Below are positions 1 through 37,720 of a stretch of 37,720 bases of DNA, in pieces (the first letter of the stretch is position 1; each line of letters opens with the position of its first letter). A program made the position numbers and the translations under genes. This DNA is from a virus: positions 1 through 37,720 of IMG/VR virus record IMGVR_UViG_3300009702_000053; one strand, given 5' to 3'. The notes beneath the pieces were generated by a model. That model saw only the letters and a list, made by a program, of their open reading frames with translations, was not told the origin of the DNA and did not search any database.

Positions 1-276
1 ACTAGGACCTTTGGTCTAAATGGAGCCATAGCCTACCCAGTCAACATTTATCAAGGTACTAGCTCTATTAGCAATGCTGAGGCTGGTGTTATGGTTCTCT
101 CGGCTGGTGGAACAGTAGACTTCCCGGCTCTGGCAGGGCTCGTAAAATCAGAGCTTACAAAGATTTCGACGCACCTAACTACCCTACAAGATTCAATGGG
201 AGGGGACTGTACCCCTACAGGAGACCCCTACGACACCGTTTCCGATGTAAAGGCTTCCAAAATCAAAGTAGAATAA
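1..276 (+). CDS. Baseplate spike protein, C-terminal part (gene crosses the ends of the window)
   Basis: This frame is open from base 1 and ends in TAA at 274-276. It continues the ORF that starts at 37345: bases 1-31 repeat 37690-37720 in the same codon phase, so the whole gene on a circle is 37345-37689 plus 1-276, about 206 residues. The full protein resembles the Gp138-N/Mu gp45-type central spike that tips the tail tube and pierces the cell surface. The C-terminal part here is poor in recognisable motifs and contains a helix-forming stretch around LVKSELTKI. The next gene, a gp25-like wedge protein, begins one base after the stop. The internal ATG at 91 is not needed once the gene is read across the join. 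Confidence 0.85.
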   Translation, partial: TRTFGLNGAIAYPVNIYQGTSSISNAEAGVMVLSAGGTVDFPALAGLVKSELTKISTHLTTLQDSMGGDCTPTGDPYDTVSDVKASKIKVE

Positions 277-277
277 C

Positions 278-646
278 ATGTCTGACCTAAAACTAGATAA
301 TAACGGCGATCTCGACATCACCGCGCACAAAGCAAGCCTAACTTCTGGGGAAGTTGCTATTGAACAGGCCATTAGAATCCGCCTGCAGACGTTTGAGGGT
401 GAGCATTTCCTAGATATCAGGATTGGTATTCCCTACTTTTCGAAGATTCTTATTAAGAATGCCGATTTGGACCTAGTACACGGCATTTTTAGGCAGGCCA
501 TTCGGCAATCCCCAGGCATAACGGACGTTATTGACCTGACTCTTATACATAATCCAGCAAACAGAACACTTGAAATAGACTTTCAGGCTCTAATGGACGA
601 CGGAGCAATCCTCCGACCATCGGAACCATTCACCATAGAGGTATAA
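278..646 (+). CDS. Baseplate wedge protein, gp25-like
   Basis: The 122-residue product has the length and pattern of T4 gp25/phage W-type wedge proteins. It has an early GDLDI turn, then an AIRIRLQTFEGEHFLD stretch matching the family's conserved region (a run of helix followed by a polar turn), and a beta-rich C-terminus. These proteins join the baseplate hub to the wedges and help start sheath assembly. The start ATG lies one base after the spike stop, so the two are probably translated together. The next gene (650) is a selfish HNH endonuclease; the functional partner, the J-like protein, follows it. Confidence 0.85.
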   Translation: MSDLKLDNNGDLDITAHKASLTSGEVAIEQAIRIRLQTFEGEHFLDIRIGIPYFSKILIKNADLDLVHGIFRQAIRQSPGITDVIDLTLIHNPANRTLEIDFQALMDDGAILRPSEPFTIEV

Positions 647-649
647 CCC

Positions 650-1285
650 ATGGCAGGAATTACAAAGCAGGAGTGCAAGAGGAAACACTATGAAGCCATG
701 AGACAGCTCAATAGCGCAAGGGATCCTTACGCTTTCCCAGGAACCGAAGAGTGCCACAGGTGTAAGAGTACGAAGGACTTGAGTCAGTTCGGGCGAGACT
801 TGGCAGCCAAAGATGGTCTTCGTACCGTTTGTAGAGCCTGCAGAAACGCCACTCAGAGAAGCATCAATAGGGGCGCGCAATACGAGTCCTACAAAACACC
901 GGTCAAAGAAATAGAGAACAAGACTTGTACCTCGTGCCAGGAGACAAAACCAATCCTGGATTTCCCGAAGCAGCAGGCAGGCAAGGCAGGTCGAAACGCT
1001 TGTTGTAAGACTTGTTTAAACTTCAAAGTAAGACTCAAGAACTATAATATTACTAGGGATGAGTTTGAGGCCCTTCTAGTCACACAAGAAGGCAAGTGCG
1101 CTGGTTGCTCTGTCCCCCTTAGACTTACTGGGCGTAGTGGAAGCTCTGTGGTAGTGGACCATTGTCACGAAACAAGAGCTGTACGCGGTCTACTCTGCAA
1201 TACCTGCAACCGAGCGATGGGAATGCTTGGTGACAATTCCTCTATCTTATCACGTTTAGCTAATTACTTATTGGAGAATACATAA
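650..1285 (+). CDS. HNH homing endonuclease, endonuclease VII family
   Basis: This 211-residue protein has two CxxC-based zinc modules in its N-terminal half (CHRC/CRAC, then CTSC/CKTC). A C-terminal recombination endonuclease VII domain follows, with YNITRDEFEALL, a CAGC zinc half-site, the catalytic VVVDHCHE segment and GLLCNTCNRAMGML. The family cuts DNA with a beta-beta-alpha-metal active site. Here it stands alone, inserted between the gp25-like and J-like baseplate genes, which is typical of a free-standing homing endonuclease rather than a structural gene. Its stop overlaps the next start (TAATG), so expression of the baseplate operon is preserved. The zinc-ribbon N-terminus probably gives DNA binding; the target is unknown. 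Confidence 0.9.
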   Translation: MAGITKQECKRKHYEAMRQLNSARDPYAFPGTEECHRCKSTKDLSQFGRDLAAKDGLRTVCRACRNATQRSINRGAQYESYKTPVKEIENKTCTSCQETKPILDFPKQQAGKAGRNACCKTCLNFKVRLKNYNITRDEFEALLVTQEGKCAGCSVPLRLTGRSGSSVVVDHCHETRAVRGLLCNTCNRAMGMLGDNSSILSRLANYLLENT

Positions 1286-2481
1286 TGAGTGGCCTTACAG
1301 AAACTGGCCTTGAAATTAAGACCATTGAAGAGATTATAGCTGGCTTTGAAGCACTACAGCTTACTAACATTGATCCAGACCTTGATACGTCTGCTACTTC
1401 GGTAATCGGGCAGCTCAATGCTATCTATGCGGCTGGCCTATATGAGGTTTGGGAGCTTTTACTGGCACTTTACCAGGCAGCTTACCCAGACACGGCGACA
1501 GGCCAACAGCTAGCTTATCTGGCAGCGCTTACTGGTACAATCAAGAAGCCAGCTCAGAAGGCTACCATCTATGTGTCCCTTACCGGAGATGCCACTACGG
1601 TCATTCCGGCTGGAACCAGGGTATCAGTTCAGGATGATGCCAATAGCGTGTTCGAGCTAATAACAGAATACACTCTAACTGGCGTACCCGCTACTGATAC
1701 CGTTCTATTCCGTGCTGTTGAGGCTGGTAGCTCTACTCAAGCTACGGTTGGTGAAGCTGTAGTTATTGAAGACTCTATTACTAACTGGGACTCTGGTGTG
1801 TTTGCAGCTCCATATACGCTTGGAACTGATGAAGAGACGGATACCGCGCTTCGTGAACGCAGAGAGGCCGAGCTATTCACGGCTGGAACCGGAACGGTGG
1901 AAGCCATCAAGAGCGACTTGCTTGAGTTAGATGCTGCCATCACGTCTGTCTCCGTATTTGAGAATGTCACAAGCACAACTGATGCTAATGGTCTTCCACC
2001 TTATTCAATCGAGTGTTTAGTTGAAGAAGATGGAACTGTTGGCGCTGCCGCCATTCTTCAACAGATTTGGATATCTAAGCCAGCAGGAACAGCTACATAC
2101 GGTGCTACTTCAGGAACTGTTACAGATACCTCCGGCAATAACCACACCCTTTATTACTCAGAACCCCTGCAGATCACGGTTAGTGTTGCTTTGGATCTTG
2201 AGAAAGACCCAACCGAGTATCCCGGTGATTCCGAGGTGCAAGATGCAATTAGCACATGGGCAGAATCCACTCTTCAGATTGGGGATAACGTAAATGCAGC
2301 AGCTGTAGTGGATGTAGTAATGAGCACCGTTGCTGGTGTAAAGAACATCGATCTTACTACTGTAAAGTGTGAGAGAGGCACAGGTGCTCCTTCTACCCCC
2401 AATGAGGTCATTTCAACTCGTGAGAAGGCCCTTATTATCAATGCTAACATTACTGTTACCTCTACGGACTACGTAGTATAA
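1285..2481 (+). CDS. Baseplate J-like protein (Mu gp47 family)
   Basis: The 398-residue product matches baseplate J/gp47 proteins. The N-terminal region has the family pattern of a short amphipathic helix, an SVIGQLNAIYAA helix and ATGQQLAYLAALTG. A beta-rich middle (IPAGTRVSVQDD) and a TDTALRERREAEL segment typical of the family follow. The protein forms the outer wedge that links the gp25-like protein to the fibre-bearing I-like protein. Its start overlaps the stop of the HNH gene by one base and its stop overlaps the next start (TAATG at 2480-2483), indicating translational coupling. Confidence 0.9.
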   Translation: MSGLTETGLEIKTIEEIIAGFEALQLTNIDPDLDTSATSVIGQLNAIYAAGLYEVWELLLALYQAAYPDTATGQQLAYLAALTGTIKKPAQKATIYVSLTGDATTVIPAGTRVSVQDDANSVFELITEYTLTGVPATDTVLFRAVEAGSSTQATVGEAVVIEDSITNWDSGVFAAPYTLGTDEETDTALRERREAELFTAGTGTVEAIKSDLLELDAAITSVSVFENVTSTTDANGLPPYSIECLVEEDGTVGAAAILQQIWISKPAGTATYGATSGTVTDTSGNNHTLYYSEPLQITVSVALDLEKDPTEYPGDSEVQDAISTWAESTLQIGDNVNAAAVVDVVMSTVAGVKNIDLTTVKCERGTGAPSTPNEVISTREKALIINANITVTSTDYVV

Positions 2482-3395
2482 TGACTACACTAATATTCAC
2501 ACCTAGTTCTGGCAATATCAACACTGGTGAGACAATCACCGCTGTCTTGAACACTGCTGCCTGGCCTTTGGAATATCTCATTATCAAAGCCAATGGCAAG
2601 ACCCTCTTCAATTACACCCACACGACTGGGGATGATGTTACTTCCCCTACCCTCGTGCCATTTGAACAGGAGTATGAGGGCACTATTGGGTGGGATGGCA
2701 CTGCAGAGTACACACTGACGTTCCAACCTATTACAGGCTGGCTCACAGAGTCTGTGGAACTTGTTGGGCAGCATAAGCTACTTGGTTTTGCAGCTGCTCC
2801 AGATGCTACAGCCTCCCTCACGGTTCTGATCTCGGATGCATTTAACCCAAACTACCGTGAGGACGCTATTGATCGGCTATTGGGGCAGTTTAAGGGCGAC
2901 TCAGACAACCTACAGGCACTTCTTACCTCTTATATAACACATGTCCAGGCTCTGGAATCTGAAGCTCACCCATTACTCTGGTCCAAGGATGTATACACTG
3001 CTACCGGAGACCGTTTGGATGGGTTGGGGCAGATTGTTGGGGAAGAGAGGCAAGGAAGATCGGATGAAATCTACCGAATCCGTATCCTTGCTCGTCTTGC
3101 AATCAACAAGAGCAATGGAACAGCCGAAGATCTCATCAACATTCTTCAGTTGTTAGCCGATCAGGCTTCCCCTGATATTTGGTATGAGGAATATCAACCA
3201 AAGACGGTCTATATCCGAGCAAAGAACTACACCCCACCGGATCCACCGGAACTAATTGGGGGGCTACTAAGACTGGCTAAGCCAGCAGGAACCTTCCTCG
3301 CTTATATCTATGCAGATGATGCAGATGATACTAACCTTTTCACCTTTGATTCAGGTCCTGGATTAGACCAGGGCAAATTAGCGGGAGACGCTTGA
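2481..3395 (+). CDS. Baseplate/tail protein, P2 I-like (DUF2612 type)
   Basis: This 304-residue protein follows the J-like gene, as gpI follows gpJ in many myoviruses. Residues from about 120 onward resemble DUF2612/gpI-like proteins: YREDAIDRLLGQFKGDSDNL, then GDRLDGLGQIVGEERQG and RIRILARLAINKSNGT. The C-terminus reads KPAGTFLAYIY. The first 120 residues form an extra beta-rich domain with an Ig-like appearance (GETITAVLNT). The likely role is to attach the fibre encoded downstream to the baseplate. Family membership is well supported by order and pattern; the function of the N-terminal domain is inferred. Confidence 0.8.
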   Translation: MTTLIFTPSSGNINTGETITAVLNTAAWPLEYLIIKANGKTLFNYTHTTGDDVTSPTLVPFEQEYEGTIGWDGTAEYTLTFQPITGWLTESVELVGQHKLLGFAAAPDATASLTVLISDAFNPNYREDAIDRLLGQFKGDSDNLQALLTSYITHVQALESEAHPLLWSKDVYTATGDRLDGLGQIVGEERQGRSDEIYRIRILARLAINKSNGTAEDLINILQLLADQASPDIWYEEYQPKTVYIRAKNYTPPDPPELIGGLLRLAKPAGTFLAYIYADDADDTNLFTFDSGPGLDQGKLAGDA

Positions 3396-3397
3396 TC

Positions 3398-4546
3398 ATG
3401 GCTATTACACCACCAGACAAAATACCTACTTGGGCTACAAACGAAACCAACAACTCTGACCCAGGTGCAGCAAAACAGGCTGCTGGATGGAGCACGAATG
3501 AGGCTCCGAGCAGCGGACACATCAACTGGCTCTTGAATGGCATGGGTGGCTTCATTGAGTTGTTTGCTAATACCCTAAAGCCTCAAATGGCTTTTTGGAA
3601 TACCGACTTCACTGCCAATAGCCCCTTCGGCTCTATCACTACCTACCATATTACTTATCTAGATACTTTCCAGAAGTGGTATGCGGTTACGCTCCAGTCT
3701 GGAGCTGCCAAGGCATATGAGTCTACCGATGGTGTTACTTGGGGAAGCGCAAAAACGCTGAAAGCATCGGGAGCTTCAGGAATCAGTCAATGGGCAGAGG
3801 ATGGCACCAATCTTTATGTTGCTGTTGATGACACTGTTTATAGTTCCACTGGAGCCGTTGCTTCCTTATCATCTGATTCCACGTTCGCTGATATTACGGC
3901 TGTTGTTGGGCTTACCTGGGACGAAACCAACGGAGTTCTGATAGGTGCAGGTGCTGGACCTTCTTTTGATCGTATTGAAACTAAGAATGGAGCTGGCTCT
4001 TGGACTGTAAGAACTACAGTTGCCACAAGCACCGTTGTTTCCCTAGCCACAAACAGCTCTGGCAAAAGCGTCTGCACTACAGACGCATCAGAGGTCTTTT
4101 ATACTGTTAACCCAGAGGGTGGCACTTGGAGCACCTCTACCCCTCCCTCAATCCTGGGAGGCATTATCTGGTCACCATCTGTTGGTGTTTTTGTAGCTAC
4201 CAACTCTGCTCACAGCATGTATTTTTCAGATACTGGAGCAAGTTTTACAGATAGCGGCTTTGACGCCTACCAGATTATAGAAAATGGTGAGTTCCTCTAT
4301 GCAATAGGGGATAAGACTACGCAAGATGGGGAGATGAGAGCCTACAAACAGTTTCAACCATCTAATGCGGCGGTCAATCACTTCGATTTCGCTACTGTTG
4401 GCTTTAGAGACTATAATAATGAATCAGACAATGCTGCTTCCTCCTTCTATTCAGCCAATACCTTCCAGGGTGGACAAGGAAGAATGGTCTGGCTCTGGGA
4501 TACAGGCGAAAAGCTTGCTGTCTCCAGGTTCGGGGCCTCTTCATAA
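3398..4546 (+). CDS. Tail fibre / receptor-binding protein with beta-propeller-like repeats
   Basis: The product is about 382 residues from ATG 3398; a TTG at 3392 is an in-frame alternative. GGGAG at 3383-3387 is the best ribosome site. The N-terminus (PPDKIPTWATNETNNSDP, then GW and NWLLNGMGGFIE) is the attachment motif seen at the start of many phage fibre proteins. The rest is rich in short strands with Asp-box-like turns (ESTDGVTWG, YFSDTGASFTDSG), which suggests a BNR-type beta-propeller that could bind surface glycans. It is the last gene of the baseplate module, the usual place for the receptor-binding protein. No chaperone or intramolecular protease domain is visible. Confidence 0.75.
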   Translation: MAITPPDKIPTWATNETNNSDPGAAKQAAGWSTNEAPSSGHINWLLNGMGGFIELFANTLKPQMAFWNTDFTANSPFGSITTYHITYLDTFQKWYAVTLQSGAAKAYESTDGVTWGSAKTLKASGASGISQWAEDGTNLYVAVDDTVYSSTGAVASLSSDSTFADITAVVGLTWDETNGVLIGAGAGPSFDRIETKNGAGSWTVRTTVATSTVVSLATNSSGKSVCTTDASEVFYTVNPEGGTWSTSTPPSILGGIIWSPSVGVFVATNSAHSMYFSDTGASFTDSGFDAYQIIENGEFLYAIGDKTTQDGEMRAYKQFQPSNAAVNHFDFATVGFRDYNNESDNAASSFYSANTFQGGQGRMVWLWDTGEKLAVSRFGASS

Positions 4547-4562
4547 TATTATTAGATAAGCC

Positions 4563-4820
4563 ATGCCTGCATTTCAACACACAGATTACGCTATCATAGA
4601 GCATTTCGACATCTCTAAGGTTCCTGATGAGGAGATTGCTGAGTTCCATCGTGAACTTCTAGAGGCCCTAGAAGAACGAGAGGAGCAGCTTGTAGCGGAT
4701 GTTGAAACTCTTGAAGAGACAACCGAGCTGATTCGCAAGCGTTCTGTTTTGAGAGACTTCGCTCACAAACACTTTAGATTCTTATTCATTCTTTTAATGT
4801 TCTTTCTTAGCGGCCACTAA
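4563..4820 (+). CDS. Small coiled-coil protein with C-terminal membrane segment
   Basis: The 85-residue product has a charged helix (EFHRELLEALEEREEQL and a following heptad-like run), a basic patch (RKRSVLRDFAHKHFRF) and then the hydrophobic tail LFILLMFFLSGH. This is a tail-anchored topology with the coiled coil probably facing the cytoplasm. It opens the cassette between the tail fibre and terminase genes, where holins, spanins and lysins normally lie. It could be an accessory holin or a sieving/antiholin-like factor. I cannot assign a family. Confidence 0.7.
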   Translation: MPAFQHTDYAIIEHFDISKVPDEEIAEFHRELLEALEEREEQLVADVETLEETTELIRKRSVLRDFAHKHFRFLFILLMFFLSGH

Positions 4821-4830
4821 ACAGGAAAAT

Positions 4831-5055
4831 ATGACTGACAAATCATTCCAAGGCGGGAATGGTTGGGTAGAGTACAAGAAACTAGTCTTACAAAAGCTCA
4901 AAGAGCTAGATGAACTCCATGATAGGTTTGAGGAACATCGAGCCGAGCTAAATGGACGAATCAGCTCACTAGAGAGCAAGGCTGGGTTCTTCGGGGCGGC
5001 TGGGGGAGCTGTTGCCGGTGCTCTACTTACACTACTTCTCAAGTATTTGATCTAA
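4831..5055 (+). CDS. XhlA-like membrane-associated protein (holin accessory candidate)
   Basis: The 74-residue protein begins with a coiled-coil helix (LVLQKLKELDELHDRFEEH, then NGRISSLESKAG) and ends in one Gly/Ala-rich membrane segment (AAGGAVAGALLTLLLKYLI). This layout resembles haemolysin XhlA-type proteins, which work with holins in host lysis. It follows the similarly organised 4563 gene by 10 bp and precedes the secreted protease at 5094. The assignment rests on topology and position only. Confidence 0.65.
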   Translation: MTDKSFQGGNGWVEYKKLVLQKLKELDELHDRFEEHRAELNGRISSLESKAGFFGAAGGAVAGALLTLLLKYLI

Positions 5056-5093
5056 ACACTACAACTAAAAAGGAGAGATTTTAGGAGGTCTAT

Positions 5094-5780
5094 TTGACCA
5101 AGCTACTTTCTATACTCTTCGCTGCAAGTATTACTCTTTCTTGCTCTTGTGCTCATGCTCCCAAACCTAAGCCCGTCCCAGACATAGCCGCTGAAACAAT
5201 CCCAAATGTAGTATCACTAAGAGAAGATGGAAACACCTTCTGCAGTGGCTTCGTCATCAAAGGCACTGGTCTCATAGCCACAGCTGACCACTGTGTAGAT
5301 GCTGGTGGATTCTTCTTTGAAGTTGAATGGGAAGGCGAAGTCTTCAATGTAGCCATAGTAGACGTTGATGAGTTTGAAGATGCAGCCATTCTTCGTCCAA
5401 TAGACTTCGTAATACCTCCAGAGGCTGGTCTGGTTCTATCAAACACTCCTGTAGTTGCTGGTCAGCTCGTTGTCTCTGTAGGACATGCTCTAGGTATTCA
5501 CCAAGATACCGTTACAACTGGTATTGTTAGTCATCCTCACCAGGAACTAGATTCAGGCCAGTATTATATCATGGTCGATTCAGCGATCCTAGGAGGCATG
5601 TCTGGTGGTCCAAGCGTCAACAGCTATGGCGAGGTTATCGGAATCAATATCTTTTCGCTAGTAGATCAAACGCTGTGCTTAGACGCAGTAACACCCTGTG
5701 AACCACAATTTATCAGGAGTCCGCTTCACGGCTTATCTCCTGTTGAAACCCTTAAACAACTCTTATCTCATAGAAAGTAA
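5094..5780 (+). CDS. Secreted trypsin-fold serine protease (probable lipoprotein)
   Basis: The 228-residue protein starts with TTG at 5094, placed by a perfect AGGAGG at 5083-5088. Residues 1-16 are a signal peptide and a lipobox-like ITLSC gives a candidate lipidated Cys17. The mature part has the chymotrypsin/HtrA fold signature with a complete triad: His66 in TADHC, Asp96 in EDAAIL and Ser170 in GGMSGGP. There is no PDZ domain. The enzyme would act outside the cytoplasmic membrane. Its place between small membrane proteins is that of a lysis gene, so it may degrade an envelope protein, process a virion protein or modify the lysogen's surface. The TTG start may limit its expression. The catalytic class is secure; the role is not. 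Confidence 0.85.
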   Translation: MTKLLSILFAASITLSCSCAHAPKPKPVPDIAAETIPNVVSLREDGNTFCSGFVIKGTGLIATADHCVDAGGFFFEVEWEGEVFNVAIVDVDEFEDAAILRPIDFVIPPEAGLVLSNTPVVAGQLVVSVGHALGIHQDTVTTGIVSHPHQELDSGQYYIMVDSAILGGMSGGPSVNSYGEVIGINIFSLVDQTLCLDAVTPCEPQFIRSPLHGLSPVETLKQLLSHRK

Positions 5781-5784
5781 TATT

Positions 5785-5952
5785 ATGGACAAGTTTATTA
5801 CATTAGTTACGGACAATGGTCCAGCAATTCTTATAATTGCTGGTGCAGCTGTTGCTTTGCTTAAGGCAATCGCTGTTATAACGCCATCGAACGTGGACAA
5901 CAAGATTGCTAAGGTCCTTGGTGACGCACTCAATCTGTTCCGTCGCAAGTAA
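5785..5952 (+). CDS. Small holin-like membrane protein
   Basis: The 55-residue product from ATG 5785 has a short N-terminus, one strongly hydrophobic helix (GPAILIIAGAAVALLKAIAV), a TPSNVDNKI turn and a basic C-terminus (NLFRRK). The TPS..D.KI..VL pattern after the membrane helix is common in small phage holin-like proteins. It starts four bases after the protease stop, so it is probably in the same operon. An in-frame upstream ATG at 5698 lies inside the protease gene and is less likely. Confidence 0.7.
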   Translation: MDKFITLVTDNGPAILIIAGAAVALLKAIAVITPSNVDNKIAKVLGDALNLFRRK

Positions 5953-5970
5953 CACCAAAGCTATCTGTAG

Positions 5971-5997
5971 CCTCTCTCTACGTCCGTGTAGAGGAGG
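5971..5997 (+). promoter_or_regulatory. Hairpin that hides a strong ribosome-binding site
   Basis: CTCTAC at 5976-5981 pairs with GTAGAG at 5988-5993 over a 6-base loop. With T5975 bulged out, CCTC at 5971-5974 pairs with GAGG at 5994-5997. The resulting 10-bp stem buries the whole GAGGAGG Shine-Dalgarno sequence (5991-5997) of the following gene. This would repress translation until the stem is opened by a ribosome, a protein or temperature. Nothing in the protein sequence explains the pairing, since it lies between genes. Confidence 0.6.
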
Positions 5998-6284
5998 TGC
6001 AGATTGCTGCTACGTCAAACGCATTAGTAATACTAAAGACAAGGCCGAAGGTGAAACAAAACAGCGATCTAGAAAACGTAATTGACCGTCTCCTCTGCGA
6101 GTTGAGGCGCACTAATGCCCTTCTGAAGACTGTTGAAAATGAGATCAGTAGGTGTGGGCCAGATTTCCATCTTATGGGCCTTGTAGGGGCTATCAGGGCC
6201 CTTAAAGAGCGTGATAGAGCCCTATCTGAGGAGAACAGGCGGCTAAAGAAGGACCTAAATAGGCTCATTCACAACAAAAAGTGA
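5997..6284 (+). CDS. Small coiled-coil protein of unknown function
   Basis: The frame encodes up to 95 residues and ends with a long charged coiled coil (ALKERDRALSEENRRLKKDL). The start is unclear. GTG 5997 overlaps the Shine-Dalgarno. An ATT at 6003 has ideal spacing from GAGGAGG. GTG 6051 has its own AAGG at 6041-6044 and would give 77 residues. A TTG at 6004 in another frame would give only a 7-codon peptide. The coiled coil and the position at the end of the lysis-type cassette suggest an Rz-like or sieving role, but no signal peptide is visible. The stop overlaps the promoter that follows. Confidence 0.55.
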   Translation: MQIAATSNALVILKTRPKVKQNSDLENVIDRLLCELRRTNALLKTVENEISRCGPDFHLMGLVGAIRALKERDRALSEENRRLKKDLNRLIHNKK

Positions 6285-6285
6285 A

Positions 6286-6342
6286 AAAAGTGAGTAATAT
6301 CAACACTTTATGCTTGACAAGATATCTACTAACAGGTATAAT
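6286..6342 (+). promoter_or_regulatory. Strong sigma70 promoter with shared upstream element (terminase operon)
   Basis: TTGACA at 6314-6319 and TATAAT at 6337-6342 are separated by 17 bp, a perfect match to the consensus. AAAAGT at 6286-6291 begins an upstream element (GAGTAATATCA and on) that recurs at three other promoters, 21-22 bp before the -35. Transcription would begin near 6349 and serve the terminase, portal and head genes. Confidence 0.85.
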
Positions 6343-6374
6343 ATAATAAGGAGTAAGATTAAGACCTTTTTTGA

Positions 6375-6389
6375 ACGTGATTATCACGT
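6375..6389. promoter_or_regulatory. Palindromic operator candidate downstream of the 6337 promoter
   Basis: ACGTGAT (6375-6381) and ATCACGT (6383-6389) form a perfect 7-bp inverted repeat around one base. It lies about 30 bp after the -10 box, in the untranslated leader. This is a good place for a repressor to block transcription; alternatively it forms an RNA hairpin. I did not see a second copy elsewhere. Confidence 0.5.
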
Positions 6390-6418
6390 CTTAGCCTAAT
6401 AGAGAAAGCATAAAGCTT

Positions 6419-7069
6419 ATGAACCTGAAGAAGCCCTGTCCTCATTGGGACCATATCTGGAGCAACCATGAAAGCCAAGAAGAACTAACGGCTGCTCATG
6501 CAAATGGAAGATTTCCCCGTTTAGAGCGGTGGCAGAGGGCTGAGCCAGATTCAGACCTTAATAGAAAGCAACCGTGCTCTTGTGGACATCCAGACAGATG
6601 GAGATGCTACATGAGATACAATGGAGATTATATTCTGGGACAAGCTAGGTCGGGTAGGCGCAACTTATGCGTCTTTCATCCAGACAACGAGATTGACCGA
6701 AGAATCAAAGGTCTCTGCAAAATCTACCTCAGTAAGACGCCTGAGCCCGAGGTTAGAGAGTTTGGTGCTGTGCTCGCTGAACAGGCATTTGAACTAGAGA
6801 TTAGAAACAAAGAGGTTACCTGGTCTTGGTTGAAGAAGGCGGCTATCGAAGAGTTGAAGCTTCGTGATGTGATTGTAGATGGTGCAAAGTACCTCGCATT
6901 GCTGGCAGACTTTGAACTTACGATCCTAAGAGATGAGACAGATGAGACCGATAGGGAGGATAGTGTTTCTATTGAAAGCATCATTCATCACGAAAGAGCG
7001 GACAATGATATGGGAACGGCAACCACGGCACCTACTTGGCAGAGCCTCAAGGACACAATGAATGACTAA
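6419..7069 (+). CDS. Unknown Cys/His-rich protein preceding terminase
   Basis: The 216-residue product has an N-terminal part rich in Cys, His and Trp (CPHWDHIW, CSCGHPDRWRC, CVFHPD), which looks like a metal-binding region. A helical acidic C-terminal part follows. It is the first gene after the strong 6314 promoter and overlaps the terminase small-subunit start by 8 bp, which suggests coupled expression and a link to DNA packaging. I do not recognise the family. Confidence 0.75.
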   Translation: MNLKKPCPHWDHIWSNHESQEELTAAHANGRFPRLERWQRAEPDSDLNRKQPCSCGHPDRWRCYMRYNGDYILGQARSGRRNLCVFHPDNEIDRRIKGLCKIYLSKTPEPEVREFGAVLAEQAFELEIRNKEVTWSWLKKAAIEELKLRDVIVDGAKYLALLADFELTILRDETDETDREDSVSIESIIHHERADNDMGTATTAPTWQSLKDTMND

Positions 7070-7577
7070 AGAAAAAGATGATAACATAGTTGGAACCATC
7101 ACCGATGATGAAGGTAATACTACCGAGATCCTAACCAGGAAGAAGGCTGGACGACCAACTCTGTTTGATGAGGAGTTGGCGGATAAGCTTGTGACCTTCA
7201 TTAGAGAGAATCCCTCTAAGAAGAGTGCTTCAAACTTCGTTGGTATTAGTAACAAGACTTTAGATCTCTGGCTCAAGAAGGGCAAAGACGGTCACCCACT
7301 ATATAAGGACTTCGCTGTTCGCTTCCTCGCTGCTCGTGACAACACGAAGAACAAAGCAATCAAGCGAGCGGAGAGTCTAATGATGCAGGACCAAAACCCT
7401 GCTGCTGCTATCCGAGCCCTTCAATGGTACTACCATCAGTTCTTCCCAGACGAGGCTGAGGGCAAGAAGGATATGAAAGTTACTCTCACCCAAGAACTCG
7501 CAGTCAAGAACCTCTCTGCTGATGAGGCCGAGGCTCTCCATTCTATGGTTCACAAGCTCAAAAGCGGAGATGACTAA
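7062..7577 (+). CDS. terS: Terminase small subunit
   Basis: The 171-residue protein contains a GRPTLFDEELADKLVTFI helix followed by a helix-turn-helix (SASNFVGISNKTLDLWLKKG), as in small terminases that recognise the packaging site. A C-terminal helical part (LTQELAVKNLSADEAEAL) would join the large subunit. The large subunit follows, separated only by an HNH gene. Its start overlaps the end of the Cys-rich gene by 8 bp. Confidence 0.85.
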   Translation: MTKEKDDNIVGTITDDEGNTTEILTRKKAGRPTLFDEELADKLVTFIRENPSKKSASNFVGISNKTLDLWLKKGKDGHPLYKDFAVRFLAARDNTKNKAIKRAESLMMQDQNPAAAIRALQWYYHQFFPDEAEGKKDMKVTLTQELAVKNLSADEAEALHSMVHKLKSGDD

Positions 7578-7578
7578 C

Positions 7579-8205
7579 ATGAGTACCATAGACACTACTA
7601 AGTGGAAACAGATTCCCGGCTTTGATGGTGCTTACGAGATTCGTTGCATTGATGGTTTCGTTGAGATTCGTAGCTACAGGAAGAAAGGCGGCGGGTTAAT
7701 AAGAACACCACACCTTCTTCCTGGTCACACAATTCAACAAGGCCCAGAGGCAGGAAGGCGCAGCTTCAATCTGACATACCCAAACAGAAAGAAAGCATCC
7801 AAACAGGCAGCGTTGTGGCTTCTTATGACGTTTGAGGGACCTCTCCCCTTTCCTCGCGCAGAGGCTTGTCATAACGATGGAGACCAAACTAACGATGCCC
7901 TCTATAATCTAAGGTATGACAGCCACGGCAACAACGTGCGCGATCGCGAATATCATGGAACCAATATTGTGGGAGAACGAAATGGGCAGGCGAAGCTCAC
8001 TCCTGCCAACGTTCACCTTATTAGAACAGCAGATTCTACTAAGACGAGTTCGGAACTCGCGGAGCGTTTAGGCGTTAGTATAGATGCAGTCAATATGGCC
8101 CGCAAGGGCATAAGTTGGAGGGAACACCCTACCCCTGCACAAAGGAACTATGGGAGCACGAGATCTCCGAACTGGCAGCCTATAGGACAGAACAACAGTG
8201 TCTGA
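7579..8205 (+). CDS. NUMOD4-HNH homing endonuclease between terminase subunits
   Basis: From ATG 7579, one base after the small-subunit stop, the gene encodes about 208 residues. It has a NUMOD4 module (WKQIPGFDGAYEIR, then VEIRSY), an HNH_3-type catalytic region (ACHNDGDQTNDALYNLRY) and a C-terminal helix-turn-helix (AKLTPANVHLIRTADS and LGVSIDAV). The usual catalytic His pair is represented by ACHND. The 24868 gene is a clear paralog with the same domain order, and the 21253 gene is related. Its stop overlaps the large terminase start by 8 bp. It is a free-standing homing endonuclease inserted into the packaging operon. Confidence 0.88.
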   Translation: MSTIDTTKWKQIPGFDGAYEIRCIDGFVEIRSYRKKGGGLIRTPHLLPGHTIQQGPEAGRRSFNLTYPNRKKASKQAALWLLMTFEGPLPFPRAEACHNDGDQTNDALYNLRYDSHGNNVRDREYHGTNIVGERNGQAKLTPANVHLIRTADSTKTSSELAERLGVSIDAVNMARKGISWREHPTPAQRNYGSTRSPNWQPIGQNNSV

Positions 8206-9709
8206 GAGTCTTGAAAAGTTACTTGCCGGAATAAACCCTGACGAGCTGTTGATCGAAGTAGACCGCGAAATGGTCTCGCGTCCAGGTGGGTATTATTATT
8301 TCTTTCGTAAGGCATGGGAAGCTACCCAGCCCTTCCCACTGATTGAGGAACCATATATCGAGTTTCTTTGTCAGCATATGGAAGCGCTGCTGTTAGGTAA
8401 TATGAAATCCGGAAGGCTCGCAATAAACATTCCTCCTCGCCACTTGAAAACGTCAATCTGTGTTGTTTTCAGTTTGCCGTTTCTATGGACCCACGATCCG
8501 AAAGCGGGAGCAATCTTCTGTTCAAGAGACCAAGGCCAGGGCTGGGATTGTGCCAGAAAGACCAGACAGATTATCCAGAGCAAGTGGTACCAAGACCGTT
8601 GGGGCATCGCGCTTCAGGACGACGCTACGAAGGTCAACCGCTTTTACAACAATCACGGCGGCTCAAGACAGGCCCTAACCGTAAAGCAGCAGCTGACTGG
8701 TGATGGAGCGTCCGGTAAGTACGGCGGACTTATCGTTCTGGACGACCCAAACAAGCCCACAGATACGGACCTTGATTACCAGGAAATCAGGAACTGGTAC
8801 TCTACAACGCTACCGACCCGCTTTGCGGACTTGGCTAAAAGCCAGATCTGTATCGTCCAGCAGCGTATCTCTCAGAAGGACCTATCCGAGTTCGTCCTTG
8901 GTGGGACCGAGAACTATGAGCATGTCTGTCTTCCTATGGAGTTCGAGCCGAAGCGCAAGTGTAAGACTTCGATTGGTGAAGACTGGAGAACAAAGGAGGG
9001 CGAGCTTCTAAGCCCGCTCAGGAACACCCCGGAAGTTATCCAGCGGCTCAAAGACACGTTCGCTGATCCTCGTATTGCTCAGGCCCAACTCCAACAGCAA
9101 CCCTCGCTCTCTGATGGTAATATCTTCAAGACAGAGCACTTTGAGAACAAGTATACACAGCTGCCAGAGCATCTAAACTTTACCATCTCTTGTGACCTTA
9201 CATTCTCTGCAAACAAGAAGACCTCAGACTACGCGGTTCTTCAAGCATGGGGACATTCGTTGAATGATGGTAAGCACTATTTGGTTGACCAAGTGCGAGA
9301 GAAAATGGGCTTCATTGCCTCTGTCAACCGCATCATATCGCTGTACAAGCGTTTTCCTAACTCCACTATCTTAGTGGAGAAGGCAGCTAACGGATTTGGT
9401 GTTATCGAGATGCTTGAAAAGGCGGGTATGACAAATATCATCCCTGTAGCAGCCAATAAGAGCAACAAGATGCAACGAGCGGAGAGTGTTTCCTATCTGT
9501 TTGACCGTGGAGACGTATTGTTCCCTGCTACCGAGCCTGCTTGGTTTGATGATTATAAGAAAGAACTCTTGAGCTTCCCAGCTGGTCGTTATGACGACTG
9601 CGTTGATGGAACTACTATCTATTTATACTGGGCATCTGGGTCTAATCGAGGTGCTGTTGATTTGGCGGCTGCTTGCGACTTTGCAGGTGAGTTGGCACGC
9701 ATTTTATAA
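8198..9709 (+). CDS. terL: Terminase large subunit
   Basis: The 503-residue packaging motor has an ATPase domain with a Walker A-like PPRHLKTS at about residues 79-86 and Walker B LIVLDDP at 178-184. It also has an RNase H-like nuclease domain with SCDLTFSANKKTSDYAVL, a VEKAANG segment and a final acidic YDDCVDG. It translocates DNA into proheads and cuts it. Translation begins at GTG 8198, inside the end of the HNH gene; TAGGACAG upstream is a weak ribosome site, so coupling is likely. The length is normal and all motor motifs are present. Confidence 0.95.
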   Translation: MSESLEKLLAGINPDELLIEVDREMVSRPGGYYYFFRKAWEATQPFPLIEEPYIEFLCQHMEALLLGNMKSGRLAINIPPRHLKTSICVVFSLPFLWTHDPKAGAIFCSRDQGQGWDCARKTRQIIQSKWYQDRWGIALQDDATKVNRFYNNHGGSRQALTVKQQLTGDGASGKYGGLIVLDDPNKPTDTDLDYQEIRNWYSTTLPTRFADLAKSQICIVQQRISQKDLSEFVLGGTENYEHVCLPMEFEPKRKCKTSIGEDWRTKEGELLSPLRNTPEVIQRLKDTFADPRIAQAQLQQQPSLSDGNIFKTEHFENKYTQLPEHLNFTISCDLTFSANKKTSDYAVLQAWGHSLNDGKHYLVDQVREKMGFIASVNRIISLYKRFPNSTILVEKAANGFGVIEMLEKAGMTNIIPVAANKSNKMQRAESVSYLFDRGDVLFPATEPAWFDDYKKELLSFPAGRYDDCVDGTTIYLYWASGSNRGAVDLAAACDFAGELARIL

Positions 9710-9721
9710 GGACATCTTATT

Positions 9722-11158
9722 ATGAGTAACCGTTTTAGTAACATATTTGAAGGCATAAGCACTGTTGCTGACGCTATTAGAACAATCCGCCAGGATGGCA
9801 TGACCGACACGGTGAAGAAACTTGATGGTTTCTTCTCTGAGACTACTGGTGCTGGCATCAGTGGGTATGACAAGTTCACATCCTACGGATATGAAAAGCG
9901 TGCTGTCATTACAGAACCAGTTCTGGAGGCCCTCTACACGGACAACTACATAGCGGCAGTTATCGTAGATCGTATTGTGAATGATGCTCTTCGTAGTGGC
10001 TACAAAGTCAAGTGGAAGGATGGTGATCCTGAGCTTCAGAAGGATGTAGTTACGTGGGCAGAGAACTCCTACAATCTTACTCCGGTTGTTGCTAGGGCGC
10101 GCAAGTACAGCCGTCTGTATGGTGGAGGAGCAATCTTCTTGGGTGCCGATGATAGAGAGTTTGACCAGGAGATGGCTCCTAATGCTCCTATCAAGTTTAT
10201 TAGACCCCTTTCTAGCCGAGACCTGAAGCCAGATCCAGAGGGCTGGAATGTTGATCTCATCGATCAAGAGTTTGGAACAGTAGGTGAATACATACTTACT
10301 CTTCCATACCGAGGTTTAAGCGGCTCTGACGGTCCTGTGTATGTGGACTCAAGCCGTCTCATTCCCTTTTATGGCATTATCACAACTGACCGTAGGTTCT
10401 ACCAGACTGGTTGGGGCTTGAGCGTCCTTTCGCGTTGCTACGACGCTATCCTTCGTTATGAGGCAGGCTTTGATGCTGTTCAGCATTCCCTGCTGGAGTC
10501 TAGTGTGGGCATTTACAAGGTTGAGGGCTTCCTACAGGCTCTTGCAGCCCGCAATGTTGAGTTCCTTCGTGACAGAATGCAGCTTATCAATACAGCTAAG
10601 AGTGTCTTTCGCTCTATCGTTCTAGACACCAACGAGAGCTACGAACGAGTAGAGGCTCATCTGGGAGATGCAGCTTCTATTGTTGAGAAGCAAATGCTTC
10701 AGATTGCTGGTGCTGCTCGAATGCCTGTATCCATCATCTTCGGCATGGCACCTACTGGTCTAATCAACTCAACTGGTGAAACTGACCTTGAGGTTTGGGA
10801 TGGTCAGGTTGGGCAAGAACAAGCTCTTACTATTGGTCCAGCCATTCGCAATCTATATCAGGTTCTTCTTGCACAACCAGACAGCCCTACAGGTGGCAAG
10901 GTTCCAGAAGACCTTGAGATTATCTTCCCGGCTATCCGTAACCCAAGCCAGAAAGAAGAGACTAACAGACTAGTTCAGACTGTTGGAGCGCTCTCTGGAG
11001 CAACTACTTCTGGTATTATGAAGCCTGAGGAAGCGGCAATAATTCTCGTAGATGACTTGGGGCTCAAGCTAGATCTTGATTCTCGTAGAGCCGCTCTTGA
11101 GGCCATAAACACCTCTGGTGAGGATCTTATAAACCGTCCTGATAACATCAACGAATAA
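9722..11158 (+). CDS. Portal protein (DUF1073 type)
   Basis: The 478-residue protein resembles the DUF1073 portal family: KRAVITEPVLEALYTDNYIA, then VDRIVNDALRSGY, and RARKYSRLYGGGAIFLG with the typical aromatic-glycine strand. Later segments include PVSIIFGMAPTGLINSTGE and an acidic C-terminus. The portal forms the dodecameric ring through which terminase pumps DNA. AAGGA before ATG 9722 is the ribosome site. The Mu F-like protein follows after two bases. Confidence 0.92.
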   Translation: MSNRFSNIFEGISTVADAIRTIRQDGMTDTVKKLDGFFSETTGAGISGYDKFTSYGYEKRAVITEPVLEALYTDNYIAAVIVDRIVNDALRSGYKVKWKDGDPELQKDVVTWAENSYNLTPVVARARKYSRLYGGGAIFLGADDREFDQEMAPNAPIKFIRPLSSRDLKPDPEGWNVDLIDQEFGTVGEYILTLPYRGLSGSDGPVYVDSSRLIPFYGIITTDRRFYQTGWGLSVLSRCYDAILRYEAGFDAVQHSLLESSVGIYKVEGFLQALAARNVEFLRDRMQLINTAKSVFRSIVLDTNESYERVEAHLGDAASIVEKQMLQIAGAARMPVSIIFGMAPTGLINSTGETDLEVWDGQVGQEQALTIGPAIRNLYQVLLAQPDSPTGGKVPEDLEIIFPAIRNPSQKEETNRLVQTVGALSGATTSGIMKPEEAAIILVDDLGLKLDLDSRRAALEAINTSGEDLINRPDNINE

Positions 11159-11160
11159 CG

Positions 11161-11961
11161 ATGCAATACCCAGTATCAATCCCAGAAGCATTGGAGAGAG
11201 ATTACATGGCCCTGAGAAAGGGCATTGTATCCGGGTTGAACGATCTTGTCACCGAGACGGTGACGAGAGGCTTTGCCCGTTTCGATGCCGATGACCAAGA
11301 GTTGCCTCAAGAGCTGCAGGACATACTGGCAGCTCTAGGTATTTCTATAACTACAGTTCTTAATGACAAACGTCTTCGTAAACGTCTTAGAGTTCTTGCA
11401 AACCACATAACACAACAGAAGCTTGTCCAACTCACCCAGGTTTTGGGCACGCTTGTAATGCCGCCCAGCTCTGAGACTATTAATGTGTGGGTGGATGAGC
11501 AAGCTAAGATAATCGCGGCTGAGGTAGAAGCGCTTCTACTTCAGGTAGACGAAGACGTTAGAAAAGGTCTAAAGGCCGGTAAGCCCTTAGCGAAAGTTCG
11601 ATCCGAGATCGAGCAAAAGTCTAAGGCTACCGGCCTGCTGGCTGTTGCTGCTGCTTCAACAGCTGTATTGGCTTTGAATGCTACTGTAACACAAGAGATG
11701 GCCCAGAAGAGCGGTTCTACTCATTATCGTTGGATCGCTACGCAGGACTCCAAGACCAGAGCGTGGCACCAGGCACTACACAACACCATTCAGAGTTGGG
11801 ATAAGCCACCTATGGGTGGAGCTTGTAGTGCTTCATATAAAGGCCATCCCGGAGAGTGTCCAACTTGCCGCTGTCAGGCTATCCCGATCGCTGGTGAATA
11901 TGTAGCTCCTAAGAATGTTCAGATCACCCTGCAAGCCGGTGATACTACTGAGCAACTGTAA
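11161..11961 (+). CDS. Mu F-like head morphogenesis protein
   Basis: The 266-residue protein is helical over its first 180 residues and ends with the MuF signature: HYRWIATQDSKTRAWHQ, then SWDKPPMGG and GECPTCRCQAIPI. The CxxCRC and His residues in this region are conserved in the family. MuF proteins are minor head components that work with the portal and may be injected. It is the last late gene before the head genes are interrupted by the integrase/replication region. Confidence 0.9.
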   Translation: MQYPVSIPEALERDYMALRKGIVSGLNDLVTETVTRGFARFDADDQELPQELQDILAALGISITTVLNDKRLRKRLRVLANHITQQKLVQLTQVLGTLVMPPSSETINVWVDEQAKIIAAEVEALLLQVDEDVRKGLKAGKPLAKVRSEIEQKSKATGLLAVAAASTAVLALNATVTQEMAQKSGSTHYRWIATQDSKTRAWHQALHNTIQSWDKPPMGGACSASYKGHPGECPTCRCQAIPIAGEYVAPKNVQITLQAGDTTEQL

Positions 11962-12013
11962 TAGATTAATTGAATTTTGATAGAATAGTTACTTTTGATG
12001 ACTGGATTGCAGC

Positions 12014-12109
12014 ATGAATGAGGACCCTTTAGGAACAAAAGAGACAATAGCGCTAGTTATACTTTTGTGTGTTTTGGGCACTTTACTCAATTTAGACATT
12101 ATAAAGTAA
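12014..12109 (+). CDS. Possible 31-residue single-pass membrane peptide
   Basis: ATG 12014 opens a 31-codon frame with a charged N-terminus (MNEDPLGTKE) and one hydrophobic helix (TIALVILLCVLGTLLNL). It fills the gap between the MuF gene and the 12190 gene. No clear ribosome-binding site precedes it, so it is only tentative. The stop codon is embedded in an AGTAATAC motif (12105-12112). Confidence 0.4.
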   Translation: MNEDPLGTKETIALVILLCVLGTLLNLDIIK

Positions 12110-12189
12110 TACCCAGCTAATGATGACTTTACCCCGTAAAATACAAGGGAAAATCGGTCTTAGTCATACCGAGCTAAAGAGAACAAAAC

Positions 12190-12972
12190 ATGAGATTTGA
12201 GCCTTCACTCAATTTAGAGCATAAGAAGAATTGTATTATCTGTGAGGAGACACTGTTAGACAGTGAATTCACGAAAAGTTACAAATACCAGGGAAGAGAG
12301 ATAAATGTCAATCGCTGCCGTCTGTGTCTGGCTCATCTAGAGCAGCAGAAGGGCAAGCGCGAAGGCGTTACTCCAACAGAGCTAATAGAACCATTCGCTG
12401 CTCAGATTCTGGTCATTGGTCTTGATAGATATGAGGACCAATATGTGTTTGCTCGACGTAGATATGGAGAGGACCAGCTAGGCTGGACTTGTCCTACTGA
12501 TGCAGGCTTGAAGAGGGTCATAGAACTGTCTTACACAGATAGTTTGAATGACCAATATCCTTTCTTTATAGTCTTGGCAGGCTCTATGAAGGTTCAACGT
12601 CATGACGAGCGTTTTAGACATCTGGAGCGTGTTGCTGAAGAAGGCATGAGAGGAGCGATGGAACGTGGAAAGAGCGTCCAGTTCAGAGATTTAGGGCATA
12701 AACAGCATGGACTTGGTGAGTGGTATTCACCTTGTCAAATACAATTTCCACAGCTTGTAAGAGCCTACCAAGGACAGGCTTTCGTGGATGTGTGTAGTGA
12801 TGAGTTCCCTGATAAACATGTTCTGAAGAAAACAGCTGTTGAACTGACAGATCCAGCGGTAGCGGACCTTGACAGATTGCATCGCGTAATTATAGTTGCT
12901 GCATGGGCAAGTAGGTCTGCTGCGATTCGTAATAAGATTGGACAGAAGGCGCAACAGCTATTCGGAGTTTGA
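12190..12972 (+). CDS. Unknown protein with N-terminal zinc-ribbon motif
   Basis: The 260-residue product begins with a four-cysteine metal site (CIIC and CRLC, about 25 residues apart), similar to the N-terminal modules of the HNH proteins in this genome. The remainder mixes alpha and beta and contains no nuclease motif I can recognise (FVIGLDR-like and QHGLGEWYSP segments stand out). AAAGAG precedes ATG 12190. It lies between the structural genes and the integrase. It may be a DNA-binding or recombination-associated protein; no family assigned. Confidence 0.7.
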   Translation: MRFEPSLNLEHKKNCIICEETLLDSEFTKSYKYQGREINVNRCRLCLAHLEQQKGKREGVTPTELIEPFAAQILVIGLDRYEDQYVFARRRYGEDQLGWTCPTDAGLKRVIELSYTDSLNDQYPFFIVLAGSMKVQRHDERFRHLERVAEEGMRGAMERGKSVQFRDLGHKQHGLGEWYSPCQIQFPQLVRAYQGQAFVDVCSDEFPDKHVLKKTAVELTDPAVADLDRLHRVIIVAAWASRSAAIRNKIGQKAQQLFGV

Positions 12973-12993
12973 GGAAAGGATTAGGAGGTAGAA

Positions 12994-13050
12994 ATGAAGA
13001 GAAATATATGGAATATGAACAGAGTAATATTAGGATTGAAGAAAAGTTAG
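12994..13050 (+). CDS. Possible 18-residue leader peptide before integrase
   Basis: A perfect AGGAGG at 12983-12988 stands five bases before ATG 12994, which opens an 18-codon frame (MKRNIWNMNRVILGLKKS). It overlaps the upstream part of the integrase frame in a different phase. The quality of the ribosome site, matched to no other start, is the only evidence. It could be a leader peptide that couples or limits integrase translation. Confidence 0.35.
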   Translation: MKRNIWNMNRVILGLKKS

Positions 13051-13097
13051 TTAGCATTACGAATTGCCTTGACAAGATTCTATTGAGGCTGTATGAT
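13042..13097 (+). promoter_or_regulatory. Promoter for integrase, with shared upstream element
   Basis: TTGACA at 13069-13074 and TATGAT at 13092-13097 are 17 bp apart. AAAAGT at 13042-13047 begins 21 bp before the -35 of a shared element. It contains AGCATTAC, one base from the AGTATTAC motif; another relative, AGTAATATT, lies at 13022. Transcription would start near 13104, just before ATG 13119. Confidence 0.75.
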
Positions 13098-13118
13098 ATA
13101 AAGAGTGAGGAATCGAAT

Positions 13119-14306
13119 ATGAATGAAATGAATAATACTCGTTCTCCGAGTTACAACGACCTGTTTGATATAGAGTTTGCAGTCTGGAAGAAGACTGGAC
13201 GAAAAGGGCGGAAGCCCACTAAGGGCGTGATTGAGAGAGCAAGGCGCAACTGGAACAACCATATCCGAAGTTCTGACATTGGTATGATGCCCGTCAACCA
13301 TGTCACCAAGGATCGTGCTGCATTATTCATTGCTGGCTTGGACCTTGGGCATGATGCACGGGGCAAACTACTTCAATGGCTCCGTAGGTGTTCAGAGCGG
13401 GCTGTAGAAGCCGGTCATATCCGCTTTGACCCCTTCAAGAACGTGAGGGTAGCTAGGGAGCGTTCCACGGAAGATAAGATTAAGTTCTTCCACCCAACTG
13501 AGGAGTACCCAAAGATTCTCGCGAATGCCAGGGACGATGAAGCCAAAGAGCTATTTGGCTTTAGTATGGGCTCTGGAGCGCGGCCAGCGGAAGCTAAGGC
13601 ATTCTGCTGGGAAGATGTGGACTTACAGAATGGTTTTCTTACGTTCCGCTATGGTGGCTCCGAGGATGGTGCAACCAAGAGCGGTAAGCCGGTCAAGGTT
13701 CCTCTTCTGCCAGAAGCTAGACATTGGTTGGAGCATCGTATTACTCGTCTTCACAATGGAATGAAGCCTAAGAGCGGATTGCTATTCCCATCACCTATCA
13801 CAGGCAAGGCGTATAGCCGTAGTCCTGACTTTGGCCTTGAACAGGCTATCTTGGATGCTGGTCTTGAGAAGAATGGTCGTAGCCTCTACGCCTTTAGACA
13901 TGGATTCTGTGTAGCGCTAGCTAACGGTTTCTTTGGAGAAGATCTTGCACCGCGTCGTATTGCAAGAGAGCTGATGAGACAGGATGATCAGAAGGTCATT
14001 GATGTTTATTACAAGATCCTCACACCCACTCTGACAAAGAAGGCAGCTAACGCGGTTGCAATCACGAGTAAGATGGAGCAGACTCCAAGCGATGTAATAG
14101 TGAAACAGAGTAAGGAACCCGACCCTAGGAAGGTTGCATTTATGCAGCCTGGGCGGAATTCCTGTGTTTCCCCCATGATTTTGGGGCAATTTGAGCAGAC
14201 AAGGCGATTGGAACGCCCGCGTATTGAGGCACTCCGAAGTAGTGCCGCTGAGCTGCGTCATCAAGCCGATGCTCTCGATGCCCTAGCAGATGATCTGCTC
14301 AACTAA
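13119..14306 (+). CDS. int: Tyrosine recombinase / phage integrase
   Basis: The frame is open from TTG 12969. I place the start at ATG 13119 because GAGG lies 8 bases before it and a promoter lies just upstream; ATG 13008 would add a short coiled coil. The core has an N-terminal SAM-like domain and a catalytic domain with Arg in SGARPAEAK, a TKSGKPVKVPL strand with the Lys, Arg in LYAFRHGF and the nucleophilic Tyr in VIDVYYKIL. The usual His of HxxR is Tyr, and the later His/Trp position reads Gln (RQDDQ). About 100 residues follow the Tyr, ending in a helical tail (SSAAELRHQADALDAL). It would integrate and excise the phage genome. No attachment site could be identified. Confidence 0.85.
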   Translation: MNEMNNTRSPSYNDLFDIEFAVWKKTGRKGRKPTKGVIERARRNWNNHIRSSDIGMMPVNHVTKDRAALFIAGLDLGHDARGKLLQWLRRCSERAVEAGHIRFDPFKNVRVARERSTEDKIKFFHPTEEYPKILANARDDEAKELFGFSMGSGARPAEAKAFCWEDVDLQNGFLTFRYGGSEDGATKSGKPVKVPLLPEARHWLEHRITRLHNGMKPKSGLLFPSPITGKAYSRSPDFGLEQAILDAGLEKNGRSLYAFRHGFCVALANGFFGEDLAPRRIARELMRQDDQKVIDVYYKILTPTLTKKAANAVAITSKMEQTPSDVIVKQSKEPDPRKVAFMQPGRNSCVSPMILGQFEQTRRLERPRIEALRSSAAELRHQADALDALADDLLN

Positions 14307-14377
14307 GATTTCACCAAAGGTAGATGGTCTGCCTTGGTTATAATGTGAACAATCCTCATATTAGGAAATATAATGAC

Positions 14378-14614
14378 ATGACAATTAGACAAGATAATAT
14401 AGAACCTTTGCCAGGAGCGTTACAGCTCGAATGCGTTGGTCTCGGAACTTTCATCCTTGGTTTGGATGAGATTAGGCAAATTGTAGACCGCAATTCAAAC
14501 GGTGCTCGTATCAAGACACGAGATGGGCTGTTCTACAACCTTACAACTAGCTACCAAGAAGTTATGGAAGCCCTTTCAGAGGCTCGCATGATGCAAGAAG
14601 ATATGAGGAACTAA
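14378..14614 (+). CDS. Small FlbD-like protein of unknown function
   Basis: From ATG 14378 the gene encodes about 78 residues; an in-frame ATG at 14324 would add 18, but AAAGG is only three bases from it and a TATAAT (14339-14344) lies inside that extension. The pattern FILGLDEIRQIVD, then ARIKTRDGLFYNL and TSYQEVMEALSEA resembles small FlbD/SwrD-type beta proteins. The 16059 gene has a similar pattern. Its stop overlaps the next start (TAATG). The function is unknown. Confidence 0.6.
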   Translation: MTIRQDNIEPLPGALQLECVGLGTFILGLDEIRQIVDRNSNGARIKTRDGLFYNLTTSYQEVMEALSEARMMQEDMRN

Positions 14615-14970
14615 TGTCTGAAGGAAATGAAGACTCTGTTCTACAAGAACTCAGACAAAGGGTACTGGCGAAAAGGTCTGCCGAGGATAAGCCTACCTAT
14701 AAGAACGATACATTTGCAAAGGCGGCTGCGATGGCTGAGAAGGCCAATGAGATCGAACAGCAGCGGCGTATAGAGTACCTAAAAGAACAAGAGGAGCAAG
14801 AGGAGCCACAAGAGATCATAGTAGATCTACGAGGTTTTCATGTTGTTAGGCAGGATGTAGCTCATATCGTCTTCGAAAACGGCACTGGGCAGCGTCTCAC
14901 TCTGAGGAATTGGAAGGGTCGTTTAGTGCTCGACCAAGGCATTTGGAAAACAGCCATCAAGGAAGACTAA
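14614..14970 (+). CDS. Unknown protein with charged helix and small beta domain
   Basis: The 118-residue product has a long charged helix (AAAMAEKANEIEQQRRIEYL and a Glu-rich run) followed by a compact beta-rich C-terminal part (EIIVDLRGFHVVRQDVAHIV, then GQRLTLRNWKGRLVL). It is translationally coupled to the previous gene (TAATG). I do not recognise it. The layout suggests a structural or DNA-binding accessory of the early region. Confidence 0.65.
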   Translation: MSEGNEDSVLQELRQRVLAKRSAEDKPTYKNDTFAKAAAMAEKANEIEQQRRIEYLKEQEEQEEPQEIIVDLRGFHVVRQDVAHIVFENGTGQRLTLRNWKGRLVLDQGIWKTAIKED

Positions 14971-14971
14971 A

Positions 14972-15205
14972 ATGAAAAAAGTGAGTATTATCAGTACTTT
15001 AGCCTTGACAGCGTTAATCCTTGTGGGTTATACTGAAAGTACGAAGGCAAGTCAGGTCCCATACCTAGACTGCGCTGAGCGAGTAGCTGAACTAAGTGAT
15101 ACTCGCATCTTGAGCCGCCAGACGGCTCTACGAAAGGCACGAGTTTGGTGCCGTGAATTGAATACAACGGACCACCTATGGTTTCGCTCCATCATTGGTC
15201 ATTAA
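14972..15205 (+). CDS. Small exported protein whose signal-peptide region doubles as a promoter
   Basis: The 77-residue product starts with a good signal peptide (MKKVSIISTLALTALILVGY) and a possible cleavage site after TKA. It leaves a mature part of about 50 residues with two cysteines. GGAAG lies 7 bases before ATG 14972, one base after the previous stop. Its first 60 bases also contain a TTGACA promoter with the shared upstream element. A degenerate relative of the same stretch lies at 6281-6346, where it is only a promoter. The coding function is therefore likely but not certain. Confidence 0.6.
   Translation: MKKVSIISTLALTALILVGYTESTKASQVPYLDCAERVAELSDTRILSRQTALRKARVWCRELNTTDHLWFRSIIGH
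14977..15034 (+). promoter_or_regulatory. Promoter inside the start of the 14972 gene
   Basis: TTGACA at 15005-15010 is followed by TATACT at 15029-15034 (18 bp; or TTATAC at 17 bp). AAAAGT at 14977-14982 begins 22 bp before the -35 and leads into GAGTATTATCA. The first 40 bases match the 6286 promoter closely. Transcripts would serve the small genes and helicase downstream. Confidence 0.7.
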
Positions 15206-15217
15206 GGAAGTAAGAAG

Positions 15218-15412
15218 ATGAATAGCTTGAATAGAGACATCCACCGCTTGAAGGAGTACATCACTCAAGTTCGTGACATCAAAAAGTACCTTGTAAGAGA
15301 AGGGGATTTTGAGCGTGCTGCAGAAGCCGCTGCTCTTGAGCAAGACTTCTCTGAAACACTTCATATTCTCAACACGAGGGATGAAGGGCAGTTTCATGAA
15401 ACCAAAAGATGA
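15218..15412 (+). CDS. Small helical protein of unknown function
   Basis: The 64-residue product is almost entirely helical (HRLKEYITQVRDIKKYLV, then ERAAEAAALEQDFSETL). AAGGAAG precedes ATG 15218. It overlaps the next gene by 17 bp. Similar short coiled-coil proteins are common in phage early regions; no function can be given. Confidence 0.65.
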   Translation: MNSLNRDIHRLKEYITQVRDIKKYLVREGDFERAAEAAALEQDFSETLHILNTRDEGQFHETKR

Positions 15413-15611
15413 ATATTGGAGGCACAAAACCAACAATGTGTTCGTCCTCAAAGTGCTCGAAAGAACATTCAATGAGAATGGGGAACATATGAAGATTCAA
15501 CTACTTCCTACTAAACAGATTCTGTTCCTACGTAGAGATTCCGTTGAATTGGAGTTCTGCAAAATGGACGGCTCAGAGCTGGGTATCTTCCTGCTAAGTA
15601 CGGTGCCTTAA
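15396..15611 (+). CDS. Small beta-rich protein of unknown function
   Basis: ATG 15396, with AGGGCAG upstream, gives about 71 residues, starting MKPKDEYWRHKTNNVFVLKV. A strand-rich body follows (KIQLLPTKQILFLRRDSVEL). A longer in-frame start at 15309 would lie inside the 15218 gene and is unlikely. The start overlaps that gene by 17 bp, suggesting coupling. No family is recognised. Confidence 0.6.
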   Translation: MKPKDEYWRHKTNNVFVLKVLERTFNENGEHMKIQLLPTKQILFLRRDSVELEFCKMDGSELGIFLLSTVP

Positions 15612-15658
15612 TAGACAAAGACCAAATTACGTAGGGGACGGAAATGGTATGAAAGAGA

Positions 15659-15913
15659 ATGATAAAGAAGAAAAACCCCCGCAAGGTGGGAAGACCGCGC
15701 AAACCAACAGATGAAGAAGTAGAGATAGTGGCAGACAGAGTAGCTAAGACCATGATGTATGAGCTAGTCATCAATGCCTACCCTGTGTCCCAGCGAGAGA
15801 TCCCAATGGATATGATGGACAGGGATCCGAAGTTCTTAGAAAGAGTAGAAAAGGTTCTGCTTAGTAAGTTAACAGAGAAGCTCGATATCGAGTGGATAGA
15901 AAGTGGGGAGTAA
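15659..15913 (+). CDS. Small protein with an AT-hook-like motif
   Basis: The 84-residue product begins with a basic stretch containing RKVGRPRKP, an AT-hook-like core (GRP flanked by basic residues) that would bind the minor groove of AT-rich DNA. A helical, Met-rich region (EIVADRVAKTMMYEL) and an acidic C-terminus follow. Its position before the replication genes fits a DNA-binding accessory. The ribosome site is weak (GAAAGAGA). Confidence 0.6.
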   Translation: MIKKKNPRKVGRPRKPTDEEVEIVADRVAKTMMYELVINAYPVSQREIPMDMMDRDPKFLERVEKVLLSKLTEKLDIEWIESGE

Positions 15914-15914
15914 G

Positions 15915-15950
15915 ATGGGCAAGTATGATGCCGGTTGGGACGTAAACTAA
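15915..15950 (+). CDS. Possible 11-residue peptide
   Basis: GGGGAG at 15905-15910 stands four bases before ATG 15915, which opens an 11-codon frame (MGKYDAGWDVN). The strong ribosome site is the only support. If real it may be a leader peptide for the structured stretch that follows. Confidence 0.25.
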   Translation: MGKYDAGWDVN

Positions 15951-16058
15951 CTCTTCTTAGTTTATATAAAGTTAATCATGCAAGTAGGTGACCATGAGGG
16001 TCAATATTTGCGAGGTTTTTAGCCTCTTAGAGGCGTAGAAAGTTATTGAGATAAAGAT
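15951..16058 (+). promoter_or_regulatory. Structured leader with competing hairpins
   Basis: GCCTC (16022-16026) and GAGGC (16030-16034) form a perfect hairpin over TTA. The same CCTC can instead pair with GAGG at 16012-16015, so the two structures exclude each other. TGACC/GGGTCA near 15990-16004 is a further small stem. The arrangement resembles an attenuator before the 16059 gene and the helicase operon, but there is no T-run. Confidence 0.35.
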
Positions 16059-16292
16059 ATGTGTAATTTGAAAATACTTAAAAATGGAATGTTGTTCCTA
16101 GACAGCGGCACTGGCTATAGGTGGAGATTGAATCCCACCAACATTGTCACTGTGAGCCCCAACAAGAAGGGAGAAGGATACTTCATTACTACAGAGCACG
16201 ATAGACACTATTTCGTGGATCTCCCTTATGAAGAGATTACCAGGAAACTCGATAGAGCCCTGGATATCTTCTTGACTAATCAGGAGATATAA
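16059..16292 (+). CDS. Small FlbD-like protein preceding the helicase
   Basis: The 77-residue product is beta-rich (KILKNGMLFLDSGTGYRW, then GYFITTEHDRHYFVDLP) and ends with a helix (YEEITRKLDRALDIFL). The strand-turn-strand-helix pattern resembles the 14378 gene and FlbD/SwrD-type proteins. It ends one base before the helicase start. The function is unknown; a regulatory or loading accessory role is a guess from position. Confidence 0.6.
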   Translation: MCNLKILKNGMLFLDSGTGYRWRLNPTNIVTVSPNKKGEGYFITTEHDRHYFVDLPYEEITRKLDRALDIFLTNQEI

Positions 16293-16293
16293 C

Positions 16294-17820
16294 ATGGGTG
16301 TTCTAGACAAAGTAAGAGAGCAGCTAGCGAAGAAGAACGGAGGGGTAGTCCCTACTGTAGCTAAAGCGGTTCCTAAATCAGCCCCGAAACAAAAGACAGA
16401 GGATTACAACGAGGCCTGGGGAATGCCTAAGCAGGGCGAGCCTGAAAAGGTCGTAGCTGAAGAACCCAAAGAGCCCAACAAAGCATTGGTAAAAGGGATT
16501 AAGGATAGCAGTGTTGCCTTTCAGGCAATGGTGTTGTTGTTGGCCGCTGATGATGAGCTGTTCAGGCTCAGCATTTTTAGTAATGTAGGTGAGGCTCCAA
16601 TCTTCGAGTATGCAGGCTTAGCTTGGGTATGGGAGCAGATAAGGGCGCGAGAATCCGTCAGCATCTTCGTTGCAAAAGAGCTGATGGAGGAATATCAGAA
16701 AAGCCCCTCTATTGCTCAAACGCAGGATCAAGTAGGTCCTAGCTTCTTCCTAAAACTGGCTGAAGCAGGGTTAGATGAAGCAGCAGCGACCTTCGTAAAA
16801 GAGAGGGCCACAGGCTGGATGGTTCGTCAGGCTCTGAAGAACTCTTTAGACCCTTTCTTGCGGAAGCTGGATCATCAGCCAGGCGTTCCTGTACTTGATG
16901 AGTTTTTGTCAGTCATTGACAAAGAGAGAGAGAACGCAGCTCGTTTAGAGGCTGATGATGAGCAAGATAGCCACAAGAAAAGACGTGCTGCAAGACGTGC
17001 AGAGATTGAGGCTTCCGCAGGGTCAGCTATTCCTACGATGATTCCAGGATTGGATGACTTATTGAATGGAGGCATTCGTTCAAAACAGTTTGGTATATAC
17101 ATGGCTAAGACTGGTGGAGGTAAAAGTGCTTTCCTCCAATGGTGCGCTGTCAAGGCTGCTGAGCAAGGCAAGTACGCTCTGTTCATCACGTTGGAGTTAG
17201 ACAGAACTACTATTGAAAGCCGCATAGATAGCCAGCTAACGAAGATCGACTATGGAACTATCGAAGGACGCCAAGCAGAGGTTGATAATCGCCTAAAGAA
17301 TATCAATACAGGCGACAGAATACTAGTAAAGGAGTTTCCTGCTGGAACTGCTGCTAATAAGATTGAAAGCTACATAAAGAGACTCGAAAACAAACCCGAC
17401 ATCATCCTGCTCGACTATATTGATGAGATGGGAGCTGCTGACGTAAAGCTTCAAGGCAATGATAGGGCTATAAAGGTGGCTGAAGAGGTTAGAGACCTTG
17501 CTAAGCGGCTCAATAGCCCTATCTGGACGGCTTCACAGGTCAACCGTGAAGGTATCATGGAAAAGAAACCAGATATTGCTCATATGGCTGGTTCTATGCA
17601 GAAGGTGTTCAAGTGTGACATCCTTATCCAGCAATGGAGAGAGGAAAATGCTGAACTAGATGAGATTGTTCTCTATTTGGCTAAGTCGAGAGGCTCTAAG
17701 CCAGAGGAGGAACTCCAGGTGGTCACGCATTTCAATACAATGACCTTCTGCGATATCCCGGCTACGATTCATATGCACAAACTAACTGCCAAGCTGAACA
17801 GAGAGGATAAGGTGGTATAA
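16294..17820 (+). CDS. DnaB-like replicative helicase
   Basis: The 508-residue protein has a charged linker, a DnaB-N-like helical domain at about residues 70-210, and a RecA-fold ATPase. The ATPase has Walker A AKTGGGKS (271-278), a LELDRTTIESR switch region, Walker B IILLDY and the TASQVNREG segment after it. The protein would unwind DNA at the phage fork. AGGAGA lies 7 bases before ATG 16294. Its stop overlaps the ATPase start (TAATG). It is the clearest sign that the phage runs its own replication initiation; no polymerase or primase is visible. Confidence 0.85.
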   Translation: MGVLDKVREQLAKKNGGVVPTVAKAVPKSAPKQKTEDYNEAWGMPKQGEPEKVVAEEPKEPNKALVKGIKDSSVAFQAMVLLLAADDELFRLSIFSNVGEAPIFEYAGLAWVWEQIRARESVSIFVAKELMEEYQKSPSIAQTQDQVGPSFFLKLAEAGLDEAAATFVKERATGWMVRQALKNSLDPFLRKLDHQPGVPVLDEFLSVIDKERENAARLEADDEQDSHKKRRAARRAEIEASAGSAIPTMIPGLDDLLNGGIRSKQFGIYMAKTGGGKSAFLQWCAVKAAEQGKYALFITLELDRTTIESRIDSQLTKIDYGTIEGRQAEVDNRLKNINTGDRILVKEFPAGTAANKIESYIKRLENKPDIILLDYIDEMGAADVKLQGNDRAIKVAEEVRDLAKRLNSPIWTASQVNREGIMEKKPDIAHMAGSMQKVFKCDILIQQWREENAELDEIVLYLAKSRGSKPEEELQVVTHFNTMTFCDIPATIHMHKLTAKLNREDKVV

Positions 17821-18977
17821 TGGATAATACACTATCTACCCCTACTAATACCTTTCAAGATGTTCGGCACTTCATGAATCTAACGGATGAGGGGGTTGCC
17901 AATCTCTTTGCGTTCATGCTGGCCGCTATGACCGATGGTGATGGGCCATATCCTATCGCTCTCATCATAGGCAACATCAACACTGGTAAGAGCTGGATTA
18001 CGGAGGCTGTAAAAGGCCTAATCGACGCTGAGCACGAGCTAACGATGAGAGATAGGGTAGTCGTGCCAGAGAATCCTAAAGAGTTGGTGGACCTAGCTGA
18101 AAGACATCGTTTGGTGTGTCTTGATGACTTGACCTATTACAAGGATCAAGACTTCTTCAGAATGAAGGATGCTATTACTCGCCTAACGGATTTTCAGCCT
18201 GTGTTGGTCAATGGAACCAAGAACACTCTCTTAAGAGACAAGGAATTCAGCCGTGTCTTCGTCATTCAAACCAATGACAAACTAGCTGAGCACAAAACCA
18301 AACAGGAGCTGAGGGCTATTGCCGAGAGGTATAGACCAAGCATCCTGAAAGGGCTTGAGAACGCCCTAGAGTTGTGGAAGCAGGACTCTCAGAAGAAGCC
18401 AATAAGCTTTCATCGCTGTCAGAAAGCTGTAGCAAGGGCTGAGACAGGCGCTGTAGTCAATGGTTTTGACCTTGATGAGCTGCTAATGCATATACACTTG
18501 CCTATTGCGAAGAAGAGAGAGAGAGACCTTGAGGGCCTTGTAATCTTCTCAACCCTAACCCGTATTCTACAGAAAAAGGAAGAACCAATTCGGGCATCTA
18601 TGGGTGAAATGAGACAAAAGGTAATAGGCTATGCTAATAAGAAAAGCCTAATTCCTAACTCTTCGCAGGGTTTCCGCCAGCGCATTCTAGCTACCAAGAA
18701 TGACCTATTTGAGCACTCACGCATAGAAATCACATTTCTGGAAAAGATAAACAAGGTGGATTTCTTCCTGTGGAAGATAGCCAAGGAGATCGATAAGAAG
18801 CTTCTTGCCGATATGTCCATGCATAGCTTCAGAGCGGCCTCTGTAGAGGAAGCTAGGCAGTTGCTGGGCGATTGGTTGGAGAACTCAACGCTCGTTAGTG
18901 GTTACTCCATAGAAGAGGTAAGAGCCGAAATAGAGAAACACTTGGCAGAGTTTGAGCCAGAAGAGGAGGGAACATGA
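17820..18977 (+). CDS. P-loop ATPase, probable AAA+ helicase loader or SF3-like protein
   Basis: The 385-residue protein has Walker A GNINTGKS (51-58), Walker B LVCLDD (98-103) and a sensor-like FVIQTND around 147-153. An Arg in ERYRPSILKG could act as an arginine finger. The C-terminal half is helical and basic. Translational coupling to the DnaB-like gene suggests a loader or co-helicase at the origin. It lacks a recognisable primase domain. The ATPase call is firm; the subclass is inferred from context. Confidence 0.75.
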   Translation: MDNTLSTPTNTFQDVRHFMNLTDEGVANLFAFMLAAMTDGDGPYPIALIIGNINTGKSWITEAVKGLIDAEHELTMRDRVVVPENPKELVDLAERHRLVCLDDLTYYKDQDFFRMKDAITRLTDFQPVLVNGTKNTLLRDKEFSRVFVIQTNDKLAEHKTKQELRAIAERYRPSILKGLENALELWKQDSQKKPISFHRCQKAVARAETGAVVNGFDLDELLMHIHLPIAKKRERDLEGLVIFSTLTRILQKKEEPIRASMGEMRQKVIGYANKKSLIPNSSQGFRQRILATKNDLFEHSRIEITFLEKINKVDFFLWKIAKEIDKKLLADMSMHSFRAASVEEARQLLGDWLENSTLVSGYSIEEVRAEIEKHLAEFEPEEEGT

Positions 18978-19276
18978 GGGAATATTCTTCAGGAATACAA
19001 CCTGAGCCATGGACCTTTTGGATTGATGCATCCTCTAACCCGAGAACTGGATGTGGAAGCTACGTAGTTCAGGTCATGAAACCTGAGAGGATGGAGACTG
19101 TCAGGACTCGCCAAGTGGCCTTCTTAAAAGTTGAGGAAAATGGTCAAGTAATACTAAAACCCAGAGATGGGATGGAGGATCATTTCCTGCTGTCATGGTT
19201 CTATAAAGAACATTTCAAAGCAACAGGGGACTTAGAAGCTGATCTCAATCTATTGGTCTTGGGGGGTTTAAAATGA
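18974..19276 (+). CDS. Unknown protein at the end of the replication operon
   Basis: The 100-residue product overlaps the ATPase stop by four bases (ATGA). It has a beta-rich front (WTFWIDASSNPRTGCGSYVV) and a helical end (LEADLNLLVLGGLK). The WTFWIDAS...GCGSY stretch recalls the first strand pair of RNase H-like folds, but the other catalytic residues are not evident. AGTAATACT occurs inside it (19147-19155) and at its stop. Confidence 0.6.
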   Translation: MREYSSGIQPEPWTFWIDASSNPRTGCGSYVVQVMKPERMETVRTRQVAFLKVEENGQVILKPRDGMEDHFLLSWFYKEHFKATGDLEADLNLLVLGGLK

Positions 19277-19290
19277 GTAATACTCAATGA
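19273..19290 (+). promoter_or_regulatory. Five-codon minicistron with a perfect operator-like palindrome
   Basis: ATG 19273 overlaps the previous stop (ATGA), encodes MSNTQ and stops in TGA that overlaps the next ATG at 19287. The coupled minicistron would carry ribosomes from one gene to the next. It also contains TGAGTAATACTCA (19274-19286), a perfect 13-bp palindrome and the fullest form of the repeated motif. Confidence 0.45.
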
Positions 19291-19448
19291 CTTATGAAGA
19301 AGCCCTTGAATTCATCACTCCACTACTCGCGCTGGGGGATGAAGTAATACACCTACTCCTACTGGATCCAGACTTTGAAGCTCAGTTTGATGAGTCACTC
19401 AGAGCTATCTTCTGGGAAACACGCAAGTATATGCAGAAGAGGGGCTAG
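19287..19448 (+). CDS. 53-residue acidic helical protein of unknown function
   Basis: ATG 19287 opens a 53-codon frame with an acidic, helical product (MTYEEALEFITPLLALGDEV, then LLLLDPDFEAQFDESLRAIF). It has no clear ribosome site and is probably coupled to the minicistron before it. The sequence looks like real protein with good amphipathic pattern. A GTAATAC motif lies inside it (19344-19350). Confidence 0.55.
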   Translation: MTYEEALEFITPLLALGDEVIHLLLLDPDFEAQFDESLRAIFWETRKYMQKRG

Positions 19449-19536
19449 CTAGGCAATAGCCGAGAATACCCCATTACTGGGCCTAGCAGCCTCGTAGAAG
19501 CTATCAAATCATGGAGATGATATATCTCCCCAAGGA

Positions 19537-19568
19537 GCCTCAATAGTATTACGCTGTTGAGGCTTTTG
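19537..19568 (+). terminator. Rho-independent terminator with motif in loop
   Basis: GCCTCAA (19537-19543) pairs with TTGAGGC (19557-19563), followed by TTTTGTG. It would end the replication operon. The 13-base loop contains AGTATTAC, so a protein bound to the motif would sit on the terminator. Confidence 0.75.
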
Positions 19569-19617
19569 TGTAGCTATGTAGCCACGCCAGTTTCTATTTT
19601 CTCACACAAAGTATTAC

Positions 19618-19686
19618 GGAAACCCCCCTTTCGCCCCCCACAGTCATAAGACGGATGGATAGATGGACCTGGCAGGGGGGGTTTCC
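19618..19686. repeat. 11-bp inverted repeat
   Basis: GGAAACCCCCC (19618-19628) is the exact reverse complement of GGGGGGTTTCC (19676-19686). A GTATTAC motif abuts its left arm. It could form a cruciform or an RNA stem. Confidence 0.6.
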
Positions 19687-20013
19687 CTTCGGGTCCACCC
19701 CCGCCTGCTCAGGGCGACTCCCCCCTAATTATCAGCACAAACTCACTCTTCTCTTCTTTTCTCCCCTGAATCAAAAACCCCGTAAAAAGGAAACCCTATA
19801 CACTTTCCGACCCTTTCCCAGACACTTTCCTTTTTGGTTCTCTGTAGTTCTTCCTAGCCTCTGCCAAGTTACATCGTTAGGGAATAGTGGTGGGCGAGTA
19901 ATACTATTAGAGGTAGTAGGGGCACTCTGATATAGGTTTACTCAGAAGTGTGTATAAAGGTTTGCTCTGTAGGCCTGGTCAGGGAAGGTAGGACCCAGTA
20001 GGAAGGGCGCTAT

Positions 20014-20081
20014 AGTAGGCTAGGTAGGTTGGTCAGGCTAGTCAGGAGTATTACTTCAGTAGGCTAGGTAGGTTGGTCAGG
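20014..20081 (+). repeat. 24-bp direct repeat
   Basis: The same 24 bases, beginning AGTAGGCTAGGTAGG, occur at 20014-20037 and 20058-20081 with a 44-bp period. AGTATTACT (20047-20055) lies between them. CCCAGTAGG flanks both sides (near 19994 and 20083). The pattern resembles iterons. Confidence 0.7.
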
Positions 20082-20388
20082 GCCCAGTAGGCGGCAAACC
20101 GATCACATCACACACCCCTCCTCAGATCCCCCAGCCCAACCTTCCAACCGAATGCAACCTTAGATAGGTTGAAGCCGTAAAACACTGGTTATCTTTATGT
20201 TTCTCTGGAGGTTGCAGCCAGCCGACCCACCCCCCATTTCCGTAATCTGGCAGGAAGGGGTTCTCAGGCAACTGGAAAAGATCTACCAGAATTTCTATAT
20301 CCCCGAGGTATTACTAATATTTCTACCAATTTTTCGTTATATCCCCGGCCTACCCTCTCCGGCCCATTGTGCCTTCTACACTCTGCCC

Positions 20389-20423
20389 AACCCCCCGAAA
20401 ACCACTAGATATAGGGGGTTTTT
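20389..20423 (+). terminator. Candidate terminator
   Basis: AACCCCC (20389-20395) pairs with GGGGGTT (20414-20420), followed by TTTGG. It lies before the TGAGTGTTACTCA motif (20444-20456). No rightward gene of note precedes it; it may mark an RNA from the repeat region. Confidence 0.45.
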
Positions 20424-20645
20424 GGCGATCCTATAGAGAAACATGAGTGTTACTCACTTTTAGTTACTTTATACTAAGTAAAGTTAGCAGTGAGTACCTA
20501 AGTACTATAGGGGTGAAGTACCTATAATATCTTTAGCGGCGTTAGACGGCGTTCTAGGCACCTTCCTGGGCAATCTGGGAGGGAGCGCTGGTCCACTATA
20601 GAGCTGCCCAACCAACCCAACTGCCCTATCTGCCAAGTACTACTC

Positions 20646-21041
20646 CTACCGACCGATACGGACTACTCGCTCTTCTAGCCTACTAATGATCTTGGCGGCC
20701 TGGGCTAGAGTGGAGAGTTCGGATGGGGTGAGTTCATAGAGGGTAATACTGGTGAGGGCAGAGCCTACACCAAGTTTTGTTTTGGGGGGAGCTGACGCTT
20801 TAGGGGTAATACTCTCACTAGCCATTTGCTCAAACTTCCGTTTCCAGCTGCTCAAGGTCACTTGGCTTACTCCGAGGGACTTAGCCACCGCGGTCTGGGT
20901 TTCGCCTGATATTACTCGCTGGACGGCGTTGGCTTTGAAGCTGTCAGAGTATGAGGCTCTGGTGGCTTTGGGCTTCTTCTTCGGGGGAGACTTTCGAGCT
21001 GGACGCTTCTTGGTGGTTCGCTTCTTCTTGGGGGATGCCAT
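20646..21041 (-). CDS. HTH DNA-binding protein with histone H1-like basic tail
   Basis: This leftward gene encodes 131 residues. The first 30 are almost all Lys, Arg, Pro, Ser, Thr and Ala with SPKK and SPPKKK motifs, like an H1 tail. A transposase OrfA-like helix-turn-helix follows (SYSDSFKANAVQRVISGE, QTAVAKSLGVSQVTLSSW). The C-terminus is a leucine-rich helix that could dimerise. AAGGAG precedes the start. No transposase partner or inverted repeats are present, so it is not an insertion sequence. It sits within the AGTAWTACT cluster and carries two copies in its own coding sequence. A role as regulator, nucleoid-like protein or initiator is inferred. Confidence 0.75.
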   Translation of the reverse strand: MASPKKKRTTKKRPARKSPPKKKPKATRASYSDSFKANAVQRVISGETQTAVAKSLGVSQVTLSSWKRKFEQMASESITPKASAPPKTKLGVGSALTSITLYELTPSELSTLAQAAKIISRLEERVVRIGR

Positions 21042-21189
21042 AGGTGCTACTCCTTCTCTGTGGATCCTTACCTAATCCAGGGTCCCTATGCAAAGACTTT
21101 TTCAGAAACCCCCATTGAACGTCTTCTCAGAAGTTCTTCGAGCTTATAGGTTGACTAGGTATTTGGCGTGCTTATGTTCGTTATAACAA

Positions 21190-21245
21190 AAAAGTTAACT
21201 ATCTTACAAATAATACTTGACAGGTTCCTAATAATTTAGTACGAT
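21190..21245 (+). promoter_or_regulatory. Promoter with shared upstream element before the HNH gene
   Basis: TTGACA at 21217-21222 and TACGAT at 21240-21245 are 17 bp apart. AAAAGT at 21190-21195 is 21 bp before the -35, as in the integrase promoter. The predicted start near 21252 coincides with ATG 21253, so the transcript may be leaderless. Confidence 0.65.
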
Positions 21246-21252
21246 GAAATAT

Positions 21253-21882
21253 ATGAGAAAAGCAATGCTTGGTATTTCAAAAAATATAGTTCTAGAAGAG
21301 CAGTTAGGAATCCGAACCTGCCATGACTGCCAGGAGCCAAGACCGTTATCCTTCTATTATAAGTCAGATGAAGTCTGTCATGAGTGTTATTCTAAGACCC
21401 GTCCCATTCCAGGATATGAGGGTCTGTATACAGTTAGTGCCTATGGACGAGTATTCTCTCTTCGAAGTGATAAGTACCTCAGCCCATCCAAAGATATGGG
21501 GGGCTACCTCCAGGTCCAGTTGTGTAAGAGCGGAGAACAAAAGCCCTTCAAGATCCAATGGCTCGTTCTTGAGGCGTTCGTAGGTCCACGCCCTAAAGGT
21601 ATGTGGGCACTCCACAAGAATGACATTCCATCAGACAACCGACTGGTGAATCTATACTGGGGAACCCCTACTGAGAACTGTGAAGATCGAGCCAAGAACA
21701 ACCCAAACATGGTTTTTCAGCGAGGTGAGGGGCACAGTCACTCCAAACTAACAAACGATGAAGTTCTCGCCATTCGTGCGTCCAATGAAGCTCGGATTAC
21801 CCTAGCCAATAAATATGGCATTAGCGTCGGGCAAATATCAAACATTAAAAGTAGAAGAGCATGGAAGCATCTTCTATCTTAA
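21253..21882 (+). CDS. NUMOD4-HNH homing endonuclease with zinc-ribbon N-terminus
   Basis: The product is about 209 residues. It has a four-Cys module (CHDC and CHEC), a NUMOD4 region (RPIPGYEGLYTVSAYGRVFS), an HNH_3-like catalytic part (ALHKNDIPSDNRLVNLYWGT) and a helix-turn-helix end (SKLTNDEVLAIRASN, YGISVGQISNI). ATG 21244 falls inside the -10 box of the promoter, so ATG 21253 or 21262 is more likely. It resembles the 7579 and 24868 genes but has a different N-terminus, so it is a more distant relative. It is free-standing in the accessory region. Confidence 0.85.
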   Translation: MRKAMLGISKNIVLEEQLGIRTCHDCQEPRPLSFYYKSDEVCHECYSKTRPIPGYEGLYTVSAYGRVFSLRSDKYLSPSKDMGGYLQVQLCKSGEQKPFKIQWLVLEAFVGPRPKGMWALHKNDIPSDNRLVNLYWGTPTENCEDRAKNNPNMVFQRGEGHSHSKLTNDEVLAIRASNEARITLANKYGISVGQISNIKSRRAWKHLLS

Positions 21883-21937
21883 CCAAATTTCTATATGGGT
21901 TACTAGTCATTGCCCATCTCCTAAAGAAAATACTATA

Positions 21938-22048
21938 ATGAGTAACAACATCCTTAGAGTCCGAGGCGTAAATAGAGACGCTGCATTAGGTACAATAAAG
22001 GTACAAAAGGCTCTAAGGGTGTTGCCTCGCTACCTCCATCGGCTATGA
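21938..22048 (+). CDS. 36-residue basic peptide of unknown function
   Basis: ATG 21938 opens a 36-codon frame with a basic product (MSNNILRVRGVNRDAALGTI, then KVQKALRVLPRYLHRL). The ribosome site is weak (AAAGAAAA). It lies 55 bp after the HNH gene. The regular basic/hydrophobic pattern supports coding but the evidence is modest. Confidence 0.4.
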   Translation: MSNNILRVRGVNRDAALGTIKVQKALRVLPRYLHRL

Positions 22049-22174
22049 CAAGCCTATATTGCCTCTATCTTCAACTTGGAGCGGAGGCTCTGAACAAGTA
22101 GTTTACGGATGAGACTTCCCTTTTGGGGGGCTCGTCCACCATTTTAGCGGGAAACCCCCGCAAAGGAAAACAAT
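22049..22174 (+). other. Short intergenic region with a GC hairpin
   Basis: GCGGG and CCCGC (about 22147-22161) form a 5-bp hairpin just before AAAGGA, the ribosome site of the next gene. GCCTCGCTACCTCC and GGAGCGGAGGC form a looser inverted repeat around 22024-22092. The stretch near 22130 ends in CCACCA but lacks a T-arm, so it is not a tRNA. Confidence 0.35.
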
Positions 22175-22318
22175 ATGCCATTATCAATAAAGAAGAAAGG
22201 CTCCAAATTCTGTGTTGTTGAGCCAAACGGAAAAGAATTAGGATGTCATGCTACCCAGGAGGGAGCAAAAAAGCAGCTCGCTGCAATCGAGATCTCCAAG
22301 CAGGGCAAGCATAAGTAG
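22175..22318 (+). CDS. 47-residue protein with GCHAT motif
   Basis: ATG 22175, eight bases after AAGGA, opens a 47-codon frame. The product (MPLSIKKKGSKFCVVEPNGK, then ELGCHATQEGAKKQLAAIEI) has the GCHxT...A..QLxAI pattern found in many small phage proteins and in larger phage proteins as a short domain. The Cys-His pair may bind metal. The pattern and good ribosome site make it a likely real gene. Its biochemical role is unknown. Confidence 0.65.
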   Translation: MPLSIKKKGSKFCVVEPNGKELGCHATQEGAKKQLAAIEISKQGKHK

Positions 22319-22352
22319 ATATGATTAGAGATACAAAAAGGCTGAGATGGGG

Positions 22353-22380
22353 TTGACTCTGTTACTTTGGGTCTTATTAT
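22353..22380 (+). promoter_or_regulatory. Promoter before the duplicated-leader genes
   Basis: TTGACT (22353-22358) and TATTAT (22375-22380) are 16 bp apart. The start would fall near 22387, at the beginning of the leader hairpin. The second leader copy has TATGAT (22738-22743) but no good -35; it has AGTAACACT (22709-22717) upstream instead. Confidence 0.55.
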
Positions 22381-22433
22381 GATTTATGAGACATATGACA
22401 TGTCTCGGAAAGAGAACTGAAAATGAAGAAACT
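22380..22433 (+). repeat. Duplicated leader, copy 1, with hairpin and six-codon upstream ORF
   Basis: This leader recurs exactly 360 bp downstream. GAGACAT (22388-22394) pairs with ATGTCTC (22400-22406), placing the start of an upstream ORF (MSRKEN, 22400-22420) inside the stem. That ORF stops two bases before ATG 22423. Its codons include the GGAAAGAG that serves as ribosome site of the main gene. Confidence 0.7.
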
Positions 22434-22698
22434 TACGACATTTGAGAAGAAAGAACTGAAGGCTGAAACAGGTATCATACTGTTGTCACTGTTGCTGCCT
22501 CCAGCCCTGCTGCTGCTAGCGAATCTGACCATATTCAGAGGAGACGATACTAATGCCTTCAATGCATCAGTATGGATTTGGATTATTCTATATCTGGGCT
22601 CCATCGTTGGCGCGGGAGAGATGTTTGCAAAACGTCATATTGAGCTGAACGCAAAAGAAGAACGTATCGAGCGAGCTAAGCGCAATGGGGATCAATAG
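22423..22698 (+). CDS. Small membrane protein with two transmembrane segments
   Basis: The 91-residue product has a short cytoplasmic-looking start (MKKLTTFEKKELKAETG), two hydrophobic helices (IILLSLLLPPALLLLANL and WIWIILYLGSIVGAGEMF) and a charged tail. It shares its leader and first codons with the 22783 lipoprotein gene but not the rest. Phage genes of this kind often alter the lysogen's envelope (superinfection exclusion), but that is a guess. Confidence 0.65.
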   Translation: MKKLTTFEKKELKAETGIILLSLLLPPALLLLANLTIFRGDDTNAFNASVWIWIILYLGSIVGAGEMFAKRHIELNAKEERIERAKRNGDQ

Positions 22699-22739
22699 TG
22701 TCATTTTCAGTAACACTGTATTTCGCTTCCACATTGATA

Positions 22740-22793
22740 TGATTTAAGAGGCACATATTATGTCTCGGAAAGAGAACTGAAAATGAAGAAACT
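22740..22793 (+). repeat. Duplicated leader, copy 2
   Basis: The second copy keeps 34 bases identical (from the MSRKEN start at 22760 through the first codons of the main gene). The 5' hairpin arm has changed, but one change (A to G) keeps a G-U pair; the closing pair near the loop is lost. The upstream ORF stops at 22780, two bases before ATG 22783. Confidence 0.7.
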
Positions 22794-23037
22794 GATGATT
22801 ACATTGATTGGCCTAGTAGCTTTGATTGGCTGTGGTCCTGTTGATAAAGACTTTAGCCCTCCCGTTGATGACAGAGCCCCAGCAGGCTGGTGTAAGCTCT
22901 ATAGCTGCGACAACACAGCCTATACCAGCATTGAGTGTGCTGAGGTCATGACTGAGGAAGACTACTTCTGGAATCAGAACAAAGTTTGGGGATGTGATAA
23001 TGGTCCGCTCGAAACTGACCTCCTGCTGAGTAACTAA
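22783..23037 (+). CDS. Small lipoprotein
   Basis: The 84-residue product has a signal peptide with a clear lipobox (LVALIGC). The mature part has five further cysteines in a compact acidic domain (GWCKLYSCDN, SIECAEVM, VWGCDNG). It would be anchored in the envelope after lipid modification. It shares its leader with the neighbouring membrane protein. Lysogenic-conversion lipoproteins that block receptors or injection are known, and this is a reasonable candidate. Confidence 0.7.
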   Translation: MKKLMITLIGLVALIGCGPVDKDFSPPVDDRAPAGWCKLYSCDNTAYTSIECAEVMTEEDYFWNQNKVWGCDNGPLETDLLLSN

Positions 23038-23071
23038 CACAATAACGTATTACTAAGAAAGAGAGTACAAA

Positions 23072-23206
23072 ATGAATGATACTAAGATTGAGAATAAAGA
23101 AGAGAGCAAGACAACGAAACCAGGTGTGTTTGCAGCAGTGGTGGTTATGCTTCTGCCATCAGTAGTGTTAGTTGGATGTCTGCTTTCTTTGCTACTCCTT
23201 AGATAG
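23072..23206 (+). CDS. 44-residue single-pass membrane protein
   Basis: ATG 23072, with AGAGAG upstream, encodes a charged N-terminus (MNDTKIENKEESKTTKPG) and one hydrophobic helix (VFAAVVVMLLPSVVLVGCLL). A GTATTACT motif (23047-23054) lies just before it, in the place of an operator. It is the third consecutive envelope-directed gene. It ends four bases before the next start. Confidence 0.55.
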   Translation: MNDTKIENKEESKTTKPGVFAAVVVMLLPSVVLVGCLLSLLLLR

Positions 23207-23209
23207 CAT

Positions 23210-23428
23210 ATGGCGGAAGACATTCTAATTGGCTCCTTATGGATCCACAGGACGTTTGGTGCGTACTACATCTATAGAGTTGTAGATTATGTGGGTAGCC
23301 GATTCATATCCATAGAGCACTATGAAGGACATTCAGTAGGTCTCTTAATTAGAGAACAACTGGAATGTTATTACTCTCCCATCTCAGAGGAAGATGCCGC
23401 CTTATATCTTCTGGTGAGACTCCCATGA
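23210..23428 (+). CDS. Small IGSLW-domain protein
   Basis: The 72-residue product begins MAEDILIGSLWIHRTFGAYY and is beta-rich. The next gene starts with a related stretch, KIGSLWKV, so the two look like paralogs of one small SH3/KOW-like barrel. The function is unknown. Confidence 0.6.
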   Translation: MAEDILIGSLWIHRTFGAYYIYRVVDYVGSRFISIEHYEGHSVGLLIREQLECYYSPISEEDAALYLLVRLP

Positions 23429-23454
23429 ACGAACTTGAAGACAGGACTTAGACA

Positions 23455-23748
23455 ATGAATAACGAGCTACCCAAAATAGGATCCCTCTGGAAGGTGATAG
23501 ACCCAAACAGCTTACCAGTCGCTGTTCCTCAAGCCTTCCTCGTGTCGCGAGTTGGCCAGCAAGTATGTTTTGAGGGGCCAGTCATCTCAGAAGATGGAAC
23601 TGCATACCGGGTCAAGAAATACATCCCGGTAGTCGTTTGTAGGATAGGCAGATTTGAACTCTCCTTCACTCCAGATGAGATGAAACTCTATGAGGAGATC
23701 GACCCAGCTTCTGAAGAGGGCGGATTGCTATTACTTAAACTCGCATAA
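23455..23748 (+). CDS. IGSLW-domain protein, paralog of the previous gene
   Basis: The 97-residue product has KIGSLWKVIDP, FLVSRVGQQVCFEG and a helical/acidic end. It shares the IGSLW start and the spacing of following strands with the 23210 gene but is longer. The pair probably arose by duplication. The fold resembles small SH3-like barrels; no partner is known. Confidence 0.6.
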   Translation: MNNELPKIGSLWKVIDPNSLPVAVPQAFLVSRVGQQVCFEGPVISEDGTAYRVKKYIPVVVCRIGRFELSFTPDEMKLYEEIDPASEEGGLLLLKLA

Positions 23749-23761
23749 TAACAGGACTTAT

Positions 23762-24154
23762 ATGATAGATACTAATACAAAAATCGACGCCTTTACACAA
23801 CGCTTCGTAGAATGGGCTTCCAAAATCGTGGTCAAGAACCAGTTCGTTAGTCCCGAGCTTGATGAAGAGATACTCCTTAATACATTACGTGGGCATGAGC
23901 AGGATACGGCGGCTCAACTGATTGAATCTCAAGAGATGGAGCTTGTTCTTATGGAGAATATCAAAGCCCTGAACGAGAAACGCAACATATATGTAGGAAC
24001 TCTCTTCGGAGAGATCCTTAGAGCAGCGGTGGACGCTCAGCTTGAGGTTCTTTCAGAAACGGAATCCCAAACAAAGCTAACTGATCAGAACCTACGTCTT
24101 GTTCGTATCTTCATTTCTTCTATTGAAAGCGCGATGTTACCAGACGATGATTAG
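23762..24154 (+). CDS. Unknown helical protein
   Basis: ATG 23762 (AGGAC upstream) gives about 130 residues, nearly all helical (MIDTNTKIDAFTQRFVEWAS, then IESQEMELVLMENIKALNEK). An in-frame start at 23690 lies within the previous gene and is less likely. Its end meets the convergent RHH gene with a 4-bp overlap. I do not recognise it. Confidence 0.65.
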   Translation: MIDTNTKIDAFTQRFVEWASKIVVKNQFVSPELDEEILLNTLRGHEQDTAAQLIESQEMELVLMENIKALNEKRNIYVGTLFGEILRAAVDAQLEVLSETESQTKLTDQNLRLVRIFISSIESAMLPDDD

Positions 24155-24417
24155 AACTCTGGGAACTCTTCTAGGTTGGCTGTCGCTATAAGCCAGCGTA
24201 ATACTGCTGAGCGGTTTAGATTCTGACCTCGTGCCCTCCGAAGTGTTACGAAGTTATCAAGCTTCTTAACCTCGCTTGGGTACAACGAGAATGTAGTGAT
24301 TCTGGCAAGATTAGGATCAGCGTTCTTACTGGCTTTTCGCTTTCGTTTCTTAGGCTCCTCGATCGGTTTCTCTCTGATCCGATTCAGGAGCTGCATTAGT
24401 TCGGGGGAGTGTTCCAT
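24151..24417 (-). CDS. Ribbon-helix-helix DNA-binding protein (first of a pair)
   Basis: The leftward product is about 88 residues from ATG at 24417 (AAAGGG nine bases before it). A basic linker (KKRKRKASK) precedes an RHH-like core: a strand (RITTFSLY), helix (SEVKKLDNFVTLRRARG) and helix (NRSAVLRWLIATAN). Proteins of this fold bind DNA as dimers on short palindromes. The upstream gene encodes a paralog and the two are separated by one base. GTAATACT (24198-24205) lies inside its coding sequence. Confidence 0.7.
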   Translation of the reverse strand: MEHSPELMQLLNRIREKPIEEPKKRKRKASKNADPNLARITTFSLYPSEVKKLDNFVTLRRARGQNLNRSAVLRWLIATANLEEFPEF

Positions 24418-24418
24418 T

Positions 24419-24646
24419 TTAGTAGACCCTTTCCATCTGATCGTAGGGAGCATGTCTAATGGCCCAGCGGATCAAGCTGCTCTGATTGATACGAGAGCCT
24501 TTCTTGTGCTCATGCTCCAGGACGGTTCGTATTATTTCAAGTTCTATTGGACCTATCTGCAGCGCGATTGTTTTGTCTTTGTCCATATCAGCAGTATTAC
24601 TGCCTTTGTTAGGTTTGTCAAGACCATTGTGAAAACGACCGAACAT
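24419..24646 (-). CDS. Ribbon-helix-helix DNA-binding protein (second of a pair)
   Basis: The leftward product has 75 residues from 24646, or 55 from the internal Met at 24586. The core KTIALQIG, then IELEIIRTVLEHEHKKG and NQSSLIRWAIRHA parallels the neighbouring RHH protein. GCAGTATTACTGC (24591-24603), a perfect 13-bp palindrome around the motif, lies just before the internal start. A candidate leftward promoter (TTACAG, 16 bp, TATACT) would begin transcripts almost at ATG 24646. Regulator or partition-type roles are possible. Confidence 0.65.
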   Translation of the reverse strand: MFGRFHNGLDKPNKGSNTADMDKDKTIALQIGPIELEIIRTVLEHEHKKGSRINQSSLIRWAIRHAPYDQMERVY

Positions 24647-24652
24647 GTTTCA

Positions 24653-24666
24653 GTATATGGTATATG
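24653..24666. repeat. Tandem heptamer at the RHH promoter
   Basis: GTATATG is repeated head to tail (24653-24659, 24660-24666) over the predicted leftward -10 of the RHH genes. It may be an operator for autoregulation. Confidence 0.4.
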
Positions 24667-24715
24667 TAAGGGACTGTAAGGTTCCTTATATTCTTAATTA
24701 GTCTCTGGGCTGACA

Positions 24716-24826
24716 ATGGCAGATGACAAAAGCCTGGGTATTAAGCGCTTCCTTTTCCCTGCCACTGTCACGCCTTTTATTAGACTTCGAGCCTTAGGTT
24801 GGTTTCTTGAACTCTCTCCAGCCTAA
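24716..24826 (+). CDS. Possible 36-residue leader peptide
   Basis: ATG 24716 opens a 36-codon frame (MADDKSLGIKRFLFPATVTP, then FIRLRALGWFLELSPA). No good ribosome site is seen. Its stop TAA (24824-24826) lies within the 3' arm of the first pseudoknot stem, so a translating ribosome would unfold the structure. It may be a regulatory leader ORF rather than a functional protein. Confidence 0.4.
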   Translation: MADDKSLGIKRFLFPATVTPFIRLRALGWFLELSPA

Positions 24827-24852
24827 GTGCTCTTTGCTTTACAGAGAGTTCA
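24793..24852 (+). promoter_or_regulatory. H-type RNA pseudoknot upstream of the HNH gene
   Basis: Stem 1 pairs CTTAGGTTGG (24793-24802) with CCAGCCTAAG (24818-24827), 10 bp with one G-U. Stem 2 pairs TGAACTCTCT (24808-24817) with AGAGAGTTCA (24843-24852), 10 perfect bp. The 5' arm of stem 2 lies in the loop of stem 1, and the stems abut with no gap. Loops are 5 and 15 bases. AGAGTTCA recurs at 24858-24865, next to ATG 24868, so stem 2 could re-pair there and block translation. Confidence 0.65.
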
Positions 24853-24867
24853 TTCAAAGAGTTCAAA

Positions 24868-25440
24868 ATGGATACTACTAAATGGGCCCCTATTCCGGGG
24901 TTTGATGGAGCATACGAGATACGTCTGATAGACAAAGACGTTCAAGTTCGTAGCTATCGCTCAAAGCGCGGATACCGATTGAAGGCCCCTAACATTCTTT
25001 TAGGCTACAAAAATAGTGATGGTAGGAGGATGTTCCTCCTAACTATGGATAGTGGAGAGAAGAGGCTACAACAGGCAGCATACTGGGCCTTATATACTTT
25101 TGATTCCATCCCCGTTGCCACTCAACAGGCTTTACACAGAAATGATATCCACAGCGACAATCGTTTGAGCAACCTCTATTGGGGCACATCCGCTGACAAT
25201 GCTCGTGATCGCACCAAGAACGGTAGAGGCCCCTCAAGCAGTCCTCCAAGAAACTTCGGAACCAACAACGGGAGTTCACGACTCAACTGGGATTTGGTTC
25301 ACTTAATTAGGACAACACCAGATGTCCCAGCAACCCTTTGGGCTAAGAGACTTGGGGTATCCCCAAGAACTATTATGCTTGCACGCAACCATATTACCTG
25401 GAAACAGGAAAACTGCCCAACAAACGAACCGACCATATGA
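24868..25440 (+). CDS. NUMOD4-HNH homing endonuclease
   Basis: The 190-residue product starts MDTTKWAPIPGFDGAYEIR (NUMOD4), continues with an HNH_3-like region (ALHRNDIHSDNRLSNLYWGT) and ends with a helix-turn-helix part (RLNWDLVHLIRTTPD, LGVSPRTI). It is a close paralog of the 7579 gene in order and sequence. AAAGAG (24856-24861) is its ribosome site, directly after the pseudoknot. Its stop overlaps the start of the protease/scaffold gene by four bases, so it is inserted at the head operon's edge. Confidence 0.88.
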   Translation: MDTTKWAPIPGFDGAYEIRLIDKDVQVRSYRSKRGYRLKAPNILLGYKNSDGRRMFLLTMDSGEKRLQQAAYWALYTFDSIPVATQQALHRNDIHSDNRLSNLYWGTSADNARDRTKNGRGPSSSPPRNFGTNNGSSRLNWDLVHLIRTTPDVPATLWAKRLGVSPRTIMLARNHITWKQENCPTNEPTI

Positions 25441-26750
25441 ACAATGTAACTCGCACAGCCAGCTTTCGCATTGACGGAGCAACACGAGATCCTGATGGAT
25501 ATCTCATTTGTGATGCACGTCTGACGAAGACTGGCATATTTACATATAAGAAGGATGGCAAGGAAGTCCGAGAACTGCGTCCATACTCAGAAGTATTCAA
25601 GTCTGACAGCTTGAAAACTTATGTTGGAGCACCGGCTACCGTTCGTCACCCCCGTAGTGGCTTCGTTACCCCGAAGAACCATAGACTATTGTCTGTTGGA
25701 ACACTTCTGGACGCACGACCTAACAAGAAATACGTGGTGGGAAGAATCAAAATTACAGACTCTGCAGTAGCCGACAAGGTTGAAAGCGGAGAACTGTGTG
25801 AAGTTTCGCTTGGGTATAGAGCAGATCTTGCTCCTTCCAAGGATCCACTAGTTGCAGACAGAGTGCAGCGTAACATTGTCGTGAACCATATAGCTCTCTT
25901 ATATAAAGGGGAAGCAAGACTGGGTTCCGATGTTTCAATAATGCGTCTTGATAGCGCAGATAACGTAATTATCGAGGATAACCTTATGACTACCGAAAAC
26001 GTAGAGCGTACAGACGCTGAACTTACAGAGGAACCCAAAGAAGAAGCCTCTGTTGAAGAAACAAAAACAGACTCCGAAGAGACCGCCGCTCCTGAAGAGC
26101 AGGCTGAGAAGACTGACGCAGAAGAGCAGGCCGAAGAGACCGCCGCTCCTGAAGAGCAGGCTGAGAAGACTGATGCAGAAGAGTCCGCTCCTGCAGAAGA
26201 TTCTACTAAAGAAGATACTCCAGCCGAAGATGCTGCTAATGAAGCACCTTCCGAGGGGGATGAACCAGCTTCTGAAGAAGCAGCAGACCCAAATGAAGCA
26301 GAAGAGAACAATCCAGATCAGGAAGAGCCTGCACCAGCCTGGGCTACCGCATTAGACGCGAAGCTTGACTCCATTCTTGAGGCTCTCAAGCCTTCCGAGA
26401 ATACAGACTCCACGACTGAAGAGAAGACTGACTCAAAGGATATCTTTGAGGCTGCAGTCCAGCGCTCTGTTCGTGCTCGTCTTATTCATTCTACAGTTTT
26501 GTCCGAGGAGAAGCAGGATGGTCTTTCAGACCGTGAGCTTGCTCTGCAGGTCATCAAGCGCTTTGACAGCAAATTTGAGCTAGGTGAGGAGAGCACAGAC
26601 GCTCTTATCTCTATGGCTGAATGGGCTGCCAAGGTAAACCGGGAAGATAGTACGGAAAATGGTTTCCGTTCTCGCTTCCGTTCCTCAATCCGCTCTGGAT
26701 CTAACAAGACCGACCACATGGACGCTCTTGATAAGATCTTGGGTAACTAA
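25437..26750 (+). CDS. Prohead protease (DUF2213 type) fused to an acidic scaffold
   Basis: The first 175 residues resemble DUF2213 prohead proteases: RDPDGYLICDARLTKTG, then VGAPATVRHPR and a GELCEVSLGYRADL segment with the likely catalytic Ser and a nearby His (VVNHIALL). From about 185 the protein is a long Glu/Ala/Pro-rich region with a 19-residue tandem repeat, and then a helical C-terminus. This is the usual protease-scaffold arrangement: the acidic part shapes the prohead and is then degraded. ATG at 25986, just before the acidic region, could give a separate scaffold product, though no strong ribosome site precedes it. Confidence 0.8.
   Translation: MNNVTRTASFRIDGATRDPDGYLICDARLTKTGIFTYKKDGKEVRELRPYSEVFKSDSLKTYVGAPATVRHPRSGFVTPKNHRLLSVGTLLDARPNKKYVVGRIKITDSAVADKVESGELCEVSLGYRADLAPSKDPLVADRVQRNIVVNHIALLYKGEARLGSDVSIMRLDSADNVIIEDNLMTTENVERTDAELTEEPKEEASVEETKTDSEETAAPEEQAEKTDAEEQAEETAAPEEQAEKTDAEESAPAEDSTKEDTPAEDAANEAPSEGDEPASEEAADPNEAEENNPDQEEPAPAWATALDAKLDSILEALKPSENTDSTTEEKTDSKDIFEAAVQRSVRARLIHSTVLSEEKQDGLSDRELALQVIKRFDSKFELGEESTDALISMAEWAAKVNREDSTENGFRSRFRSSIRSGSNKTDHMDALDKILGN
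26076..26183 (+). repeat. 57-bp tandem repeat in the scaffold region
   Basis: A 57-base unit starting GAAGAGACCGCC at 26076 recurs at 26133, almost unchanged for about 51 bases. It encodes the acidic 19-residue unit beginning EETAAPEEQAEKTDAEE. Copy number probably varies between relatives. Confidence 0.75.
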
Positions 26751-26795
26751 CTTTTCAGCCATCTAAGGCTAATTCTATAACTAAGGATATTCATT

Positions 26796-27260
26796 ATGGC
26801 AAATGTAACTCCAGCAAAGGGTCTTCCTGGGCAGCCTAAGACGGTTGGCGACAGAGTTTCCCTAATCGCAGCTGAGGCAATTAAGCCAGGCAAGCTTGTG
26901 GTTGTCACTGTTGACAACGAGGCTACTTGTGAACTACCTAACGCTACCGGAGAAGTAACTGGTGGTCGTGCATTGGGTATTGCAATTCGTGACCGTCATC
27001 TCACCGACTCTGATCTTGAGTATCAGGCAGGTGATGAGGTTCTTATTCAGACTTCTGGTGAAGTTTGGGTAACGACCGAAGCAGCAGCTGTTTCTGGTGG
27101 TAAGGCTTATGTTCGTTTCTCCGCTACTGGCGCAGAAGAGCTTGGCTCCTTCCGAGACGACGCAGATACCTCTGACGCAGTAGCCCTTCCAGGCGCTGTC
27201 TTCTCTTCCACTGCAGGCGACGGCGAGGCTATTTCGGTCAAGCTTGGCGCACTTGTATAA
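26796..27260 (+). CDS. Head decoration / capsid cement protein
   Basis: The 154-residue product is beta-rich (DRVSLIAAEAIKPGKLVVVT, then GRALGIAIRDRHL and GDEVLIQTSGEVWVTTEAAA) like DUF2190-type capsid cement or decoration proteins. It lies between protease/scaffold and major capsid protein, where such genes are normally found. AAGGA precedes ATG 26796. Confidence 0.75.
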   Translation: MANVTPAKGLPGQPKTVGDRVSLIAAEAIKPGKLVVVTVDNEATCELPNATGEVTGGRALGIAIRDRHLTDSDLEYQAGDEVLIQTSGEVWVTTEAAAVSGGKAYVRFSATGAEELGSFRDDADTSDAVALPGAVFSSTAGDGEAISVKLGALV

Positions 27261-27298
27261 TCTCTTCTCTTTCTATTATTAGTTAGGACATTCATATT

Positions 27299-28282
27299 AT
27301 GTATAACGACGATTTCAAGAAGGCTCTTGCAGAGACCTCACAGATTCGCCTGGATGCTAAGGTAGAGCAGCTTACTGGCTCTCTAAAGCTTGACTCCGCT
27401 GGCGTAAACGCTCTTCAGGACCGACTTTCCTTCATCGAGCAGGACATTGTTCGCACGATTTACCGTGATGAGCAGGAAGTGCTTCGCGCTGTCCCTGTGA
27501 GGGTTGGTCTTTCCGCAGGATTCAACAGCTACACCTTCTACACCTCTGACACCGCTGGCCGCGCTGCAATGATGCATCCTGGTCAGACCGAGCGTCCATT
27601 GGTTACCACTAACCTGACCCCAACGAGCAAGGCAATCGTTGAGTTCGGTGCTGCTTACTCCTTCACGCTTAGTGATATGGAGCGCGCAACCATTCTCAAT
27701 ATTGATGACGTTCGTGACCAGGCTCGTGCATGTGCTTCGGCAATCATGCGCTCTGTGAACGGCTACGCTCTTTCCGGCGACACAAACAAGGGAACCACGG
27801 GTCTTGCCGACGACGCAAGCGTAACTACCGAGACTCTTGCTGGTGGTGACCTTACCTCTGATACCGCTGCTGTGACCTTCAAGGACATGCAGGGCCTTAT
27901 CAATGCTGTAGCAGTGAACTCCGGTGGTGTTCATCGCTGCAACAAGGTTCTTATGCCAATGGCAGTATGGAGCCACCTTACAACGACTCCTTACGAGAAC
28001 GTCTCTGGTGCAACTCTTATGGAGAAGCTTCGTGACGTGAACCCCGGTGTTACGTTTGAGCTTGTTGTAGCTCTTACCGCCTTGGGCGCAACCTCGAAGG
28101 ATCGTGTCATCGCAATGGAAGCTAAGGACGGAAATGGCGCTGTCATTGTTCCTTCGCTTTACGAAGAGGCACCTGTCTTCCAGAATGGCTTCCTCTACAA
28201 GGTTGACGCTCGTGGCGTAACCGCTGGCTGGGTAACCAAGCACAGCGAGTCTCTCGTTTACGGCGACTTCACTGTAGCGTAA
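27299..28282 (+). CDS. Major capsid protein (DUF2184 type)
   Basis: The 327-residue protein matches DUF2184-type HK97-fold capsid proteins. Supporting segments are LSFIEQDIVRTIYRDEQEVL, GFNSYTFYTSDTAGRA, the ATILNIDD spine helix region and AIMRSVNGYALSGD. Codon use shifts towards GC-ending codons, as expected of the most abundant virion protein. AGGA precedes ATG 27299. Three hairpins follow the gene. Confidence 0.92.
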   Translation: MYNDDFKKALAETSQIRLDAKVEQLTGSLKLDSAGVNALQDRLSFIEQDIVRTIYRDEQEVLRAVPVRVGLSAGFNSYTFYTSDTAGRAAMMHPGQTERPLVTTNLTPTSKAIVEFGAAYSFTLSDMERATILNIDDVRDQARACASAIMRSVNGYALSGDTNKGTTGLADDASVTTETLAGGDLTSDTAAVTFKDMQGLINAVAVNSGGVHRCNKVLMPMAVWSHLTTTPYENVSGATLMEKLRDVNPGVTFELVVALTALGATSKDRVIAMEAKDGNGAVIVPSLYEEAPVFQNGFLYKVDARGVTAGWVTKHSESLVYGDFTVA

Positions 28283-28293
28283 GTTGTATAGGT

Positions 28294-28351
28294 CTGCTCC
28301 CTAACGGTTGAGCAGCCCTTCCTACAGGACCCAAGCTTTTGGGTTTGGGTC
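28294..28351 (+). terminator. Two hairpins after the capsid gene
   Basis: CTGCTC (28294-28299) pairs with GAGCAG (28310-28315). GACCCAA (28328-28334) pairs with TTGGGTC (28345-28351), followed by TTGTT. They probably stabilise or partly terminate the capsid mRNA. Confidence 0.5.
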
Positions 28352-28415
28352 TTGTTGAAAGGGTAACAACGAAATACTTATATTACTCTCCTTTCTTGAA
28401 CATATTTAGCACATT

Positions 28416-28463
28416 AAAGGTCGGGCCGGTTTCTTACTCTCTCTCTTTCCCGGTCCGGCCTTT
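28416..28463 (+). terminator. Long GC-rich hairpin, probable terminator
   Basis: The arm at 28416-28429 (AAAGGTCGGGCCGG) pairs with 28450-28463 (CCGGTCCGGCCTTT) over 14 bp with two G-U pairs. The loop is 20 bases of pyrimidines. It lies just before the 28486 gene and separates capsid from connector expression. Confidence 0.65.
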
Positions 28464-28485
28464 ACCTTATCCGGAGCAATAGCTA

Positions 28486-28779
28486 ATGGCAGATACAGCG
28501 CCCACCTATAGCGAGTTCACCACAGCTTATCCAACATTTAGCAAGCTGCCTCAGGCATATGTCCAGGCAAAGCTAGATGATGCTGAGGCTATGGAAAACC
28601 CTACCTACTGGGGTGATATCTTCTCTATTGCTGTTGCTACCCAAGCAGCTCATCTGCTCTCTATCAATCCATTTGGATCCCAGGTTCAGTTGAATAGCGA
28701 TCAAGGCGAAACCGTCTATTCCAAATACTATAAAGAGGTGCTCCTCCCTAAGCTTGGAATACGTGGAATGGTACTCTAA
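28486..28779 (+). CDS. Head-tail connector, DUF4054 type
   Basis: The 97-residue protein has the family start (YSEFTTAYPTFSKLPQAYVQ) and a helical body (DIFSIAVATQAAHLLSI), ending with YSKYYKEVLLPKLGIRG. DUF4054 proteins sit under the portal as head completion adaptors. The stop overlaps the next start by one base. Confidence 0.85.
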   Translation: MADTAPTYSEFTTAYPTFSKLPQAYVQAKLDDAEAMENPTYWGDIFSIAVATQAAHLLSINPFGSQVQLNSDQGETVYSKYYKEVLLPKLGIRGMVL

Positions 28780-29237
28780 TGGCTAAGAACGTAGAGATCA
28801 AAGTCACTGAGAACACGAGATTGAAAAAGAAGATATATGGCAAACAGCCATCGCTTATAATTGGTGTTCTAGAACCTGAAAGTGACATCCAGTATCTGGG
28901 CAAAGATGTGACCGTTGGGCAGGTAGCCCTGTGGAACCATCAGGGCACAGCTAGCATCCCTGCTCGTCCATTCCTAACGATCTATGTTAATGAGAACAGG
29001 GATAAGATTACTAAACAGTTTTCCGCAGCTATGGCTCGTGTGACCTTTGCGGGCGAGGATGAGAGAAAAGCTCTTGGCAAATTGGGCAAGGCTTACACCA
29101 AAGGAATACAGACCCGTATCCGTAAGAACATTCTACCAAAGAATAAGGAAAGCACTCTTCGACACAAAGAAGGCTCAACCCCTCTCATCGATACGCAGGT
29201 TCTACTCAATTCAATCAGTTGGGATATAGAGAAGTAA
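28779..29237 (+). CDS. Head-tail joining / tail completion protein
   Basis: The 152-residue product has VALWNHQGTASIPARPFLT, the signature of HK97 gp10-like and virion morphogenesis proteins. A helical basic region and a final DTQVLLNSISWDI follow. These proteins join the finished head and tail. Coupling to the DUF4054 gene (TAATG) supports the call. Confidence 0.75.
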   Translation: MAKNVEIKVTENTRLKKKIYGKQPSLIIGVLEPESDIQYLGKDVTVGQVALWNHQGTASIPARPFLTIYVNENRDKITKQFSAAMARVTFAGEDERKALGKLGKAYTKGIQTRIRKNILPKNKESTLRHKEGSTPLIDTQVLLNSISWDIEK

Positions 29238-29240
29238 CAG

Positions 29241-29843
29241 ATGACCCAGCTTGCTCAATTACAAACGGATATTACGACTTGGATCGAGACGCTATCCGGC
29301 CTTAGTGTCGAATGGGGCCAAGAGCCTCAGTACATGCACATTGATGCATACATTCTGGCTTATGAAGGCTCATACTCTTCACAAGGAAGAGACGAGCGCT
29401 TCTTTGAATACAACTCTTCCACCGGACAGCTGGATTTAACCATGTCTGGGATTCGACAGCTTGGCCTAACACTCTCATTCCGCTCCGACAGTCAAGCATG
29501 GGGAGAAAATGCTGCCTACTACGCAGAGATGTTTCGTCTCAATCTACGAAGTCCTTCTTCTGTTGATATGAGAGCAGCAGCAAAGTTCGCCCTGGTTCGA
29601 GCAGAGGAAGGTATACGAACCGATTACCCTTTTAATGGGCAGATATGGAGCCAGGTGGATCTACCTCTGGTTTTGGCTGTTCGTCTCAACACAGCCGACG
29701 CAAATTATGATGGTGCATATATTGATACCATCAAGATTACCTCTCAGAAGCGTGTCATCACGGAAGAGGGTGAATATGTGGTTGATGAGAACGGTGATTT
29801 GGTAATCGATGAAGGCGATACCACAACTATTACCTCTTCCTAA
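29241..29843 (+). CDS. Tail terminator / neck protein candidate
   Basis: The 200-residue product starts with a helix (LAQLQTDITTWIETLSGL) followed by WGQEPQYMHIDAYILAYEG, the pattern of neck/tail terminator proteins in DUF3383-sheath phages. The acidic C-terminus (ITEEGEYVVDENGDLVI) forms a small repeat of strand-turn units. The next genes are a fibre-like protein and the sheath. The call relies on order. Confidence 0.65.
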   Translation: MTQLAQLQTDITTWIETLSGLSVEWGQEPQYMHIDAYILAYEGSYSSQGRDERFFEYNSSTGQLDLTMSGIRQLGLTLSFRSDSQAWGENAAYYAEMFRLNLRSPSSVDMRAAAKFALVRAEEGIRTDYPFNGQIWSQVDLPLVLAVRLNTADANYDGAYIDTIKITSQKRVITEEGEYVVDENGDLVIDEGDTTTITSS

Positions 29844-29855
29844 GGATTTACTATA

Positions 29856-31373
29856 ATGATTGGAACAGTCCAGCATAAGACACTAAAAGATACCAACGCA
29901 CATTCCATTGTTTGGCAGGAAGTGGCAGATACCACTGCCCGTCTCGCTCTGATCCCAACGGCAGAGGATAATGGTAAGGTTGTAAAGCAGCTTGATGACT
30001 CCTCCTACTGGGTTCTCGCTGACTACTCTGGTCCTACTTATGTGGAGATTACCTCTACTGGTGTAGCTGCTGTTACTTCCGTCTTTGGACAAACCGGAGA
30101 TGTTAGTAAAGCAGATGTTGCCCTAGATAACGTTGATAATCTTCTCAACAACCTTTCAGCTAGCACAGACCCCGGACTTACTGACGATTCTGATAGCGGA
30201 TACTCGACGGGCTCAGTGTGGGTAAACACTACGACCCCCGCCGCCTTCATTCTTATTACCTCGGCCCCTGGCGCGGCAGACTGGAACCAGATTGACGCCG
30301 CTGGCGGCGGTAGTGGAACTGTAGATGTTGTCTCGAACGTAGCGGCAAGCCGTATTCTCGGGCGTACTTCGGCGGGGTCGGGTGATTCCGAGGAGCTTAC
30401 CGCGGCGCAAACCCGCACGCTGCTCAATGTTGAGGACGGCGCTACTGCTGACCAAACAGGCGCGGAAATCAAAACGGCATACGAGGGCGAAACTAATACA
30501 AACGCCTATACAGACGCCGAAAAGACTAAACTAACTGGCATCGAGACTGGTGCGGATAAAACCGATACAGCTAACGTAACTGCCGCAGGCGCGGTCATGG
30601 ACTCCGAGGTTACAAACCTCTCGGGCATTAAGACACTAACCGTTCCTGATGCCACGACAATCTCAGTCTTCGCTAAGACGCTCCTCGATGATACAGATGC
30701 AGCAGTCGCACGCACAACGCTAGATGCAGCACGAACTCCGCTCTCTGGCGCGGGCGCTCCGGGTGTTGCAACGGGCAACGGCTATCCGATTGGCACGCCT
30801 TATGCGGATACCACCGCAGATGAGGCGTACATCCTCACGGATAACACGTCTGGTTCAAATGTCTGGTCTACGCCAACAGGCCCAGTAACAGGCGGAAGTT
30901 CATATGTTACGTACACGATGGGTGGCCGCTGGACTGGAACCGCATTGAATACTTGGTACTCCGGCACGGCGCAGATGGTAAACTCGGACGCGGGTAGCCT
31001 CGCAACCTCTGCAGGCACAGGAGCTGATCCAGCTATGACCTGGAACTTTATGGGCGTTGTAGTCCCTGCTGCAGGCCAAATAGTGCGCGTTCGTTTCTAC
31101 TACTACATCAATAAGGCCGGAGATGATGGCGTCATCCACCTTTACAAAATGGTTCCAACAAACAACTCGACCAGCGTTACCAAAACTTCTATTGCTAGTG
31201 TTGACATTGGCGCAGCCGCGCCAGGTATCAACCTTCCACAGCTTGTCGATTCTGGCGCATTGACCACGGTGGTTGCTGCACATGACGTGCTCCGCCTTTG
31301 GAAGAAGAACGGCGCAACTGTTGCCAGCACGTCGAGCAATATCTCAGCTAATGTTCTCATCAAGCTGGACTAA
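29856..31373 (+). CDS. Fibre-like virion protein (neck or head fibre candidate)
   Basis: The 505-residue product has an N-terminal virion-attachment-like domain (VADTTARLALIPTAEDNGK), a linker and a region with phage fibre motifs: DVALDNVDNLLNN, RTLLNVEDGATADQTG, YTDAEKTKLTGIETGADKT and a GAVMDSEVTNL segment. The C-terminus is a beta-rich receptor-binding-like domain. Such repeats are typical of trimeric fibres. Lying between neck and sheath genes rather than at the baseplate, it may be a neck whisker or head fibre. Its middle part is richer in GC than its neighbours, which suggests exchange. Confidence 0.7.
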   Translation: MIGTVQHKTLKDTNAHSIVWQEVADTTARLALIPTAEDNGKVVKQLDDSSYWVLADYSGPTYVEITSTGVAAVTSVFGQTGDVSKADVALDNVDNLLNNLSASTDPGLTDDSDSGYSTGSVWVNTTTPAAFILITSAPGAADWNQIDAAGGGSGTVDVVSNVAASRILGRTSAGSGDSEELTAAQTRTLLNVEDGATADQTGAEIKTAYEGETNTNAYTDAEKTKLTGIETGADKTDTANVTAAGAVMDSEVTNLSGIKTLTVPDATTISVFAKTLLDDTDAAVARTTLDAARTPLSGAGAPGVATGNGYPIGTPYADTTADEAYILTDNTSGSNVWSTPTGPVTGGSSYVTYTMGGRWTGTALNTWYSGTAQMVNSDAGSLATSAGTGADPAMTWNFMGVVVPAAGQIVRVRFYYYINKAGDDGVIHLYKMVPTNNSTSVTKTSIASVDIGAAAPGINLPQLVDSGALTTVVAAHDVLRLWKKNGATVASTSSNISANVLIKLD

Positions 31374-31388
31374 GCATAAACACTTTCC

Positions 31389-31405
31389 GCGAGTATTGGA
31401 CTCGC
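31389..31405 (+). terminator. Small hairpin before the sheath gene
   Basis: GCGAGT (31389-31394) pairs with ACTCGC (31400-31405) over a 5-base loop, followed by TTCATCTT. It may weakly terminate or process the mRNA before the sheath gene. Confidence 0.4.
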
Positions 31406-31437
31406 TTCATCTTATTAACTAACAAGGATTTATTACT

Positions 31438-32766
31438 ATGAGTGATATCTCAAGCATCATCACGGTGAATATTACCCGTGAAACATCTGTGCCAACCGCA
31501 CAGGGCTTCGGGGTTCCATGCTTCGCAGTTCAGCACTCGCATTTCGCGGATCGTGTGCGTGAATACTCCTCTGTTGCCGAGATGGTAACGGATGGTTTCG
31601 CCACTACCGAACCGGGCTATCTTGCTGCCTCTGCTGCCTTAGCTCAGAACCCAAAACTAACCGCTGTAAAAATCGGTCGCCTAGCCAATATGCAGACCCA
31701 GAGCGTAGAGCTTACTCCTACCAACACTACGGAAGGCTTTGTCTACTCTCTGACCGTTACTGGCCCAAGTGCAACGTCCGGTGAGACCTTCACGTACACG
31801 GTGCAGGCTTCTGACACCGTTGCACTCATCATTGATGGCCTAGTAGCCGATATGGCCGCTCATACAGGGGACTGGACTCCTACTGATAACGCCACGAAGT
31901 TGACTATTGATGCCGATAATGCTGGTGACCGCTTTGCATTCAGTGCATATGGCACCTCTCTGGACTTCAAGGATGTTACACCAACTTCCAGCTCCCTTGC
32001 AGACGACCTGAACGCTATTCTCGCTGAGGATGACGACTGGTACGCCCTTTCAATCGAGTCTACGGATAAGGCATCCATCTCGGCAGCTGCTACATGGGCT
32101 GAAACCAATAACAAGCTCTTCGTAGCTCGTACTGCTGATGATGAGTGTCATGATGCTGCCGTTTCCAACGACATAATTAGCACTCTTGCAGCAGCTACGC
32201 AGACCAGAACGGCTATCTTCTTCCATAGAGGCAACCTTGAGTTCCTTGATGCCGCAATGCTTGGTAAGGCCCTGCCTTACGATGCTGGCTCCATCAACTG
32301 GGCTTGGAAGTCTCTTGCTTCGATGACCGCTGATACGCTGACCACAGCACAGCAGAGCCAGATCGACACCAAGGGTGGTAACGTATATGTTACCAAGGCC
32401 GGTGTAAACGTAACCAAGTTTGGTTTCACCACACATGGTGAGGGCATTGACCTTGTTCGCGGCTCCGACTGGGTTGCAGCTCGTGCAGCTGAGCGTCTTT
32501 TCGCTCTGCTTCTGGCACGTCCTAAGCTTCCATACACGGATGCGGGTCTGACGGCTTGTAAGAGCGTTGTTGAAGGCGTTCTTGAGGATGGTATTTCTCG
32601 CGACTTCATCGCAGCTTACCCAGCTCCTATCGTTACGGTTCCTCTCGCAGCCAATGTATCCGCTTCGAATAAGGCAAACCGAGTTGTTGATGCAGTTGGA
32701 TTCTCAGCTGTTTTGGCCGGTGCCATCAACAAGGTTACCGTAAACGGAACTCTTTCCCTTACCTAA
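31438..32766 (+). CDS. Contractile tail sheath protein (DUF3383 type)
   Basis: The 442-residue protein starts SDISSIITVNITRETSVPTA and has VPCFAVQHSHF and an AALAQNPKLTAVKIGRL segment, all matching DUF3383 sheath proteins. The later part contains GVNVTKFGFTTHGEGIDLVR and a C-terminal domain with INKVTVNGTLSL. It polymerises around the tube and contracts to drive injection, showing that the phage is a myovirus. AAGGA precedes ATG 31438. Confidence 0.92.
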   Translation: MSDISSIITVNITRETSVPTAQGFGVPCFAVQHSHFADRVREYSSVAEMVTDGFATTEPGYLAASAALAQNPKLTAVKIGRLANMQTQSVELTPTNTTEGFVYSLTVTGPSATSGETFTYTVQASDTVALIIDGLVADMAAHTGDWTPTDNATKLTIDADNAGDRFAFSAYGTSLDFKDVTPTSSSLADDLNAILAEDDDWYALSIESTDKASISAAATWAETNNKLFVARTADDECHDAAVSNDIISTLAAATQTRTAIFFHRGNLEFLDAAMLGKALPYDAGSINWAWKSLASMTADTLTTAQQSQIDTKGGNVYVTKAGVNVTKFGFTTHGEGIDLVRGSDWVAARAAERLFALLLARPKLPYTDAGLTACKSVVEGVLEDGISRDFIAAYPAPIVTVPLAANVSASNKANRVVDAVGFSAVLAGAINKVTVNGTLSLT

Positions 32767-32793
32767 TAAGCTTTACCTCAAAGGAAATATACA

Positions 32794-33225
32794 ATGGCAA
32801 CTTACATTTATGACTCTGACCGCGTTATGTTCGTGTTCGCAGGCATCCCTATCACGGGTGGCTACACGGACGGTGACTTCATCAGTATTACTGTTCCAGA
32901 TGCCTTCACTATGAAGGTTGGAACCTCTGGTGAAGTATCTCGCTCTAAGACTCGAAACAGAACCGCAACCATCGAGTTGCATTTGATGTCTACTTCGCCT
33001 TTCAATGCCGTTCTCTCTGGTATCCACAATGCGGATCTTGAGACCAGTGGTGGAGCAGGCGTTGGAGAGTTCAACGTAACCGATCTCAACGGAACCAGCA
33101 CTCACGTAGCAGGCAATGCTTGGATCGTGAAGGCACCAGATGTGACCTATGGCGCTGAGGCTGTTGAACTTGTTTGGACCTTCAATGCAGACCGCTTGAC
33201 CAACTTTGTTGGTGGAACCCGATAA
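32794..33225 (+). CDS. Tail tube protein (DUF3277 type)
   Basis: The 143-residue protein is beta-rich (YIYDSDRVMFVFAGIPITGG, then TMKVGTSGEVSRSKTRNRTA) and follows the sheath, the constant place of the tube gene. The size and GI.I.GY.DGDFI pattern match DUF3277 tube proteins. AAGGAAA precedes the start. Confidence 0.88.
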   Translation: MATYIYDSDRVMFVFAGIPITGGYTDGDFISITVPDAFTMKVGTSGEVSRSKTRNRTATIELHLMSTSPFNAVLSGIHNADLETSGGAGVGEFNVTDLNGTSTHVAGNAWIVKAPDVTYGAEAVELVWTFNADRLTNFVGGTR

Positions 33226-33252
33226 GGGAACTGCCTGAAAGGAATATGAACT

Positions 33253-33684
33253 ATGAGTATGCTTAGTGAAAAGCGTGTGGAGGTAGGTACAAAGACCTTC
33301 GAAATCAAGCAGCTTCCCCTAGGGAAGTCGCAGGAGGTTTTCATGTACTTGCTCAACAAGGCAAAGGGACTTGATCTACAACATGATGAAGAGGGTAATA
33401 CCGAGATCAACTGGGTGTCGGTAGTCTCCCTTCTGAATAATGAAGATGTGATGTTCCTCCGGGAGCGTCTTCTAAACGCGAACTGTCATATGCTCAACGA
33501 TAATGAGAAATGGGTTCCTGTAACGAAGCACGTTCTTGAGGCACATTTACGTCTTGGACAAATGGTCAACCTGTTAGCACAGGCCCTGGCTGTGAACTAC
33601 TCCGATTTCTTAGCAGACCTCGATATAGAGTCCCTAGCAGCGCAGCTGGGAAGTCTGGTGGGCGGGGTCGAGACAGCCGCGTAA
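33253..33684 (+). CDS. Tail assembly chaperone (G-like, short form)
   Basis: The 143-residue protein lies between tube and tape measure genes, the place of lambda G-like chaperones. It is helical in its second half (HLRLGQMVNLLAQALAVNYS) and ends ...GSLVGGVETAA. The frame behind it (-1) stays open to the tape measure start, so a longer form is probably made by frameshifting. Confidence 0.82.
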   Translation: MSMLSEKRVEVGTKTFEIKQLPLGKSQEVFMYLLNKAKGLDLQHDEEGNTEINWVSVVSLLNNEDVMFLRERLLNANCHMLNDNEKWVPVTKHVLEAHLRLGQMVNLLAQALAVNYSDFLADLDIESLAAQLGSLVGGVETAA

Positions 33685-33872
33685 AGCCACCAGCAGATAT
33701 TGCTGATGTGGAATGGCTCGCTATAACCATTGCTACCAGCAAATACTACAACGACTCTTATTACACTATCCTGACCAAATGGAGCATCTACGAAGCTTCT
33801 AAAGCCTATGATGTAATACAATATCTGAACGCTGCAGAGGAAGAAGCCTACAAGGAAGCGAAGAAAGACTAA
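33651..33872 (+). CDS. Frameshift extension of the tail assembly chaperone (T-like)
   Basis: In the -1 frame relative to the chaperone, the sequence encodes about 60 convincing residues (PPADIADVEWLAITIATSKY, then SYYTILTKWSIYEASKAYDV) and stops at 33870-33872, immediately before the tape measure ATG. It has no good start or ribosome site of its own. GGGAAGT at 33648-33654 resembles the lambda slippery site GGGAAAG and is my candidate; the A-site pairing after slippage is poor, so the exact site is uncertain. Confidence 0.7.
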   Translation, partial: KSGGRGRDSRVKPPADIADVEWLAITIATSKYYNDSYYTILTKWSIYEASKAYDVIQYLNAAEEEAYKEAKKD

Positions 33873-35186
33873 ATGTCAATACAAGCCCTAAAGACCGTAG
33901 CCGTCAAGCTGACCACCAAGGTAGATACCAAGGGGCTTGATAAGGCTGAGAAGAAGAGCAAACGGCTGATTGGCACCATGAAGAAGCTTGGTGTCGCACT
34001 CGCTACGGCTTTCTCTGTTAAGAAGGCAGTAGATGTCTTCAAAGCAACGCTGTCTACCGCCGATGCGCTAGCTAAACAGGCACGAGCCGCCAAGATCAGT
34101 GTGGCAGCGTTGGAGGAGATGCGATTTGTCTATGATCATTTAGGTGTCGCTCCAGAAATAGCACTTAAGGCAGCTGGTAAGTTCTTTACTTACCTAGGTG
34201 ACAAGGCAAAGCCTACCGAGAAAGCACTTAGAAAGCTGCACCTTACATTCAAGGACTTCGGTGGCCTTAATCGCGCCCAGGCATTAGAGAAGCTTCTACT
34301 CACAACCGCCAAGTCAGGCCTATCCGCTGCTGAACAGCTAGCCATCCTCAAAAATACTATTGGTGATGATGCAGCCTTGCAGCTCGAAAAGGCCCTTAGA
34401 CAAGGCCCTGCTGCCTTCGAGAAAGCGAAGAATGACTTCATCCAGGCCGGAGGTGCTGCCTTCGCTGGCATGGCGGCTATGGGTGAGGAGAGCCAAGATC
34501 AGTTTGCCAATATTGCCCAGACCCTAGCACATGTAAAGGTTGCTTTTACCCAAGCGTTTCTTGGTAACAACCCTGAGGAGGCCAGAAAGCGCGGTAAAGT
34601 TATTGGGGATGCATTCCTCAAGATAGCCGAGAACATGGATATGATCCTGTCGATAGCAGGTGTTCTGTTTGGATTACTGAGCCTAGGGTCCGTTATCGGC
34701 CCGCTTGGTAAGGTAGCGTCAGCACTCAAAATAGTGTGGGGTTGGGGATCCAAGATCGTGGCAGTACTTGGAGTGCTCGGTGAGATTATTGCGGGTGTTA
34801 CCGCGCCCGTATGGGGATGGGTAGCAGCAATAGCAGCTGTTGTAGCGGGCGTTGTCCTGCTTTGGAAGAACTGGGATATCGTTTCGGAAAAGCTAGAACA
34901 GGCATGGAACTGGATCAAAAAGATTGCCTCTGGTGCTATGGGTAAGGTCCTCAAGTTCTTCGGTTCTGGAGATGATGGCACCGTTTCGGCACCAGCTACC
35001 ACCTTCAACAGCCCAAAGTATTTCCCTCCATCAGTAAGAGCTAAATATGGTGACACAAGAACTACCAATAACAACAATCATATGACCGTCAATGTAGATG
35101 CTCGTGGGCAGAATCCAGCACAAACAGTTGATCAGATTGAGAAGATGCAGAGACGCCAGAACCGCGCTGCATATGCAGGAAGCTAA
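33873..35186 (+). CDS. Tail tape measure protein
   Basis: The 437-residue protein follows the chaperone and is helix-rich. It has an N-terminal KAEKKSKRLIGTMKKLG stretch, a tape-measure-like region (DALAKQARAAKISVAALEEM) and a hydrophobic middle (MDMILSIAGVLFGLLSLGSV, then a second membrane-like part before LLWKNW). It sets tail length and may help form the DNA channel. At about 0.15 nm per residue it predicts a short tail near 65 nm. Confidence 0.88.
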   Translation: MSIQALKTVAVKLTTKVDTKGLDKAEKKSKRLIGTMKKLGVALATAFSVKKAVDVFKATLSTADALAKQARAAKISVAALEEMRFVYDHLGVAPEIALKAAGKFFTYLGDKAKPTEKALRKLHLTFKDFGGLNRAQALEKLLLTTAKSGLSAAEQLAILKNTIGDDAALQLEKALRQGPAAFEKAKNDFIQAGGAAFAGMAAMGEESQDQFANIAQTLAHVKVAFTQAFLGNNPEEARKRGKVIGDAFLKIAENMDMILSIAGVLFGLLSLGSVIGPLGKVASALKIVWGWGSKIVAVLGVLGEIIAGVTAPVWGWVAAIAAVVAGVVLLWKNWDIVSEKLEQAWNWIKKIASGAMGKVLKFFGSGDDGTVSAPATTFNSPKYFPPSVRAKYGDTRTTNNNNHMTVNVDARGQNPAQTVDQIEKMQRRQNRAAYAGS

Positions 35187-35189
35187 ACA

Positions 35190-36002
35190 ATGCCAGAACT
35201 TGAAAACACAGAAACTAAGCTGCTCTTAAGCTGGTCTGAGTACCAACTGAACATCTCCACCCAAGAGTTTGAGCAGAAGATAGTTGGCATTCAGTTTGAT
35301 GCCGTAGTATCTGAGTTCTTCTCTCGATCTGGTGAACTCTCTTCTCATCCACGAGCTGGTGATTTCCCTATCTACGATAACTATGTAGCTAATCCAGTAA
35401 CTGTCTCTATTGAGGCAGAGGTAACCAACACTCCTGTCATTCCTGCTACGACCCACATGGGAGATGTTACCGGCAGCAAGCAACTAGTGGATCTTAAGGA
35501 CATACGAAAGTACGGAGGGCAGTATGAGCAGGTTGACCCAGGCCTTGCCTCTGCTCGACTAGCAAGGAACCTTGCCGCATCGGTTGGCAATGAGCTTCCT
35601 TTGCCTCTTAGATTGCGCCCAGACAAGCGACTTCCTGAGGGTGCAAATCTTCTTGTGTTTGATGGAGCTGTAAAGCGTGTAGTTCACGTCTTCAGCGAAA
35701 TACAGAGACTCATGGACCAACGCATTCCGCTCACCCTCGCGCTGACTAACTTCAAGAACTACCCATTTGAGAACATGTATATCACCCAGTTCCAGTCTCC
35801 TTATGAGCCTGACACAGGAGATGCGATGATTGTTCGTCTAGATTTTGAACAGTCAGAGGTATCCCAGGGTGCTCAGTCCTCGCGCAAGTCAACACCCACC
35901 AAGAAACCACAGCATAAGCCAAAGCCCCGAAGACGCCCAAAGCCAGTTATCCCTAAGAAACTCTCCGATGACATTCTGTCTCTATCAAGAGGGCAATACT
36001 AA
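35190..36002 (+). CDS. Dit-like baseplate protein with basic C-terminus
   Basis: The 270-residue product has a Dit-like N-terminal beta domain (IVGIQFDAVVSEFFSRSGEL, SHPRAGDFPIYDNYV) and a second domain (QRIPLTLALTNFKNYPFENM, then YITQFQSPYEPDTGDAM) as in simple contractile baseplates such as cyanophage Pam3. The last 50 residues are Lys/Arg/Pro-rich (KKPQHKPKPRRRPKPVIPKK), which is unusual and may contact DNA or acidic surfaces. The stop overlaps the next start. Confidence 0.78.
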   Translation: MPELENTETKLLLSWSEYQLNISTQEFEQKIVGIQFDAVVSEFFSRSGELSSHPRAGDFPIYDNYVANPVTVSIEAEVTNTPVIPATTHMGDVTGSKQLVDLKDIRKYGGQYEQVDPGLASARLARNLAASVGNELPLPLRLRPDKRLPEGANLLVFDGAVKRVVHVFSEIQRLMDQRIPLTLALTNFKNYPFENMYITQFQSPYEPDTGDAMIVRLDFEQSEVSQGAQSSRKSTPTKKPQHKPKPRRRPKPVIPKKLSDDILSLSRGQY

Positions 36003-36322
36003 TGCAAAGTATTCCATTACCAACGAGAAATGAGCCAAAAGCTACATATGCCGTTCAGCTTGATGGTAAGTCATTTGATTTAACCTTTGTTTGGAACTCC
36101 AAAACAGACAATTGGACACTCAATGTTGCTACAAGCTCTGGCACTCATTTGTCTGATGGCATACTCCTTGCTCCAGGTATCAATCTTTTGAGAAATCTTG
36201 CAGCAGATGACCGTCCTGGTGGCGCTCTGGTTCTGACTAACTTTGAAAACAAGATCCCTACCTACTCTAGTATTGAGACCAGTGAACTCTTTTATGTAGA
36301 GGTTGCGGAGCTGGAGGGATAA
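36002..36322 (+). CDS. Baseplate plug protein, Pam3 gp18-like
   Basis: The 106-residue protein has AVQLDGKSFDLTFVWNSKTD and WTLNVATSSGTHLSDGILLA, the pattern of the cyanophage Pam3 baseplate plug family, in which an LDG strand is followed by a WN...W.L core and a G-L-L segment. It closes the tail tube near the hub. It is coupled to both neighbours by TAATG overlaps. Confidence 0.8.
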   Translation: MQSIPLPTRNEPKATYAVQLDGKSFDLTFVWNSKTDNWTLNVATSSGTHLSDGILLAPGINLLRNLAADDRPGGALVLTNFENKIPTYSSIETSELFYVEVAELEG

Positions 36323-37335
36323 TGTCCAGTGAACTATTCAATAGATTGGTTGAGGTGAATGTCAATGGTCCTCTTGTTCTCTTTATGGCAAGCAATAGGG
36401 ATAACCCAAGTTTTGAGATTGAGTTTGATATTACTCGCTCTTTAGATGATGACCCCAATACTGCCACAGTAACTCTCTACAATCTAGATGGAGTAGATGC
36501 CGGTGCTCTGGCCGCAATTGGTTCTGACTCAGAAGCACAAGCTAAACATATCATCGAGATCAATGCTGGGTACATGGGGCAGGATATGGAAGACCCAGAT
36601 CCACTGCCCAACCTCCTGTTCCGTGGAGTAGTTGGCAGAGCCATCACTCGTTTAGAGGATAATACCTATATTACCGAGATTGAGGCAACAGATGGAGATG
36701 TTCAGAAGAAGCAGAAGCCAGCCAACAAGAAGAAGGAAAAGGTAAAGAGACGCAGTTATGGTAACAATGCGAGAGCAGAGACCATAGCTAGAGAACTGCT
36801 GGAAGAACTAGGCATTAATGGCTCTATTGACTCGGTGAAGCAGCGCAAAAAGGTCTACAAGAAGGGCTACATTGCCCAAGGACACGCCTATGAGGCTTTT
36901 AAGAAGCTTCTGGACAGCCTAAACTTGGAGTTCTCGATCCAGAATGGGGAAGCCCAGATACTTGAAGTTGGAGGCAACACCGGAATCGAACAGCCAGTTG
37001 ATTACAAGACCGGATTGATAGGTAATACTATTCGGAGAGATACTGGTGTGGTTGAGTGCTCAACTCTCATCCTTCCAAACATTGTCCCAGGTGCTCTGAT
37101 AAGTCTCGGCCTGAATTCATTATCCGATCCTATGGAGCGCGCATTGGCTGTCTTCACAGGTTCTAGCTTAAGTGGTGAGCCAACGTTCGCAATAAAGGAA
37201 GAGAATATAGAGGCTTATAGGCTTCTGTTCAACCTGCAAAAGGGCAGTAAGTATAGAATTGAAAGAGCGAGCTACAAAGGAAACAGCCGCTCTGGGGACT
37301 TTTCAATCAATATAGAAGCCTCAGCAGCTAAATAA
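36322..37335 (+). CDS. Baseplate hub protein (gp27/Mu gp44-like)
   Basis: The 337-residue protein has FEIEFDITRSLDDDPNTATV and TLYNLDGVD, typical of the first hub domain, then a basic linker (KKQKPANKKKEKVKRRSYG). A second hub domain with LNLEFSIQNGEAQIL and EVGGNTGI, and late-control-type strands, follows. The trimeric hub joins tube to spike. It is coupled to the plug gene and is followed after nine bases by the spike. Confidence 0.82.
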   Translation: MSSELFNRLVEVNVNGPLVLFMASNRDNPSFEIEFDITRSLDDDPNTATVTLYNLDGVDAGALAAIGSDSEAQAKHIIEINAGYMGQDMEDPDPLPNLLFRGVVGRAITRLEDNTYITEIEATDGDVQKKQKPANKKKEKVKRRSYGNNARAETIARELLEELGINGSIDSVKQRKKVYKKGYIAQGHAYEAFKKLLDSLNLEFSIQNGEAQILEVGGNTGIEQPVDYKTGLIGNTIRRDTGVVECSTLILPNIVPGALISLGLNSLSDPMERALAVFTGSSLSGEPTFAIKEENIEAYRLLFNLQKGSKYRIERASYKGNSRSGDFSINIEASAAK

Positions 37336-37344
37336 GGAAGCGAA

Positions 37345-37720
37345 ATGAGCAGACAGATAACACCAGGAATACAAACTACTATTCAAAGCCATATCGAGCG
37401 CAGAGATCGAGACACCCAGACCACACTGATTGGTAAGATTACGTCCTATGACCACAATACCCAAACTGCTACAGTGAAGCCCGAGCAGGCAGAGGTATGG
37501 AGAGATGACCAAGGACAGAGATACGCAGAGGACTTCCCTAAGATTTACAACGTCCCTATTGCATTCCCTAGGGGTGGAGGGTTCAGCATCGTGTGGCCTC
37601 TAGCCAACGGAGACCCTGTACACATTATCTGCACCAAATATTCCTTCGATTTGTGGAGAAACAGCGGTAAGGCAGGAGACCAAGGTGATACTAGGACCTT
37701 TGGTCTGAATGGAGCCATAG
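37345..37720 (+). CDS. Baseplate spike protein, N-terminal part (continues at base 1)
   Basis: ATG 37345, with AAGGAAG upstream, opens a frame that runs off the end of the window. It shows the Gp138-N-like OB domain of phage spike proteins (TLIGKITSYDHNTQTATVKP, then FSIVWPLANGDPVHIICTKY and DLWRNSGKAGDQGDTRTFG). After the shared 31 bases it continues at position 32. The spike sits on the hub and punctures the host envelope. Confidence 0.88.
   Translation, partial: MSRQITPGIQTTIQSHIERRDRDTQTTLIGKITSYDHNTQTATVKPEQAEVWRDDQGQRYAEDFPKIYNVPIAFPRGGGFSIVWPLANGDPVHIICTKYSFDLWRNSGKAGDQGDTRTFGLNGAI
37690..37720 (+). repeat. Terminal overlap with bases 1-31
   Basis: These 31 bases match bases 1-31 except at 37707 (G) against 18 (A), a silent change in a leucine codon. 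The shared reading frame shows that the ends overlap and the molecule or assembly is circular. Confidence 0.9.

What the first reader, a model, noticed from the sequence alone, without database searches (positions are those of the whole stretch)
19147..20813. Clustered AGTAWTACT palindromes suggest a phage stoperator, origin or partition system
The 7-base core GTAATAC/GTATTAC occurs about 23 times by eye; about five would be expected by chance on both strands. Ten are within 1.7 kb. Most extend to AGTAWTACT, an odd palindrome, and the fullest copies are 13-bp perfect palindromes (TGAGTAATACTCA at 19274-19286, GCAGTATTACTGC at 24591-24603). Copies lie in a terminator loop (19546), before small genes (23047) and inside all three leftward DNA-binding genes. 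Variants lie in promoter-upstream elements (6292, 14983) and at 20446 and 22709. This distribution recalls stoperators of cluster A mycobacteriophages or iterons of a phage-plasmid, but with a motif I do not recognise.
Basis: partly seen in the sequence, partly recalled or inferred. Interest (0 to 1): 0.82.

Follow-up and report, generated by a model that had tools for sequence, protein, structure and literature searches.

The report
Clustered short palindromes beside phage helicases
A previously undescribed bacterial virus carries a short mirror-symmetric DNA word (AGTAWTACT-like) far more often than chance allows, ten times within 1.7 kb around a long stretch without genes beside its replication genes; it is most likely a set of landing sites for one of the virus's own DNA-binding proteins, but which protein, and for what, is not shown.

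Summary
GTAWTAC occurs 23 times against about 3 expected; among 7-, 8- and 9-mers this motif or a one-base shift of it is the most over-represented word. Ten copies lie in 1.67 kb (0.2 expected). The excess is concentrated at 19.1-24.7 kb; copies in genes elsewhere (7) barely exceed synonymous-codon resampling (3.3). The conserved unit is 9 bp (RGTAWTACY); only 8 of 23 copies are full AGTAWTACT, and symmetry beyond 9 bp is at chance level, so the "13-bp palindromes" are not the motif. The array covers a 1.2-kb stretch without coding signal between the DnaB-helicase/ATPase operon and a leftward HTH gene. One perfect copy forms the -10 box of the predicted promoter of two leftward small genes that look like ribbon-helix-helix proteins by eye. 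Best reading: operator array of a phage-encoded dimeric DNA-binding protein, probably autoregulated, at the replication control region. A stoperator is disfavoured (symmetric site, no orientation bias), classical iterons are disfavoured (irregular, unphased spacing), and no ParA was found. No close relatives turned up in the collections searched, so conservation could not be tested.

The parts
19147..19155 (.). site AGTAATACT, in the ORF 18974-19276
19274..19286 (.). site in 13-bp perfect palindrome TGAGTAATACTCA, at the junction of ORFs 18974-19276 and 19287-19448
19343..19351 (.). site AGTAATACA, in the ORF 19287-19448
19536..19564 (+). terminator-like hairpin after the rightward replication operon with site GTATTAC (19546-19552) in its loop
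   Evidence: RNA fold z -3.6
19610..19618 (.). site AGTATTACG, noncoding
19897..19905 (.). site AGTAATACT, noncoding
20047..20055 (.). site AGTATTACT, noncoding, between two identical 24-nt repeats (20014-20037 and 20058-20081)
20307..20315 (.). site GGTATTACT, noncoding
20444..20456 (.). variant site TGAGTGTTACTCA (symmetric arms, altered centre)
20742..20750 (.). site GGTAATACT in the leftward HTH gene
20805..20813 (.). site GGTAATACT in the leftward HTH gene
19449..20645 (.). 1.2-kb stretch without coding signal (codon score about -0.5 in all six frames) holding five of the ten sites; candidate replication/control region
   Evidence: no similar DNA in phages or plasmids
16294..17820 (+). 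DnaB-like replicative helicase
   Evidence: PHROG 19 E 1e-53, Pfam DnaB_C E 3e-16
17820..18977 (+). P-loop ATPase of unknown family (GNINTGKS; sensor-like VFVIQTND), possible loader or SF3-like helicase; reading by eye
   Evidence: no relatives found
20646..21041 (-). helix-turn-helix protein (HTH_Tnp_1, IS3 OrfA-like) with basic N-terminus, candidate binder
   Evidence: Pfam PF01527 E 1.5e-10
24151..24453 (-). small protein, strand-helix-helix pattern resembling ribbon-helix-helix by eye, candidate binder; one site (24198) inside
   Evidence: no credible family match
24419..24583 (-). small protein, two predicted helices in ribbon-helix-helix-like arrangement (pLDDT 73), candidate binder
   Evidence: fold search inconclusive
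24591..24603 (.). site in 13-bp perfect palindrome GCAGTATTACTGC; its AATACT is the -10 hexamer of a leftward promoter TTGACA-17-AATACT (24621-24593)
24197..24205 (.). site CGTAATACT in the leftward gene 24151-24453
23046..23054 (.). site CGTATTACT just upstream of a small ORF (23072)
22709..22717 (.). variant site AGTAACACT, 16 nt upstream of a promoter-like -35 at 22734
21209..21217 (.). variant site AATAATACT overlapping the first base of the -35 of the promoter-like sequence at 21217-21245
5127..6034 (.). weaker second group (5127, 5210, 5776, 6026) upstream of the consensus-perfect promoter at 6314-6342

Best explanation
RGTAWTACY is the binding site of a phage-encoded homodimeric DNA-binding protein, most likely one of the three leftward small proteins (the two RHH-like proteins first, the HTH protein second). 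The protein would repress its own promoter at 24.6 kb, where a perfect site forms the -10 box. It would also occupy the array at 19.1-20.8 kb, around a noncoding stretch next to the helicase genes, and there regulate or silence the replication region and the facing ends of two convergent operons. Shown here: the motif, its clustering, the noncoding stretch, the gene neighbourhood and the site/-10 coincidence (a consensus prediction). Inferred: that a protein binds, which one, and what occupancy does.
For: Strong statistical excess of a symmetric 9-bp word and tight clustering. Concentration at 19.1-24.7 kb, where all three leftward regulator-like genes lie next to the replication genes; the copies in genes elsewhere are close to codon-resampling expectation. 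A perfect site forms the predicted -10 box of the leftward RHH-like genes, the usual layout of autoregulation. The array lies in and around a noncoding stretch directly after the DnaB-like helicase and ATPase genes. In the 17 other phage stretches of at least 18 kb held here, any odd-palindrome family reaching 9-10 copies in 1.67 kb follows base composition, unlike this one.
Against: No sigma-70-like promoter was found at 18.5-21.1 kb, so most array sites are not ordinary promoter operators. The RHH assignment rests on sequence pattern and low-confidence models with no significant fold match. No close relative could be found to test conservation. A host protein could be the binder instead.
Confidence: 0.45

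Rival explanations
1. The 19.45-20.65 kb stretch is the replication origin and the sites are bound by a replication initiator, either the ATPase encoded at 17820-18977 or a leftward protein, in an iteron-like role with unusual spacing.
For: Position directly after the DnaB-like helicase and ATPase genes; 1.2 kb without coding signal; extra 24-nt direct repeats at 20014 and 20058 and sharp local swings of GC skew.
Against: Spacing is irregular (129, 67, 202, 65, 287, 150, 260, 435, 63), with no helical phasing (P 0.39) and marginal recurrence of a 63-67 bp spacing (P 0.05). Some copies lie kilobases away at 23.0-24.6 kb. No A+T-rich unwinding segment in the stretch: GC 43-53%.
Confidence: 0.27
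2. Stoperator-like system: a repressor sits at many sites over the prophage and blocks transcription elongation.
For: Multiple sites inside genes, in a terminator loop, near operon ends and near promoters; a tyrosine-recombinase-family gene suggests a temperate phage.
Against: Known stoperators are asymmetric 13-mers oriented with transcription (PMC9283540); this core is symmetric and its centre shows no orientation bias (11:7). Copies in genes outside 18.9-24.7 kb barely exceed expectation (7 against 3.3).
Confidence: 0.1
3. Sites are bound by a host-encoded factor (nucleoid protein, host repressor, or modification enzyme) that the phage exploits.
For: No phage protein has been tied to the site experimentally; Pfam finds no methyltransferase in the phage proteins scanned.
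Against: A host factor would not by itself explain the concentration at the phage's own regulator and replication genes; the host is unknown.
Confidence: 0.12
4. Partition centromere of a phage-plasmid with a ribbon-helix-helix centromere-binding protein.
For: Cluster of palindromes in a noncoding stretch; RHH-like genes a few kilobases away.
Against: No ParA, ParM or TubZ family match in any protein scanned; a tyrosine-recombinase gene suggests integration; the RHH-like genes are about 4 kb away.
Confidence: 0.03

Closest known systems
Cluster A mycobacteriophage operator/stoperator system (L5, TipsytheTRex repressors)
   Same: Many copies of a short repressor site over one phage genome, in promoters and between genes
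   Different: Known sites are asymmetric 13-mers with fixed orientation to transcription, bound by a monomer with two DNA-binding domains (PMC9283540); here a symmetric 9-mer without orientation, concentrated in one part of the genome
SPbeta repeated element (SPBRE) bound by the integrase-like repressor MrpR
   Same: Repeated operator in a temperate phage, bound by a master repressor; an integrase-family gene is present here too
   Different: A 15-bp motif at various intergenic regions (PMC10516654); GTAWTAC is only mildly enriched in the 99 kb of SPbeta examined (16 against 9.6)
Phage replication origins with initiator repeats (lambda O type; iteron origins)
   Same: Repeats beside replication genes in a noncoding stretch
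   Different: Iterons are compact, regularly spaced direct repeats (own knowledge); this array is irregular over 1.7 kb. By contrast the distant TerL relative L073 has a compact set, 7 TTGSCAA in 170 bp
Arc/Mnt-type RHH autoregulators
   Same: Small leftward proteins, perfect palindrome in the -10 box of their own predicted promoter
   Different: RHH fold not demonstrated; no array of this kind for Arc or Mnt is known to me

Membership tests
Stoperators of cluster A phages | asymmetric site oriented with transcription | tested here: not met
   symmetric core; centre base relative to transcription 11 A: 7 T
Stoperators of cluster A phages | 20 or more sites spread over the genome | tested here: inconclusive
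   23 sites but 13 in 5.5 kb; genes outside 18.9-24.7 kb hold 7 against 3.3 expected
Stoperators of cluster A phages | repressor-dependent stop of elongation | not testable with these tools
   needs transcription data
Iteron origin | regularly spaced direct repeats on one helical face | tested here: not met
   irregular spacing, phasing P 0.39
Iteron origin | next to replication genes, with an A+T-rich unwinding segment | tested here: inconclusive
   next to helicase and ATPase genes, but GC 43-53% in the stretch
Partition locus (ParABS/ParMRC/TubZ) | ParA, ParM or TubZ motor gene | tested here: not met
   no match in Pfam scans of the predicted proteins
RHH autoregulator with own operator | RHH fold of the regulator | tested here: inconclusive
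   strand-helix-helix pattern by eye, pLDDT 59 and 73, no significant fold or family match
RHH autoregulator with own operator | operator overlapping its own promoter | tested here: inconclusive
   site forms the -10 of the predicted promoter TTGACA-17-AATACT at 24621-24593; sequence layout met, but the promoter is a consensus prediction and binding is unshown

The most novel reading that the evidence does not exclude
A dimeric, probably RHH, phage protein uses one symmetric 9-bp site both for autoregulation and to coat or loop a 1.7-kb replication-control region between convergent operons: a non-oriented silencing array unlike stoperators, iterons or parS.
Probability: 0.2. Interest if true: 0.6.

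Novelty: new member of a known kind. Interest (0 to 1): 0.42.

Why it matters
If the binder is the autoregulated leftward protein, this small myovirus, whose replication and regulator genes have no detectable close relatives in the collections searched, would offer a simple, testable control circuit: one 9-bp word, a candidate repressor and a candidate origin. It would also show that multi-site phage control does not require oriented stoperator sites.

Tried and rejected
Relatives: IMG/VR scans with the ATPase, MCP, DnaB, RHH-like and HTH proteins gave none. TerL gave relatives of 25-36% identity only, and the motif is not dense in those loci. GTDB genome scans with the sheath and the ATPase gave none. 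Not every locus was read. Rfam: nothing. Helical phasing and a fixed 65-bp spacing: not significant or marginal. SPBRE identity: rejected. A literature search for AGTAATACT (92 papers, 15 listed) showed no operator of this sequence among those listed. RNA structure in the noncoding stretch: only the terminator hairpin stands out.

Full report
What was checked. The word GTAWTAC occurs 23 times in the window. First- and second-order Markov sequences of the same length give 2.7-3.1 (maximum 9 of 300), and third-order gives 5.9, a value inflated by the motif itself. In exhaustive counts the most over-represented 7-, 8- and 9-mers are this motif or shifts of it (AGTAATA, GTAATAC; AGTATTAC, AGTAATAC; AGTAATACT). 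Ten copies lie in 19148-20812 where about 0.2 are expected; random placement of 23 sites never put 10 in 1.67 kb in 20,000 trials.

What the motif is. Re-estimating a symmetric matrix gives RGTAWTACY, 9 bp, with little information beyond +-4. Complementarity at +-5 and +-6 is 5/23 and 6/23, as by chance. About 40 sites pass a stricter matrix threshold against about 4 in simulated sequence, but that matrix was fitted to this sequence, so the excess is overstated.

Where the sites are. Thirteen of 23 lie in 19.1-24.7 kb. When codons are resampled synonymously, genes outside 18.9-24.7 kb should hold 3.3 copies (maximum 9 in 300) and hold 7, so the genome-wide spread is weak evidence by itself. 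A looser second group sits at 5.1-6.0 kb, upstream of a consensus-perfect promoter at 6314. The long structural stretch 24.6-31.4 kb and the region 15.1-19.1 kb hold no strong site.

The neighbourhood. The record is an IMG/VR virus record. Its ends repeat over 31 bp with one mismatch, and a 206-residue reading frame runs through the joined ends, so it is probably a complete circular map of about 37.7 kb. The head and tail genes are those of a small myovirus: portal, major capsid and cement proteins, DUF3383 sheath-like protein, Pam3-like baseplate plug. The nearest named phage by TerL is Aeromonas phage 56 at 35%. A tyrosine-recombinase-family gene (12969-14306) suggests a temperate phage; by eye it has Y in place of the first H of HxxR and Q at the H/W position, which may or may not matter. 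The array lies after a DnaB-like helicase and a P-loop ATPase of unknown family. It covers 19449-20645, which has no coding signal in any frame, and extends into the two small ORFs before it and the leftward HTH gene after it (HTH_Tnp_1). No sigma-70-like promoter is predicted at 18.5-21.1 kb. Further on, two overlapping leftward genes (24151-24453 and 24419-24583/24646) encode small proteins that look like ribbon-helix-helix proteins by eye. Models are consistent in outline but weak (pLDDT 59 and 73), and fold, family and structure searches give nothing significant. Their predicted promoter TTGACA-17-AATACT uses the perfect palindrome as its -10 box.

Interpretation. A symmetric odd-length core fits a homodimer. 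The coincidence of a perfect site with the -10 of the leftward small genes is the best pointer to the binder, but it is one prediction. The array has no regular spacing, no helical phasing and no orientation preference, which speaks against iterons and against stoperators as described for cluster A phages (PMC9283540). No partition motor is found by Pfam. I therefore favour an operator array of an autoregulated phage protein at the replication control region (0.45), with an unusual origin as the main rival (0.27).

Limits. No close relative was found in IMG/VR (8 scans, one of them a DNA pattern), GTDB genomes (2 scans), phages or plasmids; distant TerL, sheath and helicase relatives exist. 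The IMG/VR and GTDB protein scans need short exact peptide matches and so, with a single protein, find only fairly close kin. Conservation of the sites, the strongest test available to computation, could not be made.

Noticed in passing
window 1-31 and 37690-37720: Ends repeat over 31 bp with one mismatch, and a 206-aa reading frame runs through the joined ends: probably a complete circular map.
   Followed up: yes
window 22378-22438 and 22738-22798: Duplicated 61-nt promoter/leader (87% identical) in front of two small ORFs, one with a membrane segment and one lipoprotein-like (protein reading by eye).
   Followed up: partly
window 6278-6319 and 14969-15010: Duplicated 42-nt segment (86%): one copy is the start of a signal-peptide-like ORF, the other runs into a consensus-perfect promoter TTGACA-17-TATAAT.
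   Followed up: partly
window 12969-14306: Tyrosine-recombinase-family gene with Y and Q at two positions usually held by catalytic H and H/W (by eye): a variant integrase or, as with MrpR of SPbeta, a regulator.
   Followed up: no
window 7522-8205, 21244-21882, 24868-25440: Three NUMOD4/HNH-type endonuclease-like genes; 21244 and 24868 match HNH_3 (24868 below the curated cut-off) and 21244 also NUMOD4, while 7522 is similar to 24868 by eye.
   Followed up: no
window 5094-5780: Trypsin-like serine protease with a signal-peptide-like start in a phage genome (Pfam Trypsin_2 E 8e-22).
   Followed up: no
L073:828-997: Distant TerL relative with a compact set of 7 TTGSCAA palindromes in 170 bp, iteron-like.
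   Followed up: no
L174:1233-2436: Array of a roughly 30-nt repeat with about 66-bp period that looks like CRISPR; the repeat contains TAGTAATACTC, unrelated to the window as far as seen.
   Followed up: no

Follow-up and report, generated by a model that had tools for sequence, protein, structure and literature searches.

The DNA analysed here (the window, 37,720 bases) spans the whole of one virus record and comes from a tailed phage, whose gene content includes a contractile-tail sheath protein (phrog_205), a Mu F-like head protein, a DUF2213 protease, a major capsid protein, a tyrosine integrase and a DnaB-like helicase. On its + strand, a 190-aa HNH endonuclease gene (24868-25440; HNH_3 below the curated cut-off, phrog_1492 with E 1.8e-17) is the first cistron of a capsid operon, and its stop codon overlaps the start codon (ATGA) of a DUF2213 prohead protease/scaffold gene at 25437-26750. 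Because of this overlap, and because the DUF2213 gene has no evident Shine-Dalgarno (SD) sequence of its own, control exerted at the ribosome site of the HNH gene would probably reach the prohead protease. The HNH gene, preceded by a structured leader, probably drives the overlapping capsid protease gene, and the leader would control the capsid operon, beyond a selfish gene alone, to which a previous sequence-only reading had assigned it.

The head module of this phage is split, with the gene at the small-terminase position, TerL, portal and the Mu F-like head gene F at 7062-11961 and the DUF2213 and major capsid protein genes at 24868-37720. About 13-13.5 kb lie between F (11161-11961) and the DUF2213 gene (from 25437), an interval filled by the integrase, the DnaB-like helicase and other replication genes; two relatives (L063 and L064) have F and DUF2213 side by side. 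Located at the right edge of the module that interrupts the head cluster, the leader would form the 5′ portion of the capsid transcript. In two HNH genes that are 41% identical (7579-8205 and 24868-25440), the 3′ end runs over the start codon of an essential head gene (the TerL GTG at 8198 and the DUF2213 ATG at 25437), which suggests repeated insertion with translational coupling. Repeated sequences were also seen elsewhere in the window. The palindromic 7-mer GTAWTAC, often as AGTAWTACT, occurs 23 times vs. 2.4 expected, densely at about 19147-20812 and otherwise scattered, and has the look of an array of operators, iterons or partition sites. One copy (24591-24603) forms a perfect palindrome, GCAGTATTACTGC, on the -10 element of a leftward promoter (24621-24593) that belongs to a small ribbon-helix-helix-like gene. 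The small genes at 22423 and 22783 have a near-identical leader, ATGTCTCGGAAAGAGAACTGAAAATGAAGAAACT (22393-22425 and 22755-22785), a probable local duplication.

Directly upstream of the HNH gene, the arms of two 10-bp stems interlock as those of an H-type pseudoknot. When rechecked on the sequence, the stem coordinates given by the sequence-only reading proved exact to the base. Stem 1 (S1) pairs 24793-24802 with 24818-24827 (CTTAGGTTGG with CCAGCCTAAG) through nine Watson-Crick pairs and one U-G pair, and stem 2 (S2) pairs 24808-24817 with 24843-24852 (TGAACTCTCT with AGAGAGTTCA) through ten perfect pairs. The stems are gapless, as had been claimed, with the arms abutting at 24817/24818. Loop 1 (L1; TTTCT, 24803-24807) is 5 nt long and would cross S2, and loop 3 (L3; 24828-24842) comprises 15 nt. 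The reading had missed a 4-bp extension of S1 (24789-24792, GAGC, with 24829-24832) past a bulged U at 24828, bringing the stem to 14 bp, and in nested folds S1 has a predicted probability of about 0.98-0.998. This longer S1 would shorten L3 to 10 nt, and the knot may be strained. The last pair of the pseudoknot is 3 nt before the SD-like AAAGAG of the HNH gene (24856-24861), and the phage's own genes carry similar GAGAG or AAAGAG motifs 6-8 nt before their ATG codons.

In order to estimate how often such an arrangement arises by chance, we searched for pseudoknots in which each stem had 10 bp or more and no more than one GU pair, with L1 of at most 12 nt, a gap of at most 1 nt and L3 of at most 25 nt. 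Exactly one candidate with two 10-bp stems was found in the whole window, and none was found on either strand of 200 dinucleotide-preserving shuffles of it. When the threshold was lowered to stems of at least 9 bp, 4 of the 200 shuffled windows had a candidate, and among 4000 shuffles restricted to the leader, 2 had stems of at least 8 bp. Likewise, in 584 kb of other phage loci, of which many are mutually related, no candidate reached 10 bp and two reached 9 bp. A chance origin of the pseudoknot is very unlikely, with the proviso that the pattern was picked after the sequence had been read and the chance figures overstate its significance somewhat. Together with a rough energy estimate, these statistics make the predicted pseudoknot beside the ribosome site well supported.

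The whole leader (about 24660-24867) is structured, a feature absent from the sequence-only reading. The segment 24655-24867 folds better than all 200 of its shuffles, with a z of -3.85; its complement likewise beats every shuffle (z of -3.98), and folding energy alone is thus no proof of an RNA acting in the sense direction. The segment 24701-24850 was among the most structured of 1504 windows and strands scanned. Two further predicted elements had been overlooked, a weak, terminator-like hairpin of 12 pairs at the start of the leader (24664-24691, +) and a strong upstream helix, I1 (24711-24722/24759-24770, +), in which 11 of 12 positions pair with a mean pair probability of 0.91. The nested minimum-energy fold also contains a possible 6-bp closing helix, P1 (24702-24707/24842-24847), which competes with S2. 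Using a single generic pseudoknot penalty, which makes these energies rough, S1 plus S2 was estimated to be 7-11 kcal/mol more stable than the best nested fold, and the P1-closed OFF state to lie about 4 kcal/mol above the ON state. In the scan of 150-nt windows the lowest z (-5.95) belonged to 4151-4300 on the - strand, inside the gene at 3392-4546. The window at 11201-11350 (+), inside the Mu F-like head gene, was among the most structured of the phage (z of -5.9) and contains an H-type candidate with two 8-bp stems at 11244.

The sequence-only reading had further proposed that a second copy of AGAGTTCA could replace the 3′ arm of S2 and cover the ribosome binding site (RBS), as part of a translational switch. 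This copy does occur at 24858-24865, over the SD-like AAAGAG, and as the 9-mer AGAGTTCAA (24858-24866, +) it can pair with 24807-24815, positions shared with the 5′ arm of S2. AGAGTTCA is present seven times in the window vs. 2.0 expected, with three copies here within 58 bp (one inverted and two direct). The competing repeat is thus real, but the energies do not favor the closed form, as the RBS stays open in the default state, with S2 formed, and the competing helix falls short of S2 by about 3.5 kcal/mol. In the most stable estimate (S1 plus S2), 24856-24861 is outside the stems, and the form combining S1 with the competing pairing (S2′) lies approximately 4.5-6 kcal/mol above it; in RBS-sequestering hairpins of homing endonuclease genes, by comparison, it is the most stable structure that covers the RBS. 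According to these predictions, an open RBS is the rule and pairing of the competing repeat the exception. An imperfect 13-nt tandem repeat makes up 24842-24867 and resembles the phage's own RBSs, such as AAAGAGAGTACAAAATG at 23071, which makes a duplicated ribosome site a simple origin of the competing arm.

No homologous leader was found in viral contigs or in phage or plasmid records when these were searched with the leader DNA and with the 17-nt core of the knot. Scans with the HNH, DUF2213, major capsid protein, TerL, portal, sheath and helicase proteins found no close relatives, the best matches reaching about 41% protein identity. The sequence-only reading had tied the element to an HNH endonuclease as a selfish gene, a link that has no support for this class of enzyme as a whole, with both paralogs in the window and three of five phage homologs having no such leader. 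The paralog at 7579-8205 (41% identical) begins 2 nt past the gene at the small-terminase position and overlaps TerL at its 3′ end, and the paralog at 21244 likewise has no comparable leader. Among the five HNH homologs fetched, those of Microcystis, Pseudomonas and Erwinia phages directly adjoin the gene before them or overlap it; that of Bacillus phage Stahl, with a gap of about 60 nt, and the truncated homolog of EBPR siphovirus 3 were not informative. A leader travelling as part of an HNH mobile unit was rejected in view of these paralogs and abutting homologs. A conserved capsid-operon element was rejected as well, since no such leader precedes DUF2213 in the phage loci L063-L066; DUF2213 directly follows F or lies within about 100 bp of it in L063 and L064, and other ORFs lie between the two genes in L065 and L066. 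The best reading is that the element is lineage-specific.

A 36-codon ORF (24716-24826, +) ends inside the 3′ arm of S1, as had been noted, and had been offered as a possible means of attenuation. An ATG-initiated ORF of at least 36 codons occurs in 6.5% of shuffled leaders, making this one unremarkable, and it is probably not a gene. Attenuation through it is unlikely, in that its AUG is buried in helix I1, no SD sequence precedes it and no homolog was found, and a ribosome halted at 24826 would cover the 5′ arm common to both alternative pairings. A frameshift-stimulating pseudoknot was excluded, as a TGA at 24808, inside the knot, closes the HNH frame. A group I intron or an IscB/HEARO-type RNA was rejected on the grounds that Rfam gave no match, that the HNH protein has only 190 aa and that the DUF2213 gene after it is intact. 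Rfam searches returned nothing at the gathering score, and for 24400-25600 nothing up to an E of 5. With one sequence, no Rfam match and no homologous leader found, the claim of a riboswitch or an unreported RNA family cannot be made.

The structure is probably functional, and a translational control element of the capsid operon is our best inference, to which we give an even chance of being correct. As no convincing sigma-70 promoter was found on the + strand upstream of the leader, in a search confined to sites of that type, transcription of the leader is assumed. In the proposed mechanism, a capsid transcript running rightward would begin with the leader (about 24660-24867), compactly folded and ending in the S1-S2 pseudoknot. 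By default, S2 would occupy the common arm 24808-24817, the ribosome site would stay free, and the coupling at the ATGA overlap would let both the HNH endonuclease and the essential prohead protease be translated. Capture of the 3′ arm of S2, by a protein or by the closing helix 24702-24707/24842-24847, would let the common arm turn to 24858-24866 as its partner, covering the ribosome site. In this way the element would determine how strongly, or when, the first two capsid-operon cistrons are expressed. The stronger form of this proposal, with two alternative pseudoknots that share one 5′ arm (S2 opening and S2′ closing the ribosome site) and switch a homing-type endonuclease and its coupled capsid protease, we consider unlikely.

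The open default fold is also what would be expected if no switching took place and the structure were an RBS-adjacent stabilizer, standby site or insulator that protects the 5′ end of the transcript or frees the ribosome site, the second AGAGTTCA being a tandem-duplicated RBS. We regard this explanation as possible, though not as the likely one. Neither S1 nor S2 sequesters the RBS, the imperfect 13-nt repeat resembles RBSs of the phage such as that at 23071, and a precedent exists in seg43(25), in which a stable hairpin is found just upstream of an uncovered RBS (PMC2988022). Such a stabilizer leaves the 9-nt repeat match to the shared arm unexplained, although duplication of the RBS would give this match for free. 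The position of the leader at a module junction, the arrangement in L063 and L064, where DUF2213 comes after F with no such leader, and the lack of demonstrable conservation are all consistent with a functionless relic, i.e., inverted repeats left over where the genome was rearranged. This we judge improbable, however, as the paired 10-bp stems are unmatched in shuffles or other phage DNA, and perfect arms decay quickly when they are not under selection.

The similar folding of both strands would also result from DNA palindromes, and the locus could be a DNA operator at which the AGAGTTCA copies and other inverted repeats bind a phage regulator, e.g., the ribbon-helix-helix-like proteins encoded divergently at 24151-24646. 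The clustering of three copies of the motif within 58 bp agrees with this, and the small divergent genes look ribbon-helix-helix by eye, but their products are not recognized by Pfam or PHROGs. Moreover, GTAWTAC is a better candidate motif for a regulator, with one copy in a perfect palindrome on the -10 element of the leftward promoter, a promoter at which AGAGTTCA is absent, and gapless interlocking arms are not called for by an operator. An operator is in our view a doubtful explanation of the locus, and the translational control element is retained as the preferred reading.

Among known systems, the phage pseudoknot at a translation start is the T4 gene 32 operator, which a 2010 review considered to be possibly the sole viral case of a pseudoknot in translational autoregulation; the same paper mentions an rpsO-type operator pseudoknot (PMC3014915). 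As in the gene 32 leaders of T4, T2 and RB69, which serve as autogenous translational operators (PMC3014915), the structure predicted here is an H-type, coaxially stackable pseudoknot that precedes the ribosome site in the leader of a phage mRNA. The two differ in that the gene 32 knot is 67 nt upstream of the AUG, whereas the present one has 10-bp stems and ends 3 nt from the SD. The gene downstream is also different, encoding an HNH endonuclease instead of a single-strand binding protein; there are no A+U-rich UUAA repeats, a competing copy of one arm overlaps the RBS, and a protein ligand is only proposed. In the rpsO leader, which controls ribosomal protein S15, pseudoknot and hairpin alternatives form at the ribosome site, but this is a host gene with a ribosomal protein as ligand and another sequence.

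Structured RNA at the translation start of HNH and other homing endonuclease genes is known from I-TevI, Aeh1 mobE, T4 segB and seg43(25), and in T-even phages hairpins form over the RBS of such genes (PMC2988022). The leader of seg43(25), from Aeromonas phage 25, resembles the present one in that a stable structure directly precedes an RBS which it does not cover. Homing endonuclease leaders are simple hairpins, mostly RBS-sequestering, and carry an internal late promoter. The structure predicted here is a pseudoknot that by default leaves the RBS open, and the search for sigma-70-type sites, which showed no strong one, recognized no late promoter. In the titles and abstracts covered by our literature search, no report of a pseudoknot associated with a homing or HNH endonuclease was found. 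By the features compared, the element resembles the gene 32 and seg43 leaders combined and is a member of neither group. If the proposed control element is real, it would show how a mobile nuclease gene stays in step with an essential, overlapping capsid cistron, and it would be a second phage leader pseudoknot at a ribosome site, extending the class represented by gene 32.
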